This document shows positions 1 through 64,000 of a DNA stretch of 64,000 bases, in pieces. Position 1 is the first letter of the stretch. Every line of letters begins with the position of its first letter. The notes beneath the pieces are model-generated. The model saw only the letters and a list, made by a program, of their open reading frames with translations, was not told the DNA's origin and ran no database searches. Where the stretch lies: the NCBI RefSeq assembly GCF_000016185.1, contig NC_011420.2, forward strand, positions 2,767,001 to 2,831,000, given 5' to 3'. This DNA is from Rhodospirillum centenum SW. Lineage in GTDB: Bacteria; Pseudomonadota; Alphaproteobacteria; Azospirillales; Azospirillaceae. A program made the translations under genes and the position numbers.

Positions 1-454
1 CGATGTTCAGCGTGCCGCCGCCGCCCAGGTCCACCGCCTGCATCAGGCGGCATTCGAAGCTGGCCGGGCTTTCCGCGATCAGGGGCGGCCGCACGCACGC
101 GGCGGGGACCGGGGTCAGCCCGGCCCGGCGCAGCTCGTCCTCCCCCGGCGGGAAGGGGATGGCACAGACGTTCATCGCCCCGGCCATCGCTTCGGAGACC
201 AGATTGACGACGAACTCCCCCGTCTCCCGGATGTTGGCGCCGGTATCCTTGGGCCGGCCGTCGGCATGGCGTTCCGTGCCGATGACCAGGACCGGCGGGT
301 CGCCGCCCATGACATTGAAGAAGCTGAAGGGGGCCGCGTTGACCCGGCCGGCCGCGTCCACCGTGGTGGTGAGCGCGATGGGCCGGGGCACGACGGCGCT
401 GACCACCAGCCTGTAGCGGTCGCGCGGCGACAGGGTGTCGAGGTCGATCCGCAT
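1..454 (-). CDS. Flavin reductase-like (FMN-binding split barrel) protein, partial
   Basis: The first about 151 residues are visible; the C-terminus lies beyond the window edge. The N-terminus (MRIDLDTLSPRDRYRLV, then VVPRPIALTTT and APFSFFNVMGGDPP) matches the flavin-reductase-like domain family, which binds FMN in a split beta-barrel and often serves as the reductase part of two-component oxygenases. The ATG at 452-454 is the only good start. The enoyl-CoA hydratase lies upstream on the same strand, 37 bp away, so the two may be co-transcribed. The substrate cannot be told from sequence. Confidence 0.8.
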   Translation of the reverse strand, partial: MRIDLDTLSPRDRYRLVVSAVVPRPIALTTTVDAAGRVNAAPFSFFNVMGGDPPVLVIGTERHADGRPKDTGANIRETGEFVVNLVSEAMAGAMNVCAIPFPPGEDELRRAGLTPVPAACVRPPLIAESPASFECRLMQAVDLGGGGTLNI

Positions 455-491
455 GGCAGGTCCCGGAGGGAGGGGGGAAGGGGGCGCCCCG

Positions 492-1322
492 TCAGCGGCC
501 CTTGAAGGCAGGCCTGCGCTTCTCCAGGAAGGCGGCCATGCCCTCGCGGAAGTCGGCGGTGGCGACCAGCGTCAGCAGTTGCAGATAGACATGGTGGACA
601 TGGTCCGGGAAGGTCTGGTTCTGGCCCATCCGCATCATGCGCTTGGACGCCTGCACGGCAAGCGGCGCGTTGTCCGCGATCTCCCGCGCCAGCGCCGCGA
701 CGGCGGCGGGCAGGTCGGCATCCGGGACGACGCGGCCGACCAGCCCCAGCGCCTTCGCCTCCTCCGCCGGCAGGACGCGGCCGGTGAAGATCAGCTCGGC
801 CGCCGTCTCCCAGCCGACCATGCGCGGCAGCAGCCAGGTGGAGCCGGACTCCGGCAGCACGCCGCGCCGGCAGAAGGCGGCGGACAGCTTGGCCGAGGCC
901 GCCATCACCCGCAGGTCGCAGCCCAGCGCCAGATCCATGCCGTAGCCCGCCGCCGCCCCGTTCACGGCGCAGATCGTCGGCTTGTCCATGGCGTGCAGCA
1001 CCGTCGGCGGGCTGCGCGTGAGGTCGATGCTGGTGGGGGTGGCGGACGGGGCGACGGGACCGTCGCCCGCCTCGAACTGGAGCCCGGTGCGCAGGTCCAG
1101 CCCGGCGCAGAAGGCCCGGCCGCTGCCGGTCAGCACCACCACCCGCACCGCCGGGTCGCGGTCGGCCCGCAGCAGCAGCTCGGCCAGCCGGTCCAGCATG
1201 GGGCCGGAGATGGTGTTCATCCGGTCCGGCCGGTTCAGGGTGATGGTGGCGATGCCGTCCGCCTGGGCGTACAGCACCTCCTCCCCCGCGGCGGTATCCG
1301 CCCGCTCGGCCTCTGTCTTCAT
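492..1322 (-). CDS. Enoyl-CoA hydratase/isomerase family protein
   Basis: 276 residues, the usual crotonase length. Visible marks are the substrate-binding segment GSGRAFCAGLDLR and the oxyanion-hole region AVNGAAAGYGMDLALGCD, followed by the conserved FCRRGVLPESGSTWLLPR stretch in which the glutamate aligns with a catalytic position of the family. The C-terminus ends FLEKRRPAFKGR, typical of the family. I chose the ATG at 1320-1322 (MKTEAERADT) because residues further upstream are low-complexity and unlike the family. Crotonases hydrate trans-2-enoyl-CoA in fatty-acid or aromatic-acid degradation; the substrate here is unknown. Confidence 0.9.
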   Translation of the reverse strand: MKTEAERADTAAGEEVLYAQADGIATITLNRPDRMNTISGPMLDRLAELLLRADRDPAVRVVVLTGSGRAFCAGLDLRTGLQFEAGDGPVAPSATPTSIDLTRSPPTVLHAMDKPTICAVNGAAAGYGMDLALGCDLRVMAASAKLSAAFCRRGVLPESGSTWLLPRMVGWETAAELIFTGRVLPAEEAKALGLVGRVVPDADLPAAVAALAREIADNAPLAVQASKRMMRMGQNQTFPDHVHHVYLQLLTLVATADFREGMAAFLEKRRPAFKGR

Positions 1323-1454
1323 GGCTCGTCCTCCCGTCGCCTGTTGCCGTCGCCCGTCGCCGTAGCGCGATGCGGCGGCAGTGTCGCCAGGGCCGGGGCC
1401 GCGGGGCAAGGCGCACCACGGCCCTGCCCGCGGGCCGGTCAGCCGGCCGGCCAG

Positions 1455-2012
1455 TTACCCGGTCCGGGCGCCGCCCCGGGTCTCCGCCACGAGGCGGATG
1501 AGGGCGCGGGCGTCCGGCGGCGGCTGCCGCTCCACCCGCCGGTAGGCGCTGCCATCGACGGCGCGCATCATCATGCCGTAGTCGATCAGCTCCCGCCGCA
1601 GCAGCGCGTGGTCGCCGAAATCGTGGTTCGCCGCCAGCAGGGCGTTGACCTCCCGCTCCGCGAAGGTGCGGCGGGCCGGGATGCGCGACCACAGCACCCA
1701 GAGGCAGGGCTCCTGGTGGCTGAACTTCGACGGCCAGCGGGCGAGCCGGCCCTGCGGCCCGAAATAGCGCAGGAGCTGCGCCAGCCGGACCTGGTCCACC
1801 GTCGGCTCCGGCACCGGCGGGCGGGCCAGCCGGTCGCGCGCCGCGATCTGGGCGCGGTAGTGCTGGAAGTTGCGGTAGCCGGCGGAGCGCGCCAGCATGT
1901 TCAGCATCTCGCAATGGCCGGGCGGGCGTTCTGCCGCGCCGAGCTGGGCCCGCAGCGACTTCGCCACGGCGGAGATGTCATCGGCAAGGAAGGGTATGTC
2001 GAGCTTGGTCAT
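1455..2012 (-). CDS. DUF2087 domain protein
   Basis: 185 residues starting MTKLDIPFLADDISAVAKSL. The central part (LLRYFGPQGRLARWPSK, then FAEREVNALLAANHDFGDHALLRRELIDYGMM within about residues 80-150) is the DUF2087 pattern, often found alone or attached to HTH domains. The N-terminal part (GHCEMLNMLARSAGYRNFQHYRAQ) looks like a short helical or glyoxalase-associated segment. The start is the ATG at 2010-2012. It follows motA on the same strand with a gap of about 230 bp. The biochemical role is unknown. Confidence 0.75.
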   Translation of the reverse strand: MTKLDIPFLADDISAVAKSLRAQLGAAERPPGHCEMLNMLARSAGYRNFQHYRAQIAARDRLARPPVPEPTVDQVRLAQLLRYFGPQGRLARWPSKFSHQEPCLWVLWSRIPARRTFAEREVNALLAANHDFGDHALLRRELIDYGMMMRAVDGSAYRRVERQPPPDARALIRLVAETRGGARTG

Positions 2013-2244
2013 GGCGTATCCCCGGACGTGCCGGTCCTGCGGCGGGACTGCCCACCGTCGGGACCTGTCGGGGTCGCCCTTGCGACGCGGCACGGGAAGG
2101 ATGGCCGTGGAAGCGCGTGTCCGTCGAAGCGGATGATGGCAGGTTCAGCATTCCCTTTCGGGATGGCGACGCCTGGGTGAACTGCCGACCGGGACGGAGC
2201 ATAGCCCGGCGGGCGGCCGGGCTCAACCCGCCCGACAGGCCGCC

Positions 2245-3105
2245 TCAACTGATCGCCGAGAGCGCCTCTTCCAGCTCGTTGAAGTCGGGCATGTAGTCGC
2301 TGGGCACCTTCTTGCGCGCCGCTTCGATCGAGACCTGCGGCGCGTAGCCGGCGAGGTGCGCGGTGATGGCCGCCTGGATGACCATGTAGAACTGCATCTC
2401 CTCCTCCGTGATGGCCTTCAGCCGCGAGGCGATGGGCGCCACGATGCAGTAGGAGAGGAAGATGCCCATGAAGGTGCCGACCAGGGCGCCGCCGATCAGC
2501 TTGCCCAGCACCTCCGGCGGTTCGTTGATCGATGCCATGGTCTTGATGACGCCCAGCACCGCCGCGACGATGCCGAGCGCCGGCATGGCGTCCGCCATGG
2601 TCTGGAGGGCGTGGGAGGAGTGCAGATCCTCGTGCTTCGCCTTCTCGATCTCCTGCTCCATCAGCGACTCCATCTCGTGCGGATTGTCCACACCGATGGA
2701 GAACATGCGCAGGTAATCGGCAATGAACTTGATCGTGAAGGGGTCCTTCATGATGCTGGGATAAGCATTGAAGATATTGCTCTCCATCGGCTTTTCAATG
2801 TGCTGCTCGATGGCGAGGACGCCCTTGGTCTTCATCGTCTTGAGAATCTGGTACAGGAGCGACAGAAGCTCCATGTATTCTTTCTTATGGAAACGCGCGC
2901 CGCCGAAGATGCGCTTGATGTCCGCCATCGACTTCTTGATGACGTGCGAGCTGTTGGCGATCAGGAAGGAGGCCACGGCGGAACCGCCGATGATCATCAC
3001 TTCCTTCGGCAGGGCCTCCACGATGATGCCGATCTTGCCGCCGAAGATGATGTATCCGCCGAAAACGCAGAAGAAGACGCCGAACAGGCCGATGGCGGGA
3101 AACAT
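2245..3105 (-). CDS. motA: Flagellar motor stator protein MotA
   Basis: 286 residues, the length of proton-driven MotA. The N-terminus MFPAIGLFGVFFCVFGGYII is the first membrane helix. TM2 follows at about residues 35-50, then a charged cytoplasmic loop (residues 65-165), then TM3 (MADAMPALGIVAAVLGVI) and TM4 (GGALVGTFMGIFLSYCIV). The prolines and charged loop residues needed for torque generation are present. MotA pairs with MotB to form the inner-membrane ion channel of the stator. No motB is found next to it in this window, which is unusual because motAB is commonly an operon. Base use matches the flanks except for a slightly A/T-richer centre. Confidence 0.95.
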   Translation of the reverse strand: MFPAIGLFGVFFCVFGGYIIFGGKIGIIVEALPKEVMIIGGSAVASFLIANSSHVIKKSMADIKRIFGGARFHKKEYMELLSLLYQILKTMKTKGVLAIEQHIEKPMESNIFNAYPSIMKDPFTIKFIADYLRMFSIGVDNPHEMESLMEQEIEKAKHEDLHSSHALQTMADAMPALGIVAAVLGVIKTMASINEPPEVLGKLIGGALVGTFMGIFLSYCIVAPIASRLKAITEEEMQFYMVIQAAITAHLAGYAPQVSIEAARKKVPSDYMPDFNELEEALSAIS

Positions 3106-3369
3106 GGACTACCCCGGGTGGCTGCATCACTCCCGGTCTAAAGGTCGATGGTAAAGGAAGGGTTTGTCAAATCCCATCTATCGGGATGGGGCCGGGATGT
3201 GGCCGGGCTGCGGCCATACGAATCCGGTTCCCGCTCCCGGCGCCCGCCGGGCCGCACCCGCGCAGCGGACAGGCCGGCCCCGGCCCGGCGTCCCCTGCGG
3301 CACCCCTGCGCTACACTGCCCCGACCGCCGCCAGAGCGGGACAACGATAATCGGTCAGGGAGGAAACGG
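3106..3369. promoter_or_regulatory. Divergent intergenic region between motA and acyl-CoA ligase
   Basis: 264 bp that must carry both divergent promoters. I see no confident -35/-10 pair. The ligase start is preceded by GGTCAGGGAGGAAACGG, a clear ribosome-binding site that fixes the ATG at 3370. There is no TTAA-N7-TTAA box and no flagellar sigma-factor motif that I can defend. Confidence 0.4.
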
Positions 3370-4899
3370 ATGCAGGCCGGACTGGTCAGCGGCGACCGTG
3401 CGCTGTCGCTGCAGGAGCTTCGGCTGCGCGCCTTGCGCGCGGCCCGCGGGTTCGATGCGCTGGGGGTGGGGCGTGGCGACGCGGTGGCGCTGATGCTGCG
3501 CAACGACTTCCCGCTGCTGGAGGCGTCGCTGGCGGCGGGCGACCTGGGCGCCTATGCCACGCCCGTCAACTTCCACTACCGGGCCGACGAGACCGCCTAC
3601 ATCCTGAAGGACTGCGGTGCGAAGGCGCTGGTCATCCATGCCGACCTGATCCCCCGGATCGGTGCCGCCCTGCCGGCCGACATCCCCGTGCTGGTGGTGC
3701 CCGCCCCGCCGGAGGTCCGGGCGGCGCACGGCGTGCCGCCGGAACAGGCGGCCGTACCGCCGGGCATGACGGGGTGGGAGGACTTCCTGGCCGCGCACGC
3801 CCCCTGGGACCGGCCGCCGCAACTGCCGCCGGCCAGCCTGATCTACACCAGCGGCACCACCGGCCGGCCCAAGGGCGTGCGCCGGCTGCCGCCGACGCCG
3901 GAGCAGTACGCGCTGGTCAACCGCATGCGGGTGCTGGTGTTCGGCATCGACGGCCCGGTGCGCAGCGTGATGGCGGCCCCGCTCTACCACACGGCGCCGA
4001 ACGCCTACGGCCTGTCGGTGCTGCGCGAGGGCGGGCTGCTGGTGCTGCAACCCCGCTTCGACCCCGAGGATCTGCTGCGGCTGATCGAGCGGCACCGGAT
4101 CACGCATCTTTATCTGGTGCCGACCATGTTCGTGCGGCTGCTGAAACTGCCCGAGGCGGTGCGGCGGCGTTACGACGTCAGCTCGCTGCGCTTCGTGCTG
4201 CATGCCGCCGCCCCCTGCCCGCCCGACGTGAAGCGGGCGATGATCGCGTGGTGGGGGCCGGTCATCAACGAGTTCTACGCCTCGACCGAGGCGGCGACGG
4301 TCACCTTCGTCACGTCGGAGGAGTGGCTGCGCCACCCCGGCACCGTGGGCCGGCCGCCGCCCGACGTGGAGGTCCGCATCCTGGACGACCGGAAGCAGCC
4401 GGTGCCGCCCGGCACACCGGGGGAGGTCTACAGCCGGCACCGGCACATGCCCGACTTCACCTATCACGGGCAGGAGGAGCGCCGCCGCGAGGTGGAGCAT
4501 GACGGGCTGATCACCTCGGGCGATGTCGGGTACGTCGATGCCGACGGCTATCTCTATCTCTGCGACCGCAAGCGCGACATGGTGATCTCCGGCGGGGTGA
4601 ACCTCTATCCGGCGGAGGTCGAGCATGCCCTGATCACCATGCCCGGCGTGCAGGACTGCGCCTGCTTCGGCATCCCCGACGACGATCTGGGCGAGGCGAT
4701 GATGGCCGTGGTGCAGGCCGAAGACGGCGTGGACCTGACGGCGGAGGCGATCCGGGCCTGGCTGCGCGCGCGGCTGGCCGGGCTGAAGGTGCCGAAGCGG
4801 ATCGAGCTGCGCGACAGCCTGCCCCGGGAGGACAGCGGCAAGATCTTCAAGCGCAAGCTGCGCGAACCCTACTGGCGCGACGCCGGCCGGGCGATCTGA
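3370..4899 (+). CDS. AMP-dependent acyl-CoA synthetase/ligase
   Basis: 509 residues of the ANL superfamily. It activates a carboxylic acid to acyl-AMP and then to acyl-CoA. The P-loop [16 protein letters not shown], the A5-type motif [14 protein letters not shown], the A7-A8 hinge [20 protein letters not shown], then [15 protein letters not shown], and the A10 lysine in SGKIFKRKL are all intact. The ATG at 3370 follows a strong GGGAGGAAA ribosome-binding site; a longer in-frame extension upstream is proline/arginine-rich and non-homologous. The substrate class (long-chain, bile-acid-like or aromatic acid) cannot be resolved. A hairpin downstream fits a monocistronic unit. Confidence 0.92.
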
Positions 4900-4918
4900 G
4901 TCCCGCTTCTGCCGGGCA

Positions 4919-4947
4919 GGCAGGCGGGCACGCACACCCCGCCTGCC
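4919..4947 (+). terminator. Stem-loop after the acyl-CoA ligase
   Basis: Perfect 10-bp stem, GGCAGGCGGG paired with CCCGCCTGCC, 9-nt loop, 19 bp after the ligase stop codon. There is no T-tract, as is common in very high-GC genomes, so it may be a weak terminator or an mRNA-stabilising hairpin. Confidence 0.5.
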
Positions 4948-5017
4948 CTGTGCGCGCAGGGGGCAGGCGCGGTGCGTCGCCGCAGCCCGTACTGGTCCCT
5001 TTCCAACGACCTGGGGG

Positions 5018-5034
5018 TTAATCGTTCATCAACC
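5018..5034. promoter_or_regulatory. CtrA-box-like site upstream of the chemoreceptor
   Basis: TTAATCGTTCATCAACC: TTAA, seven bases, then TCAACC, one mismatch from the alphaproteobacterial CtrA consensus TTAA-N7-TTAACC. On the other strand it reads TTGA-N7-TTAACC, the same form as the site at 40614-40630. It ends about 60 bp before the start codon, a plausible promoter position. CtrA is known to control motility genes in several Rhodospirillales. CtrA binding here is inferred. Confidence 0.45.
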
Positions 5035-5095
5035 TATACTATCGAGAGTCGTGCGAAACGGCAGTCCGCTGCCGTGCCGGGAAAGGAGCACAGCC

Positions 5096-6793
5096 ATGGT
5101 TCGCACGCTCAACAACCTCCCCCTGCTTGGAAAACTTGCCATCCCCATGATCGTCCTGGTTGCCGTGCTGGTCGCGGTCGGCTGGCAGGGATATGCCGGG
5201 GTGCAGCAGCTCAGCCGGGCGTCCAACGCCGCGATCGAGGGCGTGGCCAAGCGGCAGGCCCTGGCCCTGACCGTGGTCGCCCGCCTGAACGAAGCGACCG
5301 TGGCCGAAAAGAACGCCATCATCGAGTCGGAGACCGCCGCCAAGAAGGCGGCGCGGCAGAGTTTCGAGACCGCCTCCAAGTCCGCCCTGGACGCGGCCGA
5401 GGAGCTGGTGGCGCGCAGTTCCTCGGCGGAGCGCCGGGTCGGCAACGAGGCCCTGCGCGACGCGGTCGCCGCCTTCCGGGACGGCGCGACGCGGACCGTC
5501 GCACTGGCCATGGAGAACCGCGACGCCGAAGCGGCATCGCAGTCCGCCACCGTTGTCCGGATGCTGCGCCTGAAGGCCGAGGATCTGGCCGGCACGGTCG
5601 TGGGCCTGACCTCCGCCGACATGGACCGCACGGTGGCCGAGACGAAGGACCTGACGGCGAGCGTCGAGACCCGCCTCGTGCTGGTCTCCGCCATCGGCCT
5701 CGTCGGCGGGCTGGGGCTGCTGGCCTGGATCGTGCTGGCCTTCGTGGTCGGGCCGCTGGCGCGGATGGCCGGCGCCATGCAGACCATCGCCGGCGGCGTC
5801 CTGACCCTGGAAGTCGTGGGCACCGAGCGGCGCGACGAGGTCGGCACGCTGGCCCGCGCGCTCCAGGTCTTCAAGGACAACGGTCTCGCCATGCGGCGGA
5901 TGGAGGCGGAGGCCGCGGAGCAGAAGGCGGCCGCCGAACGGCAGCGGCGCGAGGCCCTGCTGCGCATGGCCGGCGAGTTCGAACGCAGCGTGAAGGGCGT
6001 GGTCGAGGCCGTCGCCTCCGCCGCCACGGAGATGGAGGCCGCCGCCCAGGCCATGGGCGCCACCGCCGAGGAGACGACGCGGCAGGCCACGGCCGTCGCC
6101 AGCGCCGCGGAACAGGCCAGCGTGAACGTCAACACCGTCGCCAGCGCCACGGAGGAACTGTCCACCTCCATCCACGAGATCGCCCGGCAGGTCGCCAGCT
6201 CCAGCCAGATCGCCGATCAGGCGGTGCGGGAAGCGAAGCTGACGGACGAGACGATGCACACCCTGGCCGACACGGCCCAGCGCATCGGCGCCGTGGTGGA
6301 ACTGATCAACACCATCGCGCAGCAGACCAACCTGCTGGCGCTGAACGCCACCATCGAGGCCGCCCGCGCCGGCGAGGCGGGCAAGGGCTTCGCGGTCGTG
6401 GCGAGCGAGGTCAAGGCGCTGGCCCTGCAGACCCAGAAGGCGACGGAGGAGATCGGATCGCAGGTCGATGGCATCCAGAGTTCGACCGATCAGGCGGTCA
6501 GGTCGATCCAGGCGATCTTCAAGACCATCGGCCGGATGAGCGAGATCTCCACCATCATCGCCAGCGCGGTGGAGCAGCAGCAGGCCGCGGCCCGCGACAT
6601 CGCCAGCAACGTGGCCCAGGCGGCGGCCGGCACCTCGGAAGTCTCCAGCAACATCTCCGGCGTTACCCACGCCGCCGAGGAGACGGGCTCCGCCGCCACC
6701 CAGGTGCAGGGCACGGCCGGCGGGCTGGCCCGCGAGTCCGAGACGCTGCGCCGGCAGGTCGAGGGCTTCCTCGGCACCGTGCGGGCGGCCTGA
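5096..6793 (+). CDS. Methyl-accepting chemotaxis protein
   Basis: 565 residues. An N-terminal membrane helix ([17 protein letters not shown]) is followed by a periplasmic helical-bundle sensor of about 170 residues, a second helix ([17 protein letters not shown]), a HAMP domain, and a cytoplasmic signalling coiled coil. The conserved hairpin tip reads [20 protein letters not shown], then [19 protein letters not shown]. It docks CheW/CheA and carries adaptation in chemotaxis. The ATG at 5096 follows GGGAAAGGAGCA; a 16-bp hairpin (CGGCAG / CTGCCG, 5059-5074) lies just before the ribosome-binding site. No C-terminal CheR pentapeptide is visible. The ligand is unknown. Confidence 0.95.
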
Positions 6794-6805
6794 CCCCCTC
6801 CCGCG

Positions 6806-7528
6806 TCAGACGCCCGACCCTTCCGCCGCGCCCGTCCCCCAGGCGCGGCGGAAAGCGTTCGCGGCCTCATGGGCGCGGCGGGTCGGTTCCGGCAGGCGGT
6901 AGCGCCCGCCCAGCCGCAGGGTCCAGTCCACCGCCGCCTCCTCGTCGATCCGATGGCCGGTGCTGACATAGAGCGGCGCCACCCTGTCCTTGCTGCGCAG
7001 CACGGTGGCGATCGTCCGCCCCTGCCAGACCAGCGGCACCCGGCTGCCCCGGGTCCCGCCCAGCTCGCCCGCCGGCGCGCCGACCAGGATGCTCTTGGCG
7101 ACGCCGATCGCGGGGATGTCCAGCAGCACCCCCAGATGGGCGGCGATGCCCAGGCCCCGCGGGTGGCTGGTTCCGTGCCCGTCCACCAGCACCAGATCGG
7201 GCCGGCGCGAGAGCGCCCCGAACGCGGCCAGCAGCGCCGGCACCTCGCGGAAGCCCAGAAAGCCGGGCACGTAGGGGATCGGCGCCACCCGCATCGCCGT
7301 GCCCACCTCCAGCACCTCCCGCGTCGCGGCGTCCAGCAGGACGACGGCGGCGAAGACCCGGCCCGAGGGGTCGCGGCCGAACTGGCTGACATCCACCCCG
7401 GCGACGGTGCGGACCGGCCCGTCGGGGCCGTGCGGCACCACCCGCCCGGCCAGGTCGCGCTGCACCCGGGCGGCGGTGGCGAGGTCGGGCGGGGTGAGCC
7501 AGTCGGCTTGTATCTCGGGCAGGTCCAT
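6806..7528 (-). CDS. nfi: Endonuclease V
   Basis: 240 residues, standard length. It nicks DNA (or inosine-containing RNA) one base 3' of deaminated adenine. Family motifs are in order: VAGVDVSQF (metal-binding Asp), [15 protein letters not shown] (Tyr wedge and catalytic Glu), [16 protein letters not shown] (second Asp) and AIGVAKSIL. Residues are intact, so it should be active. It converges with the chemoreceptor gene, 12 bp apart. Upstream lie three 13-bp repeats that contain CGTTCAG read in the gene's own direction. Confidence 0.95.
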
Positions 7529-7531
7529 GAG

Positions 7532-7570
7532 GGCTGAACGGACGGGCTGAACGGATGGCCTGAACGGATG
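7532..7570 (-). repeat. Three tandem 13-bp repeats upstream of nfi
   Basis: On the plus strand the units are GGCTGAACGGACG, GGCTGAACGGATG and GCCTGAACGGATG, directly abutting and starting 4 bp from the nfi start codon. Each contains CTGAACG, the reverse complement of CGTTCAG, which is also the core of the three repeats before the divergent penicillin-binding protein gene. They may be an operator array or a short slippage repeat. Confidence 0.7.
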
Positions 7571-7780
7571 GCGGCCGGGGCCCGCCCACTCTGGCGCGGA
7601 AACCGCCGGGGGCGGAAGGGGGAGACACCGCCAGAGGGGGCATTCACCGCGCTTTCATGCAGGCGCCGTAGTCTCGCCGCTTTCGCCTGCCACCTGTGCC
7701 GGGCGGGGGGTTGCGGCAGCCGCGCCACAGTGTCGCCGGCATTTGCGGCCGAGGCTTCCGCCGGCACCGCCGCGACCCTA
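7571..7780. other. nfi / penicillin-binding protein divergent intergenic core
   Basis: No gene recognised. This is G/C-rich sequence between the two CGTTCAG arrays; both divergent promoters should lie here or overlap the arrays. I see no credible -10/-35 pair. Confidence 0.35.
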
Positions 7781-7810
7781 TCGTTCAGGGTCGTTCAGCA
7801 TCGTTCAGCC
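7781..7810 (+). repeat. Three tandem 10-bp repeats upstream of the PBP1A gene
   Basis: TCGTTCAGGG, TCGTTCAGCA and TCGTTCAGCC abut exactly, so the shared TCGTTCAG recurs every 10 bp, about one helical turn. That spacing would place copies on one DNA face. They point toward the PBP1A gene, mirroring the nfi-side repeats. Candidate operator. Confidence 0.7.
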
Positions 7811-7865
7811 CTGGCGCGACCCGGCGCCGCCCCGGACCCCGCCCGCACGGAACCCGACCCCGCCC

Positions 7866-9860
7866 GTGAGCACACCCGTCCCCCCCCTCCGCCCGCCGCC
7901 CCGCCCCGCCCCGCCGCCGCCGCAACGGCCGGTGCCGCGCCGGGCCGGACGGCGCTGGCCCGGCATCCTGCTGCGGACCGCCGTGGTGGCGTCGATCTGG
8001 GTCTTCATGGCCGGCCTGTTCGCCGTGGCCTGGTTCGCGCACGACCTGCCCGACGTGAGCGGGGCCGTGCAGGTGGAACGGCGGCCGGCGGTCACCCTGG
8101 TGGCGGCGGACGGATCGCCCTTCGCCCGCTTCGGTGACCTGCGCGGCGCCACGGTGGACGTGACGCAGCTTCCGCCGCATCTGGTCAATGCCGTGGTCGC
8201 CACCGAGGACCGGCGCTTCTGGAGCCATTTCGGGCTGGACCCGATCGGCATCGCCCGCGCCGCGGTGACCAACTACCGCGCCGGGCGGGTGGTGCAGGGC
8301 GGCTCGACGCTCACCCAGCAGCTCGCCAAGAACCTGTTCCTGACGCCGGACCAGACCCTGAAGCGCAAGGTGCAGGAGGCGCTGCTGGCCGTCTGGCTGG
8401 AGCGCCGCTACAGCAAGCAGGAGATCCTGACCGCCTATCTGAACCGGGTCTATCTGGGGGCCGGCACCTATGGCGTGGACGCCGCCGCCCGGACCTATTT
8501 CAACAAGCCGGCGACGGAACTGACGCTGCGCGAATCCGCCGTGATCGCCGGCCTGCTGAAGGCGCCGTCGCGCTACACCCCCGCCGCCAACCCCGACCGC
8601 GCCCTGGAGCGGGCGGAGGTGGTGCTGCGCGCCATGCTGGACGAGGGCTACATCAACGAGGCGGAGATGCGGGCGGCGCTGGACATTCCGCCGGTGCCGC
8701 GGCGCAAGCCGGGCAGCGAGGGCGAGGGCCGCTACTTCGCCGCCTGGGTGGCCGACCAGGTGGCCGCCTTCGTCGGTCCCGACCATGGCGATCTGGTCAT
8801 CTACACCTCCTTCGATCCGGCCATCCAGCGCGCCGCGGAAAGCCATGTGGCGGCCCTGCTGCGCGGTCCGGGGGCGGAGGCGCGGGTCGGGCAGGCGGCC
8901 GTGGTGGTGATGACGCCGGACGGCGCCGTGAAGGCCCTGGTGGGCGGCCGCGACTACGGCGAGAGCCAGTTCAACCGCGCCACCCAGGCCCTGCGCCAGC
9001 CCGGATCGGCCTTCAAGCCGGTGGTCTTCCTGTCGGCCCTGGAGATGGGCTGGACAGAGACCTCCACTGTGCTGGACGCGCCCTACCGCAAGGGCAAGTG
9101 GGCGCCGGAGAACTATGACGGCAAGTACCGCGGCGAGATCACCCTGCGCGACGCCCTGGCCCATTCGGTGAACACGGCGACCGTGCGCCTGCTGGAGGCG
9201 TCGGGCGTGGACAACGCCATCAGCGTGGCCCGCCGGCTGGGCCTGACCTCGACCATGCGGCGCGACCTGTCGCTGGCGCTGGGCACCAGCGAAGTGACCC
9301 TGCTGGAACTGACCGGCGCCTACGCCACCTTCGCCAACCGCGGCCGGGCCGTGATGCCCTATGCCATCCTGGAGATCCGCGACGCCAACGGCCAGCTCCT
9401 GTACCAGCGCCGCGGCTCCGGGGCGGGCTATGCCGTCTCCGGGCCGGAGGTGGCGGCGATGACCCGGCTGCTGCTGGCGCCGATCGCCTACGGCACGGGC
9501 GGCGCCGCCCGGCTGGACCGCATGGCCGCCGGCAAGACCGGCACGACGCAGGACTACCGCGACGCCTGGTTCGTCGGCTTCACCGCCGATCTGGTGGCCG
9601 GGGTCTGGATGGGCAACGACGACGGCGCGCCGATGAAGCGGATCACCGGCGGCACCCTGCCGGCGCGGCTCTGGCACGACGTCATGATGGCGGCCCATAC
9701 CGGGCTGCCGCCGCGCGACCTGCCGGGGCTGGACGGCGGGCCGGGCCGCGCCGTGCCGGAACCGCTGGTGGCGGAGCGCACGCCGGAGGAGGCGGTGGCC
9801 CCGTCCCCGCCCGCCAGTTCCATCGGCGAGCTTCTGGACCGGCTGACCGGCGGCCGCTGA
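7866..9860 (+). CDS. Penicillin-binding protein 1A family (bifunctional transglycosylase/transpeptidase)
   Basis: About 664 residues from the GTG at 7866; a TTG at 7743 would add 41 Pro/Arg-rich residues. A Pro-rich cytoplasmic tail precedes one membrane helix (LLRTAVVASIWVFMAGLFAV). The GT51 transglycosylase domain follows, with catalytic Glu about 114 in VVATEDRRFWSHFG and the motif GGSTLTQQLAKN. The transpeptidase domain has the SxxK nucleophile in PGSAFKPV (Ser about 381), SVN in AHSVNTATV, and KTGT in AAGKTGTTQDYRDAWFVG. It polymerises and cross-links peptidoglycan in the periplasm. All catalytic motifs are intact. No clear ribosome-binding site precedes either start, so the start is uncertain. 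Confidence 0.93.
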   Translation: MSTPVPPLRPPPRPAPPPPQRPVPRRAGRRWPGILLRTAVVASIWVFMAGLFAVAWFAHDLPDVSGAVQVERRPAVTLVAADGSPFARFGDLRGATVDVTQLPPHLVNAVVATEDRRFWSHFGLDPIGIARAAVTNYRAGRVVQGGSTLTQQLAKNLFLTPDQTLKRKVQEALLAVWLERRYSKQEILTAYLNRVYLGAGTYGVDAAARTYFNKPATELTLRESAVIAGLLKAPSRYTPAANPDRALERAEVVLRAMLDEGYINEAEMRAALDIPPVPRRKPGSEGEGRYFAAWVADQVAAFVGPDHGDLVIYTSFDPAIQRAAESHVAALLRGPGAEARVGQAAVVVMTPDGAVKALVGGRDYGESQFNRATQALRQPGSAFKPVVFLSALEMGWTETSTVLDAPYRKGKWAPENYDGKYRGEITLRDALAHSVNTATVRLLEASGVDNAISVARRLGLTSTMRRDLSLALGTSEVTLLELTGAYATFANRGRAVMPYAILEIRDANGQLLYQRRGSGAGYAVSGPEVAAMTRLLLAPIAYGTGGAARLDRMAAGKTGTTQDYRDAWFVGFTADLVAGVWMGNDDGAPMKRITGGTLPARLWHDVMMAAHTGLPPRDLPGLDGGPGRAVPEPLVAERTPEEAVAPSPPASSIGELLDRLTGGR

Positions 9861-9905
9861 GGGCCGCCGGACATTCCGCCACCGGCGGCCGCTGAGGGCC
9901 GCCGG
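9846..9905. repeat. Duplicated 25-bp stem-loop at the end of the PBP1A gene (bidirectional terminator)
   Basis: The 25-bp sequence beginning ACCGGCGGCCGCTGAGGGCC occurs identically at 9846-9870 and 9881-9905. Each copy folds into a 9-bp stem (CCGGCGGCC / GGCCGCCGG) around a GCTGAG loop. The first copy contains the TGA stop of the PBP1A gene, so the duplication re-created the gene's last codons downstream. It lies between convergent genes and probably terminates both. Confidence 0.75.
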
Positions 9906-9917
9906 CCCGCAAGCCCG

Positions 9918-11021
9918 TCAGACCGGCTGCAGTTCGGACAGGAACGGATAGTCCGTGTAGCCCTTCTCCCCGCCGCCGTAGAAGGTAGCAGGGTCGGCCG
10001 CGTTCAGCGGCGCATCCAGGCGGTAGCGTTCGACCAGATCGGGGTTGGCGATGAAGGGCACGCCGAAGGCGACCGCATCGGCCTGACCGTCCGCCAGGGC
10101 GCGCGTGGCCGTCGCCTTGTCGTAGCCGCCGTTGACGATGTAGGGACCCGTGAACGCCTGCCGGAGCTGGCGGGAGACGCGGGCGGTGCCCTTCGGGCTC
10201 ATCGGGTGGTCGTCGCGCAGCGGCTCGATCACATGCAGATAGGCCAGCCCGAAACGGTTCAGCGCCGCGGCGGCATGGCCGAAGGTGGCCGCCGGATCGG
10301 CGTCGGACATGCCGTTCACGGCATTGGTGGGGGAGAGGCGCACGCCCACCCGGTCGCCGCCCAGCACGTCCGTCACCGCGGCCGTCACCTCCAGCAGGAG
10401 GCGGGCGCGGTTCTCCACGCTGCCGCCATAGGCGTCGGTGCGGGCGTTGGAGCCGCTGCGCAGGAACTGGTCGATCAGGTAGCCGTTGGCGGCGTGGATC
10501 TCCACCCCGTCGAAGCCGGCCTCGCGGGCGCGGGCGGCGGCGGCGGCGAACTTCCCGACGATGCCGGGGATCTCCTCGATCTCCAGGGCGCGCGGGGTGG
10601 GGGCCTCCACCAGCCCCTGGTGGGTATAGAGCTTGATCCCGGGGCTGATGGCGCTGGGCGCCACCGGCAGGGCGCCGCCGGGCTGGTAGCTCTGGTGCGA
10701 GACGCGGCCGACATGCCAGAGCTGCACGACGATGCGGCCGCCCGCCTCGTGCACGGCGTCGGTGACGGCGCGCCAGCCGGCGACCTGCGCGTCGGTGTGG
10801 AGGCCGGGCGTGTCGGGATAGCCCTGGCCCTCGGGCGTGACCTGCGTCGCCTCCGCGATGATGAGGCCGGCCGTGGCGCGCTGCCGGTAGTAGGTCACGG
10901 CCAGCGGGTTCGGCACGTTGCCCGCGACGGCCCGGGAGCGGGTCAGCGGCGCCATCACCAGACGGTTGGGCAGGTCCAGCGCGCCCAGGCGCACGGGCGT
11001 GAACAGGGTGGTATCGCTCAT
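9918..11021 (-). CDS. Old Yellow Enzyme family alkene reductase (NADH:flavin oxidoreductase)
   Basis: 367 residues. The FMN-binding TIM barrel starts FTPVRLGALDLPNRLVMAPL. The pattern includes WHVGRVSH, FDGVEIHAANGYLIDQFLR, GSVENRARLLLEV, and the C-terminal phosphate site VAFGVPFIANPDLVERYRLD. The ANGYL tract and upstream His/Asn region match NemA-type enzymes that reduce N-ethylmaleimide, nitrate esters and other electrophiles. The ATG at 11019-11021 fits the family start. A perfect 12-bp palindrome of TetR type lies 72 bp upstream, which suggests induction by an electrophile-sensing repressor, but no such repressor gene is adjacent. Confidence 0.92.
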   Translation of the reverse strand: MSDTTLFTPVRLGALDLPNRLVMAPLTRSRAVAGNVPNPLAVTYYRQRATAGLIIAEATQVTPEGQGYPDTPGLHTDAQVAGWRAVTDAVHEAGGRIVVQLWHVGRVSHQSYQPGGALPVAPSAISPGIKLYTHQGLVEAPTPRALEIEEIPGIVGKFAAAAARAREAGFDGVEIHAANGYLIDQFLRSGSNARTDAYGGSVENRARLLLEVTAAVTDVLGGDRVGVRLSPTNAVNGMSDADPAATFGHAAAALNRFGLAYLHVIEPLRDDHPMSPKGTARVSRQLRQAFTGPYIVNGGYDKATATRALADGQADAVAFGVPFIANPDLVERYRLDAPLNAADPATFYGGGEKGYTDYPFLSELQPV

Positions 11022-11092
11022 GGTCGGTTCCGGTTCGGGGACGGGGGTCCGGTGCGGGCCCGCGGACGGCACCCGCGCGCCAGGATTTAATG

Positions 11093-11104
11093 TACCGATC
11101 GGTA
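11093..11104. promoter_or_regulatory. TetR-type operator upstream of the alkene reductase
   Basis: TACCGATCGGTA is a perfect palindrome inside an A/T-rich patch (TTTAATG before it, AAGTAAA after it) in otherwise G/C-rich DNA. ACCGATCGGT-type palindromes are typical of TetR/AcrR-family operators near OYE and oxidoreductase genes. The A/T patch probably holds the core promoter as well. Confidence 0.6.
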
Positions 11105-11162
11105 AAGTAAAGGGGGACGCCGACCCGCGTCCCCCCGCAATACCGGTCCCCGCCGGACGGCG

Positions 11163-14100
11163 CTACGCCGCCAGCAGGCCGCGGAGCTGGCGCACGGCCA
11201 CCGCCAGCATGGCGAGGTCCACGCTGGCCGAGGTGTGCAGCTCCTGCAACAGCCCGTGCAGCCGTTCCATCGGGCCGGGGCAGGTGCCGGCGAAGGCATC
11301 CAGCAGGGCGTCGCGCCCGCCGTCGCCGCCGGCCAGCACGCGGGCCGCCAGCCGGGCCTGCAACGACCAGAGGTCGTCCACGATGGCCGCCACGGCCTGA
11401 CGCTGCCAGTGGTTGGCGGCGACGATCCCGGCGGCGCGGTCGCGCAGCCAGTCGAAGCCCAGCCGTTCGCCCAGGGCGAAGTAGACGGCCGCCACCTCGC
11501 GCACCAGCGGCCGGCCGCTCTCCGCCGCGATCTGCGCGATGTCCGGCGCGCTGGCCAGCACCGGCAGGGCCGCGATGCGCGCGGCCAGGGCGGCCGGCAC
11601 GCCGTGGGCCGCCAGCTCGGCCTCCCGCTTCGCCAGATCGTCGCCCCCCAGCACCTCGGCCAGACAGCCGGCCAGATCCTCCACCACCGGGGCCAGCCGC
11701 TCCACCTCGGCGCGGATGTCCAGCGGATGGTGGCCGTTCAGCAGCAGCCAGGGCACCGCCCGGCGCATCAGCCGGTGCGTCTCCAGGATCATGGCGGTCT
11801 GCACCTGCGCCGGAACGCGGGTGTCCAGCGCCTCGATCCCCTCCCAGGCGGCGCGCAGGGCGAAGGCGTCGCGGACGGCGATATAGGCGCGGGCCACGTC
11901 GCCCTCGCGCTGGCCGGTCTGCTCCGTCATCTCCCAGACGAAGGAGGGGCCGACACGGTTGACCATGGCGTTGGTGGCCACGGTGCAGATGATCTCCCGC
12001 CGCAGCCGGTGGCTTTCGATGGCCTCGGGGAAGCGGTCGCGCAGGGCGCTGGGGAAGTAGCGCTCCAGGTCGCGCGCCATGCGCGGATCGTCCGGCAGTT
12101 CGGACGCCAGCAGCTTGTCGTACAGGTCGATCTTGGCATAGGCCAGCAGCACGGCCAGTTCCGGCCGGGTCAGCCCCAGCCTGCGCTGGGCGCGCGCCGC
12201 CACCTCGTCATCGTCGGGCAGGAACTCGATGGCCCGGTGCAGCCGCCCGGCCTTCTCCAGATGGCGGGCGAAGCGGGCATGGTCCTCCAGCATCTCCGCC
12301 GCCCGGGCCTGGGCCACGGTCAGCGCCTGGGTCTGCTTGTAGTTGTCGTCCAGCACCAGGCGCGCCACCTCGTCCGTCATGGCGGCCAGCAGCGTGTCGC
12401 GCTCCTGGAGGTCCATGCCGGTGCGGTCGATCACGTCGCGCAGCAGGATCTTGATGTTCACCTCATGGTCGGAGGTGTCCACGCCCGCGGAATTGTCGAT
12501 GGCGTCGGTGTTGATCCGCACGCCGGCCAGCGCCGCCTCGATGCGGCCGCGCTGGGTGACGCCCAGGTTCGCCCCCTCGCCCACCACCTTGGCGCGCAGC
12601 TCGCGGGCGTTGACGCGCAGGGCGTCGTTCGCCTTGTCGCCGACATCGGCGTTCGTCTCGTCGGCGGATTTCACGTAGGTGCCGATGCCGCCGAACCAGA
12701 GCAGGTCCACCGGCGCGCGCAGCATCGCCTGCATCAGCTCCGCCGGGGTCAGCCGGTCCACGCTCAGGCCCAGCAGCGCCTTGATCTGCGGCGTCAGCCC
12801 GATGGACTTGGCGCTGCGCTCGAAGACCCCGCCGCCCTCGCTGATGAGGGAGCGGTCGTAGTCCGCCCAGCTCGACCGCGGCAGCGTGAACAGGCGCCGG
12901 CGCTCCTCCCAGCCCCGGGCCGCGTCGGGAGCGGGGTCCAGGAAGATGTGCCGGTGGTCGAAGGCCCCGACCAGCCGGATGTGGCGCGACAGCAGCATGC
13001 CGTTGCCGAACACGTCGCCCGACATGTCGCCCACGCCCATGACGGTGAAGTCCTCCGCCTGGGTGTCCGTCCCCAGTTCGCGGAAGTGGCGCTTCACGCT
13101 TTCCCAGGCGCCGCGGGCGGTGATGCCCATCTTCTTGTGGTCATAACCGGCGGAGCCGCCGCTGGCGAAGGCGTCGTCCAGCCAGAAACCGTAGTCGCGG
13201 CTGACGGCGTTGGCGATGTCGGAGAAGGTGGCCGTGCCCTTGTCGGCGGCGACCACCAGATAGGGGTCGTCACCGTCCAGCCGGACCACGTCCACGGGCG
13301 GCACCACCTCCCCCGCCACCAGATTGTCGGTGAGGTCCAGCAGGCCGCGCATCATGGTCTTGTAGCACTCGACCACCTCGGCCATCAGGGCCTCGCGGCC
13401 GGCGGCCGCGGGCGGCGGGTTCTTGACCACGAAGCCGCCCTTGGAGCCGACCGGCACGATGACCGCGTTCTTGACCATCTGGGCCTTCAGCAGGCCCAGG
13501 ATCTCGGTGCGGAAATCCTCCTTGCGGTCGGACCAGCGGATGCCGCCGCGGGCGACCTTGCCGCCGCGCAGGTGGATCGCCTCCGTCCGCGGGCTGTAGA
13601 CCCAGATCTCCACCCACGGCCGCGGCAGCGGCAGATCGTCGATGGAGCGGCTGTCCAGCTTGAAGGAGATGTAGGATTTCGGCTGCCCGTCCGGCCCCTT
13701 CTGGAAGAAGTTGGTGCGCAGGGTGGCGCGGATCAGGTTCAGCAGCCGGCGCAGGATGCGGTCCTGGTCCAGGTTCGTCACCCGGTCCAGGGCATGGTCG
13801 ATCTCCAGGATCAGGCCCATGCGCCGGCTGTCCACCTCGGCCACGCCGACCGCGGCGCGCAGCGCCGGGTCGTGGGTGGTGCGGAACAGGTCGAACAGCC
13901 GGCGGGTGATGTCGGCGTGCGCGGCCAGCGTCTCTTCGATGTATTCCTGGGTGAAGTCGAAGCGGGCCTGCTTCAGGTACTTCACATAGCCGCGGAAGAC
14001 CGCCACCTCGCGCCAGGTCAGCCCGGCGCCCAGCACCAGCCGGTTCAGCCCGTCGGACTGGGCCTCGCCGGTCCAGGCGTGCAGGAAGGCGTCCTCGAAG

Positions 14101-16031
14101 GCGGTCTTCGTCTTCTCCAGATCCACGGCACGGCCGTCGGCCGTGCGCATCTGGAAGTCCTGGATCACCAGCGGGCGGGCAGCGGCGCCCTCCGGCCGGT
14201 CGGCGGGGGCCAGCTCGAACGGGCCGCCTTCCGCCAGGATGCGCAGCCCCAGATCCTCCAGCACCGGCAGGATGCGCGACAGCTCCACCGGCGTGTCGCG
14301 CTGGAACACCTTGAAGCACAGCTCGTCCGGTTCCGCCGCCACCGGGCGGTAGAGGTTCAGAGCGACGGGAACGCCGGCCATCACCCGCTCGAACCGCTCG
14401 ATGTCCGCCACCGCCTCGGCGGCGGTGTAGGTCTCGCGGTAGCTGGCCGGCAGCAGCGGGGCATAGCGCCGGCAGAGCTGGATGCCGACGGCCTCCCCCT
14501 TCGACTCGACCAGGGCGTGCTGCAGACGGTCCTGCCAGCCGCGCGCCGCCTCGATGAGCTGGCCCTCCAGCACCGCCGGGTCCACCTCGGGCACCTGCCC
14601 GGGGGTGGTGCGGACGATGAAGTGGACCCGCGCCAGCACGCTTTCCGCCAGGGTCACGTTGACCTTGGTCGCGCTGCCGCCATAGGCGCGCTCGATCAGC
14701 GCCTGCATGCGCCGGCGCAGGTCGGTGTCGTAGCGGTCGCGCGGGACGTAGACGAGGCAGGAGACGAAGCGGCCGAACGGGTCCTTGCGCACGAACAGGG
14801 CGACGCGCTGGCGTTCCTGGAGATGCAGGACGCCCAGCGCGATCTCGAACAGCTCGTCCTCGCCGATCTGGAACAGCTCGTCGCGGGGGAAGGTCTCCAG
14901 GATGTGGACCAGCGCCTTGCCGTCATGGCCGCGCGGATCGAAGCCGGAGCGTTCCACCGTGCGGGCCACCTTCTGGCGCAGGAAGGGAATGTCGCGGGCG
15001 GAGCGGTTGTAGGCGGTGCTGGTCAGCAGGCCGCAGAAGAGGCGTTCGCCCACTTCCCTGCCTTCGGCGTCGAACAGCTTGACCATCACCGCGTCCAGCG
15101 GCACCGAGCGGTGGACGGTGGACAGCCGGTTCGACTTGGTCACCATCAGCAGACGCGGCTGCCGCACGAAGGCCCGGACCTCCGGCGGCAGATGGGAGAA
15201 GTTGCGCAGCCCGTCGAACACCGAGATGTCGTCGTCGCGCAGGATGCCCAGCCCGGCGCCGCGCTGCACGTCCAGCGTCTGCTCGCCGCCCTCCTCCGCG
15301 CCGAAGCGGTATTCGCGCGCGCCCAGGAAGATGAAATGGTCATCCTCCATCCAGCGCAGGAAGGAGAGGCCCTCGCGCACCTCGTCCGCCGGCAGGGGCG
15401 GCGGGTTCGCCTCCGCCTCGGCCAGGGTCTCGCGCACCCGCGCGCGCATCGCCGACCAGTCGGCGACCGCATCGCGCACGTCGGCCAGCACGCGGGCGAT
15501 GCCGTCGCGCAGCGTATCCAGAAGCTCGGGGCCGGACTGCTGGTCCACCTCGATATGCATGAAGCTCTCGGCCACCGCGTCGGTGGGGGCGGCATGCGGC
15601 TCGTACAGTTCCAGCAGGCGGCCGTCGGCGTCGCGCGCGACCTTCACCACCGGATGGATGACCAGATGCACCGAGAGGCCGTGCCGGTTCAGCTCGGCGG
15701 AAACGCTGTCCACCAGGAACGGCATGTCGTCGTTGACGATCTCCACCACCGTATGGGCGGTGTGCCAGCCGTCAGCGTCCACCCGCGGGTTCAGCACCCG
15801 GACCAGGGCCTCGCCCGGGCGGCGGCGCGCGCCGACCTGCCAGATCGCCAGCGCGGCCCCGTACAGTTCGTCGGCACTGCTGCGCAGGATGTCGTCGGGC
15901 GGTACGTTCGCGTAGAACTGCCGGACGAAGCGTTCGGCGGCGGCGGCCTTCTCCCGCGCCAGCCGGTCCCGCACCCGCCCCACAACCTGTTCCGTCAGCT
16001 CCACCTTGCGCTGCTCCAGTCTGAGCGCCAT
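11163..16031 (-). CDS. NAD-specific glutamate dehydrogenase, large (about 180 kDa) type
   Basis: 1622 residues, the length of the GDH180 class found in Proteobacteria. It converts glutamate plus NAD to 2-oxoglutarate and ammonium. A long N-terminal regulatory region (residues 1 to about 700, starting MALRLEQRKVELTEQVVGRV) precedes the catalytic core, which has the conserved substrate segment VARGGIRWSDRKEDFRTEI, then GLLKAQMVKNAVIVPVGSKG, and the nucleotide-binding region near VGEGANLGVTQRGRIE. A helical C-terminal domain follows. The start ATG at 16029-16031 follows a GGGAG ribosome-binding site. The gene is alone on its strand here and likely monocistronic. Confidence 0.96.
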   Translation of the reverse strand: MALRLEQRKVELTEQVVGRVRDRLAREKAAAAERFVRQFYANVPPDDILRSSADELYGAALAIWQVGARRRPGEALVRVLNPRVDADGWHTAHTVVEIVNDDMPFLVDSVSAELNRHGLSVHLVIHPVVKVARDADGRLLELYEPHAAPTDAVAESFMHIEVDQQSGPELLDTLRDGIARVLADVRDAVADWSAMRARVRETLAEAEANPPPLPADEVREGLSFLRWMEDDHFIFLGAREYRFGAEEGGEQTLDVQRGAGLGILRDDDISVFDGLRNFSHLPPEVRAFVRQPRLLMVTKSNRLSTVHRSVPLDAVMVKLFDAEGREVGERLFCGLLTSTAYNRSARDIPFLRQKVARTVERSGFDPRGHDGKALVHILETFPRDELFQIGEDELFEIALGVLHLQERQRVALFVRKDPFGRFVSCLVYVPRDRYDTDLRRRMQALIERAYGGSATKVNVTLAESVLARVHFIVRTTPGQVPEVDPAVLEGQLIEAARGWQDRLQHALVESKGEAVGIQLCRRYAPLLPASYRETYTAAEAVADIERFERVMAGVPVALNLYRPVAAEPDELCFKVFQRDTPVELSRILPVLEDLGLRILAEGGPFELAPADRPEGAAARPLVIQDFQMRTADGRAVDLEKTKTAFEDAFLHAWTGEAQSDGLNRLVLGAGLTWREVAVFRGYVKYLKQARFDFTQEYIEETLAAHADITRRLFDLFRTTHDPALRAAVGVAEVDSRRMGLILEIDHALDRVTNLDQDRILRRLLNLIRATLRTNFFQKGPDGQPKSYISFKLDSRSIDDLPLPRPWVEIWVYSPRTEAIHLRGGKVARGGIRWSDRKEDFRTEILGLLKAQMVKNAVIVPVGSKGGFVVKNPPPAAAGREALMAEVVECYKTMMRGLLDLTDNLVAGEVVPPVDVVRLDGDDPYLVVAADKGTATFSDIANAVSRDYGFWLDDAFASGGSAGYDHKKMGITARGAWESVKRHFRELGTDTQAEDFTVMGVGDMSGDVFGNGMLLSRHIRLVGAFDHRHIFLDPAPDAARGWEERRRLFTLPRSSWADYDRSLISEGGGVFERSAKSIGLTPQIKALLGLSVDRLTPAELMQAMLRAPVDLLWFGGIGTYVKSADETNADVGDKANDALRVNARELRAKVVGEGANLGVTQRGRIEAALAGVRINTDAIDNSAGVDTSDHEVNIKILLRDVIDRTGMDLQERDTLLAAMTDEVARLVLDDNYKQTQALTVAQARAAEMLEDHARFARHLEKAGRLHRAIEFLPDDDEVAARAQRRLGLTRPELAVLLAYAKIDLYDKLLASELPDDPRMARDLERYFPSALRDRFPEAIESHRLRREIICTVATNAMVNRVGPSFVWEMTEQTGQREGDVARAYIAVRDAFALRAAWEGIEALDTRVPAQVQTAMILETHRLMRRAVPWLLLNGHHPLDIRAEVERLAPVVEDLAGCLAEVLGGDDLAKREAELAAHGVPAALAARIAALPVLASAPDIAQIAAESGRPLVREVAAVYFALGERLGFDWLRDRAAGIVAANHWQRQAVAAIVDDLWSLQARLAARVLAGGDGGRDALLDAFAGTCPGPMERLHGLLQELHTSASVDLAMLAVAVRQLRGLLAA

Positions 16032-16392
16032 GGCATCACTCCCTTGTCAGGCCCGCATTCTTGGCCGGCGGGCCTTCATCTAAGCTGTGACCACCATTAC
16101 AGGAATCGGCACGGCCGCGTAGTATCCTGTAGGCGGGGTCCGTGCGAACGCAACGGACGTGCCGGCGGCGCTGCCTGCCGGTTGCGGCATTTCCGCCCGG
16201 CCCCGCCGCCGACAACTTTCCGTCCCCCCGGCGCCCGGTCCGGTCCGGAGATGTCGCCTTCGGCCGCGACGCGGACAGGAGGGGCATGGGAGCGCCCGGT
16301 CGGAGGGACCCCGTCCGGAGAGGGTTGGCCGCGGCGGGGGCGCGCGCCCATATGGCGCTGACCCCCTCCGTTTCCGGCCAAGGCATACCCCC
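16032..16392. other. Intergenic region between glutamate dehydrogenase and heme A synthase
   Basis: 361 bp with no gene recognised, holding two divergent promoters. One weak inverted repeat is visible: TACAGGA at 16098-16104 and TCCTGTA at 16125-16131, with 20 bp between arms, about 67 bp before the dehydrogenase start. It could be an operator for a regulator binding two helical turns apart; I cannot name it. Confidence 0.35.
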
Positions 16393-17517
16393 GTGACCAG
16401 CCTCTCCCTCAGCCCCGCCGCCGGGCCGCAACGGTCCGCGGCCGCGCCGAAGGCCGTCGCCGTCTGGCTGCTGGTCTGCGCCGGCATGGTCTTCGCCATG
16501 GCGATCATCGGCGCCATCACCCGACTGACCGAAAGCGGCCTGTCCATCACCGAATGGAAGCCCGTCACCGGCGCCCTGCCGCCCCTGAGCGAGGCGCAGT
16601 GGCTGGCCGAGTTCGAGAAGTACCGCCAGATCCCGGAGTACCAGCTCCTGAAGCGCGGCATGTCGCTGGAGGAGTTCAAGGGCATCTACTTCTGGGAGTG
16701 GCTGCACCGCCTCTGGGGCCGGCTGATCGGAGTCGTCTTCCTGCTGCCGTTCGTCTGGTTCTGGGTCCGCGGACAGGTGTCGCGGGCGCTGGCGCCGACG
16801 CTGGCGGGCCTGTTCCTGCTGGGCGGGCTGCAGGGATTCATCGGCTGGTTCATGGTGCAGTCCGGCCTGACCGAGCGCACCGACGTGAGCCATTACCGGC
16901 TGGCGCTGCATCTGGGCATGGCCTTCCTGATCTATGCCGCGCTGCTGAAGGTGGCGCTGGGCCTGCTGGACCCGGCGCCGGCGCCGCAGCCGGCAGCCGG
17001 GCGGCTGCGGCCGCACGCCTGGGCGGCGCTGGCGCTGCTGGGCGTCACCATCGTCTGGGGCGCCTTCGTCGCCGGCATCAATGCCGGCTTCGCCTACAAC
17101 ACCTGGCCGCTGATGGGCGGCACCCTGGCCCCGGCGGAGATGTGGACCCAGACGCCGGTCTGGCTGAACCTGCTGGAGAACACGGCCGCCGTGCAGTTCG
17201 TCCACCGCTGGCTGGCCGTGGTCACGGCCCTGGTCGTGCTGTCCCTGTGCTGGCAGGCATGGCGGACGGGGGGCGGAACACGGCTGCGCGGCGTGGCCGC
17301 CGGGCTGGCGGCGGCCACCGTGGCGCAGGTCGGGCTGGGCATCGCCACGCTGCTGAGCGTCGTCTGGATTCCGCTGGCGACGGCGCACCAGGGCGGGGCC
17401 CTGGTGCTGACGGGGCTGCTGGTCTGGACCCTGCACCTGCTGCGGCCCCCGGAAACGCCCCGGCAGGCAACGCCCCTGACGGCAACGCCCCTGACGGAGA
17501 TGCCGGCGCCCCGCTGA
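16393..17517 (+). CDS. ctaA: Heme A synthase (CtaA/COX15 family)
   Basis: 374 residues with about eight membrane helices. It oxidises the C8 methyl of heme O to give heme A for aa3-type cytochrome oxidase. Family marks are GAITRLTESGLSITEWKPV near the N-terminus, the heme-ligand histidines in YFWEWLHRLWGR and SHYRLALHLG, and in the second half VQFVHRWLAV and ATAHQGGA. The GTG at 16393 gives MTSLSLSPAAG; longer versions upstream are Arg-rich and non-homologous. No Cys pair is visible in the first periplasmic loop, as in alphaproteobacterial and mitochondrial forms. Confidence 0.95.
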   Translation: MTSLSLSPAAGPQRSAAAPKAVAVWLLVCAGMVFAMAIIGAITRLTESGLSITEWKPVTGALPPLSEAQWLAEFEKYRQIPEYQLLKRGMSLEEFKGIYFWEWLHRLWGRLIGVVFLLPFVWFWVRGQVSRALAPTLAGLFLLGGLQGFIGWFMVQSGLTERTDVSHYRLALHLGMAFLIYAALLKVALGLLDPAPAPQPAAGRLRPHAWAALALLGVTIVWGAFVAGINAGFAYNTWPLMGGTLAPAEMWTQTPVWLNLLENTAAVQFVHRWLAVVTALVVLSLCWQAWRTGGGTRLRGVAAGLAAATVAQVGLGIATLLSVVWIPLATAHQGGALVLTGLLVWTLHLLRPPETPRQATPLTATPLTEMPAPR

Positions 17518-17540
17518 GCGCCGGCCCCCCTGCGGTGCCG

Positions 17541-19154
17541 CTACCACCACGCCTCGATCTGGGCGCCGAAGGTGATGTCGTGGGTATCGCCGTCGCCGGC
17601 GCCGACCAGCCCCGCCGCCCGTGCCGCCTCGTTCCAGTCGGCATAGGTGACGAACAGGCGGAGCTGCGGCCTGTCGAAGAACTCGCCCCCCGCCGTCAGC
17701 ATGGGGGCGAGCGTGACCTTGGTCAGGGTCTGGGTGCTGCCGATCTCCGGCATCACCCGGTCGTGGCCGATCTCCAGCGCCACGGCCACGTTCTCGCTGT
17801 AGTGCCAGGTCGGGCGGCCGCCGATGCTGAACCAGTCGCGCCGGCTTTCCTCCGCGGCCCCGGCCTGATGCTCGTAGAGCACCACCGCCTGGGCCGAGAA
17901 GGCGCCCAGCCGGGACAGGTTGAACTGGTCGATCACCCGCCAGGTCTTGACGCCGGACCCCAGCGTGTCGTCGGGGATGTTGGAAAGCGTGGCGCCCGCC
18001 CCCTGGCCGTACTGCAGGGTCAGGGCGTTGCTGCCGCCCAGGATGCCCGTCTGGTTGTGCTGCACGTTGAGGAAGAAGCCGCCCTTGCCGTCGAAGCCGT
18101 CGCGGCTTTCCTCCGAGACGCGGAAGTCGCCGCCGACCATCAGCGTGCCGCCGGGATTGACCTTGAGATCGGTCAGCCGCAGGTCGTGGCGGCTGACGGC
18201 CCGGTCCACCACCTGGATGCGGGCGTCGGTGATGGTGCGCACGCTGCCCAGGCTGTCGCGGATGTCGAAGCTGTCGAAATCGTCCTCGGAATTGCGGAAC
18301 CAGGCATAGGAGAGCTTGCCCCAGCCGAGGTCGATGTCCTCCACCCCGGCGCCCATGCCGGTGGCGTCCCAGTAGTAGAAGTCGATGATGTGGACGTCGT
18401 TGCGCTTGTAGAAGCGCTTGCCGCCCCAGAAGATGGCGTTCTCCCAGGCGCCGCCGAAGAGGTTCTGCGCCCCCACCCAGGCCTGCCGGAAGGCCGCGTC
18501 CGTCGTCTCGAAGTCGCCCTCGCCCTCGACCACGTAGGCCAGCAGGGTGGTCAGGCTGAAGCGGGCGCCGCTCTTGCTTTCCTTCACCAGCGCGTCGAAC
18601 TGGAGTTCGCTGTAGACCTCGCACTCGTTGCCCAGGCGGTATTTCGAGCGCGCGGCGGGCAACTGGAAGCAGACCTGGTCGCCGCCCTCGGCGTTGCCGC
18701 CCAGCCCGGCGCGCAGGTAGCCGGAGAAGTCCAGCGCATAGTCGTCGAACAGGCCGGGCAGGCCCTTGTCCCGGCTCATGAACCCGGCGGCCGAGGGCTT
18801 CGAGGGCCGCTGCTGCACCATCGGGGCGCTGCCGCGGTCGGGCGGAAGGGCGGGGCCGGCGACCGGCCCGGCGCGGCTGGACACCTCGTCCAGGATGCGC
18901 CGGCGGTAGAGCGTATAGTCCTCGGCCGTGATGAGGTTCCGCTCGCGCAGCCCCTGGAGGTAGGCGAGCCGCTTCTGGAGATCGTCCTGCGCGGCGCTGT
19001 CCGTCCCGGCTCCGGGGGCCTGGGCCACCGCCTCCCGGGCGCCGGCCCCCTGGAGCCCCATGAACAGGGCGACCGCGAGCACCGTCGCGGGCAGGCTGCG
19101 TCCAGGGCGGCGGTGCACGGCTCCCGTGGTCCTGGCGGTTTCGTCTGGCGTCAT
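17541..19154 (-). CDS. LamB/maltoporin-like outer-membrane porin
   Basis: 537 residues. A signal-type segment at about residues 20-45 (LPATVLAVALFMGLQGAGA) leads into a short helical SHOCT-like stretch (KRLAYLQGLRERNLITAEDY). The beta-barrel starts DFSGYLRAGLGGNAEGGDQV, then CFQLPAARSKYRLGNECE, the LamB signature. Many alternating hydrophobic strands and a terminal aromatic residue (GAQIEAWW) fit outer-membrane assembly. LamB-type porins pass oligosaccharides. No sugar transporter or sugar regulator is adjacent; its neighbour on the same strand is the sodium/solute symporter. The N-terminal helical insert is not part of classic LamB. Confidence 0.82.
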   Translation of the reverse strand: MTPDETARTTGAVHRRPGRSLPATVLAVALFMGLQGAGAREAVAQAPGAGTDSAAQDDLQKRLAYLQGLRERNLITAEDYTLYRRRILDEVSSRAGPVAGPALPPDRGSAPMVQQRPSKPSAAGFMSRDKGLPGLFDDYALDFSGYLRAGLGGNAEGGDQVCFQLPAARSKYRLGNECEVYSELQFDALVKESKSGARFSLTTLLAYVVEGEGDFETTDAAFRQAWVGAQNLFGGAWENAIFWGGKRFYKRNDVHIIDFYYWDATGMGAGVEDIDLGWGKLSYAWFRNSEDDFDSFDIRDSLGSVRTITDARIQVVDRAVSRHDLRLTDLKVNPGGTLMVGGDFRVSEESRDGFDGKGGFFLNVQHNQTGILGGSNALTLQYGQGAGATLSNIPDDTLGSGVKTWRVIDQFNLSRLGAFSAQAVVLYEHQAGAAEESRRDWFSIGGRPTWHYSENVAVALEIGHDRVMPEIGSTQTLTKVTLAPMLTAGGEFFDRPQLRLFVTYADWNEAARAAGLVGAGDGDTHDITFGAQIEAWW

Positions 19155-19274
19155 GGTTCCCCCCTGTTGTTCTTCGCACCCGTCGGTCTGCGTGCCGATG
19201 CAGGCGCAACGGCGGACGGGTGGAAGTTGATCCCGGCGGGCGGCCGCGCCCGCCAGGATCGGGGGGCGACGCCG

Positions 19275-21653
19275 CTACTCGGCCGCGCGGGCGACCGGCT
19301 GCACCGCCGTCCGGTGCGCCGTGAGCACCAGCCGTTCCGCCCGGCGGCGGTCGGGCAACGCCTCGAACCGGCCGCAGACATGGCTCAGCCGCTCCGCCGC
19401 CCGCTCCAGCACGTCGAGCGTGGCGATGCGCCCGGGACCGACCGCCGCGCGCACCGGCGCCCCGAAATCGACCGGCGTCCCCAGCACGATGTCGATCCGG
19501 TAGAAGGAGCCCTCGCAGCCGACGACGATGCGCACCGGCCCCTTGCAGGTCGGGCCGGCCATGTGGATGAGCAGGTCCTGCACCACCTCGAACAGCAGGA
19601 TGCGCCGCCCCTCCTCCTTCACCTCGTCCACGCCGTGGCTCTCCACCGTGGCGTCCATGCCGTAGACGAGGCGCATGTGCGTCGCCAAGAGGCGCAGGGA
19701 TTCCATCAGCCCGCCCTCGGAGCGCAGCAGGGCGCGGTCGTCCACCTGCACGTCCTCCGGCGTGGCCGAGCGGTCGATCTCCGCATCCTCCCGCGCCACG
19801 TCGCGCCACCAGAGCGGCACCAGCGCCAGCCCGACCGCGACGAAGGCCCAGCTCCAGTACGGGTTGGCGGCGGGCGCCTGGACCAGCAGCCGGCCGGTGC
19901 CCAGCAGCAGGAAGAACAGCGACGCCGCCGTCACCAGCAGCGACTGGGCGCGCAGGCGCAGGGCCTGCAACGGCGCCCCCGGGCGGTCGCCGGCCAGGGC
20001 CGCCGTCGTGCCCCACCAGCCGTAGGGCTGCACCCGCTCATAGAAGGCCAGCAGGGTCTTCCGGTCGGTCGGCGGGGTGACGAAGGTGATGGCGATGGCG
20101 GCCCCGGTGGTCGCCACCGCCATGATCAGCAGCCGCACCCATTCGTCGGCCGGATCGGTGCCCATGGTGAAGAGCAGGATCGGCGCGACGATCAGCGATG
20201 CCGCCATGGCCGCCAGTTCGGACCACAGATTGATCCGCTCCCACAGCCAGCGCATCACCAGCACCGAGCCCATGCCGGCGCCGAACAGCAGCGAGATGAA
20301 CCACGCCGTCTGGATCGAGCCCAGGTTCGCCATGATGACCAGGGCGAAGGTCAGGATCAGCAGGTTGGACAGGCGCGCGACCACCACCAGCTCGCGCCCC
20401 GTCGGCTCGCGCCTCAGCCAGTGCCGGCAGACCAGCCGGTCGTAGATGTCGTTGCTCCAGTAGCCCGCGCCCCAGTTCAGGTGCGTGTCCACGGTGGAGG
20501 CGAGCGCCGCCAGCAGGCCGGTCAGCATCAGACCGCGCACGCCCGGCGGCAGCAGATCGTCCACGCCGGTGACGAACAGGATCTCCCTCTGCGCGGTGAA
20601 GCCGTCGCCCGCCGCCTCCTGCGGGGTGAAGGGATAGACGATCAGCAGCCCGACCGCGATCACCAGCCAGAACAGGCTGCGCGCGAAGATCTGGGTCCAG
20701 GTGAACAGCACGCCGGCGATGCGCGCGTCCTTGTCGGTGCGGCAGGCCATGGAGCGCTGGGCGAGATAGCCCGTGCCGTCCGAGTTCATCTGGAAGAACC
20801 ATTGCAGGCTGATGATGACGAGGAAGGGCATGATGATGTCCGCCGCCCCGACCGGGCCGAAGGACAGCATCTCGTTCGCCTTCTCCTCGCCGTAGAGCTG
20901 CACCACCCGGTCGCCCAGGGCCCCGAAGCCCCCGACATGGTCCAGCACGATCCAGGCATAGATCGCCGTCCCCACCAGGGCGAGGACGAGCTGCACCACG
21001 TCGGTGTTGATGACGCTGCGCAGCCCGCCGGTGGTCGAATAGGTCGCCGTGAAGGCCAGCGTCAGCAGGATGGAGATCAGGTTGTTGGTGGTGGCGACCT
21101 CCGGCGGCAGGCCGGTGACGCTCTCCCCCAGTTGCAGGCCGATGGCCTGGACGAAGCCGACGATGGGGTCGTAGAGCCCGCCGGGCAGCCACTCGTGCCA
21201 GGGCAGGAAGACCTCGGCGATGCGGATGGCGGCCACCAGCACCATGGCCAGCACGATGCAGTTGATGACCGTGCCGTAGTAGAAGGCCTTGAGCACGCGC
21301 AGCGGCAGCACGCCGCGACCGCTGTAGCGCGTCTCCGTCAGCTCGGCGTCCGTCAGCACGCCGCCGCGCCGCCAGGCGCTGGAGAAGACGTAGGCCATCA
21401 GCAGGAAGGCCAGGGCGTAGACCCAGAGCCGCCAGAGCGCGAAGACGCCGGCGGTGGCGATCAGGCCCGTGACCAGCAGCGGCGTGTCGGCCGCGAACTG
21501 CGTCGCCGCCATGGACATGCCGGACTTCCAGCCCGGAATGGTCTTTCCGGCCAGGAAATATTCCTGGAGGTTCTGCGAGGCGGCATGGCGTGCGCGCAGA
21601 CCGGAACCGATCGCGTACACGACGAACGCCAGGACGATGAGCAGGTCGATCAT
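19275..21653 (-). CDS. Sodium:solute symporter with a C-terminal degenerate GHKL-like domain
   Basis: 792 residues, much longer than simple symporters (about 500). Residues 1 to about 600 hold roughly 13 helices with SSS-family motifs: YFLAGKTIPGWKSGMSMAAT, then ATYSTTGGLRSVINTDVVQ, and AALASTVDTHLNWGAGYWSND. After a last hydrophobic pair (residues 610-650), the tail resembles a histidine-kinase ATPase: RRILLFEVVQDLLIHM matches the N-box helix, but the key Asn is replaced and no GxGxG box is present. Fusions of SSS transporters to sensor kinases are known (CbrA). Here the kinase part looks inactive or repurposed. The substrate is unknown. Confidence 0.85.
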   Translation of the reverse strand: MIDLLIVLAFVVYAIGSGLRARHAASQNLQEYFLAGKTIPGWKSGMSMAATQFAADTPLLVTGLIATAGVFALWRLWVYALAFLLMAYVFSSAWRRGGVLTDAELTETRYSGRGVLPLRVLKAFYYGTVINCIVLAMVLVAAIRIAEVFLPWHEWLPGGLYDPIVGFVQAIGLQLGESVTGLPPEVATTNNLISILLTLAFTATYSTTGGLRSVINTDVVQLVLALVGTAIYAWIVLDHVGGFGALGDRVVQLYGEEKANEMLSFGPVGAADIIMPFLVIISLQWFFQMNSDGTGYLAQRSMACRTDKDARIAGVLFTWTQIFARSLFWLVIAVGLLIVYPFTPQEAAGDGFTAQREILFVTGVDDLLPPGVRGLMLTGLLAALASTVDTHLNWGAGYWSNDIYDRLVCRHWLRREPTGRELVVVARLSNLLILTFALVIMANLGSIQTAWFISLLFGAGMGSVLVMRWLWERINLWSELAAMAASLIVAPILLFTMGTDPADEWVRLLIMAVATTGAAIAITFVTPPTDRKTLLAFYERVQPYGWWGTTAALAGDRPGAPLQALRLRAQSLLVTAASLFFLLLGTGRLLVQAPAANPYWSWAFVAVGLALVPLWWRDVAREDAEIDRSATPEDVQVDDRALLRSEGGLMESLRLLATHMRLVYGMDATVESHGVDEVKEEGRRILLFEVVQDLLIHMAGPTCKGPVRIVVGCEGSFYRIDIVLGTPVDFGAPVRAAVGPGRIATLDVLERAAERLSHVCGRFEALPDRRRAERLVLTAHRTAVQPVARAAE

Positions 21654-21935
21654 GCTGGAATGGCCCTCCCACGCCGTTCCGCCGGCCCGGTTCTTTGGTT
21701 CGGCCGGCCTTGTCGGATGGGGGCAACCGGCGCTGGCGGCTTCTATTCCGGCCGGTGCACCCGCCCTGCACCGATTGCGCCCCGGCTACCCCTTCCGGAC
21801 GGAACGGGCCGCAGCGGCGACCGGGAGGGGAGCGGCACGCTTGACGGGCCGTGTGCGGCGCGACGAAACTGCCCCCACAGAAGAAAGCCGGCAGGCCACA
21901 CCGCCGGCGACGGGCCGCGGGGAGCGCGAAGCAGA

Positions 21936-22817
21936 ATGACGTCTTGGTTTGTCCGGGGGCTGGCCGCGGCCTCCGTCCTGGTGCTTGCCGCCTGCGGCGA
22001 GCAGTCCGACGGGCAGGGCGCCGACCGGCCCGTCCCGGACCCGCTGCGGATCGCCACGGAAGGCGCCTATCCGCCCTACAACATGACGGACGCCGCGGGG
22101 AACCTGACCGGCTTCGACGTGGACGTGGCGCGCGAGGTCTGCGCCCGCATCAAGGTGGAATGCCGCATCGTGGCCCAGAACTGGGACGGCATCATCCCCG
22201 GCCTTCAGACCGGCAAGTACGACGCCATCGCCGCCGGCATGTCGATCACCGAGGAGCGCGAGAAGGTCGTCGCCTTCACCCAGGGCTACGCCACCACGCC
22301 GGCCTATTTCGTCGCCCTGAACGACAGCCCGTTGCAGGACATCGACACCGGGCTGGAGCGGGTCAACCTGACCGACCTGGACGAGGCCGAGAAAGCGGCG
22401 CTGGCGACCCTGCGGGAGCGGCTGAAGGGCCGGACGGTGGGCGTGCAGAGCGCCACCATCCACGCCAACTTCCTGGACGAGTACCTGGCCGACACGGTCA
22501 GCGTGCGCCGCTACGACACGCAGGAGAATCTGGCGCTCGATCTCGCCGCCGGGCGCATCGACGCCGGTCTGGCCGACGCCTCGGCCTGGGAGGCGTTCCT
22601 GGACAGCCCGGAGGGGCGCAACGCCAGCTTCTTCGGCCCCGGCTTCGACGGCGGCCTGTTCGGCCGCGGCATGGGCATCGCCATCCGCCAGAACGAACCC
22701 GCCCTGCTGGACGCGCTGAACGGGGCACTGGCTTCGATGCAGCAGGACGGCACGCTGAAGCGCCTGTCGGAACAGTGGTTCGGCTTCGACGCCTCGATGC
22801 CGGCCGGAACGCGCTGA
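21936..22817 (+). CDS. Polar amino-acid ABC transporter substrate-binding lipoprotein (1)
   Basis: 293 residues. The lipoprotein signal SVLVLAAC ends in a lipobox Cys at about residue 22. The SBP family 3 fold starts LRIATEGAYPPYNMTDAAG and continues with GFDVDVAREVCARIKVECR and WDGIIPGLQTGKYDAIAAGM. This pattern is that of lysine/arginine/ornithine or octopine binding proteins. It captures the amino acid in the periplasm and delivers it to the permeases encoded downstream. It opens a four-gene same-strand run. The ATG at 21936 gives a clean signal peptide. Confidence 0.92.
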   Translation: MTSWFVRGLAAASVLVLAACGEQSDGQGADRPVPDPLRIATEGAYPPYNMTDAAGNLTGFDVDVAREVCARIKVECRIVAQNWDGIIPGLQTGKYDAIAAGMSITEEREKVVAFTQGYATTPAYFVALNDSPLQDIDTGLERVNLTDLDEAEKAALATLRERLKGRTVGVQSATIHANFLDEYLADTVSVRRYDTQENLALDLAAGRIDAGLADASAWEAFLDSPEGRNASFFGPGFDGGLFGRGMGIAIRQNEPALLDALNGALASMQQDGTLKRLSEQWFGFDASMPAGTR

Positions 22818-22906
22818 GGCCCCTGCCACGGCTTGACGGGGTGGGGGCGGACCCCGAAACTCCGCCCGCACGCACCCCCTCCGGTCGGAGGGGGCAATCG
22901 GAGGAC

Positions 22907-23839
22907 ATGGGGATGTTGGGTCGGCGGACGCTGGGGGTGATGGCCGTATTGTTGCTGGCGGCCTGCGGGGACGGCGGGCAGGACGGCGCCCAGGACGGTG
23001 CCCGGGCGCCGCAGCAGACGGTCGGCACGCCCATCCGCGTCGCCACGGAGAGCGCCTATCCGCCCTTCGTCTCCGTCGATCCGGCCGGCACCCTGGTCGG
23101 CTTCGACATGGACGTGGTGCGGGAGATCTGCCAGCGCCTGGACCGGCGTTGCGACATCATTCCCCAGAGCTGGGACGGCATCATCCCGGGCCTGCTGGCC
23201 AACCGCTACGACGCCATCACCGGCGGCATGACGGTCACCGGCGAGCGCCGGCGCGTCGTCGCCTTCACCCGCCCCTATGTCAGCACGCCCCTGCGCTTCT
23301 TCGCCCCCGCCGGCCGCGTGCCCGAGGGGCTGGAGGGCGGCCCCGCCCTGATCACCCTGGACACGCTGGACGCGCCGGAGCAGGCGGCCCTGGAGCGCAT
23401 CGCCCAGGCCCTGGCTGGCCGCTCGGTCGGGGTGCAGAGCGGCACCACCGCGGCCGAATTCGCCGACGCGCGGCTTGCCCCCGGCGCCACCGTCCGGCGC
23501 TACGACACGCATGAGAACCTGGTGCTGGATCTGGCCACCGGGCGCCTGGATGTCGGCCTTGCCGACTCCGTCGTGGTGGAGCCCTACCTCGCCAGCGAAG
23601 AAGGCAAAGACACCGTGATCGCCGGTCCCGCCATCGAGGGCGGCCCGGTGGGCGAGGGCATCGGCATCGCCGTGCGCCAGGGCGATGTGGAACTGCGCCA
23701 GCAGCTTGACGGGGCACTGGCCGCCATGCAGGCCGACGGCACGCTGCGCGCCCTGGCGGTGAAGTGGTTCGGCGCCGATGTCTCTGCCCCGCCGCCGGCG
23801 GAGGCCGCGCCCGACGCGCCCGCCGGCGCGACGCACTGA
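22907..23839 (+). CDS. Polar amino-acid ABC transporter substrate-binding lipoprotein (2)
   Basis: 310 residues, a paralogue of the preceding gene. The lipobox is LLLAAC. Shared blocks are RVATESAYPPFVSVDPAG, WDGIIPGLLANRYDAITGGM, RYDTHENLVLDLATGRLD and a C-terminal MQADGTLRALAVKWFG. The ATG at 22907 follows CGGAGGAC; an ATG two codons on is equally possible. The pair most likely arose by tandem duplication and diverged, so the two proteins may broaden ligand range for one permease pair. Confidence 0.92.
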   Translation: MGMLGRRTLGVMAVLLLAACGDGGQDGAQDGARAPQQTVGTPIRVATESAYPPFVSVDPAGTLVGFDMDVVREICQRLDRRCDIIPQSWDGIIPGLLANRYDAITGGMTVTGERRRVVAFTRPYVSTPLRFFAPAGRVPEGLEGGPALITLDTLDAPEQAALERIAQALAGRSVGVQSGTTAAEFADARLAPGATVRRYDTHENLVLDLATGRLDVGLADSVVVEPYLASEEGKDTVIAGPAIEGGPVGEGIGIAVRQGDVELRQQLDGALAAMQADGTLRALAVKWFGADVSAPPPAEAAPDAPAGATH

Positions 23840-23847
23840 GGCCGGGG

Positions 23848-24558
23848 ATGCTCGAGCTTCTGAGGTTCGGCGCCGGAGGCTGGGGCGACGAGATCCTGGG
23901 CGGCGCCGGTGTCACCGTCGCGGTGGCGGTGCTGTCCTTCGCCGGCGGGCTGGTCCTGGGATCGCTGGCCGCCGCCGCCCGGCTGGGCGGCAACGCGCTC
24001 CTGCGCGGCGTGGCGGAGGTCTATACCACCGTGATCCGCGGCGTGCCGGCGCTGCTGGTGATCTGGCTGCTGTTCTTCGGCGGCAGCGGTTTCGTGAGCT
24101 GGGTCGCCGGGGCGTTCGGCTATGGCGGGCGGATCGAGCTGTCGGCCTTTGCCGTGGGCGTGGCGGCCGTCGCCACCGTCTCCGGCGCCTATGCGGCCGA
24201 GGTGATCCGCGGCGCCGTGCAGGCCGTGCCGTCGGGCCAGACCGAGGCGGCGCGGGCGCTGGGCATGCATCGCGGCCTGATCCTGCGCCGCATCGTCGTG
24301 CCGCAGGCCCTGCGCTATGCCCTGCCGGGGCTGGGCAATGTCTGGCAGATGACCCTGAAGGACACCGCCCTGGTCTCCGTCACCGCGCTGGCGGAACTGA
24401 TGCGCGTGTCCTATGTCGCCAGCGGCGCGACGCGGCAGCCCTTCCTCTTCTACCTGACGGCGGCGGCCATCTACATGGTCCTGACGACGGCCTCCAACGC
24501 CGCCTTCCAGTGGGCCGAGCGGCGGGCCGAGCGCGGCGTCCGCCGCGCCGTGCGCTGA
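23848..24558 (+). CDS. Amino-acid ABC transporter permease (HisQ-type)
   Basis: 236 residues and about five helices. The start region MLELLRFGAGGWGDEILGGA resembles HisQ. The EAA loop that contacts the ATPase reads VPSGQTEAARALGMHRGLIL, followed by RRIVVPQALRYALPGLGN. It forms the inner-membrane channel with the next gene's product. The start lies 9 bp after the preceding stop, so the genes are coupled. No ATP-binding subunit is encoded in the run. Confidence 0.93.
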   Translation: MLELLRFGAGGWGDEILGGAGVTVAVAVLSFAGGLVLGSLAAAARLGGNALLRGVAEVYTTVIRGVPALLVIWLLFFGGSGFVSWVAGAFGYGGRIELSAFAVGVAAVATVSGAYAAEVIRGAVQAVPSGQTEAARALGMHRGLILRRIVVPQALRYALPGLGNVWQMTLKDTALVSVTALAELMRVSYVASGATRQPFLFYLTAAAIYMVLTTASNAAFQWAERRAERGVRRAVR

Positions 24559-24568
24559 GGGGGGCGGC

Positions 24569-25249
24569 ATGGACCTGAACCTGATCCTGGAAAGCCTGCC
24601 GCAGCTCCTGTCCGGCACCGTCGTGACGGTGGAACTGGTGGCCCTGTCGCTGGTCCTGGGGCTGGTGCTGGCGGTGGGGATCGCCGTGCTGCGCCTGTCC
24701 GGCATCCGGGCCGTGTCGATGCTGGCGGGCGGCTACACCTTCCTGTTCCGTTCGACGCCGCTGCTGGTGCAGATCTTCCTGATCTATTACGGGCTCGGGC
24801 AGTTCGAGACGGTGCGGGAGAGCATCCTCTGGCCGTTCCTGCGCGAACCCTACTGGTGCGCCATCCTGGCGCTGACGCTGAACACCGCCGCCTATACCGG
24901 GGAGATCATCCGCGGCGGCATCCGCGCCGTGCCCTTCGGCCAGATCGAGGCGGCGCGGGCGGTCGGCATGTCCGGGCGGCTGCTGTTCCGGCGCATCGTG
25001 CTGCCGCAGGCGTTCCGGCAGGCGCTGCCCGCCTACGGCAACGAGATGATCCAGATGGTGCAGGCCAGCAGTCTTGCCTCCACCATCACCCTGATGGAGC
25101 TGACGGGCGCGGCCCGCGCCATCGCCTCGCGCACCTTCCAGCCGGTGGAGGTGTTCGTCATCGCCGGCGCCCTCTATCTGGCGATGAACTACGCCCTGAC
25201 CCGGATCGTCCGCGCCGCGGAGGCCCGGCTGGCACACGAGCGCCGCTGA
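24569..25249 (+). CDS. Amino-acid ABC transporter permease (HisM-type)
   Basis: 226 residues with helices such as ELVALSLVLGLVLAVGIAVL. The EAA loop is VPFGQIEAARAVGMSGRLLF, then RRIVLPQAFRQALPAYGN. It pairs with the preceding permease for basic or polar amino-acid import. It starts 10 bp after the previous stop. The run ends here; the next gene is on the other strand, so the ATPase must be supplied by a locus elsewhere or by a shared ATPase. Confidence 0.93.
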   Translation: MDLNLILESLPQLLSGTVVTVELVALSLVLGLVLAVGIAVLRLSGIRAVSMLAGGYTFLFRSTPLLVQIFLIYYGLGQFETVRESILWPFLREPYWCAILALTLNTAAYTGEIIRGGIRAVPFGQIEAARAVGMSGRLLFRRIVLPQAFRQALPAYGNEMIQMVQASSLASTITLMELTGAARAIASRTFQPVEVFVIAGALYLAMNYALTRIVRAAEARLAHERR

Positions 25250-25346
25250 TCCCTCGCGCCCCCTGCCCTCCCGGAGCCCTTCTCCCCTCCCGGAATCGTG
25301 CCGCGCTGCGGAACGGCCCGGTCGCCGCGGCGCGGCCCCCTGGGGC

Positions 25347-25694
25347 TCAGCGCTGCGGCCGGTCGTTGGCCGGGGTCCGGGTGATGACCAGGGCCAACTG
25401 TTCGTTCAGGAGCTGGATCTGCTTGGTCGCGCGCGTCGGCAGCGGAATCCGGTTGTGGATGCAGAAGAAGATCAGCGCCGCGGCCAGAGGCGCCCGCTCC
25501 ACCCGGAAGACCTGGCGCGAGCCGTCGGCATCCAGCGCCAGATGCAGGAGGCAACAGAGATCGGGCAGGGATTCGTACTGGCAGCGGATCACCGCGCCGG
25601 GCGGCAGCGGGTTGCCTGACCGCTTATGATATTCCACCAGGGCGCGGATCACCTCGTCCCCGGTAAAGATTATATGGCGGATCTCGGTCGGCAT
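25347..25694 (-). CDS. Hypothetical protein
   Basis: 115 residues, unrecognised. It starts MPTEIRHIIFTGDEVIRALV with the ATG at 25692-25694. A central hydrophobic stretch (APLAAALIFFCIHNRIPLP) follows a Cys pair (PDLCCLLHLALD). This looks like a small alpha/beta domain rather than a membrane protein. It is followed on the opposite strand by the ABC permease end. Codon use fits the genome, which supports a real gene. Confidence 0.6.
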   Translation of the reverse strand: MPTEIRHIIFTGDEVIRALVEYHKRSGNPLPPGAVIRCQYESLPDLCCLLHLALDADGSRQVFRVERAPLAAALIFFCIHNRIPLPTRATKQIQLLNEQLALVITRTPANDRPQR

Positions 25695-25880
25695 CCGCGC
25701 GATGATAGGGAGAGGGCCTATGATCGCGCAAGCGGCCGGCAACGTGCCGCTCCGGAGAGCGGACGGCAAAGGAAAGGGCGCGGTCCCGCGGGGGAGCGCG
25801 CCCGTCATTACCGGCCGGACGCCGTTGCGGCCGCGAAGTCCGCGGCCCGCCCGACCTGTCCTGACCGGCCCGCGCCGGGA

Positions 25881-26108
25881 TCAGTCGGCGTCGGTGTCGT
25901 TGAAGGTGGTGCTGGCCATGTTGGCGCCGATCATGCCGAAGAAGCCGGCGCCCAGCGCGGCCCCGATCACGCCGCCGATGGTGGCGCTGCCGCCGTCGCC
26001 CGAGGCGCCGAAGATGATCGCGCCGACCACGCCGCCGAAGCCCGCGCCCAAGAGACCGATGACGAAGCCCATCTCCATGCGCTTGCCGGCGGTCGGTTCC
26101 TTCAGCAT
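25881..26108 (-). CDS. Small glycine-zipper membrane protein
   Basis: 75 residues starting MLKEPTAGKRMEMGFVIGLL after a good ribosome-binding site (CAGGGAGTCAGGG). Two Gly/Ala-rich hydrophobic stretches (GFVIGLLGAGFGGVVGAIIF and IGGVIGAALGAGFFGMIGA) contain repeated GxxxG patterns, as in glycine-zipper proteins that insert into membranes. The C-terminus is acidic (TFNDTDAD). The function is unknown. Confidence 0.65.
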   Translation of the reverse strand: MLKEPTAGKRMEMGFVIGLLGAGFGGVVGAIIFGASGDGGSATIGGVIGAALGAGFFGMIGANMASTTFNDTDAD

Positions 26109-26578
26109 CCCTGACTCCCTGGTCCGGCCCGCGGAGGGCCCCGAAACATGTTCGCCGCGGCAGGAGCGCCGCGTCGGGTCCGCTGGCCCGCGGCCGCCGT
26201 CCGGTCCCGGCAGGGCAGGACGTCCGGGCACGGGGGCCGCCGGCTCCCGGAACGGGGCGGCCGGCACCCCATGGACCGGGGCGCCGCCGATCATGCCGGC
26301 AGCGGGACGCGCGCTGGATACAGGGATTCCACCCGCCGCGCAAGACCCCGCCACGCCGCGGGACCGCGCGGTCCGGGGCGGCCGTCCGGCCCCGGACCGC
26401 GCCCTTCGGATAGACACATAAAGATATCTTTATGCTTGCCCGTCCTGGCCCCCGCTGGTAAACCCGAGCCCGGCCCGGCGCCCCGGCGGCACGCCGTCCG
26501 CGCGCCCGGCCCAGACCAGACCCGCGTCCGGCCCCCGCAAAGATCCCGGCCGGATCGCCCAACCTTCGAGGGACCGTC
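26109..26578. other. Leader region of ahcY
   Basis: 470 bp with no gene that I can support. It is G/C-rich except for one A/T patch at 26411-26435 that holds an 18-bp palindrome (separate entry). The ahcY start at 26579 is preceded by TTCGAGGGACCGTC, a usable ribosome-binding site. Confidence 0.4.
26417..26434. promoter_or_regulatory. 18-bp perfect palindrome upstream of ahcY
   Basis: CATAAAGATATCTTTATG is its own reverse complement and is the only A/T-rich patch in this leader, 145 bp before the ahcY start. It is most likely an operator overlapping the promoter. ArsR-family regulators such as SahR control SAH-recycling genes in Proteobacteria, and palindromes of this kind are expected for them. 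Assigning this site to SahR is inference. Confidence 0.6.
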
Positions 26579-27895
26579 ATGTCCGCCACCGCCTTCACCG
26601 ACTACAAGGTCAAGGACATCTCCCTGGCCGAGTGGGGCCGCAAGGAGATCGCCATCGCCGAGACCGAGATGCCGGGCCTGATGGCCCTGCGTGCGGAATA
26701 CGGCGCCACGAAGCCGCTGAAGGGTGCCCGCATCGTCGGCTGCCTGCACATGACGATCCAGACCGCCGTCCTGATCGAGACGCTGGTGGAGCTGGGCGCC
26801 ACGGTCCGCTGGTCCTCGTGCAACATCTTCTCCACCCAGGACCACGCCGCCGCCGCCATCGCCGCCGCCGGCATCCCCGTCTTCGCCTGGAAGGGCGAGA
26901 CCGAGGAGGAGTTCTGGTGGTGCATCGAGCAGACCCTGCGCGGGCCGGCCGAGGGTCCGCATGCCGGCTGGACCCCGAACATGATCCTGGACGATGGCGG
27001 CGACGTCACCCAGATCATGCACGACAAGTATCCGGAGATGCTGAACGGCGTGCGCGGCCTGTCGGAGGAGACGACGACCGGCGTTCACCGCCTGTATGAG
27101 ATGATGAAGAAGGGCACCCTCAAGGTCCCGGCCATCAACGTCAACGACAGCGTCACCAAGTCCAAGTTCGACAACCTGTACGGCTGCCGCGAGTCCCTGG
27201 TGGACGGCATCCGCCGCGCCACCGACGTGATGATGGCCGGCAAGGTCGCCGTCGTCGCCGGCTTCGGCGACGTGGGCAAGGGCTCGGCCGAATCCCTGCG
27301 CAGCCAGGGTGCCCGCGTCCTGGTCACCGAGATCGACCCGATCTGCGCGCTGCAGGCCGCCATGCAGGGCTATCAGGTGGTGACCATGGACGAGGCCGCC
27401 CCGCTGGGCGACATCTTCGTTACCGCCACCGGCAACGTGGACGTCATCACGCTCGACCACATGCGGGCGATGAAGGACCGCGCCATCGTCTGCAACATCG
27501 GCCACTTCGACAGCGAGATCCAGATCGCCGCCCTGCAGAACTACCGCTGGGAGGAGGTGAAGCCGCAGGTGGACGAGGTCGTGTTCCCCGACGGCAAGCG
27601 CCTGATCGTGCTGGCCAAGGGCCGTCTGGTGAATCTGGGCTGCGCCACCGGCCACCCCAGCTTCGTGATGTCCGCCAGCTTCACCAACCAGGTGCTGGCC
27701 CAGATCGAGCTGTGGAACAACCACCAGAACTATGAGCGCAAGGTCTATGTGCTGCCCAAGCACCTGGACGAGAAGGTCGCCCGCCTGCATCTGGACAAGA
27801 TCGGTGCGAAGCTGACCCAGCTCTCTTCCAAGCAGGCCGAGTACATCGGCGTGTCCCAGGCCGGCCCGTTCAAGCCGGACCACTACCGCTACTGA
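26579..27895 (+). CDS. ahcY: Adenosylhomocysteinase (S-adenosyl-L-homocysteine hydrolase)
   Basis: 438 residues with unmistakable family motifs: [20 protein letters not shown], then [18 protein letters not shown], the NAD-binding [20 protein letters not shown] and the catalytic region [20 protein letters not shown]. It ends FKPDHYRY, the conserved C-terminus that reaches the partner's NAD site. It splits SAH to adenosine and homocysteine in the cytosol, relieving inhibition of methyltransferases. It lies upstream of the DivL-like kinase, an arrangement also known in Rhizobiales. Confidence 0.98.
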
Positions 27896-27924
27896 TCGCG
27901 GACGGACATCGCTGGACGTCATGG

Positions 27925-27952
27925 ACCGGCCGGGGGGCGACCCCCGGCCGGT
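27925..27952 (+). terminator. Rho-independent-type terminator after ahcY
   Basis: A perfect 12-bp stem, ACCGGCCGGGGG with CCCCCGGCCGGT, closed by a GCGA loop and followed by TCCGTTT, 29 bp after the ahcY stop. It is a very stable hairpin and likely separates ahcY from the kinase gene. Confidence 0.75.
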
Positions 27953-28246
27953 TCCGTTTGCGGGGTCCGCACCCCGCCCCGGATGCGGGAAGCGGGTCAG
28001 GCTCCCCCGGACCACCGATTGTCACGCCCCTTTCGGGCGCTTGTGCCCTGCCCCGTGTGCTTTAGGAATGGCCCCTGCGGTCCCGGGACCGCACGGCGGA
28101 AGGCGGTATGGCCGCTTCCCCGCAGACGCGAGAAACCGTCTGTTCGATGGAGTCCATTACGGGTGACGTGGGAAAAACGGACTGCCGGCGCCGCCGACCG
28201 GGCGCACCGCTTTGCTTTGTCGGCCGGGGAGCCTAGAATCACTGGC
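27953..28246. other. Intergenic region before the DivL-like kinase gene
   Basis: No gene recognised. It contains an 18-bp perfect palindrome, TGCGGTCCCGGGACCGCA at 28076-28093, which could be an operator or a hairpin. No CtrA box is seen. The GTG at 28163 is an alternative start for the kinase and lies within this stretch. Confidence 0.4.
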
Positions 28247-30712
28247 GTGAGACCGCCTCTGGGGACATATCTGGCGGGCATCGGGGCGGGCATCCTGGGC
28301 CTGGCCGGCGTGGCGTTCCTTGCGCTCTCGGGCAGCGGCCTGCCGCCGGCGTTGCTTGCCGTCGCGGTCCTGGCGCTGGTCCTGGGCCTGGGGGGCGGGC
28401 TGTTGCGCGTCCGCGTGCTGGCCGAGGCCGACCGGGCGGACGCGCTGCGGGCGGAGGGGGAGGTGCGCAACCTGCGCGCCCTGGTCGCCGCCAGCCCCGA
28501 TCCCTGGTGCGCCTGGAGCACCGGCGGCGCCCAGGCCGCCAGCCCCCGCTTCGCCGAGGCCCTGGCCATCCCCGAGGTCCGCCGGCTGGAGGATGTCGAG
28601 ACGGCGCTCGCCCCGTCCGACGCCGCCGCCCTGCACGGCTCCTTCCGGCATCTCCAGGAGACGGGAGCGCCCTTCCTGCTGACCGTGTGCCGGGCCGACG
28701 GCGGGCGTGTCTTCCAGCTTGCCGGACGCCGTGCCGGAACGGATGACGGCGAGCATTTCGACCTGCTCTGGCTGCGCGACATCACCGCGACGGCCGCCGA
28801 CCTCGCCCGCGGTGTGGAGGCCCGGAACCGGGCCGAGGAGGAGTGCCGGCGGCTGTCCCTGGCGCTGGACACCGTCCCCGTGCCGGTCTGGCTGCGCGGA
28901 AGCGACCTGTCCATCGTCTGGTGCAACCGGGCCTTCGCCCGGCTGCTGGACGCCGCCCCCCGGGCGGTGGTCGATCTGGGACTGGAGCTGCCGGGCGGGG
29001 CGCTGACCCTGCCCCCGCGCGAACTGGCGATGCGCGCCCGCAACGGCGCCCACGCCGAGACGGAGAGCCGCTATCTGGTGGTGGATGGCGACCGGCGCCT
29101 GTTCCGCCTGACCGAGATGCCGCTGGACCGTCCCGACCTGCAACTGGGTTTCGGGCTGGACATCACGGGCGAACAGGAGATCGCCGACGAGCTGGAGCGC
29201 CATGTCTCCGCCCATGCCGAGGTGCTGGAGCAGCTCGGCTCGGCCATCGCCATCTTCGGCGCCGACACCCGGCTGCGCTTCTACAACCGCGCCTACGCCC
29301 AGCTCTGGGGCCTGGACGAGGTCTGGCTGGACAGCGAACCCGGCTACGGCGAGTTGCTGGAGGACATGCGCGCCCGACGCAAGCTGACCGAACAGGTCGA
29401 TTTTCCGCGCTGGAAGCGGCAACGGCTGGCCCAGTTCACCTCGCTGCTGGAGCCGGAGGAGGAGATGATCCACCTCCCCGACGGGCGGACCCTGCGCACG
29501 CTGACGGTGCCGCACCCCTTCGGCGGGCTGATGTTCGTGCAGGAGGACGTGACCCATACGCTGGCGCTGGAGACCTCCTACAACACGCTGATGGCCGTGC
29601 AGCAGGAGACCCTGGACAATCTGGAGGAAGCGGTCGCCGTGTTCGGCGGCGACGGCCGGCTGAAACTGCACAACCCGGCCTTCCTGCGGCTGTGGCGCCT
29701 GAGCGAGCCGGACCTCGCGGGAGAGCCGCACATCGCCGCCCTGATCGAGAGGGTGCGGCCGCTGATGGATGTGGGCGGCGACTGGGCCGCGCGCCGGGCC
29801 GAGCTGGTCGCGGGCCTGCTGGACCGGATGCCCCGCACCAGCCGGATGGAGCGGGTGGACGGCAGCGTGCTGACCTACAGCCAGGTCCCCCTGCCGGACG
29901 GGGCCGTGCTGTTCAGTGCCATGGACGTGACCGACAGCGCCCGGGTGGAGCAGGCCCTGCGCGCCACCAACGAGGCGCTGGAGACGGCGGACCGGCTGAA
30001 GTCGGAATTCATTGCCAATGTCAGCTACCAGCTCCGCACGCCGCTGAACGCGATCATGGGGTTTGCGGAGATCCTGAACAACCAGTACTTCGGCCCGCTG
30101 AACCCCCGCCAGATCGAATATGCCCGTGGCGTGCTGGAGGCGAGCCGGCGCCTGCTGGCCCTGGTCAACGACATCCTGGATCTCGCCACCATCGAGGCGG
30201 GCTTCATGGTGCTGGAGCGGGCGCCGGTCGATGTGGCGGGCCTCGTGAACGGGGTCGCCATGCTGACCCGCGACTGGGCGCGGCAGCAGGAGCTGGACCT
30301 GCGCACCGACATCCCGGCCGGCATCGGTACGCTCGAGGCCGACGAGAAGCGGCTGAAGCAGGCGCTGTTCAACCTGGTCAGCAACGCCGTCCGCTTCACG
30401 CCCGCCGGCGGCCGCATCATCCTGTCCGCCCGGCGCGCGGGGGACGAGGTGGTGCTGAGCGTGCGCGACACCGGCATCGGCATCCCGCAGGACGACCAGC
30501 AGCGCGTGTTCGGCCGCTTCGAGCGGGCGCACCACCAGTCGCGCAGCGGCGGCGCCGGGCTGGGCCTGTCCCTGGTCAAGAGCTTCATCGAGCTGCATGG
30601 CGGCCGGGTGGAGATCGACAGCGCACCGGAGCATGGCACCGAGGTGCGCTGTCACCTGCCGACCGCGCCGGCGCTGGCCGAACCCGTCGCCGGGAACGCC
30701 GCCGCCGGCTGA
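28247..30712 (+). CDS. divL: DivL-like non-canonical sensor kinase (Tyr in the H-box)
   Basis: 821 residues from the GTG at 28247. Two N-terminal helices (YLAGIGAGILGLAGVAFLAL, then LLAVAVLALVLGLGGGLL) precede several PAS-type domains (about residues 85-570). The dimerisation segment reads FIANVSYQLRTPLNAIMGF, so the usual phospho-accepting His is Tyr594. The ATPase domain keeps its N, G1 and G2 boxes (LFNLVSNAVRF, DTGIGIP, GGAGLGL). Caulobacter DivL has the same Tyr and acts as a DivK sensor that controls CckA and hence CtrA. Length (769 in Caulobacter) and the ahcY neighbour agree. It is expected not to autophosphorylate conventionally. Confidence 0.85.
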   Translation: MRPPLGTYLAGIGAGILGLAGVAFLALSGSGLPPALLAVAVLALVLGLGGGLLRVRVLAEADRADALRAEGEVRNLRALVAASPDPWCAWSTGGAQAASPRFAEALAIPEVRRLEDVETALAPSDAAALHGSFRHLQETGAPFLLTVCRADGGRVFQLAGRRAGTDDGEHFDLLWLRDITATAADLARGVEARNRAEEECRRLSLALDTVPVPVWLRGSDLSIVWCNRAFARLLDAAPRAVVDLGLELPGGALTLPPRELAMRARNGAHAETESRYLVVDGDRRLFRLTEMPLDRPDLQLGFGLDITGEQEIADELERHVSAHAEVLEQLGSAIAIFGADTRLRFYNRAYAQLWGLDEVWLDSEPGYGELLEDMRARRKLTEQVDFPRWKRQRLAQFTSLLEPEEEMIHLPDGRTLRTLTVPHPFGGLMFVQEDVTHTLALETSYNTLMAVQQETLDNLEEAVAVFGGDGRLKLHNPAFLRLWRLSEPDLAGEPHIAALIERVRPLMDVGGDWAARRAELVAGLLDRMPRTSRMERVDGSVLTYSQVPLPDGAVLFSAMDVTDSARVEQALRATNEALETADRLKSEFIANVSYQLRTPLNAIMGFAEILNNQYFGPLNPRQIEYARGVLEASRRLLALVNDILDLATIEAGFMVLERAPVDVAGLVNGVAMLTRDWARQQELDLRTDIPAGIGTLEADEKRLKQALFNLVSNAVRFTPAGGRIILSARRAGDEVVLSVRDTGIGIPQDDQQRVFGRFERAHHQSRSGGAGLGLSLVKSFIELHGGRVEIDSAPEHGTEVRCHLPTAPALAEPVAGNAAAG

Positions 30713-30781
30713 AGTGCCGGGAACAGGCAGCCGGCTGAAGCGCCGGGAACAGGCCGCCGGCCGAAGTGCCGGGAACAGAAA
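30704..30781 (+). repeat. Three tandem 26-bp repeats at the end of divL
   Basis: Units at 30704-30729, 30730-30755 and 30756-30781 begin GCCGGCTGAAGTGCCGGGAA, with one or two changes per copy in the first two and more at the end of the third. The first copy holds the divL stop codon (TGA), so the gene end has been duplicated downstream. Same style as the duplicated PBP1A end at 9846-9905. Confidence 0.8.
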
Positions 30782-30839
30782 ACCGGCCGGCGGGTTTTGC
30801 ACCACGGGAGCGGCGGTTCCCTGGAACAGGAGACGGAGC

Positions 30840-31319
30840 GTGCGGACAACGGAGCGACCGGCGCGATCGGGCGCGGCAGGAGGGTGGGCGGCGCTGCTGG
30901 CGGCCTTGACGGCCCTGCCGCTGCTGGCCGGATGCACCTCCCGTCAGGCAGAGGAAGCGCAGGCTGCGCAGCAGATCCTGGTCGGCATGCCGGTGCAGAC
31001 CCTGCTGTCCTGCGCCGGCGTCCCCGAGCGCCGCGAGCAGGTGGGCGGTACGGAGTACTTCACCTACACCTCCCTTCAGCCCGGCCGCAGCTCCGGCAGC
31101 AGCCTGGGCGTCGGGGTCGGGGGTGGCGGCGGCAATATCGGGATGGGGCTCGGCCTTGGCATTCCGCTGGGCGGGAGCGGCGGCCCGTCGGGCTGCACGG
31201 CCACCTTCACGGTCGAGAGCGGCCGGGTCAGCCGGCTGATCTACCGGGAGGATTCGGGCGACGCCGCGGCCTGTTACGCCATCGTCGAGAACTGTCTGGC
31301 GGCGGCACCCGGCCGCTGA
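30840..31319 (+). CDS. Putative lipoprotein, unknown function
   Basis: 159 residues from a GTG preceded by GGAACAGGAGACGGAGC. The lipoprotein signal ends LPLLAGC (Cys about residue 29). The mature part starts TSRQAEEAQAAQQILVGMPV, with the fold-like TLLSCAGVPERREQVGGTEY seen in SmpA/OmlA-type small lipoproteins. A Gly-rich segment (GVGVGGGGGNIGMGLGLGIP) and a beta-rich end with three more Cys follow. It probably faces the periplasm from a membrane. It sits behind divL; a terminator follows. Confidence 0.7.
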   Translation: MRTTERPARSGAAGGWAALLAALTALPLLAGCTSRQAEEAQAAQQILVGMPVQTLLSCAGVPERREQVGGTEYFTYTSLQPGRSSGSSLGVGVGGGGGNIGMGLGLGIPLGGSGGPSGCTATFTVESGRVSRLIYREDSGDAAACYAIVENCLAAAPGR

Positions 31320-31346
31320 CAGGCAGCGTTTTCCCCGCCGCGGACG

Positions 31347-31372
31347 GGTCCGCCCGGCGCGGACCGCTTTTT
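31347..31372 (+). terminator. Rho-independent terminator after the lipoprotein gene
   Basis: 7-bp stem GGTCCGC / GCGGACC with a CCGGC loop, followed by GC and TTTTT, a textbook intrinsic terminator, 28 bp after the stop. Confidence 0.85.
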
Positions 31373-31507
31373 CCGTGGACGGTCACCGTCCATTAGGATT
31401 TCTGACAGGTAATGGTGGCAAGCTGAGGATCGGCGGGACCGGACGGAACCCGGAGGACGTCTGGTCCGTTGCGGTCGGGCAGTCCGACCCCAGGAAAGGG
31501 ACCGATC

Positions 31508-31681
31508 ATGCCCGGCGGCGACACACCCGACTCCCGGCGTTCCCCCGGCCCGCAGCCGGGCGGAGACGCCAGCCAGGACCGACAGTCCGAACGGATCCGG
31601 CGGCAGAGCGACCGCATCCGCGAGATGGAGCGGCTGATGAAGGCCGCTGCCGCCTTCGCCCGAGGCCGCCCCCCGCGCTGA
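31508..31681 (+). CDS. Small charged hypothetical protein
   Basis: 57 residues beginning MPGGDTPDSRRSPGPQPGGD after AGGAAAGGGACCG, a good ribosome-binding site. The N-half is Pro/Gly-rich and disordered; the C-half is an Arg-rich helix (ERIRRQSDRIREMERLMKAA). It is unrecognised and lies just before the DUF2383-type gene. Possibly a small stress-associated protein. Confidence 0.45.
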   Translation: MPGGDTPDSRRSPGPQPGGDASQDRQSERIRRQSDRIREMERLMKAAAAFARGRPPR

Positions 31682-31765
31682 CCCCGGAGGTCGCGGCACC
31701 GGCCGGCCGGAACCACGGTGCCGGTCCGGGGTTGCCAGAGGCAGGGGGTGATGCAGGGGGGCAGG

Positions 31766-32212
31766 ATGGAACGTGACAGGATCGTCGATACGCTGAACGA
31801 GCTGATCCGGGCGGCCGAGGACAGCCATCTGGGATTCCAGCGGGCGGCCGAGAACGCGCCGGACCCTGATCTGAAGTCCCTGTTGAACGACATCGGCGCC
31901 CGCCGCGGCGCCATCGTGCGCGAGCTGCAGCGGCTTGTCGCCACCATCGGCGGCGCTCCGGAGGCCACCGGCACGCTGCTGGGCGGCGCCCAGCGGATGC
32001 TGGAGGACCTGCAGTCCGTTTTCCGCGACCGCGACGGCGGGACAATCCTGGACAGCCTCGTCCGCCGCGAAGACGGCACGCTGGAGCGGTTCCAGCAGGC
32101 GCTTGGCGCCGATCTGCCGCCGGAGGTGGCGGCCGGCGTCATGGAGCAGGCGGCGCGCATCCGCGACGACCGCGACCGCCTGACGGCCCGGCGGGCCTCG
32201 CACGCCGCCTGA
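31766..32212 (+). CDS. DUF2383 / PA2169-family four-helix-bundle protein
   Basis: 148 residues starting MERDRIVDTLNELIRAAEDS. It is all helical: an N-terminal ferritin-like pair (GFQRAAENAPDPDLKSLLND), a middle segment and a C-terminal helix pair (LVRREDGTLERFQQALGADL). The pattern fits the DUF2383 family, linked to stress in other bacteria. An ATG five codons earlier is possible. Two small unrecognised genes flank it in the same direction, likely one operon. Confidence 0.7.
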   Translation: MERDRIVDTLNELIRAAEDSHLGFQRAAENAPDPDLKSLLNDIGARRGAIVRELQRLVATIGGAPEATGTLLGGAQRMLEDLQSVFRDRDGGTILDSLVRREDGTLERFQQALGADLPPEVAAGVMEQAARIRDDRDRLTARRASHAA

Positions 32213-32250
32213 GGGCGGTCATCCCCCCAGCCACCGCAGGAGAGAGAGCG

Positions 32251-32439
32251 ATGAGCACCAACGCAGAGATCGCTGCCAGGCTGCTGCGCGATGCGGCCGA
32301 GTTCTTCCGCCATGTCGGCGACCAGAACGCGCCGATCCGACCGCAGATGGACCACAACGCCCGCGCCTTCGAGGCGGTGGCCGATCTGGTCGAGACCGAT
32401 CCGACCGCCGAGTTCGAGACGGAGGGTCAGGACCGTTAG
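32251..32439 (+). CDS. Small conserved-looking hypothetical protein
   Basis: 62 residues starting MSTNAEIAARLLRDAAEFFR after GCAGGAGAGAGAGCG, a strong ribosome-binding site. A single helix-rich domain with an acidic end (TDPTAEFETEGQDR). Located 38 bp after the DUF2383-type gene, so probably co-transcribed. The function is unknown. Confidence 0.6.
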   Translation: MSTNAEIAARLLRDAAEFFRHVGDQNAPIRPQMDHNARAFEAVADLVETDPTAEFETEGQDR

Positions 32440-32454
32440 CGCGGGCCCCCGCCG

Positions 32455-32667
32455 TCAGCGGCGGGGCGGACGGCCGGCCCCGATCCACGCCGGGACGGAG
32501 CGGCCGGGCAGCTTTGCCAGCACCGCCCGACGTTCATCCGGCGACATGCTGCCCCACAGCGTGATCTCCTCCAGCGACCGCAGGCATCCGACGCAGAGCC
32601 GGGTTGCCGGATCCACCTTGCAGACACGGGTGCAGGGGCTGGCGACATGATCGTCCGGGTCCTGCAT
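32455..32667 (-). CDS. DUF1289 family protein
   Basis: 70 residues. The pattern SPCTRVCKVDPATRLCVGCL, then RSLEEITLWGSMSPDERRAV, is diagnostic of DUF1289, small Cys-rich proteins common in Alpha- and Gammaproteobacteria and suspected to bind metal through four Cys. The ATG at 32665-32667 follows GGAAGGGCGGCGGGA. Divergent from the downstream histidine kinase gene. Confidence 0.85.
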   Translation of the reverse strand: MQDPDDHVASPCTRVCKVDPATRLCVGCLRSLEEITLWGSMSPDERRAVLAKLPGRSVPAWIGAGRPPRR

Positions 32668-32904
32668 TCCCGCCGCCCTTCCTGCCGTCGGCCCGCCGGT
32701 CATGCCGGACTCCGGGGGGCGGGGCGGAACCGGGAAAAGGGCCGGCGCAGGGGCGGCACGCCCGGGGATCGGGCCGGCATGGGGCGGACGGACACGGGCT
32801 TCTCTTCTGATCGTGGCGCAGCAGGGAGGTAGGTCCGGCGGACCGGCCGTCCAGTGCCGGCGGATGTCCGGGGTCGGACCATTCCTGTCACGGATATCCG
32901 GCAC
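32668..32904. other. Divergent region before the histidine kinase gene
   Basis: About 240 bp with no gene recognised. The right end leads into a perfect CtrA-type box. Nothing else stands out. Confidence 0.35.
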
Positions 32905-32920
32905 TTAAGTGAAATTTAAC
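32905..32920 (+). promoter_or_regulatory. Perfect CtrA-box (TTAA-N7-TTAAC)
   Basis: TTAAGTGAAATTTAAC matches the CtrA consensus TTAA-N7-TTAAC exactly, in DNA where such A/T runs are rare. It lies 43 bp before the ATG of the 702-residue kinase gene, where CtrA sites commonly overlap the promoter. It also overlaps an upstream GTG at 32909, which argues against that GTG as the start. Confidence 0.65.
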
Positions 32921-32962
32921 GCGGCGGGAGGACCTTGGCAGGGTAGAGCAAAGGCGCACGCC

Positions 32963-35071
32963 ATGACCCGTCGGGACCGCACCGGCACGATGCCCCCCAT
33001 CCCGGTGCCCATCTCAGGACCGCACACCGCCGCCCCTTCACCCGTCCTTCCGCCACCGGACGGCCAGGGCCCGGGAGCGGAGGAGAAGGTCTGGCTCCGT
33101 CTTCCCCTGATGGTCGTCGCCGTTGGCGTCGCGGCCGCGATCCTGCTGACGGCGATCGTCCAGACGACGCTGCTGACCGACGCGCGCGACCGCCACCACA
33201 TCACGGTGCATACCGCGGTCACGGATCTGCTGAACCGGATCGCCGCCGCGGATGCTGCCGCGGACGCCGCGGCCGCCCTGCTGGTCGGCGGGGCCGACGG
33301 CAGCACGCTGCCCCGCTTCGCCGGAACCCTGCTGGAGCGCCATCCGCATCTGGGTGCCTTCGCCTGGCGGCTTGCGGACGGCAGCACCGGCGTCCTGCCC
33401 GAGAGACAGGGACCGCTGCCGGACCTGCGGGCCGGGGACGGGGTGCGGCTGAGCGGCGACACGCTGGTCTTCGAGCGCACCGTCCCGGCCGACGGCGGTC
33501 CTGCCAGCGTGGCCGCCCTGGTCACGGCCCGCGAACTGTCGGACCATCCGCTGCCGGGCAGTCTGGCGTTCCGCGCCACCCTGCTGGCGCCCGGGACCGT
33601 GGCGCCGCCCGCGGGCCCGAACAGCCTGATGCTGGAACTGCCCGACCAGGGCTGGATCCTGCGGCTGGAAGCGCCGCCGGTGCCGCCGGTCTCACCCGCG
33701 ATCCCGCTGGCGACGCTCTGCTTCGCGCTGGCGGTGACGGTGGCGCTGGCTGCCTACGCCCAGATGGTGCAGCGCCGGTCCCGTGCGCATGCCCGGATGT
33801 CCGCGACCCTGCGGCGCGCGAACCTGGAGCTGGAAGCCCGGATCCAGGAGCGCGACCGCGTCTCCGCGATCCTGACGGAGAGTGAGCGCAAGTACCGCGA
33901 CCTCTACCAGAATGCGCTGGAAGGGATCTTCATCACCTCGCTGGAGGGGCGCTTCCTGTCCGTCAACCCGGCGATGGTGCGGATGCTGGGCTACGGGTCG
34001 GAGACGGAGCTGCTGGTCGGCCTGCTGGACATCGGTTCCCAGCTCTATGTCGATCCCGCCCGGCGGGGCGAGATGCTCCGCCAGATGCGGGAGAAGGGAA
34101 CGGTGCAGGACTTCGAGGCGGAGATGCGCCGCCGGGACGGCAGCACCGTCTGGCTTTCCCTGACGGCCCGTGCCCTGCGCAACAGCGCCGGGCAGATCAC
34201 CAGCTTCCAGGGCTCCTGCGAGGACGTGACCGAGCGCCGCCGGGCCGTCGAGATCATGCGCGTCGCCATGCAGCAGTCGGAAATGGCGAACCGCGCCAAG
34301 GGCGAATTCCTGGCCAACATGAGCCACGAACTGCGCACGCCCCTGAACGCCATCATCGGCTTCAGCGAGATCATCGCGGCCCAGTCCCTGGGGCCGATCG
34401 GCAATCCGGCCTATGCGGAATACGCCAGCGACATCCATGACAGCGGCCGGGTGCTGCTGGACGTGATCAACGAGATCCTGGATCTGTCCGCCATCGAGAC
34501 AGGGCGGCGGGAGCTGAAGGAACGCACGGTGGATATCGGCCGCGTCGTGCGCGGCAGCCTGCGCCTGATCCGCGAGCGTGCGCTGCAGGGCGGCGTGACG
34601 CTGGAAACGGCGCTGGACGAAACCCTGCCCCTGGTCCGCGCCGACGAGACCGCGCTGAAGCAGATCCTGTCCAACCTGTTGAGCAATGCCGTGAAGTTCA
34701 CCCCGCCCGGCGGCCGCATCACGGCCGGCGCCCGGGAGACGGAGGATGGCCGCATGCTGCTGACCGTGCGCGACACCGGCATCGGCATGCGGCCGGAGGA
34801 TCTGGCCCATGCGATGGAGCCGTTCCGCCAGGTCGAAAAGCCGCTGACCCGGCATGCCGGCGGCGCCGGGCTCGGCCTGCCGCTGGTCAAGGCGCTGGTC
34901 GATCTGCACGGCGGCAGTTTCGAACTGGAGAGCACGCCGGATGCCGGCACACTGGCGAGCGTCTGGCTGCCGGCCGACCGGGTCCGCCGCGACACCCCGC
35001 CGGAGGCATCCCGGACCGGCGGCGGGAAGGCGGGAACCGCGACGGTGTGCGCCGCCCGGTTCCCCTTCTGA
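32963..35071 (+). CDS. PAS-domain sensor histidine kinase
   Basis: 702 residues. TM1 (LRLPLMVVAVGVAAAILLTA) and TM2 (PLATLCFALAVTVALAAYAQ) bracket a periplasmic sensor of about 180 residues. A coiled segment, a PAS domain (ESERKYRDLYQNALEGIFIT), and the HisKA box FLANMSHELRTPLNAIIGF (His455) follow. The ATPase boxes are LLSNAVKFTPPGG, DTGIGM and GGAGLGLPLV. All are intact, so it should phosphorylate. No response regulator is adjacent: an orphan kinase. The CtrA box upstream suggests cell-cycle or motility control. It ends 13 bp from prmB, convergent. Confidence 0.93.
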   Translation: MTRRDRTGTMPPIPVPISGPHTAAPSPVLPPPDGQGPGAEEKVWLRLPLMVVAVGVAAAILLTAIVQTTLLTDARDRHHITVHTAVTDLLNRIAAADAAADAAAALLVGGADGSTLPRFAGTLLERHPHLGAFAWRLADGSTGVLPERQGPLPDLRAGDGVRLSGDTLVFERTVPADGGPASVAALVTARELSDHPLPGSLAFRATLLAPGTVAPPAGPNSLMLELPDQGWILRLEAPPVPPVSPAIPLATLCFALAVTVALAAYAQMVQRRSRAHARMSATLRRANLELEARIQERDRVSAILTESERKYRDLYQNALEGIFITSLEGRFLSVNPAMVRMLGYGSETELLVGLLDIGSQLYVDPARRGEMLRQMREKGTVQDFEAEMRRRDGSTVWLSLTARALRNSAGQITSFQGSCEDVTERRRAVEIMRVAMQQSEMANRAKGEFLANMSHELRTPLNAIIGFSEIIAAQSLGPIGNPAYAEYASDIHDSGRVLLDVINEILDLSAIETGRRELKERTVDIGRVVRGSLRLIRERALQGGVTLETALDETLPLVRADETALKQILSNLLSNAVKFTPPGGRITAGARETEDGRMLLTVRDTGIGMRPEDLAHAMEPFRQVEKPLTRHAGGAGLGLPLVKALVDLHGGSFELESTPDAGTLASVWLPADRVRRDTPPEASRTGGGKAGTATVCAARFPF

Positions 35072-35084
35072 CCCCCCGCCGGGA

Positions 35085-36101
35085 TCACAGATCGTCGAGC
35101 TGCTCCCGGGTCAGCCAGAACACCTCGCCGAAGCTCTCCGCCGTCTCCAGCCAGGTGAACTCGGTGTCGGGATACTCGGCCTCCAGAATGGTGCGGCCGG
35201 TGCCGATCTCGCAGAGCAGGCCGCCCTCCTCCGTCAGATGCCTGTGCGCCTCGGCCAGGATGCGACGGACGATGTCCAGCCCGTCCTCGCCCGATCCCAG
35301 CGCCATCTGCGGCTCGTGCCGGTACTCCGGCGGCAGCTCCGCCATCGCCTCGGCCGAGACATAGGGAGGGTTGGTCAGGATCACGTCGTACCGCCGGCCC
35401 TTCAGCGGCTTGAACAGGTCGCCCTGGATCAGGCTGACCCGCTCCTCCAGCCCCGCCTCGGCCACGTTGATCCGGGCCACCTCCAGCGCCTCGGGCGAGA
35501 GGTCCACGGCGTCCACCGTGGCGTCGGGGAAGATGCCGGCGGCCAGGATGGCGAGGCAGCCCGAGCCGGTGCAGAGATCGAGCACCCGCCCCACCTCGGT
35601 GGGGTCCTCCACCAGCGTGAATCCGTCGCCGCCGAACAGGTCGGAGAACAGCAGCTCCCCGATGTAGGAGCGCGGCACGATGACCCGTTCGTCCACATGG
35701 AAGGGCACGCCCTGGATGTAGGCCCGGCCGGTCAGGTAGGGCGCCGGCTTGCGGGTGGTCACCCGCGCCTCCACGATGTCGGCCACCAGCCTGCGCTCGG
35801 CCGGGGTCAGCTTCGCGTCCAGATAGGGTTCGAGCTGGTCGATGGGAAGCTGGAGCGTCTCCAGCACCAGGAAGGCCGCCTCGTCATAGGCGGTGGTGGT
35901 GCCGTGCCCGTAGACCAGTCCCGCCGACCGGAAACGGCTGACGGCATGGCGCAGGAAGTCGCGCACCGTGACCAGTTCCGCCGCGGCGGTGGCCGCATCC
36001 ACGGCCGGCAGCGGAAAGCGCCGGGCGGGTGGAACGGGCGGCGGGGCGGCAGCCGGGGTGCCTGACGAGGGGGCGGTCTTGGTACTGGACCTGGGGGGCA
36101 T
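35085..36101 (-). CDS. prmB: Ribosomal protein L3 glutamine methyltransferase PrmB
   Basis: 338 residues. It methylates a glutamine of ribosomal protein L3 using SAM. An N-terminal helical domain (VTVRDFLRHAVSRF) precedes the Rossmann core with SAM motif VLDLCTGSGCLAILAAGIFP, the acidic motif VDAVDLSPEALEVARINV, and the catalytic NPPY in YDVILTNPPYVSAEAM. The end AESFGEVFWLTREQL is typical of PrmB rather than PrmC. The first about 25 residues are Pro/Ala-rich and may not all be translated. Confidence 0.93.
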   Translation of the reverse strand: MPPRSSTKTAPSSGTPAAAPPPVPPARRFPLPAVDAATAAAELVTVRDFLRHAVSRFRSAGLVYGHGTTTAYDEAAFLVLETLQLPIDQLEPYLDAKLTPAERRLVADIVEARVTTRKPAPYLTGRAYIQGVPFHVDERVIVPRSYIGELLFSDLFGGDGFTLVEDPTEVGRVLDLCTGSGCLAILAAGIFPDATVDAVDLSPEALEVARINVAEAGLEERVSLIQGDLFKPLKGRRYDVILTNPPYVSAEAMAELPPEYRHEPQMALGSGEDGLDIVRRILAEAHRHLTEEGGLLCEIGTGRTILEAEYPDTEFTWLETAESFGEVFWLTREQLDDL

Positions 36102-36190
36102 GGGCGGGGACCTCTCCGGCTGGGGCGGACCCCGGAGTCCTATCAGGTCCCCGTCCGGAGCACCAGCACCGGCCCCGCCCGGCGGGTGCG

Positions 36191-37354
36191 TCAGGAGATG
36201 GAGCGGACCTTGACGACGGACTTGCGGAGGTCCTGCACGGCGGCGGCCGGCCTCCCCCCTGACGGCAGCACCAGCGAGGCCGCGGCACTGCTGATGCCGC
36301 CACCGGCATCGGTTCCCGGAGCCGGCGTCACGTCCCAGCCGAACGGGGTCGTGATCGTGCCGCCGTACCCACCGGCGCCGGGTTCCACCGCCCAGCCGGA
36401 CGGGACATGGAAGGCAGGCGGCTCGATCCGCCAGCCACCGGCGGTCCTGAAGACACGGTACCAGTCGGGTACCGTGATCGTGCCCTTCGACACGGAGGCG
36501 TCGTATGCCACCTTGAAGGGGACCGGAACGGTGAGCGTCGTCCCCGTCCCGGAGGGCAGCCTTCCAGGGAGGAAGGTGACGGCCGGGGCTGGCTTCGCCG
36601 CGAAAGTAGCGGCGGAAGTCGATGCAGCGACGGTGGTCGGCATCATGACCACGCTCTGCATGCCGGTGCTTGAGGACCTGATGATCTCGTTGCTGCCGGT
36701 CACCTCGATCCCGTGCCAGCCCAGGGCGGCGAAGGAGTCCACGGCGTCCGCCACGGCAGAGTTGGGGCCGGGGTTGACGACATCGAAGATCGGCTCCGTG
36801 AATGCCGGCCCCGAGGCCCCCCGCGCCGCCATGCAGAAGGCCATCGACAGGGTGATGAAGCCCTTGTCCGCCTTGTCGAACGGAAGCCCCGTTCCCCCGG
36901 TGAAGTGTGGCGCCGCCATCCCGTTGGCGTTCAGCCAGGCGACGAGCTTCCGCGCCGTGGTGCTGTCCACCGTCTTGCGGTCGCGGCTCCCCATCAGAAG
37001 GTTGCCCTTACCGTCGCCATGGCAGTTGATGCGGATCTTGCCCACCTGGCTCAGGTCCCCCGCCCACTTCATGTAGGTCCGGTAGACGGGCGTCGTCGTT
37101 CCCCTGTCGATATCCGCGACGGGGACGGCGACGGTCAGGTAGTTGTATCTGTCCACGTCCTTGGGCGGTGGCTTCGGCACCACGGACGTGACATCGCTGC
37201 CGAACAGGCTGGTCCTGATCGAAATGAGGCGCACCGCCCTCAGCGCGTGCTTCGTGCTCTGGTACTGGAGCTGCGGCTTGATGTCGGCGTGGAAATCGGT
37301 CCAGCCGCCAGGGCCGGTCAGGAAGACCTCCAGGAATCGGGTATAAACAGGCAT
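36191..37354 (-). CDS. Unknown protein with clan-CD-peptidase-like His/Cys pattern (paralogue 1)
   Basis: 387 residues, family not recognised. The N-terminus is MPVYTRFLEVFLTGPGGWTD. A hydrophobic strand leads to HGDG (KIRINCHGDGKGNLLMGS; His112). Sixty-two residues on, another strand leads to Cys174 (ITLSMAFCMAARG). Then comes NPGPNSAVADAVDSFAALGW, HGIEVTGSNEI. This order (strand-HG, helix, strand-Cys, helix, strand) is that of clan CD cysteine peptidases such as the C80 autoprocessing domain; the assignment is inference. The C-terminal region has three GW-containing motifs (AGGWRI, PSGWAV, PFGWDV). The ribosome-binding site CGCGGAGGAC is shared with the next paralogue. No signal peptide. 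Confidence 0.8.
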   Translation of the reverse strand: MPVYTRFLEVFLTGPGGWTDFHADIKPQLQYQSTKHALRAVRLISIRTSLFGSDVTSVVPKPPPKDVDRYNYLTVAVPVADIDRGTTTPVYRTYMKWAGDLSQVGKIRINCHGDGKGNLLMGSRDRKTVDSTTARKLVAWLNANGMAAPHFTGGTGLPFDKADKGFITLSMAFCMAARGASGPAFTEPIFDVVNPGPNSAVADAVDSFAALGWHGIEVTGSNEIIRSSSTGMQSVVMMPTTVAASTSAATFAAKPAPAVTFLPGRLPSGTGTTLTVPVPFKVAYDASVSKGTITVPDWYRVFRTAGGWRIEPPAFHVPSGWAVEPGAGGYGGTITTPFGWDVTPAPGTDAGGGISSAAASLVLPSGGRPAAAVQDLRKSVVKVRSIS

Positions 37355-37423
37355 GTGTCCTCCGCGACGCCGCGGCCGGGCGGGAGCCGCCCGGGGGCCG
37401 GATACCGGGGAGATGCAGGGCGG

Positions 37424-38557
37424 TCAGGAGATCGCCCGCACCTTGACATCGGAATGGGTGAGCGGCTGCCATTCGCCTGCGTTGACATCGGGGTTGAAGA
37501 GGATGCCACCGCCCTGGGCGTTGAGGCTGGGCGTCACCTGCCAGCCGGCCGGCGTCGCCATGCTGCCCCCGGCCCCGCCGGGGTCGCGCGTCACCAGCCA
37601 GCCGGCCGGAATGTGATAGGCCGGCGCCTGGATGTCCCAGCCGCCGGACGGGTTGTTCGTCACGTTGGCCGGATCGGGAGTCACCGTGCAGGTGGGCGGG
37701 ATACGGATCCTGCCGGTGCCCGACCAGTAGGAGTATTCGACCAGGAAGCCATGCGGGACGGTGATCTGGGTGCCCGTTCCGTCCGGTCCCGCGTCCGTCT
37801 GGAAATCCATGCCCGCCGGGAAGCCGAGGGAGGTCATGGAGGGCGCGCGCACCGCCTGGTTCTGCCGGCCGCCGGTCGAGGCCGTGATCTCGTTGCTGCC
37901 GGTCACCTCCACCCCCCGCCAGCCCTGCGCCCGCAGGGCGGTGACGGCATCCGCCACCGCCGAGTTCGGGCCGGGGCTGAGGGCCCCGGAGAGAAGGCTC
38001 TGCGACGCCCCCTCGCCGGGGCCGCGCGCCGCCATGCAGAAGGCGAAGGCCAGCGTGACCAGCCCGTTCGAGGCCTTGTTGCCGAAGACCGTATCGACCA
38101 GGCCGATCGTCGGCTGCGGCAGACCGTTCGCCGCCAGCCAGGCGACGAGCTGGGCCGCGTTCGCCGCGTCCGAGGCGGCATGGGCCTGGTCATACATCAG
38201 GAAGTGGCCCTGGCCGTCGCCATGGCTGTTGATCCGGATCTTGCCGATCTGGCCCGTGTCCCCCACCCACTGCACATACTGCTGATAGGCCGGGTTCACG
38301 ACGGCGCCGGCGATGTGCGCTACCGGAACCACGACGCCGACATAGCCCGAGACGTTCAGGGCCGGCGTCGGAAGCTGCGGCGTCAGCACGGCACCGCCGG
38401 GCGTCCCGGCGGCCGGCACTCCGGCGATCAGCACCTGCTGGGCCAGGCCATGGGCGGCGGTCTGATGGTTGGCCTGCTCCAGCACCTCGCCGGCGAAGTC
38501 GTACCAGCCGGACGAATGGGTCAGGAAGACGTCGAGGTAGCGGGTGTAGTCGGGCAT
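37424..38557 (-). CDS. Unknown protein with clan-CD-peptidase-like His/Cys pattern (paralogue 2)
   Basis: 377 residues, a tandem paralogue of the gene 69 bp downstream. It starts MPDYTRYLDVFLTHSSGWYD after GCGGAGGACCC. His112 (KIRINSHGDGQGHFLM) and Cys174 (LVTLAFAFCMAARG) fall at the same residue numbers as in paralogue 1, while much of the rest differs, which points to functional constraint. SPGPNSAVADAVTALRAQGW, RGVEVTGSNEI is also shared. The C-terminus repeats GGWDI, PAGWLV and PAGWQV and ends VKVRAIS. No secretion signal is visible. It lies behind mtnA on the same strand but 127 bp away. Confidence 0.8.
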   Translation of the reverse strand: MPDYTRYLDVFLTHSSGWYDFAGEVLEQANHQTAAHGLAQQVLIAGVPAAGTPGGAVLTPQLPTPALNVSGYVGVVVPVAHIAGAVVNPAYQQYVQWVGDTGQIGKIRINSHGDGQGHFLMYDQAHAASDAANAAQLVAWLAANGLPQPTIGLVDTVFGNKASNGLVTLAFAFCMAARGPGEGASQSLLSGALSPGPNSAVADAVTALRAQGWRGVEVTGSNEITASTGGRQNQAVRAPSMTSLGFPAGMDFQTDAGPDGTGTQITVPHGFLVEYSYWSGTGRIRIPPTCTVTPDPANVTNNPSGGWDIQAPAYHIPAGWLVTRDPGGAGGSMATPAGWQVTPSLNAQGGGILFNPDVNAGEWQPLTHSDVKVRAIS

Positions 38558-38684
38558 GGGTCCTCCGCGGCAGGGGGGCGGCCGGATGCCCCCGCCGGAA
38601 GGACGCGCGGACCCGCGCCGCTGTGAACGCCCCTCTCCCGCTGCCCTTGCCCGCCGCCCCTGCCCGCGGACGCGCCCGTCCCGC

Positions 38685-39812
38685 TCAGGCGTCGTTGGCG
38701 ACGCGCTGGCGGGCGGACCGCTCGGCCTGGTCGGGGAACAGGCCGGCCAGCCCCTCCTGGCTGGCGGCGCAGAGGCCGCGCTCGGTGATGAAGCCGGTCA
38801 CCAGCCGGGCCGGGGTGACGTCGAAGCCGTAATTGGCGACGGGAGAGCCGTCGGCGACGATGCGCACCCGCTCGATGCGGCCGTCGGCGGTGCGGCCGGT
38901 GATCTCCGTCACCTCCTCGTCGCCGCGGGTCTCGATCGGGATGCCGTGGACCCCGTCCTCCAGCAGCCAGTCGATGGTGCTGCCGGGCAGGGCCACCCAG
39001 AAGGGCACGCCGGTGTCGTGCGCCGCCAGCGCCTTCAGATAGGTGCCGATCTTGTTCGCCACGTCGCCGCGGGCGGTGACGCGGTCGGTGCCGACGACCG
39101 CCAGATCCACCAGGCCGTGCTGCATCAGGTGGCCGCCGGTGTTGTCCGCCACCACCGTGTGCGGCACGCCGTGGTGCCCCAGTTCCCAGGCGGTGAGGAA
39201 GGCGCCCTGGCTGCGCGGGCGCGTCTCGTCCACCCAGACATGCACCGGAATGCCGGCATCGTGCGCCATGTAGATCGGCGCCGTGGCCGTGCCCCAGTCC
39301 ACCGTGGCCAGCCAGCCGGCGTTGCAGTGGGTCAGCAGGTTGACCGGGCGGTGCGGGTTGCGCTTGTGCAGGCCGCGGATCAGCTCCATCCCGTGGCGGC
39401 CGATGGCGCGGCAGACCTCCACATCCTCCTCGGCGATGGCGGCGGCTTCGGCATAGGCGCGGCGCACCCGGTCGGCCGGGGGCGTGACGGACAGCACCTC
39501 GCGCAGGCGGGCAAGCCCCCAGCGCAGGTTCACCGCCGTGGGCCGGGTCGCCAGGAGACGGTCGTGCGCCGCCTCCACCGCCCGGTCGGTCGCATCCGCG
39601 CGCATGGCCAGCGCCATGCCGTAGGCGGCCGTGACCCCGATCAGGGGGGCGCCGCGCACCGCCATGGTGGTGATCGCCTCGGCCGCCTCCTCCAGCGAGG
39701 TCAGGCGGCGGGTGCGGAATTCGAAGGGGAGTGCCGTCTGGTCGATGATCCCGACGGACCAGCCGTCCGCGTCAACCCAGATGGTGCGGCGATGGATGCC
39801 ATCGACCTTCAT
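38685..39812 (-). CDS. mtnA: S-methyl-5-thioribose-1-phosphate isomerase
   Basis: 375 residues. It isomerises MTR-1-P to MTRu-1-P in methylthioadenosine salvage. Motifs are [19 protein letters not shown], the catalytic-Cys region [30 protein letters not shown] and the Asp-bearing [20 protein letters not shown]. The length is that of the family. No other mtn genes are adjacent; in Rhodospirillum relatives MtnA also feeds an MTA shunt. The ATG at 39810-39812 is well supported. Confidence 0.95.
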
Positions 39813-39920
39813 GCGCAGGCCCTTCCCGGCAACGGAGCAAGGGCCGCAGTTTCGGCAGGCCGGCCGCCGGGATCAAGTCCCCGCATCGGCCGGCCGGCCT
39901 GCACCGGCGCGCTGCGACGA

Positions 39921-40559
39921 TCAGGCCCGGCGGCGGAACTGCACGTCCTGGAAACGCTGGCCGGAGCGCAGGAACATCGCCTCGACCTGATCCTCCGGCA
40001 TCAGCCAGCCGCGCGGCCGGCCCGGCGTGGCCCGGGGCTCGTCGTCCTCGTCCTCGTCGTCCAGCGCGTCCAGGGCGGGACGGCGCAGGACGGCAGGCCG
40101 GGCCTTCTCCGCGGCGTGCAGCGCAGCACCGGGCCGCGGCGCCGGACGGCCGGCGGAGTGCAGGGCCGGGGCCGGGCGGGCGGGCGGCAGCACCGTGGCT
40201 GACGGGGCCAGGGCGGCGGACACCGGAGCGGCGGCGCCCAGGCCGGTGGCGCCCAGACCGGTGGCGCCGGGGGCCGCGCCATTCCCGGGAAGGTCCGCCG
40301 CGGAAACGGCGTCGTCGCGGTACTCGGGAGCACGGAACTCGGGGCCGTGGACTTCAGGGGCACGGGCTTCGGGACTGCGGCGCACGCCCATGGAGGGCGG
40401 CCGCAGATCAAGCGCCCGGATGCGCCCGATCACCTCGCTGATGCCGAGGCCGAGCTGGCGGGAGATCTCGATGGTGTTGGCGCCGCCCAGGTAAAGGGTG
40501 CGGATCAGGGCGTCGTTCGCCGGGACCGGCGGGGGGGCGTCGAGCGTTTCCGTCATCAT
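39921..40559 (-). CDS. Helix-turn-helix protein with long low-complexity linker
   Basis: 212 residues. Residues about 15-55 (ALIRTLYLGGANTIEISRQL, then GLGISEVIGRIRALDL) look like a homeodomain-type HTH, with some resemblance to the GcrA N-terminus. A Pro/Ala-rich linker with short repeats (GATGLGATGLGAAA) spans residues 60-165. An acidic block (ALDDEDEDDE) and a conserved-looking tail (WLMPEDQVEAMFLRSGQRFQ) follow. A CtrA-like box sits 55 bp upstream. Possible DNA-binding regulator; identity unknown. Confidence 0.65.
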   Translation of the reverse strand: MMTETLDAPPPVPANDALIRTLYLGGANTIEISRQLGLGISEVIGRIRALDLRPPSMGVRRSPEARAPEVHGPEFRAPEYRDDAVSAADLPGNGAAPGATGLGATGLGAAAPVSAALAPSATVLPPARPAPALHSAGRPAPRPGAALHAAEKARPAVLRRPALDALDDEDEDDEPRATPGRPRGWLMPEDQVEAMFLRSGQRFQDVQFRRRA

Positions 40560-40613
40560 GGTCGGGCGCGCCTCTGGCTGTGACCGTATCGCCCTTCTTT
40601 GTCACCCTTCCAT

Positions 40614-40630
40614 GGTTAACGTCGGGTCAA
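40614..40630 (-). promoter_or_regulatory. CtrA-box-like site before the HTH gene
   Basis: Read on the minus strand, TTGACCCGACGTTAACC: TTGA, seven bases, TTAACC; one mismatch from the CtrA consensus. It ends 55 bp upstream of the HTH gene start on the same strand. Confidence 0.5.
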
Positions 40631-40662
40631 TGCACCGAAGAAAAATGCGGGTTGCGACGATC

Positions 40663-40696
40663 TTAAGTACAGGTCGGCCTTAAGTACAGGTCGGCG
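40663..40696. repeat. 17-bp tandem duplication downstream of the exporter gene
   Basis: TTAAGTACAGGTCGGC plus C or G, twice without a gap, at 40663-40679 and 40680-40696. It lies 16 bp past the exporter stop codon, at the edge of the peptide cluster. It may be a slippage product or a trace of a past rearrangement. Confidence 0.75.
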
Positions 40697-40711
40697 CTTC
40701 CGGACCGTCGG

Positions 40712-42865
40712 TCACGCGCACGTCATGGCGAGGGGCTCCACCGGCCTGTCCTCGGGCACGGCCTCCAGGATGCGGCCGTCCTGGAGCAGCAGCAGCCGGT
40801 CGGCGGCGGCGATGGTTTCGGGCCGGTGGGCGATGACGATGCGGGTGATGCCGAGCTGGCGGAGATGGGCGTTCACCTCCCGCTCCTTCGACACGTCCAG
40901 GTGGCTGGTGCCTTCGTCCATGAACAGGATGCGCGGGCGGCGGTAGAGGGCACGCGCGAGCAACACCCGCTGGCGCTGCCCGCCGGACAGCGCCGCCCCC
41001 ATGTCGCCCACCAGGGTATTGTAGTTCATCGGCATCGCCATGATCTCCGCATCGATCCCGGCGATCGCCGCGCACTGGCGCATCCAGGCGAGATCGGGGG
41101 CGGGATCGAAGAAGGTGATGGTCTCCGCCAGCGTGCCGGACAGCAGGCTGTCGTCCTGCATCACCACCCCGACCTGCGCGCGGAAGCTGGCGGGGCCGAC
41201 ATGGTCCAGCGGCACCCCGTCCACCAGCACCTCCCCCGCCGTGGGCCGGAACAGGCCCAGCATCACCTTGAGCAGCGTCGTCTTGCCCCCGCCGGAAGGC
41301 CCCGTGATGGCGACGAACTCCCCCGGCGCCACCTCCAGGTCCACCCCGGCGATCACGTCGGGTTCCGTCTCGGCATAGCGGTAGGCGACGCCCTTGCAGG
41401 CGATGCAGCCCTGGAGCGGCCGGGTGATCAACGGTTCCGCGGCATCGCGCTCCAGGCCCCGCTCGCGCTCGGCCAGCGCGATGTCGCTGATGCGGTCCAG
41501 ATGCAGGTCCAGCATGCGGTACTGGATGGCGGTCTCCAGCAGCTTGGTCGCCTTGTCCAGGAACTGCTGCTTGTAGGCCATGAAGGCGAACAGCATGCCG
41601 ACCGTCAGGTCGCCGTCCATCGCCAGACGCGCGCCGGCATAGACGACCAGGACGTTCTCCACCCCGTAGATCAGGCCGTTCGCAAGGGTGAAGCCGATGT
41701 TCAGACGGCCGAGCCGGACGCCACGGGTGACCGTCTCGGCGAAGCGGTCATGCCAGACGCCTTCGCGCTCCGTCTCATGACCGAAGATCTTGATGGTCTG
41801 CATCGCCCGCGCGGTTTCGATGAAGCTGGTCTGCTCCTTGGCGCTTGCGGCGATCACCTCCTCCTCGCGCTGGCGCAGGAACCGGAACGCGGCGATGCGG
41901 ACAGCGGCATAGAGCACCAGCGCCACCAGCACGATGCCGGCCAGCAGGGGCGAATAGAGAAAGATCACGACCAGGGTCAGGACGGCCATCACCCCGTCCA
42001 CCAGGGCCGCCACCAGCCCGTCGGTGATCAGGTCCCGGATCGGCCGGGTCGAACCGAAGCGGCTGACCAGATCGCCGATGTGGCGTTTCTCGAACCAGTC
42101 CAGCGGCAGCCGGAGCATGTGGTGGAAAAGATTGACCACCATCTGGTGGTTGACGACGGATCCCAGGATCAGCAGCACCGTGGAGCGCAGCCACTGCGCC
42201 CCGAGATTGATCAGGGTGAAGAGACCGAAGCCGACGGCCAGGGCGATCATCAGGCCCCCGTCGCCCTTCATCACCGCTTCGTCCACGGCAAGCTGCATGT
42301 AGAAGGGGCTGGCCAGCACGAAGAGCTGTAGCACGACCGACAGGATCAGCGCCTGGGCCAGGGCGCGCTTCATGCCGTCCACCCGGCCGACCAGGGAGAA
42401 GAGGCCCAGCGTCGAGCGCGCCGCCTTCTTCTCGAAGCCGGTCGTGGGGGTGAGTTCCAGGGCCACGCCGGTGAAGTGCTGCGACAGCTCCGCCATGCGC
42501 ATCCGCACGACGCCCTTGGCCGGGTCGTGGATGGTCACCCGGTCGCCCGTCACCGCCGCCAGCACGACGAAATGGTTCATGTCCCAGTGCAGGATGGCCG
42601 GCAGCTTGAGATCCCTGAGGTGCGCCGGCTCCAGCCGCAGCCCCCGGGGCGCCAGCCCCAGCCTCTGCCCCATCAGGGCGATGGTCTTCATCGTCGCGCC
42701 CTTGAGCGAGACGGAGAAGCGCCGGCGCAGGGCGGACAGGTCGGTGGCGTGACCATGATGGCCCAGCACCATGGCCAGGCAGGCCAGCCCGCATTCCATG
42801 GCTTCGGCCTGGAGAACCAGCGGGGTGGCCTGTCTGTACCCGAAAGCCGTGACCGCAAGACTCAC
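40712..42865 (-). CDS. Peptidase-C39-containing ABC exporter (bacteriocin/microcin type)
   Basis: 717 residues from the GTG at 42863-42865 (AGCGGAGAACGGAC before it). The N-terminal C39 peptidase has Gln19, catalytic Cys25 (AEAMECGLACLAMVL), His98 (LHWDMNHFVVLAAV) and Asp114 (VTIHDPAKGVV), all intact. Six membrane helices follow (about residues 165-430). The ATPase has Walker A GPSGGGKTTLLK, signature LSGGQRQRVLLARAL and Walker B RILFMDEGTSHLD. Such exporters, like CvaB, cut double-glycine leaders and pump the core peptide out with a fusion protein and TolC. Four candidate leader peptides and the fusion protein lie in the same cluster. Confidence 0.95.
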   Translation of the reverse strand: MSLAVTAFGYRQATPLVLQAEAMECGLACLAMVLGHHGHATDLSALRRRFSVSLKGATMKTIALMGQRLGLAPRGLRLEPAHLRDLKLPAILHWDMNHFVVLAAVTGDRVTIHDPAKGVVRMRMAELSQHFTGVALELTPTTGFEKKAARSTLGLFSLVGRVDGMKRALAQALILSVVLQLFVLASPFYMQLAVDEAVMKGDGGLMIALAVGFGLFTLINLGAQWLRSTVLLILGSVVNHQMVVNLFHHMLRLPLDWFEKRHIGDLVSRFGSTRPIRDLITDGLVAALVDGVMAVLTLVVIFLYSPLLAGIVLVALVLYAAVRIAAFRFLRQREEEVIAASAKEQTSFIETARAMQTIKIFGHETEREGVWHDRFAETVTRGVRLGRLNIGFTLANGLIYGVENVLVVYAGARLAMDGDLTVGMLFAFMAYKQQFLDKATKLLETAIQYRMLDLHLDRISDIALAERERGLERDAAEPLITRPLQGCIACKGVAYRYAETEPDVIAGVDLEVAPGEFVAITGPSGGGKTTLLKVMLGLFRPTAGEVLVDGVPLDHVGPASFRAQVGVVMQDDSLLSGTLAETITFFDPAPDLAWMRQCAAIAGIDAEIMAMPMNYNTLVGDMGAALSGGQRQRVLLARALYRRPRILFMDEGTSHLDVSKEREVNAHLRQLGITRIVIAHRPETIAAADRLLLLQDGRILEAVPEDRPVEPLAMTCA

Positions 42866-43007
42866 GTCCGTTCTCCGCTCAATACCGTATCGGCCGGCAC
42901 TCAGGCACAAGCAGAGCAGACGGCCGCCGGGGCGGCCGTCTGCCGAAGTGGATCGTCAATGTCCCTGTGGATGGACGGATGACGAGGTCCTGTTCACATC
43001 AGGACAT

Positions 43008-43160
43008 TCACTTCATGATCTTCAGGACCGCGAGCGCCGTACCGGCGCCGGCGAAGAACCCCTTGACGAAATAGGCAGCGACAAGGGGAACCGCGCCACC
43101 GGCGACCTGATCCAGGTCATCCAGTTCGACGATCTGCACAGAGGTATTCTGCGGAGCCAT
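43008..43160 (-). CDS. Double-glycine leader peptide A (bacteriocin precursor)
   Basis: 50 residues. The leader MAPQNTSVQIVELDDLDQVA ends GG at residue 22; ELDDLDQVAGG fits the class II leader consensus cut by C39 peptidases. The predicted core is 28 residues, starting AVPLVAAYFVKGFFAGAG and ending LKIMK: hydrophobic, cationic, with one GxxxG (GFFAG). It starts after CGGGAGATGTGTC. Its stop is about 143 bp before the exporter start, on the same strand. Core activity is inferred. Confidence 0.85.
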   Translation of the reverse strand: MAPQNTSVQIVELDDLDQVAGGAVPLVAAYFVKGFFAGAGTALAVLKIMK

Positions 43161-43175
43161 GACACATCTCCCGTT

Positions 43176-43280
43176 TCAGTTCATGATCAGAAGGGTCAGC
43201 AGCGCCACCAGAGCGCCGGAGACCACACCGTAGACGAAGAACTTTGCAGGAAGTTCTTCGTCGTTCCGTTCCGTGATCAT
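43176..43280 (-). CDS. 34-residue single-helix peptide B
   Basis: It starts MITERNDEELPAKFFVYGVV and ends LLTLLIMN. It has no double-glycine leader, one membrane-length helix and one GxxxG (GVVSG). The start lies 4 bp after the stop of peptide C, so translation is probably coupled; peptide A begins 15 bp after its stop. It could be an immunity or accessory peptide, or a leaderless third component. Its charged N-terminus and helix length resemble small immunity or holin-like peptides. Confidence 0.65.
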   Translation of the reverse strand: MITERNDEELPAKFFVYGVVSGALVALLTLLIMN

Positions 43281-43284
43281 GGCT

Positions 43285-43473
43285 TCACTTGATGAGATAG
43301 TAGACGCCGACCACCAGAGCCGCCCCCAGGACGGCGCCGGACCCGAAGGCTGCGATCAGCACGAGGGGCTTGGGGCCGCCGCTCACATGATCGAGGTCGT
43401 CGAACGAGAGTTCGGTCATGACGGCCCCCTCGCCGAAAGCGGCCGCATCAGAGCAGATCAACGCAGAAGACAT
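43285..43473 (-). CDS. Double-glycine leader peptide C (bacteriocin precursor)
   Basis: 62 residues from an ATG with a strong ribosome-binding site (CTGGAGGTTTC). A shorter start at 43419 (MTELSFDDLD) is possible. The leader ends TELSFDDLDHVSGG at residue 33. The predicted core is 29 residues, starting PKPLVLIAAFGSGAVLGAAL and ending GVYYLIK, with GxxxG (GAVLG). It resembles peptide A's core in length, hydrophobicity and basic end, as expected for a two-peptide bacteriocin. First gene of the C-B-A run that leads to the exporter. Confidence 0.85.
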   Translation of the reverse strand: MSSALICSDAAAFGEGAVMTELSFDDLDHVSGGPKPLVLIAAFGSGAVLGAALVVGVYYLIK

Positions 43474-43823
43474 GAAACCTCCAGGTTCTGGTTGCCGCAT
43501 ACCACGCTCCAGGCGCCCGACATCCCGGGTGTGCGTCCGGATCGTGAGCCCATCGTCGGCTTGTTAATGGGCAAATGAATATGACTCCGGACAAATCCTC
43601 CCGATCCCACCGCAGACGAATAAATCAGGTATAGCTGCAAGCGGATCACCATTTCATGAGCACAAGCAATTCACACAGACACACAAGTGCATACAGCACA
43701 AGACTTTACTGCGATAGGCGACCATAGTGACCCGAAATCCAAATCTCTATACTCGGCATCAGGTATTTATTTCGACTGGCACCCTGTTATCCCGTATGGG
43801 GCAGGCTCTGGTCGTTGTACGCC
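43474..43823. other. Intergenic region upstream of peptides C-B-A
   Basis: 350 bp, clearly more A/T-rich than the genome. It should hold the promoter for the C-B-A-exporter run. No gene supported. Short open frames on both strands lack ribosome-binding sites and leader motifs. The 92-bp element seen elsewhere in the cluster is not present here. Confidence 0.4.
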
Positions 43824-44537
43824 CTATCCCTCGTCGCACCACAAGCCGGTCGTCCTCAGAAAGCGCTCAATTGTCTTCAGATAATATATCGGCAGCAAGC
43901 AGCTTATCAGTATGATCGCCTGTGCTGTGCTTGTATTCTCAAGATTTCCGCTGAGCCAGAGCGTTATGAATATTCCTGACGCGGAGTGAATGACGAGAAG
44001 CAGGGGGAGCAGGGTTCCCCCCAACAGAGTCAGACCCGGAACACTCTCCCGTCCACGCCCGTCATAGACACAGCTCCCGCCGCCGAGAATGGGAAAGAGC
44101 CTGTGTGTCGGGGATTGCGTGCGAGCGACAGCGAGCGAGTGCAGGTAGATCATCGGGGTAAAAACCCCCGAAAAAAAGCAGATGCCGATCACATATTCCT
44201 TCATGGGGTCATAGAGTAAGCTCAACAGAAACAGGGCAATGCATGAAAAATGGAATACGTATGTAATTTTTAATTTGAAGTTCCCCCCAAGGGCGTTGGC
44301 AAGCCATAAAAAAACAGCAAAAGCGTGATTTTGACGCCCGTATTCCCGATTAACTTCTGACATGTATTTTTTAAAACTCAAGAATGGAACCAGACTTCCC
44401 CCGATCAGCATCCCTCCGATGATGGACGTCGATGGATTGGCCGAGTTCAATGTGGCAAGCAGAATTGCCAGGCCGAGCAGGGCCGGTGACAAGGCGATCA
44501 ATACCGCGATTTCCTGCGAGATAAATACTCTATTCAT
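43824..44537 (-). CDS. Polytopic membrane protein of the bacteriocin cluster
   Basis: 237 residues, about six helices (for example AVLIALSPALLGLAILLATL, FSCIALFLLSLLY and LLPLLLVIHSASGIFITLWL), unrecognised. It is A/T-rich, like the precursor genes and unlike the genome. The start ATG is at 44535-44537. A small Cys-rich ORF ends 15 bp upstream. It could be an immunity or accessory transport protein. Nothing in its sequence identifies it as an enzyme. It is 350 bp from the C-B-A run. Confidence 0.7.
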   Translation of the reverse strand: MNRVFISQEIAVLIALSPALLGLAILLATLNSANPSTSIIGGMLIGGSLVPFLSFKKYMSEVNREYGRQNHAFAVFLWLANALGGNFKLKITYVFHFSCIALFLLSLLYDPMKEYVIGICFFSGVFTPMIYLHSLAVARTQSPTHRLFPILGGGSCVYDGRGRESVPGLTLLGGTLLPLLLVIHSASGIFITLWLSGNLENTSTAQAIILISCLLPIYYLKTIERFLRTTGLWCDEG

Positions 44538-44552
44538 ATTTAGCTCACTATC

Positions 44553-44738
44553 TTAGAGCCATCGGAGAGTCTGAACGCGTCCCTCCCGATGGGCTTTAAT
44601 GATGGTGGGCTCGGAACCGGCCCCGACAAACACTCCTGCACACGATGGCTCATCGACCTCGCAGCCTATATTGCCCCCACAGATCCGGCACCTTTCCCTG
44701 AGCGACATAAACCTTGAGGCTTTTATCGCAGCGAACAT
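44553..44738 (-). CDS. Small four-cysteine peptide
   Basis: 61 residues (or 51 from an internal ATG at 44708, MSLRERCRICGG). Four Cys in a C-x2-C-x5-C-x6-C pattern suggest disulfides or a metal site. It ends HREGRVQTLRWL. There is no leader of the ELDDLD-GG type, although GG occurs inside. It overlaps the end of the first 92-bp element and lies 15 bp before the membrane-protein gene. It may be a cluster peptide or an accidental frame. Confidence 0.35.
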   Translation of the reverse strand: MFAAIKASRFMSLRERCRICGGNIGCEVDEPSCAGVFVGAGSEPTIIKAHREGRVQTLRWL

Positions 44739-44825
44739 CAACCTTACGGAATTTCGGATCGATCGCAATACCCAATATGGGTGGCATCAACGCAGGTTCT
44801 GGACGATTTTAATTGCATCCAGCCG
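44734..44825 (-). repeat. 92-bp cluster element, copy 1
   Basis: Ungapped match to 49116-49207 (76 of 92 bases identical by my count). Conserved blocks are AACATCAACCTTACG, GATCGCAATACC, GGGTGG and CGATTTTAAT. Copy 1 includes an inverted repeat ACCCA-TAT-TGGGT (minus: ACCCATATTGGGT). It lies upstream of the 4-Cys peptide and membrane-protein genes. Probable shared promoter/operator. Confidence 0.7.
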
Positions 44826-44862
44826 GGGGAGGGCGGGCAAGGACCCGGTCATACCGCCGCGC

Positions 44863-45929
44863 CTAAGCATTGACACATGGGAGCCACGGATAGCTTGTGA
44901 GGGAGCGTAGACGTTCTGGTGTGGCGGTGAGGGCGTTCCAGGCGTCGCAGCAGGCTTGGACGACGGCGTCGTAGTCGTCCAGGATCTGGTGGGACAGAAA
45001 GCGCTCGCGCAGGTACAGCCAGACGCGCTCAACTGGGTTGAGTTCGGGGCTGTAGGGCGGGAGCGGGACCAGCGTGATGTTGTCCGGGACGACCAGCGCC
45101 CGCGCTCCGTGCCAGCCGGCCTGATCGAGCACGAGCACCGCCTGGACGTCCGGTTCCAGGCTCCGGGAGAAGCCGTCCAGGAACAGGCTCATGGCGGTGG
45201 TGGAGACGGTCGGCATCACCAGCGCGAAGTCGGCGCCGCTGGCCGGGCAGACGGCGGCGTAGAGCCAGGCCGAGGTGAAGCGCTTGTCGCACAGCCCAAG
45301 CGGACGCTGCCCGCGCTCCCACCAGCGATGCGCGGTGCGGCCCTTCTGGCCGATGCGGGCCTCATCCTGGAACCAGAGCTGGAGGCGGCGCTCCGGATGC
45401 GCGGCACCTGCGGCCTTCAGGGCTTCGCGCAGCCCCTTTTTTGGAAGGCGGCCTGGGCCTTGGCGTCGGACTGCGGATGGCGGGGCCGCGTCTTCTGCTT
45501 CGACAGGTTGAGCCGGCGCACGATGCGCGACAGGCTGGCCGGATGCAGCGTCTTGGCGAAGCGTTCGGCGATCACCTCGCACAGGATCGGCAGGGTCCAT
45601 TCCACGCAGCCATGCCGCTTGGGATCGGGGCCAGCGAGGATGATGGCCTTGAGCGTCGCCTGCTCGCCTTCGCTCAGCCACTCCGGCCGGCCGGGCAGCG
45701 GGCGGTCGTAGAGCCCGGCTACGCCTTCCGCGTTGTAGCGCACAACCGCGTCGCGCAGGGCCTGGCGGTCCATGCCGGCCAGCCGCGCCGCTTCCGCCCG
45801 GCTCACCCCATCGAGCGCATGGGCGATGGCGAACATCCGCGCCGCCACCCGCCCTTTGCTCTCCCGCCGCGCCAGGGCACGCAATTCGCTGGCGCTCAGG
45901 TCTTCCCGGATCGGCAACGCCGCTGGCAT
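44863..45929 (-). CDS. IS630-family transposase, two overlapping frames (programmed frameshift)
   Basis: The first frame (45417-45929) starts MPAALPIREDLSASELRALA and carries the HTH region (RAEAARLAGMDRQALRDAVV). The second frame, running to 44863, carries the DDE domain: LWFQDEARIG, AVLVLDQAGWH and SPELNPVERVWLYLRERFL, so all three acidic residues are intact. The frames join at a run of six A (minus strand, 45437-45442), the usual slippery site in this family. The element could be active. A sequencing error at the homopolymer is the alternative. Confidence 0.85.
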
Positions 45930-45937
45930 TCGCTCCT
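44863..45937 (-). mobile_element. IS630-family insertion sequence
   Basis: Defined by its two-frame transposase; the terminal inverted repeats could not be fixed by eye, so the ends are approximate. The right end is bounded by a 16-bp palindrome (CCCCATCGCGATGGGG, 45938-45953). Its G/C content matches the host rather than the A/T-rich cluster, so it inserted from a genome-typical source. It separates the two halves of the bacteriocin cluster. Confidence 0.8.
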
Positions 45938-45989
45938 CCCCATCGCGATGGGGAATCGAATCACGGATTGCCGGCCTTGGGAATCCCTC

Positions 45990-46437
45990 TCAGTGAGTCA
46001 GCGGCTCCGCTCGCCGGAACCGCTCAAGCCGAAGGACGGGCGGCCTCGGCTGGACAACCAGACGGCTTTGACCGGCATCCTGTTCGTGTTGCGCTCCGGC
46101 ATTCCCTTGGACCTGCCGTCGGTGGAGATGGGGTGCGGTTCGGGCATGACCTGTCGGCGCCGGCTGCACGAATGGGCATCAAGGGGCTACGACTTCGCCC
46201 ACTGCCGGCAAGCGCTGTGCCGGCGGGGGATCGTGCGGCGCATCGCCAGCGCGGTATCGAGAACAGCGAGCGCCTGGGACGGCACCGATGGGTGGTCGAG
46301 CGTACGCTTGCCTGGCTCGCCCGCTTTCGCCGCATCGCCGTCCGCTCCGAGCGACGCGCCGACATCTTCACCGCCTTCCACCATATCGCCGCCGGCCTTA
46401 TCTGCTGGCGTTTCGTCCAGAAATGGTTCTGGTAGGC
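45990..46437 (+). pseudogene. IS5-family transposase remnant
   Basis: The N-terminal part (GRPRLDNQTALTGILFVLRS, then MGCGSGMTCRRRLHEW) and C-terminal part (GIENSERLGRHRWVVERTLA, then FRRIAVRSERRADIFTAFHH) of an IS5/IS427-type transposase lie in different frames. The catalytic centre is missing, so it is an internal deletion plus frameshift. It is directly next to the IS630 element and cannot transpose itself. Confidence 0.8.
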
Positions 46438-46461
46438 GCTCTTAGTCGATCGCCTGCGATA

Positions 46462-46647
46462 TCACGGGTGTCTATTCCTAAACAGCCAGAACAAGCACAG
46501 TATAAAAACAAATATGCTCCCCATTCCGGCAATCAGGGAAAGCGTGTCTTCGTGCTCAAAAAAACGACGCAGATGAACGTATCCAAAAAAAGGTTGTGCA
46601 ATAGTCATTGAAATGATGAGCAAATCCATTCCTGTTTTATTTCGCAT
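46462..46647 (-). CDS. Small two-helix membrane protein (candidate immunity for peptide D)
   Basis: 61 residues starting MRNKTGMDLLIISMTIAQPF after CCGGAGACAAAAT, a good ribosome-binding site. Two membrane segments flank a charged loop (HLRRFFEHEDTLS) and the end is FWLFRNRHP. It lies 65 bp after the stop of peptide D on the same strand. Bacteriocin immunity genes are typically small membrane proteins just behind their precursor. The assignment is by position. Confidence 0.65.
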   Translation of the reverse strand: MRNKTGMDLLIISMTIAQPFFGYVHLRRFFEHEDTLSLIAGMGSIFVFILCLFWLFRNRHP

Positions 46648-46712
46648 ATTTTGTCTCCGGTTGTAATTTATTGAAAATTCTTGGCATGTTTTTGCATGCC
46701 CAGAACTTCTCA

Positions 46713-46913
46713 CTATCGGGTATAACACGACACAAATGTGCCGTAGGCAGTAAAACCAAAAGATATCCATCCGACGGGACCACTCACTCCTGCGACAAGG
46801 GCCAAGCTCATCATGCCAAAACCGCCCATACAAGCCCCAGCATCCCACATATCTCCACCCGCGCCATGGTCGAGATCATTCAGATCAATCATAAAGGGCT
46901 TACTCTTATTCAC
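46713..46913 (-). CDS. Double-glycine leader peptide D (bacteriocin precursor)
   Basis: 66 residues from a GTG; an ATG seven codons in (MIDLNDLDHGAGG) is the alternative. There is no strong ribosome-binding site for either. The leader ends DLNDLDHGAGG at residue 20. The predicted 46-residue core starts DMWDAGACMGGFGMMSLALV, is Gly-rich and amphipathic, and ends FVSCYTR. Its two Cys (core positions 8 and 43) could form one long-range disulfide, as in some class II microcins. A small membrane protein gene follows. Confidence 0.75.
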   Translation of the reverse strand: MNKSKPFMIDLNDLDHGAGGDMWDAGACMGGFGMMSLALVAGVSGPVGWISFGFTAYGTFVSCYTR

Positions 46914-46991
46914 TTCGCAGTCAAGAACCGTCCCCGCATGATCAAGGATCAGTAAGTTTACTGTTGGGCGCTTGACATCAATGGTAACACA

Positions 46992-47327
46992 TCACGATGA
47001 AACAACCATATTCTTAAAAACAAACACAATCAAGCCAGAAACTATAAATATGCCGGCATCTTCGATCGTATATTCATTTTTCTCAATTAACTTGTTTTTG
47101 GGACCAAGCCTATTAATGTTCTCGCGCCAGCCGTCGGGAAACACAATCAAAGAAAATGGCAGGAGAGAGAATATTATGATAAATGCGGAAAAATAGACGC
47201 CAGGACCCAAAGGTTCTGAAGCGAAAAATCTGCCGCTGATGTACACCATAAAGCATACAGGAAACGACACCGCCAGCGAATGGGTTGTTATCTTCCAAAC
47301 TTTCTCATAAAAATGTTCTTTATTCAT
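46992..47327 (-). CDS. Small three-helix membrane protein (candidate immunity for peptide E)
   Basis: 111 residues starting MNKEHFYEKVWKITTHSLAV, with helices at about 15-32, 43-63 and 90-107 (IFIVSGLIVFVFKNM). It is A/T-rich and unrecognised. It begins 60 bp after peptide E's stop and ends 78 bp before peptide D, so it sits between two precursors as immunity genes do. The function is inferred from position only. Confidence 0.65.
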   Translation of the reverse strand: MNKEHFYEKVWKITTHSLAVSFPVCFMVYISGRFFASEPLGPGVYFSAFIIIFSLLPFSLIVFPDGWRENINRLGPKNKLIEKNEYTIEDAGIFIVSGLIVFVFKNMVVSS

Positions 47328-47387
47328 TTTTCCGCACTCAAAAAAGCAGGCACCATTGCACCATGAGGCACAATGGCACCTCAGTTA

Positions 47388-47642
47388 TCATGAATCCATC
47401 AAGAACATTGCGACCTCATAAAGACCCCACCCGACGCCGACGGCAGCACCGACAGCACCACCGAAGGCAGCACCCACGACCGCGCGTCCGGCTGCACGGC
47501 CCGCAGCCTTGGCGAACTCTCGCTTGAACAGAGACCAGTTATCAGATCCGCCATGGACACCGCACATGTCATCCAGTGTTAGCTCGATTATTTCCATGTT
47601 CGGCATGAAAGATGAACCATGGCAAGAAACCATTGTAGTCAT
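47388..47642 (-). CDS. Double-glycine leader peptide E (bacteriocin precursor)
   Basis: 84 residues from the ATG at 47640-47642, 8 bp behind GGGGAG; an ATG two codons earlier is too close to it. The leader ends MEIIELTLDDMCGVHGG at residue 32. The predicted 52-residue core starts SDNWSLFKREFAKAAGRAAG (basic helix), then a Gly/Ala-rich stretch (AVVGAAFGGAVGAAVGVGWG) with several GxxxG, ending FLMDS. This pattern resembles colicin-V-like class II microcins. Confidence 0.82.
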   Translation of the reverse strand: MTTMVSCHGSSFMPNMEIIELTLDDMCGVHGGSDNWSLFKREFAKAAGRAAGRAVVGAAFGGAVGAAVGVGWGLYEVAMFLMDS

Positions 47643-47706
47643 GTTCATTCTCCCCAGCTAAATAAATACGATAAGCGGATTGGGTCTACACCCCGATCCA
47701 CTATGT

Positions 47707-47731
47707 CCCCACCAGCCCTGCGCTGGTGGGG
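47707..47731. terminator. Stem-loop between fusion-protein gene and peptide E
   Basis: Perfect 10-bp stem CCCCACCAGC / GCTGGTGGGG with a 5-base loop, no T-tract. It lies 70 bp after the fusion-protein stop and before peptide E. It may lower read-through or protect the mRNA end so that precursor and transporter levels differ. Confidence 0.55.
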
Positions 47732-47800
47732 GCTCCTTCTCCAGAGGCGGGCAAAAGGAACACACGAATCCATCCGCCTGCAAAGCCCCCGGCCCGGTCC

Positions 47801-49039
47801 TCACATCCGCCCCCGCGCACTCATCAGGGGCTCCAGCAGCCATTCCAGCAGGCTCCGCTCCTCCAGGACGATATCGGCCGTCACCGTCATGTCCGCTTGC
47901 AGGGGGACCTGCCTGCCGAAGGCATCCACCGTCGCCCGGTCCAGGGTCACGGCCACGCGGTAGACGGGCTCCTGGGCCCGCACCGGGCCGATGATCTCGT
48001 CCGGGGCCAGCACGGTTTCCGAGACGTCCGCCACCACCCCGCCATAGGCACCGAAGCGCTGGAACGGGAAGGCGTCGTACATCAGCCGCACCCGCTGGCC
48101 CGTATCCACGAAGCCGATGGCGCGGGAGGGAACGAACAGCTCCGCCTGCAACGCCGCCGCCTCGGGCACCAGGGTCAGCACGGGTTTCTGCGGGTCCACC
48201 CGCTGACCGGGCGCCGCCTGGAGTGCCGTCACCCGGCCCGCCGCCGGTGCGCGGATCACCTGCGCGCCCTGGGCCGCCACCTCCGCCTCGCGCTGGCGCA
48301 GATCGGCCAGCGAGGAGCGCAGACGGGCCAGACGGTCGGCCGTTTCGGCGGGAAGCTGGGCGCGCTGGACCCGGGTCTGCGCGATCTCCGCCTTCGTGGC
48401 CGTGATCTGCTGGTCGAGGACGGCGAGGTTCTGGCGCTGGCTGAGCCACGCCTCCTCCCGCGCCCGGTACTCGGCCTCCGAGACGTAGCCCTTGGCCCTC
48501 AGGTCGGACAGCGCCTTCAGGCGCTCTCCCGTCACCGCCGCGCGCTCGACCTGCAACCGGCGCTGTTCGGAAAGCGCCACCAGTTCCGCCTCCAGACCGG
48601 TGATCCGCGCGGCGACACGCTCGACCTCCGAGGCGCTGCGCGCTTCCTCCGCGGCGATCTGCTCGGCGAGGAACTCGGCCTGCTGTGCCAGCGACCGGCG
48701 CAGCGCGGCGTCCAGCGTGCTCCCGTCCTCAAGGGCATGCCGCGTGTCCAGGACGAACAGGGCGTCACCGGCGGCGACCCGGTCGCCGTTGGCGACCATG
48801 ACCGATGCGAGCGTCCCGGCGCGCACGGGCACCACCCGCAGCGCCCCGGAGGCCGGAGCGAGAAAGCCCGTGACCGTCTCCTTACGCGCATAACCGGCCG
48901 TCGCGGCGAAGGCGAGGGCAAGGCCGACCGACCCCGCCAGGAACGCCGTCAGAACCGGCCAGGCGACAGGCGTCAACCCCAGCGGCAGGCTGGTGCGCTG
49001 ACCCGCGAGGGCGGGAATCTGACGGAACTCTATCGCCAC
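47801..49039 (-). CDS. HlyD/CvaA-type membrane-fusion protein
   Basis: 412 residues from a GTG behind GATGAGGGCATC. A short cytoplasmic tail leads to one helix (PVLTAFLAGSVGLALAFAAT), then the periplasmic part: lipoyl half (VVPVRAGTLASVMVANGDRV), a long coiled coil (residues about 110-255), second lipoyl half (APAAGRVTALQAAPGQRVDP) and a beta-barrel (FVPSRAIGFVDTGQRVRLMY). It matches the adaptor that links a C39-type exporter to TolC in microcin V export. Start of the cluster's left-reading run. Confidence 0.93.
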   Translation of the reverse strand: MAIEFRQIPALAGQRTSLPLGLTPVAWPVLTAFLAGSVGLALAFAATAGYARKETVTGFLAPASGALRVVPVRAGTLASVMVANGDRVAAGDALFVLDTRHALEDGSTLDAALRRSLAQQAEFLAEQIAAEEARSASEVERVAARITGLEAELVALSEQRRLQVERAAVTGERLKALSDLRAKGYVSEAEYRAREEAWLSQRQNLAVLDQQITATKAEIAQTRVQRAQLPAETADRLARLRSSLADLRQREAEVAAQGAQVIRAPAAGRVTALQAAPGQRVDPQKPVLTLVPEAAALQAELFVPSRAIGFVDTGQRVRLMYDAFPFQRFGAYGGVVADVSETVLAPDEIIGPVRAQEPVYRVAVTLDRATVDAFGRQVPLQADMTVTADIVLEERSLLEWLLEPLMSARGRM

Positions 49040-49469
49040 GATGCCCTCATCGACCTTGCCGATCCCTGCTCGATGCCTGACACACGACAGAACCCTTGAG
49101 GGTCATGTCTCCTGCAACATCAACCTTACGAAATTGCGGATTGATCGCAATACCTAATAAGGGTGGTATTGACGCCGGCTCGGAGCGATTTTAATGGCAT
49201 GCAACCGTGAGGCGGACCGGACCGGGGCATCCGCAGCAGCCTGGGGTGGAAACACGAGGGAACGGCAGCGGCGGGCGGGCAGCGGCAGGCGCGCAGCGAT
49301 GGAATGGCTGCGGACCAGCACCGGGGAGAGGCGTCTTCAGGGAGAGGGGGAACGGCGCAAGCGTCGTCAGGCAGCCGTATCGCAACCGCAGCAAGGGCAG
49401 CCGGGGGGCGCTGATCGGGAGGGCTATGAGGGCCGTGCGGCCCGGCGCAAGGGCAGGATCGTGAGGAAG
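49040..49469. other. Region between fusion-protein gene and tRNA-Asp
   Basis: About 430 bp. It contains copy 2 of the 92-bp element and otherwise Arg/Gly-rich accidental frames with no family match. The fusion-protein promoter should be here. No integrase gene and no copy of the tRNA 3' end were seen. Confidence 0.4.
49116..49207 (-). repeat. 92-bp cluster element, copy 2
   Basis: Ungapped partner of 44734-44825. It starts 77 bp upstream of the fusion-protein GTG on the same strand. The conserved dyad is here ACCCT-TAT-TAGGT, weaker than in copy 1. GGAGAC follows on the minus strand just downstream. Its position upstream of both transcription runs supports a shared control element. Confidence 0.7.
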
Positions 49470-49546
<77 letters not shown>

Positions 49547-49574
49547 GTACTACACTTCGTCCGACAGGAAAGAC

Positions 49575-49651
49575 TGGCGCGCCCGGGAAGATTCGAACTC
49601 CCAACCCTCAGATCCGTAGTCTGATGCTCTATCCAGTTGAGCTACGGGCGC
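49575..49651 (-). tRNA. tRNA-Arg (ACG)
   Basis: 77 nt including CCA. Acceptor GCGCCCG, anticodon stem TCAGA/TCTGA with loop CTACGGA (anticodon ACG, whose A34 is normally edited to inosine), T-arm with GTTCGAATC. First tRNA of the pair. Confidence 0.96.
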
Positions 49652-49709
49652 GCGGTCTTCGCAGTCTTTCGTCCCGGCCGCCGGAAGGTACCGGCCGCCG
49701 AGGCCGCTG

Positions 49710-49738
49710 CTTCTAGCGGATCGATCCGGACCCTGCAA
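49710..49738 (-). promoter_or_regulatory. Sigma-70 promoter for the tRNA pair
   Basis: On the minus strand CTTGCAG, 17-bp spacer, TAGAAG. -35 and -10 boxes with optimal spacing, 59 bp before tRNA-Arg. No other credible promoter lies in this gap. Confidence 0.55.
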
Positions 49739-49864
49739 GCGCTTTTTTTCACCCCCGTCATTTCCGGGAGCTGGCCCGCCCGTCGCGGCCCGCGTTGAAC
49801 CGGCCCCGCCGGTTGGGCTATCACTCCCGCCATCGTCCCCCGTCGCCCCCGTTCCGGTGCCCCG

Positions 49865-50350
49865 ATGTCCGACCAGATCGCCGATCCCGCCAAGAACTTC
49901 CCCGTCACCTGGGAGGAGCTGCACCGCAACGCCAAGGCCCTGTCCTGGCGGCTGAGCGATCGCGGCCCCTGGAACGGCATCGTCGCCATCACCCGCGGCG
50001 GGCTGGTGCCCGCGGCCATCGTGGCGCGGGAGCTGAACATCCGCATCGTCGAGACCGTCTCGGTGAAGTCCTACGAGCACCAGTCGCAGGGCGAGGTGCG
50101 GGTGCTGAAGTCGCCCGACGCCGTGCCGGACGAGGGGGCGGGCTGGCTGCTGATCGACGATCTGGTGGATACCGGCAAGACCGCCACCGTGGTGCGCAAG
50201 CTGCTGCCCAAGGCGCATTTCGCCACCATCTACGCCAAGCCCGCCGGCCGGCCGCTGGTGGACACCTTCATCACCGAGGTCAGCCAGGACACCTGGATCC
50301 ACTTCCCCTGGGACCTGAACCCCGTCAGCTTCATGCAGATCCCGCGCTGA
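49865..50350 (+). CDS. gpt: Xanthine phosphoribosyltransferase (Gpt type)
   Basis: 161 residues, standard length. The PRPP-binding loop is [17 protein letters not shown] and the substrate region [20 protein letters not shown]. It ends [19 protein letters not shown], which is characteristic of Gpt. It salvages xanthine and guanine to nucleotides. Its last 20 bases overlap the end of the convergent peptidase gene. Confidence 0.95.
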
Positions 50351-51428
50351 GGCCGCCCCGCAGCGCCGGCCAGGGCGCCAGCGGTTCCGCCGCCCAGACG
50401 CCGCGCAGCACGGCCCGCGCCATGGTGTCGGCGGCCAGCGCGCCCAGCGCATAGAGCGCCGCCGCCCGCGGCTCCGGCAGCGGGCGGTCCCCGGCGGACA
50501 GCGCGAACACCGTGTCGCCGTCGAAGGGCGTGTGCGCCGGCCGGATGGCGCGGGCATAGCCGTCCTGCGCCATGATCGCCAGCCGCAGCGCCTCCCCGCG
50601 GGTCAGGGCGGCATCGGTGGCGACCACCCCGATCACCGTGTTGGCGCCGGCGGAGGCGGGCATTCCCGGAAACGGCCAGAGGTCCGCCGCCAGCCCGGCG
50701 GCATCCGGCGGGACCACGGGCGGCGGGGCCACGGGCGGCGGGGTCGCGGACGGCGGCACCCCGTCCTCCGGCAGCAGCAGCGGCCCGGCCCAGAGCCCCC
50801 CGCCGGGCATCGTCACCGCGCCCGCGGGGTTCACCGCGACCAGCGCGCCGACGGTGATCCCGGTCCCTTCCAGCAGGGCCGAGGCGCTGCCCAGCCCGCC
50901 CTTGATCCGCCCGGCCTTCGCCCCCAGCCCGGCCCCCGCATTGCCCAGGGCAAAGTCCGGCCCCGCGGCGGCACAGGCGGCCATGCCCAGATCGCGGTAG
51001 GGCGGCGGCACGGACCCGTCCAGCCAGGGCCTGTCGCCCTCCGTCGCCAGATCGAACAGGATGGCCGCCGGCACGATCGGCACCCGCGCCGGCCCGGCGG
51101 GATAGCCGCGGCCCTGCCGCAGCAGCGCCTGCATGACACCCGACGCCGCGTCCAGCCCGAAGGCCGAGCCGCCGGACAGCACCAGCGCGTCCACCCGCTC
51201 CACCAGGTTGGCGGGGTGCATCAGGTCCGTCTCGCGCGTGCCGGGGGCGCCGCCGCGCACATCCACCGCGGCCACGGCGGGGCGGTCGCAGAGCAGCACG
51301 GTGGTGCCGCTGCGCCCCGCCCGGTCCTCGGCATTGCCGACGGCAAGACCCGCCACGTCGGTGATCAGGTTGCGCGGGCCGGGGCGGAGGCGCCGGCGGT
51401 CCGCGGCGTCGGCAGTCGCCCCCGTCAT
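50331..51428 (-). CDS. P1-family (S58/DmpA-like) peptidase
   Basis: 365 residues. N-terminal nucleophile fold: [52 protein letters not shown], and the second half [20 protein letters not shown] with the auto-cleavage type threonine region. Family members split N-terminal residues from peptides and amides after self-processing. A Pro-rich insert ([15 protein letters not shown]) is unusual. It overlaps the upstream gene's stop by four bases (ATGA), so the two are co-translated. Confidence 0.88.
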
Positions 51429-51958
51429 TGCCCCGGCTTGCGGCGGAGGGTGTCGCGCAGCCGCGGCGCCTGGCGCAGGCTCTCGCGGAAGTCGGAGCGG
51501 TCGCTCGGGTCCTGCGCCGCCGGGCTGTCGAAGGACTCCTCCGCCCGCGGGGGCGGGGGGGGCGGCTCCTCGAACTCGGCGCGCAGCCGCTCGTATTCGG
51601 CCCGGTGGTATTCGTCCACCAGCATCATGTCGGGCATCGCCCGCCGCGGCGCGATGATGACGATCTCCTCCTCCGGGGCCACCGCCGGGGGCTTCGGCGG
51701 TTCCGGTTCGGGGGCCAGGGTGGGGCGCGGCCCCTCTTCCGGCGGGAGCAGGGGGTTGCGCGGCCGGGGCTGGTCCTGGGAAACGGCGGCAGGGGCGGCG
51801 ACGGCAGGGTCGGCGGCGGCCTGGGCCAGCGCCCCGGCCCCCGGCCATGCGGCCGTCAGGCAGAGCGCCAGGGCGGCCATGGCAAGGGGGGCGGCTCCCG
51901 GGGCGAGGGCGGGGCGGGGCGTCGGGACGGGGAACGCTTCCGGCCGGGATGCTGTCAT
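51425..51958 (-). CDS. Secreted or membrane-anchored Pro-rich hypothetical protein
   Basis: 177 residues. An N-terminal hydrophobic segment (LAMAALALCLTAAWPGAGAL) ends in a likely signal-peptidase site (ALA-QA). The mature part is Pro/Glu-rich, with EEEIVIIAPRRAMPDMMLVD and a basic tail ([20 protein letters not shown]). It is unrecognised. Its stop overlaps the peptidase start, suggesting a functional link or shared mRNA. Confidence 0.65.
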   Translation of the reverse strand: MTASRPEAFPVPTPRPALAPGAAPLAMAALALCLTAAWPGAGALAQAAADPAVAAPAAVSQDQPRPRNPLLPPEEGPRPTLAPEPEPPKPPAVAPEEEIVIIAPRRAMPDMMLVDEYHRAEYERLRAEFEEPPPPPPRAEESFDSPAAQDPSDRSDFRESLRQAPRLRDTLRRKPGQ

Positions 51959-51969
51959 GGCGACCCCCT

Positions 51970-52536
51970 TCAGTCCCAGCCGCCCAGCAGCGGGCGCATG
52001 CGCTTGCTGGCGGGATTGCGGATCTTCTGTGCCCCGTGCACATGCACGGGCGGCCCGTCCGTCGGCCCGCCGGCGCGCACGGGGCGCTCGGCGAAGCGGC
52101 CCAGGCTGATCATACGGTCGTACATAACGACGGCGGCCGCGACGGAGACGTTGACGCAGAACTTTGTCGGAATCCGGACGATGTGGTCGCAGCGCGCGAC
52201 CATGGCGGGCGACAGGCTGCCGCGCTCGGGCCCCAGCACATAGGCGGCGCGCAGCGGGTGGCGGAAGCTGGGCAGCACGACGGCATCGTCCGTCAGCTCC
52301 ACCCCGACGAGCTGGCAGCCCTCCGGCAGGGCCATGTCCGCGACCCGGTTCCAGGCATAGAGGGGCACATGCTCGTCGCCGCCGGAGGTGTCGGTGCGGC
52401 GCACCTCCGCCATGTCCAGGGCGGCGTTCACCGTGAAGACGAAGCTGGCCCCGAAGGCATGGCCCGTCCGCAGGATGGTGCCGACATTGCCCGACTTGCT
52501 GATCCCCTCGGCGCCGAGGGCGAAGTACCCACGCAT
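51970..52536 (-). CDS. TrmH/SpoU-family RNA 2'-O-methyltransferase
   Basis: 188 residues: NVGTILRTGHAFGASFVFTV (motif 1), AYVLGPERGSLSPAMVARCD (motif 2) and RIPTKFCVNVSVAAAVVMYD (motif 3). This is the deep-knot SAM site of SpoU enzymes, which methylate tRNA or rRNA ribose. The target base is unknown. A basic tail (KIRNPASKRMRPLLGGW) may help RNA binding. It precedes the Pro-rich gene by 11 bp. Confidence 0.9.
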   Translation of the reverse strand: MRGYFALGAEGISKSGNVGTILRTGHAFGASFVFTVNAALDMAEVRRTDTSGGDEHVPLYAWNRVADMALPEGCQLVGVELTDDAVVLPSFRHPLRAAYVLGPERGSLSPAMVARCDHIVRIPTKFCVNVSVAAAVVMYDRMISLGRFAERPVRAGGPTDGPPVHVHGAQKIRNPASKRMRPLLGGWD

Positions 52537-52669
52537 GATGTCCTTTCCCAGTCCCGGGCAGCTTGCACGAGCCCGACCGGCGCGGCAAGGTGTGCGCCCC
52601 GGGCCTGCCTACCGGAAAGGCACCCGACGACGCAACGAGACCGGGCCGCGACCGGCCCGCCGGTGACCC

Positions 52670-53857
52670 ATGTCCCACGACCGACACGACGCTTCCCCGG
52701 CCGGCTCCTGCCGGGGCCACGGCCATCATCATCACCATGACCACCAGCACGGCCACCCGCAGGGTCAGGGCGGTTGCGGTTCGGCGGGCGGCTGCGGCTG
52801 CACCGCGGCCCCGGAGGCGGACGCCGCCGACGCCCGCGTGACCCTGCCCGACGCCGCCGCCAACCCGATCCTGATCGAGGTGACGCGGGGGCCGCTGGCG
52901 GAGTCCGTCCACCGCGGCCGCGCCGTGGCCGTGGGGGCCGACGGCCATGTGGTGGCGTCCTGGGGCGACTGCCGGTCCCTGGTCTATCCGCGCAGTTCCA
53001 ACAAGGCGTTGCAGGCCCTGCCGCTGGTCGAGACGGGGGCGGCCGACGCCTTCGGCCTGGGCGACGCGGAGCTGGCGCTGGCCTGCGCCTCGCACAGCGG
53101 CGAGCCGATGCACACGGAGGCCGTGGCCGCCTGGCTGGCCCGCATCGGCCTGTCCGCGGACGATCTGGAGTGCGGCGCCCACGCGCCCTATGACGGCCCC
53201 ACCTGGGAGGCCATGCTGCGCCGGGGCGAAGGCTTCAGCGCCCTGCACAACAACTGCTCGGGCAAGCATACCGGCATGCTGACGACGGCGCTGCACCGGG
53301 GCGAGCCGACGCGCGGCTATGTCGGCTACCAGCATCCGGTGCAGCAGCGCATCCTGGGCGTGCTGGAACAGATGACGGGCCAGGACCTGGGCAGCGCCCC
53401 CTGGGGCACCGACGGCTGCTCCATCCCCACCATCGGCGTGCCGCTGGAGTCGCTGGCCTTCGCCATGGCGCGGCTGGCCGACCCGGTGGACCTGCCGGCC
53501 CGCCGGGCCGAGGCCGCCACGCGGCTGCTGCGCGCCTGGGGAGCACGGCCGGAGCTGGTGGGCGGCACCGGGACCTTCGACACCCGCTTCATGCAGGCGA
53601 CGGGCTCGCGCCTCCTGGTCAAGTCGGGGGCGGAGGGCGTCTGCTGCGCCGTCGTGCCGGAGGCCGGCATCGGCATCGCCGTGAAGATCGACGACGGCAC
53701 CGGCCGCGCCGCCGGCCCGGCCATGGCCGCCGTGCTGCGCCGGCTGGACCTGATCGACGCGGCGGCGTGGGAGCGGGTGCAGGCCCTGGCCCGGCCGCCG
53801 ATCCTGAACCGGCGCGAGGTCCGCGTCGGGGAACTGCGGGCGGCGCCGGGCTTCTGA
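52670..53857 (+). CDS. Asparaginase (Rhizobium etli type) with His-rich N-terminus
   Basis: 395 residues. From about residue 60 it follows the R. etli AnsA/ReAV fold, a serine-beta-lactamase-like asparaginase unrelated to E. coli type II: SSNKALQALPLVE (nucleophile Ser and Lys), HNNCSGKHTGMLTT (Cys and Lys near a zinc site), then GTDGCSIPTIGVPL (second Cys). The first 50 residues are unusual: CRGHGHHHHHDHQHGHPQGQ, followed by GGCGSAGGCGCTA, a likely metal-binding tail. It hydrolyses asparagine to aspartate and ammonia. No signal peptide is seen. Confidence 0.88.
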   Translation: MSHDRHDASPAGSCRGHGHHHHHDHQHGHPQGQGGCGSAGGCGCTAAPEADAADARVTLPDAAANPILIEVTRGPLAESVHRGRAVAVGADGHVVASWGDCRSLVYPRSSNKALQALPLVETGAADAFGLGDAELALACASHSGEPMHTEAVAAWLARIGLSADDLECGAHAPYDGPTWEAMLRRGEGFSALHNNCSGKHTGMLTTALHRGEPTRGYVGYQHPVQQRILGVLEQMTGQDLGSAPWGTDGCSIPTIGVPLESLAFAMARLADPVDLPARRAEAATRLLRAWGARPELVGGTGTFDTRFMQATGSRLLVKSGAEGVCCAVVPEAGIGIAVKIDDGTGRAAGPAMAAVLRRLDLIDAAAWERVQALARPPILNRREVRVGELRAAPGF

Positions 53858-53942
53858 CGCCCGGCCGCCGTTCCGGTCAGACGCAGCAAGAAACAACGGC
53901 CGGAAATCAACGGCCAGAAAACGACAGGAGGAGACGGACGAG

Positions 53943-54917
53943 ATGAAGGCAGTGGTGTGCAGGGCGTTCGGGCCGCCGGAGAGCCTGAGCCTGGAGGAGA
54001 TGCCGGCACCCGAGCTGGGCGCCGGACAGGTGCGGATCGCCATCAAGGCGGCGGCGATCAATTTCGCCGACACCCTGATGATCCAGGGCAAGTACCAGGA
54101 GAAGCCGCCCTTCCCCTTCGTCGCCGGCTTCGAGTGCGCGGGGCTGGTGACGGAGGTGGGCGAGGGGGTCGGGCATCTGCGCCCCGGCATGCGGGTGATC
54201 GCCCTGTCGCAGCAGGGCGCCTTCTGCACCGAGACGGTGGCCGACGCCGCGGGGGTCATCCCGCTGCCCGAGGAGATGGGCTTCGCCGAGGGCGCCGCCT
54301 TCCCGGTGGCCTACGGCACCTCCCACATCGGGCTGGTGGACCGCGGCCAGCTCAAGGCCGGGGAGACCCTGCTGGTGCTGGGCGCGGCCGGCGGCGTCGG
54401 GCTGACGGCGGTGGAGATCGGCAAGGCCCTGGGCGCGCGCGTGATCGCCGCCGCCTCCAGCCCGGAGAAGCTGGCCATCGCCCGCGCCCACGGCGCCGAC
54501 GAGACGATCGACTATGCGGCGGAGGACCTGCGCGCCCGGGTCAAGGAGCTGGCGCCCAAGGGCGTGGACGTGGTCTACGACCCGGTCGGCGGCGACGCCT
54601 TCGACGCCGCCCTGCGCTGCATGGCCTGGGACGGCCGGATCGTCGTCGTCGGCTTCGCCTCGGGCCGCATTCCCACGGTGCCGGCCAACCTGCTGCTGGT
54701 GAAGCAGATCGCCGTCACCGGGCTCTACTGGGGGGCGCACATGCGCAACAACCCGCAGCGGCTGGCGTCGAGCCTGATGGAGCTGCTGGGCCTCTACCGC
54801 GCGGGGAAGCTGAAGCCCCATGTCTCCCACGCCCTGCCGCTGGAGGACCATGCCCGCGCCTTCCGCCTGCTGATGGAGCGGCAGGCGACCGGCAAGGTGG
54901 TGCTGACGAACGACTGA
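53943..54917 (+). CDS. NADPH:quinone oxidoreductase (zinc-independent MDR family)
   Basis: 324 residues starting MKAVVCRAFGPPESLSLEEM after ACAGGAGGAGACGG. The family order is INFADTLMIQGKYQEKPPFP, FVAGFECAGLVTEVGEG, then the NADPH-binding LLVLGAAGGVGLTAVEIGKA and the C-terminal LEDHARAFRLLMERQATGKV. The catalytic-zinc ligands of alcohol dehydrogenases are absent, which favours a quinone or enoyl reductase. Two copies of an ACGGCC(G/A)GAAA repeat lie just upstream. Confidence 0.9.
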   Translation: MKAVVCRAFGPPESLSLEEMPAPELGAGQVRIAIKAAAINFADTLMIQGKYQEKPPFPFVAGFECAGLVTEVGEGVGHLRPGMRVIALSQQGAFCTETVADAAGVIPLPEEMGFAEGAAFPVAYGTSHIGLVDRGQLKAGETLLVLGAAGGVGLTAVEIGKALGARVIAAASSPEKLAIARAHGADETIDYAAEDLRARVKELAPKGVDVVYDPVGGDAFDAALRCMAWDGRIVVVGFASGRIPTVPANLLLVKQIAVTGLYWGAHMRNNPQRLASSLMELLGLYRAGKLKPHVSHALPLEDHARAFRLLMERQATGKVVLTND

Positions 54918-54963
54918 GGCCGGGGCCGGAGAGCGCGGACAGCAAGGCCGGCCTTAAAGAAGA

Positions 54964-54991
54964 CCGCCGCCGGGGAAGACCCCGGCGGCGG
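54964..54991. terminator. Bidirectional terminator hairpin
   Basis: Perfect 12-bp stem CCGCCGCCGGGG / CCCCGGCGGCGG with an AAGA loop, between the convergent quinone oxidoreductase and amtB genes. No T-tract, very stable. Confidence 0.7.
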
Positions 54992-55085
54992 CGGTGGGGG
55001 AGGTCACGGAGGCCTGGAGGACCATCCCCCGAGGAACTGCGGAACCGGGTCCCCGCCCCCCCTCGGGCCGGGGACCCGTCCGGGA

Positions 55086-56414
55086 TCAGTGGACCGCCTC
55101 GCCGTGCAGGGCGATGTCGAGACCGTCGCGCTCGGCCTCCTCATCGACGCGCAGGCCGACGATCAGGCGGGTGATCAGCAGGATCACGGCGGTGCCCACG
55201 GCCGACCACAGGATGGTGGCGCCGATGCCCCAGATCTGCGTCCAGACCTGACCGAGATTGCCGTCGATGAGACCGACGGCCGCGTCGCCGCCGATGGCCT
55301 GCCGGGCGAACACGCCGGTCAGGACCGCGCCGATGATGCCGCCCACGCCATGGACACCGAACACGTCCAGGCTGTCGTCATAGCCCAGCAGCTTCTTCAG
55401 GCCGGTGGAGGCGATGTAGCAGATCACGCCGGCGACAAGGCCGATGACCAGCGCGCCGACCGGATCGACGAAGCCCGACGCCGGGGTGATGGCGACCAGA
55501 CCGGCCACGGCACCGGAGATGATGCCCAGGACGGAGGGCTTGCGCTTCACCGCCCATTCCGTGAGCAGCCAGGACAACGCCGCAGCCGCCGCAGCCACCA
55601 TGGTGACCGCCATCGCCATGCCCGCACGGCCGCCGGCGGCACCCGCGGAGCCCGCGTTGAAGCCGAACCAGCCCACCCACAGCAGCGAGGCGCCGATCAG
55701 GGACAGGACGAGGTTGTGCGGCTTCATGTCCACGGTGCCGTAACCGCTGCGCTTGCCCAGGATGATGCAGGCGACCAGACCGGCGATGCCCGCATTGATG
55801 TGCACGACCGTGCCGCCGGCGAAGTCCAGCACGCCGTCCCCGAACAGGAAGCCGTTCGGATGCCAGACCCAGTGCGCGATCGGCGCGTAGACGATCAGCA
55901 GCCAGAGGGTCGAGAAGACCAGCAGGGCGGAGAACTTCATGCGATCGGCGAAGGCGCCGGTGATCAGCGCCGGCGTGATGATCGCAAAGGTCATCTGGAA
56001 CATCATGAACACCGATTCCGGGATCGTGAAGGCCACGGGGGCCTCCGTCCCGTCGCCCAGCGTGAAGGGCGTGTTCATGACATCGACCAGGCCCAGCAGG
56101 AACGCCTTGGACAGGTCACCGACGAAGGCGCTGCCGTTCCCGAAGGCAAGGCTGTAGCCGATGATCATCCACAGCACCGCGGCCAGGCAGCAGATGGCGA
56201 AGCTCTGCATCACCATGGCCAGCACGTTCGCCTTGCGGACCATGCCGCCATAGAAGAGGGCGAGACCCGGAATCGTCATCAGCAGCACGAGCGCCGTGGA
56301 CGTCAGCATCCAGGCCGTGTCGCCGGTGTCGATGGTGGGCGTATCCTGGGCGAAGGCCGCGCCCGGAAGCAGGGCCACGCAGGCCGCTAGCAGGAATGAA
56401 GTCAGACGGTTCAT
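55086..56414 (-). CDS. amtB: Ammonium transporter AmtB
   Basis: 442 residues. A cleavable N-terminal signal ([15 protein letters not shown]) precedes eleven helices. Family motifs: [56 protein letters not shown] (first pore His) and the second pore-His region [20 protein letters not shown]. It conducts ammonium across the inner membrane. The ATG at 56412-56414 follows GGGGAGCC. The usual glnK partner is not beside it. A sigma-54-like promoter upstream suggests NtrC control. Confidence 0.96.
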
Positions 56415-56477
56415 GTGGCTCCCCATTCTAGTGGGCGCGGGACCCGATCGGCCGCCGCACGCGCCGGGGTTCCCTAA

Positions 56478-56494
56478 TTCAAGGATCGTGCCGG
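56478..56494 (-). promoter_or_regulatory. Sigma-54-like promoter of amtB
   Basis: Minus strand CCGGCACGATCCTTGAA against consensus TGGCACG-N4-TTGCA: the -24 GG and ACG are kept; the -12 GC is GA. The start of transcription would be about 50 bp before the amtB ATG. amtB is a classic NtrC/RpoN target, which supports it. Confidence 0.5.
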
Positions 56495-56497
56495 CCC

Positions 56498-56515
56498 GGG
56501 AATCCGCGGATTCCC
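56498..56515. promoter_or_regulatory. 18-bp palindrome next to the amtB promoter
   Basis: GGGAATCCGCGGATTCCC is a perfect palindrome 3 bp upstream of the -24 box. It is too close for a typical NtrC enhancer, so another regulator of amtB or glgC is more likely. Confidence 0.5.
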
Positions 56516-56844
56516 TGGACCCGCTTCCGGACGATGCGTCATCGGGAAGCAGAAAGGGGGGCGTCCGGGCGGGGGGGTATGCCCAAGGATTGTGCAGATA
56601 CCGACAGCGCCAGAACCGCCGGATTCCTTCAGCCTTGCCGCCCGATCCCCCCGATCCGGAAGCCGCAAGCGGCCCGATCCGCACACCTGCACAGGAATTG
56701 GGCAGCTCTGCGCGCGCCGGTGCCGGCCGCAGCGCGACGACACCCCCGCGCGGGCATGGCCGCGCCGGCCCGGATATGGCACCTTCGCGCCTGCAACGGC
56801 CGGCCGATGCCGGACGGCTCGAAACGGCAGAGGGGATACGATTG

Positions 56845-58137
56845 ATGTTGCCCCAGGGGATCACCGACCCGCGGCTTGACCAGGAGCTGCGCCAGGCGCC
56901 GCGTCACGCGATCGCGCTGGTGCTGGCCGGCGGCCGCGGCAGCCGGCTGCGCCAGTTGACCGACCGGCGCGCCAAGCCGGCCGTCCATTTCGGCGGCAAG
57001 TTCCGGATCATCGACTTCGCCCTGTCCAACTGCATCAATTCCGGCTTCCGCCGCGTCTCGGTCATGACCCAGTACAAGTCGCACAGCCTGCTGCGACACC
57101 TGCAGCGCGGCTGGAACTTCCTGCGCGGCGAGATCGGGGAGTTCATCGACCTGCTGCCGGCGCAGCAGCGGATCGACGAGACGAGCTGGTATCAGGGCAC
57201 GGCCGACGCCGTGTACCAGAACCTGGACATCCTGCGCGGCCACCGCGCCGAATGGGTGCTGATCCTGGCCGGCGACCACATCTACAAGATGGACTACGCG
57301 GCGATGCTGTCGTGGCACATCCTGAACGGCGCCGACTGCACGGTGGGCTGCATCGAGGTGCCGCGGGCCCAGGCGACCGGCTTCGGCGTCATGCATGTGG
57401 ACGACCAGAACCGGGTCGTCGGCTTCCTGGAGAAGCCGGCCGATCCGCCGGGCATGCCGGGCCGGCCCGACATGGCGCTGTGCAGCATGGGCATCTACAT
57501 CTTCAACGCCCAGTTCCTGTACGACCAGCTCGACCGCGACGCGCGCGATCCCGCCTCCTCCCGCGATTTCGGCAAGGACCTGATCCCCTGGCTGGTGCCG
57601 CGGGCCAAGGTGCTGGCACACCATTTCTCGGACAGCTGCGTCTACAACCGTGCCCCGGGCTCGGAACCCTACTGGCGCGACGTCGGCACGGTGGACGCCT
57701 ACTGGGAGGCCAATCTGGACCTCTGCCACGTCTCCCCGTCCCTGGACCTCTACGACCGCAACTGGCCGATCTTCACCTACCAGGAGCAGTTGCCCCCGGC
57801 GAAGTTCGTGTTCGACGACGACAACCGCCGCGGCCATGCCGTGGACAGCATGGTGTCGGCCGGCTGCATCATCTCGGGCTCGGCGGTGCGGCGGTCGATG
57901 CTGTTCAACAATGTGCGCGTCCATTCCTATGCGTCGCTGACGGACGCCGTGGTGCTGCCCGAGGTGGAGGTCGGCCGCAACGCCCGGCTGAACCGGGTGG
58001 TGGTGGACCGCGGCTGCCACATCCCCGAGGGGCTGGTGGTGGGCGAGGACCCGGAGGAGGATGCCCGCCGCTTCCACCGCACCGAGGGCGGCGTCGTGCT
58101 GATCACGCGCGACATGCTGGCGCGGCTCGCGGGGTAA
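56845..58137 (+). CDS. glgC: Glucose-1-phosphate adenylyltransferase
   Basis: 430 residues. It makes ADP-glucose for glycogen. Motifs: [40 protein letters not shown], then [15 protein letters not shown], the catalytic [19 protein letters not shown] and a C-terminal beta-helix ([20 protein letters not shown]). The ATG at 56845 follows GCAGAGGGGATACG. Pairs with glgA 12 bp downstream. Confidence 0.97.
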
Positions 58138-58149
58138 GTGGGCGGCACC

Positions 58150-59667
58150 ATGCGGGTTCTGTTCGTTGCCTCCGAGTGCTTCCCGTATGTGAAGACGGGC
58201 GGCCTTGCCGATGTCGTGGCCGCCCTGCCGGCGGCGTTGCGGGAACTGGGGATCGATGCGCGCCTGCTGCTGCCCGGCTATCCGCCGGTGCTGGCGGCGC
58301 TGGGGGAGGCACGGCCGCTGCGCGACCTGCCGCCCCTGCCGGGGGCCGGCGTCCCGGGCGGCCGCCTGCTGGCCGGAACGGGGACGGCGGACGGGGCGCG
58401 CGGGCCGGGGGCGCTGGACCCCGCGGTGCCGCTCTACGCCCTGGACCTGCCCGCCTTCTTCGGCCGCGGGGGCAACCCCTACAGCGACGCCGACGGGACG
58501 GACTGGCCCGACAACGCGCTGCGCTTCGCCAGCCTGTCGGCGGCGGCCGCCCGCATCGGCCTGGAGGGCGACGGCGAGGGCTGGCGGCCCGAGATCATCC
58601 ATGCCCACGACTGGCAGACGGGGCTGGTCCCCGCCTATCTGCGCTTCGCCGCAGAACGGACGGGGGCGAAGCGCCCGGTCAGCGTCTTCACCATCCACAA
58701 CCTGGCCTTCCAGGGGCTGGTCCCGCCCGCCCTGCTGGCGGACCTGGACCTGCCGCCGCACAGCTTCTCCATCCACGGGCTGGAGTTCCACGGGAAGATC
58801 GGGCTGCTGAAGGCGGGTCTCTACTATGCCGACAAGCTGACCACCGTCAGCCCGACCTACGCGCAGGAGATCCAGGGCCCGGCGATGGGATTCGGGCTGG
58901 ACGGGCTGCTGCGCGCCCGCGCCCGCGACCTGAGCGGCATCCTGAACGGGGTGGACCTGGGGCTGTGGAACCCGGCGTCCGACCCGCTGATCCCGGCGCG
59001 CTACGACGCCACCCTGCTGGAGGCGCGGCAGGCCGCGAAGGCGGAACTGCGGCACGCCTTCGGCCTGGGCTCCGTCCCCGACGGCCCGCTGTTCGCCGTC
59101 GTCAGCCGGCTGACCCACCAGAAGGGCATCGACCTGGTGCTGGAGGCGCTGCCGCGCCTGCTGGCCCTGGGCGGCCAGCTCGCCATCCTGGGCACCGGCG
59201 ACAAGGTGCTGGAGCAGGCGGCAGCGGCGGCCATGCACGACCATCCCGGCCGCGTCGGGCTGGTGCGCGCCTATGACGAGGCCCTGTCGCACCGCATCCA
59301 GGCCGGCGCCGACGTGCTGCTGGTGCCGTCGCGCTTCGAGCCCTGCGGCCTGACCCAAATGTACGCCCTGCGCTACGGGGCGCTGCCGCTGGTGTCGCGC
59401 GTCGGCGGACTGGCCGATACGGTGACGGACGTGACGGAGTCGAGCCTCGCCGACGGCAGCGCCACGGGCTTCGTCTTCGAGCCCGTGGGCCTGATGCCCC
59501 TGATCCACGCGATGGAGCGGGCGGCGGCGCTGTGGCGGCGGCCGGATCTGTGGCGGACGGTGCAGCGCAACGCCATGGGGCGGGATGTCGGCTGGGCCGC
59601 CTCCGCCCGGCACTATGCCGACCTGTACCGGCAGGCGGTCATGGACACGACCCTGCTTTCCAAGTAA
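58150..59667 (+). CDS. glgA: Glycogen synthase (ADP-glucose)
   Basis: 505 residues, GT5 family. The N-terminus [20 protein letters not shown] has the ADP-glucose-binding KTGGLADV. Then [43 protein letters not shown], and the C-terminal [14 protein letters not shown] and [20 protein letters not shown]. It elongates alpha-1,4-glucan. Likely co-transcribed with glgC. Branching enzyme and phosphorylase genes are not in the window. Confidence 0.97.
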
Positions 59668-59821
59668 TATCTGCTGCGAGCCGAAGGAAAAATGGCTGAA
59701 TTCTTCCGCCTCATCGAAATGTGCACCGATCGTACTACCTCGGAAGTATAGTTTTCCTTATTTCCGACGGGACAGGACCGGCAGCAGGGCCGATGAACTC
59801 CGCAAGGCTGCGGGAAGGTCC

Positions 59822-62353
59822 ATGAAATATTTCCGATGGCTGGTCCCCGCAACGATCGCCGTTCCGTTGCTGATGCTGGGCGCGATCATCTCCCTCAACC
59901 GTGTCGAGGTGCGCCGCGAGGCGGAGGCCGGCCTGCTGCGGGATACGGACGTGCTGTACGAGCACGCGTTGAAGGTCTTCGAGACACAGGAGCTGCTGGT
60001 CGCGGAGATGGCCCGCCGGGCCGAGACCCGCCGGGCCCGGGACATGGGCTGGGACCGGATCGCCCAGGAACAGGACCTGCACGGCTGGATGGCGGGAATG
60101 GTCGCCCGCTACGCCCAGCTCGATTCCCTGGCCCTGGTCGATGGCGACGGGCAGGTGCGGCTGTCCAGCCGCATGTTCCCGACGGCCGGCGTGGACATCG
60201 CGGACCGCAGCTACTTCCAGAAGCTCCGGCAGGGCGGCTCGCTGGCGGTCAGCGAGACCCTGCCCAGCCGCATGACGGGCCGGCCCCACTTCAACCTCGC
60301 CCGCCGGCTGGAGCGGCCCGACGGGAGCTTCGACGGGCTGGCCCTGGCGTCGATCCGGCCGGACTATTTCCTGGAGTTCTGGCGCTCTGCCGTGAGCCTT
60401 CCCGGCACCGCGGTCGCGCTGGTCCGGCTGGACGGGGCGGTGCTGGCGCGCTGGCCGGCGCTGCCCCGGGACGGGACGGACCGCCATGCCGACGACTCCC
60501 CCCTGGTGCGGCAGATCAACGACACTTCGCAGGGGCTGATCCCGCGCGCCGTGACGCCGGACGGGATCACGCGGCTGGTCGCCTTCCGGCGGCTGGGGCG
60601 CTATCCGCTGGCCGTGCTGGCCGGGCGGACACCGTGGGAGATCTATGCACCCTGGCGGCGTGATGCGCTGGTGACCCTCCTGGTCGGGCTGGCGGCGATG
60701 CTGCTGCTGCTGCCGCTGGCCCTGCTGGCCCGGCGCTCGGCCCGGCGGGAGCAGGGGGCGGTCGCGTCGCTGCGCCACGAGGCGGCGCGGCGGGCCTCGA
60801 CCGAGCAGGCTCTGCGCCAGAGCGAGGCCCGCTACCGCGGCTATTTCGCCAACACCGGCGACCTTCAGTTCGTGCTGGCCGTGCGCCCGGACGGCGGCTT
60901 CGGGATCGAGGATGTGAACCCCGCCTTCGAGGCCGCCGCCGGGCCGGGACTTGCGGCCTTGCGCGGGCGCGGCCCGGACATGCCGGAACCGGACATGCTG
61001 GAACCGGACACGCTGGAACCGGCCGGGCCGGGTCCCCTCCGGCGCGACTGGTGCCGGCGCTGCGTCGAGACCGGCGAGCGGCAGGTCTATCAGGAGAGCA
61101 GCGCCGGGGCGGAGGGAAAGCGCGACTACGAGGTCCTGCTGGTGCCGCTGCGCGACGATGCGGGCGCCATCACCCGCATCCTGGGCTCTGCCCGCGACGT
61201 GACCGAGCGGCGGCAGGCGCAGGAACGCCTGTTCCAGGCCCAGAAGCTGGAGACGGTGGGGCAGCTCACCGGCGGCGTGGCGCACGATTTCAACAATCTG
61301 CTGACGGCCATCGTCAACAATCTGGAACTGGCCCGGCGCGACCCCGCCGGCGCAGCGGAACGGCTGGAGGGGGCGCTGAAGGCGGCGCGGGCCGGAACCG
61401 AACTGGTCCGCCGGCTGCTGGCCTTCGCCCGCATGCAGCCGCTGGAACCACAGCCGACCGACCCTGGCCGGCTGCTGCACGACATCCTGCCGCTGCTGCG
61501 GCGCGCCGTGGGAGAGCGGGTGGAGGTCAGCGTGACGGCCGGCCGTCGCCTGCCGCCCGTCCTGGTGGACCCGGTGCAGTTGGAGAACGCGCTGCTGAAC
61601 CTGGCCGTGAACGCCCGCGACGCCATGCCCGGGGGCGGCAGGCTGGAAATCCGCGCCGGGGTGGAACTGGCGGAGGACGGCACGCCCCAGGTGGTTCTGA
61701 CGGTGGCCGACACCGGCACCGGCATGACGCCGGAGGTGGCGCAGCGGATGTTCGAACCCTTCTTCACCACCAAGCCGCCGGGCAAGGGCACGGGGCTGGG
61801 GCTGGCCAGCCTTTACGGCTTCGTGCGCCAGTCGGGCGGACAGGTCCGGGTGGAGACGGCGCCGGGCCGCGGCACCGTGTTCCACCTGTCGTTCCCGGCG
61901 CGTCCCGGCCTGTCCGTGCCATCGCAGCCGGCCGAGCCGTCGCCCCCCGCCATGACGGGGGTACAGGGCGCGCGCGTTCTGCTGGTGGAGGACGAGGCGC
62001 TGGTGCGGCTTTCCACCGTGGCGCTGCTGCGCGACCTGGGCTACCGGGTGGAGGACTGCGCCTCGGCCGAAGCGGCGCTGGAACGGCTGGCCGGCAGCCC
62101 GGACGGAAACGGGGAGTTCGACCTGCTGCTCACGGACATCGGACTGCCCGGCATGGACGGGCGGACGCTGGCGTCACGGGCGGCGGAGCTGCGGCCCGGC
62201 ATGGCCGTGGTGCTGATGACCGGCTATGACCGGACGGGCAGCGATGGCGGCGGGCGCTGGGCCCATCTGGACAAACCCTTCGCACCACAACATCTGGCGG
62301 AAACCGTGGCCCGGGCGCTGGGGGGAGAGCGGCCGCTGGCGCAGGCGGTATGA
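59822..62353 (+). CDS. Hybrid sensor histidine kinase with periplasmic sensor and receiver
   Basis: 843 residues. TM1 ([19 protein letters not shown]), a periplasmic dCACHE-like sensor (about residues 30-280, [19 protein letters not shown]-type strand, [12 protein letters not shown]), and TM2 ([20 protein letters not shown]) precede a PAS domain. The HisKA box is [17 protein letters not shown] (His488), the ATPase region includes [15 protein letters not shown] and [13 protein letters not shown] receiver follows with Asp772 ([16 protein letters not shown]). A short repeat [13 protein letters not shown] sits within the PAS. No output regulator is adjacent. Confidence 0.93.
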
Positions 62354-62431
62354 CACCGGCGGGATCTGATCCGGCGTGAAGGGGCATGGGAGCGCCTGGC
62401 AGGGGCGCCAGGAAGGGGCGCCCGGCAGACA

Positions 62432-62459
62432 CGGAACGGGGCCGTTCGGCCCCGTTCCG
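62432..62459. terminator. Bidirectional terminator hairpin
   Basis: Perfect 12-bp stem CGGAACGGGGCC / GGCCCCGTTCCG, GTTC loop, between the convergent hybrid kinase gene and the small acidic gene. Confidence 0.75.
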
Positions 62460-62478
62460 CCGACGGGTCCGGGAAACC

Positions 62479-62718
62479 CTATTCCTCGTCGTCCTCGCCG
62501 TCCTGCTCGATCTGGTTGGCGAGATCGCGCAGCATGTCGACGACATCCTCATGGCTGGTCTCGTCGACCGCCTGATTGACGGCCACCTCGATCATGGCCA
62601 CCGCGACGTAGGCCGAGAGGGAGCCGCCCTCCTTCATGGCCGCTTCCAGGTGCCTCTCGGCGATGTCCAGCGCCTTGTCGAACAGCTGTTCTGCGGCAGA
62701 ATTGTTGGTGTCAGTCAT
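62479..62718 (-). CDS. Small acidic hypothetical protein
   Basis: 79 residues starting MTDTNNSAAEQLFDKALDIA after GGAAAGGGTCCTTCCC, a good ribosome-binding site. Amphipathic helices and a strongly acidic end (QIEQDGEDDEE). It is unrecognised. Codon use fits the genome. Possibly a regulatory or adaptor peptide. Confidence 0.7.
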   Translation of the reverse strand: MTDTNNSAAEQLFDKALDIAERHLEAAMKEGGSLSAYVAVAMIEVAVNQAVDETSHEDVVDMLRDLANQIEQDGEDDEE

Positions 62719-62850
62719 GGGAAGGACCCTTTCCCGTCTTGGGGGTAGCTCGACGCGCCCCTCATATCACCGATTTCCCTGCGCCGCTTGCCAAATCGAC
62801 GGGCAGCACCTATGCCGTTCCCGTCAACCCGATGTCTGTCCGGAGGTTCC

Positions 62851-63309
62851 TTGGAGTCCCGTTCCCGCGGCGATGCCCCGCCCGTCCCGGCCCCCGATCT
62901 GGCCGCGTCCGGCGCCTACCGGATCTGGGTGCGGGAGCATGTCCGCTTCGCCGATCTGGACCCGCTGGGCCATGCCAACAACAACTCGATCGGCGTCTAT
63001 TTCGAGAGCGGCCGGCTGGGCCTGCACGACGCCGCCGGGCTGCCGGTCCTGATGCGCGGCACCGCCGTCGTGCTGGCCCGGCTGGCGATCGACTTCCGGG
63101 CGGAGATCCATTTCCCGAACGAGCTGCGCATCGGCGTCGGCGTGCTGCGGGTCGGCCGCACGAGCTGGACGACGGGCGCGGGCCTGTTCGTGGACGGGCG
63201 CTGCTGCGCCACCAGCGAGGCCGTGACCGTGCTGATCGACCGCGAGACGCGGCGTCCGATCCCGCTGCCGGCGGACATGCGCGACGCGCTGTCGGAGTTC
63301 CTGCTGTGA
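62851..63309 (+). CDS. Acyl-CoA thioesterase (4HBT hotdog family)
   Basis: 152 residues from a TTG behind CGGAGG; an ATG at 62812 would add 13 residues and lacks a ribosome-binding site. The pattern HVRFADLDPLGHANNNSIGV, then YFESGRLGLH, is the 4HBT active site (Asp in ADLDPLGHANN). Strands ARLAIDFRAEIHFPNELRIG and SEAVTVLIDRETRRPIPLP complete the hotdog. It hydrolyses an acyl-CoA. Its stop overlaps the start of the next gene by 3 bases. Confidence 0.88.
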   Translation: MESRSRGDAPPVPAPDLAASGAYRIWVREHVRFADLDPLGHANNNSIGVYFESGRLGLHDAAGLPVLMRGTAVVLARLAIDFRAEIHFPNELRIGVGVLRVGRTSWTTGAGLFVDGRCCATSEAVTVLIDRETRRPIPLPADMRDALSEFLL

Positions 63310-64000
63310 GCCCGCGCCGTCCCCCCGGGCGCGGCCGCCCCGGGAACAGGCCGGAACGCCGGTCGGAGTCCCGCCCCGAACCGCCCGTCCGCGGCCCCGT
63401 CGAGATCGTGGTCGAGCGCGTCGGCGCCCGCGGCGACGGTCTGGCCGAGTGGCAGGGCCACCGGCTCTACGTGCCGCAGGCGCTGGCCGGCGACCGCATG
63501 ATGGTGACCTTCGGGGAGCCGCGGGCGGACGGCTGGGAGGCCGTGCCCGTGACCCTGCTGGCGGAAGCGCCCGGCCGGGCCGACCCGCCCTGCCCGCACG
63601 CCGGCCTGTGCGGCGGCTGCGCGCTCCAGCACATGGACGACGCGACCTACGCCGCCTGGAAGACGGACCTGCTGGCCTCGGCGCTGGAGCGGGCCGGGCT
63701 GGCGGGGCCGGAGGTGCGGCTGAACCCGCTGGTGCGAACGCCCCCCGGAAGCCGGCGCCGCGCCGTGCTGACGGCCGTGCGGCGGGGCCGCCGGCTCTGG
63801 CTGGGCTTCAACGAGCGCGCCTCGCACCGGCTGGTGGATGTGGAGACCTGCCCCGTGCTGGCGCCGGCCCTGGCGGCACTGCTGGCGCCGCTGCGCGCGG
63901 TGCTGGCGGACATCCTGTCCGACGGGCAGCAGATCGATGTCGCCCTGACCCTGCTGGACGACGGTCCCGACCTGGTGCTGGAGGGGCTGCCGGAGCCGGA
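63306..64000 (+). CDS. TrmA/RumA-family RNA (uracil-5-) methyltransferase, partial
   Basis: The first about 231 residues are visible; the gene runs off the window. A basic tail precedes a TRAM domain (PVEIVVERVGARGDGLAEWQ). The iron-sulfur cluster motif is CPHAGLCGGCALQHM with the fourth Cys in VETCPVLAPALA. The rest of the methyltransferase lies beyond the edge. The GTG at 63306 overlaps the previous stop (GTGA). RlmD, RlmC or a tRNA enzyme cannot be told apart from this half. Confidence 0.9.
   Translation, partial: MSPRRPPGRGRPGNRPERRSESRPEPPVRGPVEIVVERVGARGDGLAEWQGHRLYVPQALAGDRMMVTFGEPRADGWEAVPVTLLAEAPGRADPPCPHAGLCGGCALQHMDDATYAAWKTDLLASALERAGLAGPEVRLNPLVRTPPGSRRRAVLTAVRRGRRLWLGFNERASHRLVDVETCPVLAPALAALLAPLRAVLADILSDGQQIDVALTLLDDGPDLVLEGLPEP

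Follow-up and report, generated by a model that had tools for sequence, protein, structure and literature searches.

A tandem pair of anciently duplicated, species-restricted genes in Rhodospirillum centenum with invariant His and Cys blocks and a possible clan-CD-like plan

The two genes described here lie within a window of 64,000 nucleotides from the genome of Rhodospirillum centenum SW (NC_011420.2, positions 2,767,001 to 2,831,000), and all coordinates refer to this window unless otherwise indicated. They are adjacent on the minus strand and are separated by 69 bases. The gene that is transcribed first, P0002 (37424..38557, (-)), encodes a protein of 377 aa, and the second, P0001 (36191..37354, (-)), a protein of 387 aa. 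Both were recognized from their open frames, translations and coding composition (GC3 of the pair, 0.88 and 0.91) and, for P0002, also from its 41% identity to P0001. The two frames are intact and each is preceded by a ribosome-binding site, GGAGGA, located 3 bases 5' of the ATG (38561..38566, (-), for P0002 and 37358..37363, (-), for P0001). An earlier note, based upon the sequence alone, had described this locus as a tandem pair of diverged paralogues, and this description is confirmed. The possibility that these are chance or non-coding open frames is ruled out by the alignment of the paralogues, the coding composition, the ribosome-binding sites, and the codon comparison and identity runs versus shuffled sequences that are described below.

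The pair is flanked by mtnA (38685-39812, IF-2B family) and by a gene for a prmB-like methyltransferase (35085-36101). This arrangement of neighbours is not conserved, as neither prmB nor gcrA was found within 1.5 kb of mtnA in any of 13 relatives from the same order. Upstream of the pair are a gene for a C39-peptidase ABC transporter, at a distance of 2.2 kb, and one for HlyD, at 9 kb; both are part of a bacteriocin-type export locus (40712-49039, (-)), in which the transporter occupies positions 40712-42910 and HlyD positions 47801-49039. This locus also contains three short peptides with GG-type leaders recognized by eye (43285-43500, 46713-46913, and 47388-47648), the last of which shows a weak match to Bacteriocin_IIc (E 0.00056, below the curated cut-off). 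Inside it lies a transposase encoded in two overlapping frames (44863-45929, (-)), consisting of a winged-helix ORF (45417-45929) and a DDE_3 ORF (44863-45681), which is an IS630-type arrangement; a second, truncated, transposase-like ORF (45968-46435, (+)) was read by eye.

The proteins P0001 and P0002 can be aligned without any gap across ~230 N-terminal residues, and the identical residues cluster in the blocks GKIRIN-x-HGDG, LVAWL, AFCMAARG, PGPNSAVADAV, and EVTGSNEI. The main identical runs are PGPNSAVADAV (11 residues), AFCMAARG (8), EVTGSNEI (8), and GKIRIN (6). In total, 33 residues fall in identity runs of at least 6, a number that was reached by none of 20,000 shuffles, and the longest run of 11 has a p-value of 0.005 by shuffling. 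The residues H112, G113, D114, G115 and F173, C174, M175, A176, A177, R178, G179 are invariant in both proteins. The earlier claim that a His and a Cys are retained at the same positions in the two paralogues is thus borne out by the alignment. From translation and alignment, the His112 codon is located at 38222..38224 (-) in P0002, within the sequence KIRINSHGDG, and at 37019..37021 (-) in P0001, within KIRINCHGDG; the Cys174 codon, within AFCMAARG in both proteins, is located at 38036..38038 (-) and 36833..36835 (-), respectively. Cys174 is the sole cysteine that is common to the pair (P0001 has Cys 111 and 174, and P0002 has Cys 174 and 290), and His is shared at positions 36, 112, and 315 of P0002 (316 of P0001). 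The observation of these conserved His and Cys blocks is sound and it is well above chance. The residues at these two sites are putative catalytic residues, as discussed below.

The age of the duplication was assessed from codon usage. At the 142 identical residues other than Met and Trp, the codons of the two genes differ in 55 cases, and 56.0 differences are expected for two independent draws from the codon usage of the neighbouring genes. As the differences are at the chance level, the synonymous sites are saturated, and hence the duplication is old and the 41% identity has been held by selection on the protein. A simple count (dN 0.60, dS 0.79) had suggested fast divergence of the two genes, but this interpretation was rejected in view of the saturation indicated by the codon-bias-aware test; such simple counts are misleading in this GC-rich genome.

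Searches with P0002 or the pair alignment as query detected no relatives of the pair among about 1,190 genomes, which were obtained in partly overlapping draws from the same order (82), class (385), and phylum (398) and from the Gammaproteobacteria (321). Scans of GTDB contigs, viral contigs, phages and plasmids were likewise negative, although the contig scans used short exact peptide patterns that may miss distant relatives. The weak matches that were observed were all rejected: L009 is antisense to a heme-exporter-like region, L011-L016 are unrelated or spurious frames, L120 is unrelated, and L119, a RuvA-like sequence from the same genome (C1:1861892-1862026) in which AVADAVSAL...GY resembles the PGPNSAVADAV block (E 0.013), was judged to be due to chance. 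The papers on R. centenum that were searched do not mention the pair. The best reading of these results is that the pair is anciently duplicated and species-restricted, with no detectable relatives.

Based upon the alignment and the predicted models, each protein can be divided into two parts. Residues 1-232 (37862..38557, (-), in P0002 and 36659..37354, (-), in P0001) form a putative alpha/beta domain of clan-CD-like type, as suggested by the alignment and the strand and helix order of a low-confidence full-length model for P0002 and by a low-confidence core model for P0001. The remainder (residues 233-377 of P0002, 37427..37861, (-); residues 233-387 of P0001, 36194..36658, (-)) is a tail with GW repeats, for which several short strands were predicted in the low-confidence full-length model of P0002. 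The GW motifs at W307, W320, and W339 (P0002 numbering) are conserved in the pair, as is the terminus VKVR(S/A)IS, which reads VKVRAIS in P0002 and VKVRSIS in P0001. The earlier note had pointed to three C-terminal GW motifs; these are indeed conserved, but the tail extends beyond them and consists of about four rough units of the form 'tI..P.gW.V....gG', as read by eye. The C-terminal tails matched no known family.

In papain-like and glutamine-amidotransferase-like enzymes the Cys comes first, and a His that precedes the Cys sets clan CD apart from them. The clan CD peptidases have a parallel core sheet of order 2-1-3-4, in which the His and the Cys are located at the C-ends of strands 3 and 4, respectively, and the Gly directly after the His is structurally conserved in all families (PMC4357240). 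In both P0001 and P0002, His112 precedes Cys174 and is followed directly by Gly113. The core model for P0001 is of low confidence (mean pLDDT 41.6, pTM 0.41), as is the full-length model of P0002 (mean pLDDT 33.9), and this confidence is too low for placing residues or reading the order of the sheet. The core model predicts the elements E7-13, H18-35, E40-45, E71-78, H89-97, E106-111, H129-143, E166-175, H196-210, and E216-224, so that the strand 106-111 would run into His112 and Cys174 would lie at the end of the strand 166-175. Cys174 is followed by a helix in the two low-confidence models alike, and in the core model this helix leads on to another strand. The clan-CD-like plan that had been proposed for the pair therefore stands in part: the order of His and Cys, the Gly after the His and the predicted order of strands and helices fit with it, but it received no statistical support, as no significant match indicating a relation to clan CD was obtained in Pfam, NCBIfam, the PDB sequence search or hhalign comparisons with C14, CHAT, and DUF4347. 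The solved chains of C80, caspases, and gingipains did not match the pair, and the searches of Pfam, NCBIfam, PADLOC, and PDB gave nothing significant for it; the best match in PHROGs (E 0.0024) is to a family of unknown function and covers only residues 199-243 of P0002.

For comparison with other families, profiles were built from the DUF4347, C14, and CHAT domains of Alphaproteobacteria. The DUF4347 profile used for hhalign, hmmsearch, and the background test held one misread row (L020), which was left out of the three-block test described below. By hhalign all three families gave chance-level scores only; in the best of these non-significant alignments, that with DUF4347, H112 and C174 were placed opposite the HG and the C of this family. 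By hmmsearch, the P0001 core scored 3.4 bits against the DUF4347 profile (3 of 500 shuffles scored as high), with HGDGKGNLLMG opposite shGapGaleLgg, in register and in order, and CMAARGASGPAF opposite CevaageaGaaf, so that C174-MAARGASGPAF is also in register and HG is followed by C in the DUF4347 order. With P0002 the score was 1.3 bits (55 of 500 shuffles as high), and the HG block was aligned but the C block was not. Among 1,260 background fragments, a set that includes true caspase-like domains, 31 scored at least as high as P0001. When the three blocks were scored jointly against DUF4347, 5 of 400 column shuffles reached the score, which was negative in absolute terms, and the best ordered blocks of P0002 fell elsewhere. 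Because the scores are weak and six profile/protein combinations were tried, the DUF4347 signal is a lead and not an indication of membership; among the families compared, DUF4347 appears to be the best motif comparator, weakly so and not significantly after correction. The likeness consists of a strand-HG-(D/x)xG hairpin, a strand-C-xxAxG element, a helix and a further strand, together with the weak in-register profile alignment. The H-to-C spacing, however, is 62 residues in the pair versus about 40 in the aligned DUF4347 copies, and DUF4347 is a domain of large bacterial surface proteins, whereas the pair are stand-alone proteins of ~380 aa with a GW tail. The function of DUF4347 itself is uncharacterised (PMC8262886). 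The same genome contains five DUF4347 domains, each within a very long open frame, of 1,683 to 5,399 aa (positions in the genome contig C1: L017 at 3209214, L028 at 3993377, L034 at 4350658, L038 at 4092386, and L042 at 3993896), while the C14 and CHAT profiles matched nothing in it. The caspase/metacaspase C14 and CHAT families share with the pair the order of His and Cys and an alpha/beta core, but their profile scores for the pair are at or near chance.

Our preferred explanation, which is held tentatively, is that the two genes encode divergent, species-restricted cysteine peptidases of clan-CD-like type with a beta-rich GW-repeat tail. A nearly equally likely alternative is that the N-terminal part is a non-peptidase alpha/beta domain, flavodoxin- or Rossmann-like, whose HGDG and FCMAARG loops serve in ligand binding or have a structural role, without any Cys-His catalysis. 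The best Foldseek matches for the core model were FMN azoreductases and flavodoxins, which resemble it in having a parallel sheet and alternating helices, its top 50 matches included no caspase-type structure, and no peptidase profile matches the pair. None of these matches, however, had E < 0.001, the model from which they derive is poor, and the pair shows no Pfam match to a flavodoxin or FMN azoreductase family; the matches agree with a generic alpha/beta sheet and do not single out a caspase core. Further, as the flavodoxin sheet order 2-1-3-4-5 contains the clan CD core order 2-1-3-4, the topology alone cannot separate the two folds. What argues against a flavodoxin-like domain is that the conservation focuses on the single Cys that the pair shares and on an HG with the His first, which is unusual in flavodoxins.

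A narrower form of the preferred explanation, in which the pair would be divergent relatives of DUF4347 specifically, with the HG...C module, otherwise part of giant surface proteins, serving as a stand-alone enzyme, could draw upon the in-register HG and C blocks, the presence of five DUF4347 copies in the same genome and the small fraction of column shuffles reaching the joint score. We consider it improbable, as the signal lies below any threshold, the Pfam model of DUF4347, PF14252 (cut-off 24.6 bits), does not match the pair even at E 10, and both the negative joint score and the displaced P0002 blocks count against it. Still less probable is that the pair are secreted antibacterial effectors, either type VI cargo or substrates for the C39-peptidase ABC transporter and HlyD that are encoded close by. 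The closeness of these export genes would fit this suggestion, as would PA0256, a DUF4347 protein proposed to act as an antibacterial type VI effector (PMC8262886), but a type VI sheath gene (PF05943) was not found in the genome, and mtnA and gcrA lie between the pair and the transporter. In addition, a double-glycine leader is not apparent by eye in either protein, whereas the three leader-bearing short peptides beside the transporter are its likely cargo, which makes secretion of the pair by this route unlikely. Lastly, the resemblance to the C80 autoprocessing domain that had been suggested earlier is unsupported, and true membership of this InsP6-induced family is highly improbable. The HG-strand-Cys-helix-strand order does agree with C80, in which a His with a Gly beside it ends strand 3 and a Cys ends strand 4 (PMC4357240), a plan seen for the pair in low-confidence models. 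However, neither the full proteins nor their cores matched C80 in Pfam at E 10, no solved C80 chain matched, and those C80 domains that have been characterised form part of very large toxins (PMC4357240), in contrast to these stand-alone proteins.

According to the preferred reading of the pair as clan-CD-like peptidases, residues 1 to ~232 most likely form a divergent alpha/beta domain of the caspase/haemoglobinase type, and the remaining ~150 residues a beta-rich tail with GW repeats. His112, with the conserved Gly directly after it, would end core strand 3 and activate the thiol of Cys174, which would be placed where core strand 4 ends and would attack the peptide bond. The invariant PGPNSAVADAV and EVTGSNEI blocks may make up the helix and the strand that come next and flank the substrate cleft, and the tail may position a substrate or a partner. 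As neither a signal peptide at the N-terminus nor a double-glycine leader is apparent by eye, a cytosolic enzyme is the default. This caspase-like reading is plausible and unproven; the analysis shows that the genes exist and are paralogous, that their synonymous sites are saturated and that the His and Cys blocks are invariant, whereas the fold, the catalysis and the function are inferred. That the pair represents a new family of small peptidases with a His-Cys dyad, in which a core of the caspase/haemoglobinase type is joined to a beta tail with GW repeats, so far confined to one species and retained there as an old tandem duplicate, is less likely than not.

If the fold is not confirmed, the pair would be an ordinary orphan family that has been kept by selection. 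If it is confirmed, these proteins would represent a divergent branch of clan CD that lies beyond all current profiles, and they would provide a candidate caspase-like enzyme for R. centenum, a cyst-forming model bacterium in which C14 and CHAT are not detectable.

Follow-up and report, generated by a model that had tools for sequence, protein, structure and literature searches.

A predicted type I export locus for class II bacteriocin-like peptides with mixed cargo in Rhodospirillum centenum

Introduction

What does the C39-type exporter of Rhodospirillum centenum SW carry out of the cell, and which of the small genes beside it encode the cargo? In the 64,000-nucleotide stretch analysed here (NC_011420.2, positions 2,767,001 to 2,831,000; hereafter the window), genes for a peptidase-containing ABC exporter and an adaptor enclose a series of short genes, which a first-pass annotation read as a class II microcin-like cluster with four double-glycine (GG) peptides. 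We find that the locus is best explained as a type I export system for class II bacteriocin-like peptides with mixed cargo (probability roughly 0.7), in which killing is a prediction only. Its features are collected in Table 1.

Table 1. Features of the cluster and its immediate surroundings, by position in the window.
Feature	Coordinates	Strand	Description and basis
C39 peptidase-ABC exporter (CvaB/PCAT type)	40712..42910	(-)	732 aa if started at TTG, 717 aa if started at the GTG at 42865
Peptide A	43008..43160	(-)	50 aa; leader ..VELDDLDQVAGG; core 28 aa with GxxxG; pattern match
B34, leaderless single-segment membrane peptide	43176..43280	(-)	34 aa, between C and A; candidate paralogue of A core
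Peptide C	43285..43473	(-)	62 aa; leader ..LSFDDLDHVSGG; core 29 aa with GxxxG; pattern match
237-aa membrane protein, candidate immunity/accessory	43824..44537	(-)	about six hydrophobic segments; hydropathy
P2, second copy of P1 repeat	44703..44825	(-)	upstream of the cluster's downstream half
IS630-family element, outside cluster proper	44849..46017	(-)	two overlapping frames, abuts IS5-type remnant; IS630 transposase model and DDE_3
IS5-type transposase remnant (C-terminal DDE part), outside cluster proper	46018..46450 (ends approximate)		PF01609 match; the name IS5 is an interpretation
61-aa membrane protein, candidate immunity	46462..46647	(-)	reading frame and hydropathy
Peptide D	46713..46913	(-)	66 aa, GTG start; leader ..LNDLDHGAGG; core 46 aa, two Cys; pattern match
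111-aa membrane protein, candidate immunity	46992..47327	(-)	three hydrophobic segments; hydropathy
Peptide E	47388..47642	(-)	84 aa; leader ..LTLDDMCGVHGG; core 52 aa, glycine zipper; pattern match
HlyD/CvaA-type membrane fusion protein	47801..49039	(-)	412 aa, GTG start
P1 repeat, possible promoter/leader region upstream of HlyD	49085..49207	(-)	78% identical to P2 over 123 bp

Results

The exporter carries C39 peptidase, ABC-membrane and ABC-ATPase domains (PF03412, PF00664 and PF00005), and both its catalytic triad, Cys40/His113/Asp129, and its ATPase motifs are intact; the triad is the one first described as Cys25/His98/Asp114, a numbering that holds from the GTG at codon 16 rather than from the TTG. 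It is the single PF03412 match in the genome, that is, the sole intact C39 exporter there. Some 13 kb past the window there is also a C39 fragment, whose reading frame is broken. Among solved structures, the closest to the exporter were ABC-type bacteriocin transporters, such as 4ry2 (E 8.4e-95, residues 31-717), which we take to be PCAT1. The domain order is shared with 4ry2, a peptidase-containing ABC transporter that is presumably Gram-positive and without an HlyD partner, whereas the cluster here encodes an HlyD adaptor. That adaptor matched PF13437 (HlyD_3; E 1.4e-17) over the cut-off and TIGR01843 with an E of 3.3e-48, yet below the cut-off of that model; the CvaA-like fusion protein said to bracket the cluster is thus HlyD-type by domain match. 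TolC-type OEP proteins scoring above cut-off are encoded elsewhere in the genome and are candidate partners for the exporter.

Between these two genes, precursors A, C, D and E are all present with the leaders originally quoted for them. The GG-leader pattern that we used was fixed after the leaders had been seen; an earlier version, one residue shorter, found none of the four. Across the 64-kb window the pattern matched six frames, namely A, C, D and E, all within 42901-47800, and two elsewhere. When 300 order-2 Markov sequences of 42901-47800 were scored, 269 gave no match, 28 gave one and three gave two, so that four GG precursors were seen in 4.9 kb as against about 0.1 expected. The leader of D is the weakest of the four because its gene starts with GTG and it has Gly at position -4 in place of the Val of A, C and E; peptide C is preceded by GGAGG 5' of its ATG. 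The A/T-richness noted earlier for the precursor and membrane genes is borne out (39-64% GC; exporter gene 68%, adaptor gene 72.5%). The original gene list was right in its four precursors with membrane genes between them, but B34 and the 61-aa gene were absent from it.

None of the peptides passed the Pfam MccV or Bacteriocin_IIc cut-offs; the best scorer was E, with 17.1 of 27 bits for MccV and 20.3 of 27.1 bits (E 5.6e-4) for Bacteriocin_IIc. Peptide E contains five GxxxG motifs, compared with 1.3 in shuffles (a count reached by 0.24% of 5000 shuffles), and the counts in A, C and D were not above those of composition-matched shuffles. With the NCBIfam class IIb model TIGR03949, C scored 20.4 and A 14.4 bits, both below the cut-off of 21.5. 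In a search with a profile made from relatives' paired cores, the A core was the top non-seed match (E 0.0023) and the C core came third, without significance (E 0.24); GxxxG is invariant in six aligned precursors, which were chosen by hand. Searches with E gave no match to plasmids by tblastn and nothing credible among PDB sequences, and AlphaFold2 predicted for A one helix (24-49) at a mean pLDDT of 59.6, too weak for a fold search. The class II microcin label is therefore apt for the anatomy of leader, exporter and adaptor but not for the peptides: none passes MccV, A and C seem nearer to two-peptide GxxxG bacteriocins, and E seems nearer to the glycine-zipper Cdz proteins of Caulobacter.

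Among the small membrane genes, the 111-aa protein had no match in Pfam, NCBIfam, PHROG or PADLOC, the 61-aa protein had none in PHROG or PADLOC, and the 237-aa protein matched no family above a cut-off in Pfam, NCBIfam, PHROG or PADLOC. Against 385 genomes of the class, the 237-aa protein returned itself and two weak matches only (E 9.4e-6 and 1.5e-4).

Is this arrangement kept elsewhere? The first-pass annotation had proposed looking for the gene order in related genomes, and we found it in four relatives of the same family, which keep adaptor, then GG peptides and membrane genes, then exporter on one strand, with two, two, two and three pattern-matching GG peptides between adaptor and exporter. 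Identity to these relatives is 54-70% for the HlyD adaptor and 75-79% for the exporter. Homologues of the small genes, which were also to be sought, did not appear: tblastn (E 1e-3) of the eight small proteins against 156 related C39 loci found none, a result that may overstate divergence since tblastn is weak at such peptide lengths. This absence fits, as expected, a conserved exporter that would carry fast-changing cargo. The relatives have short GxxxG cores as adjacent tandem pairs, which A resembles and C more weakly. In the nearest relative (L040), a CAAX-protease-type gene (PF02517), of a family that occurs in bacteriocin loci, lies between the GG peptides and the exporter. A duplicate-locus check found none counted twice; the only pair with a stretch in common was L169 and L170, which come from different places in a single genome. 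Together, the anatomy and the order kept in four relatives support the leader recognition and export that had been predicted.

Expression bears on what the peptides do. The R. centenum cvaB exporter is induced 5-fold late in encystment, according to the available text of PMC4340629. The published cvaB is probably the C39 exporter gene described here; the link is made through the genome having a single such exporter rather than through a locus tag. If so, the induction partly answers, for the exporter gene, the transcription check suggested at the outset. The peptides might instead be exported for signalling, or for biofilm or cyst-coat roles, and not be weapons: the induction falls in encystment (PMC4340629, available text), when the cell surface is remodelled too, and GG-secreted small proteins have a biofilm role in Synechococcus elongatus in the part of PMC4997328 available. 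However, a signal or coat part should be conserved, and the cargo is not detectably so despite the high identity of the exporter; moreover, small membrane genes adjoining GG peptides fit immunity. We consider such roles improbable and prefer bacteriocin-like cargo.

The cluster had been described as a run on one strand. The strand is indeed shared, but from 44849 to about 46450 the locus is interrupted by an IS630-family element and an IS5-type remnant, and frames within this interval were rejected as cluster genes because they are IS-derived. The IS630 element scored 92.2 bits with a transposase model whose cut-off is 100, and has four other near-full copies in the genome, 97-100% identical, indicating recent transposition. 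The IS5-type remnant matched PF01609 (E 1.8e-5) on a plus-strand frame at 45968-46435 and about 170 bp of sequence elsewhere in the genome match it at 89%. Part of the locus may have lost its expression through these insertions. Recent transposition, together with the broken C39 fragment past the window and the foreign look of the AT-rich genes, might even mark the cluster as a decaying remnant in which functional peptides are no longer made. Against such decay, the frames of the eight small genes are open, as are those of adaptor and exporter, the insertion landed between genes, and cvaB induction is on record (PMC4340629, available text). Decay thus seems to us quite unlikely, and a functional export system for bacteriocin-like peptides remains our preferred reading.

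The P1/P2 repeat has two copies in the genome, and in four relatives the 300 bp preceding HlyD have no stretch longer than 13 bp in common with P1; with only two genomic copies and no counterpart 5' of HlyD in those relatives, a role as a wider regulon motif is not supported. The cluster begins about 260 bp from a tRNA-Asp gene (49470-49546). The idea of a tRNA-borne island found no support, as there was no direct repeat of the tRNA end (at least 16 bp, seed 12) in 39800-49700 and no tRNA in the 15-19 kb around the clusters of the four relatives. Rfam returned nothing besides two tRNAs. Simple scans gave five promoter-like sites versus 2.3 (sd 1.4) in shuffles and five terminator-like sites versus 5.5, and a neighbour-gene search for an empty site matched 4 of 20 genomes, its own included.

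Does B34 have a role in immunity? Aligned without gaps, B34 and the A core share 12 identities in 24, a score reached by none of 2000 shuffles; this likeness was first spotted by eye and the shuffle test run afterwards. The GC content of B34 by codon position is 60/31/71%. When membrane-like frames were compared with hydrophobic cores, the score was reached in 3 of 37 same-locus pairs and in none of 3687 other-locus pairs. Leaderless cores are present in three other loci, from Janthinobacterium (L067), Rheinheimera (L134) and L041. The last, found by profile search, is a leaderless homologue of a GG core (18 identities in 35) in a genome that shares its genus with L042; it is an orphan copy in a genome congeneric with Niveispirillum sp. 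SYP-B3756, where no GG peptide to match it came up in the profile search.

On one reading, B34 mimics a bacteriocin core without carrying a leader and would thereby confer self-immunity: because it lacks a GG leader, it would be retained in the inner membrane of the producer, where its GxxxG helix would pair with A or C and block the pore, and the same device would have arisen or persisted in other proteobacteria (L067, L134 and L041). We know of no bacteriocin immunity of this kind, in which a copy of the toxin would act as decoy and antidote. We regard this reading as doubtful. There is about an even chance that the likeness to A merely reflects a shared short, small-residue-rich membrane helix, or that B34 is a dead leaderless duplicate of A, with no role in either case. 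The prior sighting by eye speaks for this, as does a second screen: at the same threshold, the 59 C39 loci examined later, 25 of them with GG peptides, held no leaderless core-like neighbour, although only six of their pairs were informative. Likewise, in Ligilactobacillus salivarius pMP118 the protein at the AbpIM position, which we take to be AbpIM (database record: ABC transporter permease), is unlike the bacteriocin cores there, and the leaderless relative in L041 could be a relic itself. The shuffle result, the restriction of high scores to same-locus pairs and the L041 homologue argue against a B34 without function.

Discussion

How does the locus compare with known systems? That such clusters are little described in alphaproteobacteria, as first stated, is too strong, for the Cdz system of Caulobacter (CdzABCDI) has been studied experimentally, as the available text of PMC5380434 relates. 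Both loci are alphaproteobacterial, pair a type I exporter with an adaptor, and have several short peptides for secretion as well as small membrane proteins as immunity candidates. The Cdz leader ending G[G/A/S] is shared, and the size range of 60-151 residues takes in E (84 aa), D (66 aa) and C (62 aa) but not A (50 aa). A glycine zipper is present here in E only, whose C-terminal end, LYEVAMFLMDS, is mixed when compared with the Cdz-like criterion. Transposases lie nearby, as for many Cdz-like loci (PMC5380434, available text). In contrast to the divergent cdzAB and cdzCDI operons of C. crescentus, the cluster here is all on one strand, its cargo separates adaptor from exporter and includes four GG peptides, and A and C are smaller peptides, each with one short helix. 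By tblastn, the small proteins had no match in the Cdz-like locus of C. vibrioides DSM 9893 (L127).

With class IIb two-peptide bacteriocins such as carnobacteriocin XY, the locus shares short GG-leader peptides with GxxxG cores (A and C), adjacent pairs in the relatives, and a tiny single-segment membrane gene alongside; B34 is similar in size to the immunity protein CbnZ, which has 42 residues and a single TMD (PMC6957408). The differences are the Gram-negative host, a TIGR03949 score just below cut-off and the resemblance of B34 to a core, which the tiny gene of pMP118 lacks. Class II microcins (microcin V/CvaAB, PMC9746304, available text; Moraxella McbABCI, PMC2761928) share the GG leader, the C39 Cys/His/Asp exporter, the HlyD adaptor, TolC-type proteins encoded elsewhere and small hydrophobic immunity candidates. 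A C39 transporter with catalytic Cys, His and Asp is among the features of class II microcin systems in the available text of PMC9746304, and such a transporter is present here; however, no peptide passes the MccV model, and the adaptor is separated from the exporter by four precursors and additional membrane genes.

By analogy with known C39 exporters, we propose that the peptidase domain would cut A, C, D and E after GG and that exporter, adaptor and a TolC-type channel encoded elsewhere would pass the cores outside. Judging from resemblance, A and C, as GxxxG membrane-helix peptides, may act as a two-peptide pore; E, a glycine-zipper peptide, may stay on the cell surface like CdzC; and D would be a fourth cargo, possibly disulfide-bonded. 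Immunity may come from the membrane genes, perhaps also from B34. The AT-rich cargo was probably gained piecemeal, and the IS elements would have split the row later, after which P2 may have served the downstream half as a second promoter. A link between expression and late encystment is probable.

If B34 is an immunity peptide, immunity to helix-pairing bacteriocins would be directly testable with one 34-residue gene. To our knowledge, Gram-negative two-peptide bacteriocins are sparsely known. Our analysis points to a family of GxxxG peptides that extends from Azospirillum relatives to other bacteria, and links such peptides to a genetically tractable, cyst-forming phototroph in which induction of the exporter late in encystment has been reported.

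Organization of the cluster

The cluster is an ordinary kind of predicted export cluster with an unusual and mixed cargo. Its genes all lie on the minus strand, in the order HlyD-type adaptor, double-glycine (GG) precursor E, a 111-aa membrane gene (TM111), precursor D, a 61-aa membrane gene (TM61), insertion sequences, the repeat P2, a 237-aa membrane gene (TM237), precursor C, a leaderless 34-aa frame (B34), precursor A and the C39 exporter. The first-pass annotation had described the short genes as bracketed on one strand by an exporter and a CvaA-like fusion protein, and this arrangement is confirmed. It had also proposed four GG-leader peptides in one row. In agreement with that proposal, A, C, D and E all fit a fixed leader pattern, with a hydrophobic residue at -12, an acidic or polar one at -8, another hydrophobic one at -7 and then GG. 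The pattern also matched two further frames elsewhere in the 64-kb window. Markov sequences modelled on positions 42901-47800 gave 34 matches in total across 300 sequences, or about 0.1 each; the pattern was composed with these four leaders already in view, so that the figures are evidence of clustering and do not amount to an independent discovery.

In the exporter, C39 was recognized at E 6.5e-36, together with the membrane and ATPase domains of an ABC transporter. The catalytic Cys/His/Asp, earlier called intact, was found as Cys40/His113/Asp129, and the ATPase motifs are present. The C39 model PF03412 matched this protein alone genome-wide, and genes for TolC-type proteins are present elsewhere in the genome. 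No match to the GG pattern was found in 12 kb around a C39-like fragment beyond the window (see table).

Coordinates of the cluster and of associated features
Feature	Position	Strand	Description
Cluster	window 49039-40712	-	HlyD-type adaptor to C39 exporter
tRNA-Arg	window 49575-49651	-	just upstream of cluster, same strand
tRNA-Asp	window 49470-49546	-	just upstream of cluster, same strand
Repeat P1	window 49085-49207		123 bp, before adaptor
Stem	window 47348-47381	-	15 pairs plus T run, between E and TM111
IS630	window 44849-46017		adjoins IS5-type remnant
Repeat P2	window 44703-44825		second copy of P1, 78%
Tandem repeat	window 40662-40695		17-nt unit, two perfect copies, immediately downstream of exporter gene
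C39-like fragment	G000:C1:2843992-2844075 (= L056:5993-6073)		own genome, about 13 kb past window end; 28 residues, broken frame
GG-peptide copy	L043:4244-4444		extra copy, leader broken, beside intact copies
Membrane frames	L134:7313-7438, 7778-7999, 10852-10965		Rheinheimera soli; three tiny leaderless frames in the neighbourhood of GG peptides, with one pair being close copies of each other
Cdz-like trio	L127:5962-6659		Caulobacter vibrioides DSM 9893; divergent: two zipper peptides and a 79-aa membrane frame

Four near-full copies of IS630 (97-100%) lie elsewhere in the genome. At the search threshold, the P1/P2 repeat had no further copy in the genome; as a guess, the downstream half of the cluster might have P2 as an additional promoter. 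The stem after E may possibly separate the transcript of E from the remainder, in a terminator scan that was at chance level overall. No direct repeat matching the tRNAs was found within 39800-49700.

Conservation of the arrangement in relatives

A peptidase-domain match at E 0.001 occurred in 55 of 82 family genomes, our own included; the latter is the single member of its genus in the set, and the family, which we take to be Azospirillaceae, includes Niveispirillum. The first-pass annotation had called for a check of gene order in related genomes, and we found the arrangement kept in four relatives of the family: L040 (Rhodospirillaceae bacterium bin98), L042 (Niveispirillum sp. SYP-B3756), and L041 and L043, both of the same genus as L042. 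In each, GG peptides and membrane genes lie between adaptor and exporter (54-70% and 75-79% identity, respectively), all on the same strand.

We surveyed 156 C39 loci, comprising 97 (102 minus L056, L060 and L061 of our own genome and the duplicates L062 and L063) and 59 (60 minus the duplicate L215); apart from these duplicates, a check turned up no locus that had been counted more than once. In 112 loci the adaptor and exporter genes were next to each other. The adaptor lay downstream or overlapped in 18, the locus was incomplete in 13, and the two genes were on opposite strands in one. In the remaining 12 the adaptor lay upstream, more than 500 bp from the exporter, and in 10 of these 12 one or more GG peptides were encoded on the same strand between the two genes.

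Homologues of the predicted cores and small membrane proteins, for which the annotation had suggested a search, did not appear: A, B34, C, D, E, TM61, TM111 and TM237 gave no tblastn match at E 1e-3 across the 156 loci, a search that is weak at such lengths. A relation of A to the cores of relatives was nevertheless detected by profile. By eye, two types can be told apart among the tandem peptide pairs of L042, L043 and L184. A profile of their three second members, built with the window sequences left out, returned A as the top non-seed target (E 0.0023; 1408 targets, including 122 GG cores), while C was third at a non-significant E 0.24, behind the 4445 peptide of L043. The first-member profile gave no significant non-seed match, B34 being second at E 0.7. 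Six aligned, hand-picked precursors all share the GG and a core GxxxG, and their profile, run against the 82 family genomes, matched in our own genome A and C alone, both of them profile members. Within single cores, the GxxxG count exceeded shuffles in E only, with B34 borderline at 5%. AlphaFold2 modelled A as one low-confidence helix (mean pLDDT 59.6).

Leaderless core-like peptides

B34, sited between C and A, aligns without gaps to the core of A with 12 of 24 positions identical, a score reached by 0 of 2000 shuffles, for a likeness noticed before the test was made. Its likeness to the core of C is at chance level (373 of 2000 shuffles). A first screen covered 98 loci (the 97 plus the window; 45 with GG cores of at most 60 aa) at a score of at least 42, and found three leaderless neighbours among 1171 same-locus pairs versus 12 among 66459 cross-locus pairs, 9 of the 12 involving cores of L092 or L123. 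The three are in the window, L067 (Janthinobacterium sp. TND4EL3) and L134 (Rheinheimera soli). For membrane-like frames against hydrophobic cores in both sets, matches numbered 3/37 same-locus and 0/3687 cross-locus, or 4/37 versus 17/3687 at a laxer score of 35; these score thresholds were fixed after the first matches. Among the 59 loci of the second set, 25 of which had GG peptides, no leaderless neighbour reached the first screen's score; this set offered just 6 informative pairs.

A profile that included the L042 core also found a leaderless homologue of that core (51% over 35 residues) in the genome of L041, about 5.5 kb from that exporter locus, which carries other GG peptides. This frame could be a relic; no further match to the profile was found in that genome at E 0.1. 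As a control, the small gene beside the pMP118 two-peptide bacteriocin showed no likeness to the pMP118 cores.

Discussion

Predicted leaderless core-like peptides are present in a few loci, and any role we give them is inferred. The carnobacteriocin XY immunity protein CbnZ has 42 residues and one membrane span (PMC6957408), showing that there are immunity proteins this small. Features for comparison were taken from PMC5380434 (the Caulobacter glycine-zipper bacteriocins, Cdz), PMC9746304 (microcin criteria) and PMC2761928 (Mcb). The leaders of the L127 zipper peptides end in SGA.

According to PMC4340629, cvaB is up 5-fold late in R. centenum cyst development. As the genome has one C39 exporter, the exporter of the window is the natural candidate for the published cvaB. 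The R. centenum SW genome has 4,355,548 bp, 70.5% GC and 153 insertion sequences, according to PMC2890560, where bacteriocin and colicin are unmentioned. The main texts of PMC4681086 and PMC7117780 do not mention colicin, cvaB, bacteriocin or HlyD, nor does that of PMC3169532 mention bacteriocin. No paper on gram-negative alphaproteobacterial two-peptide bacteriocins was found in the open-licence literature, where we found little published work on such clusters in this lineage. Within the cluster, B34 is a tiny gene worth experimental attention.
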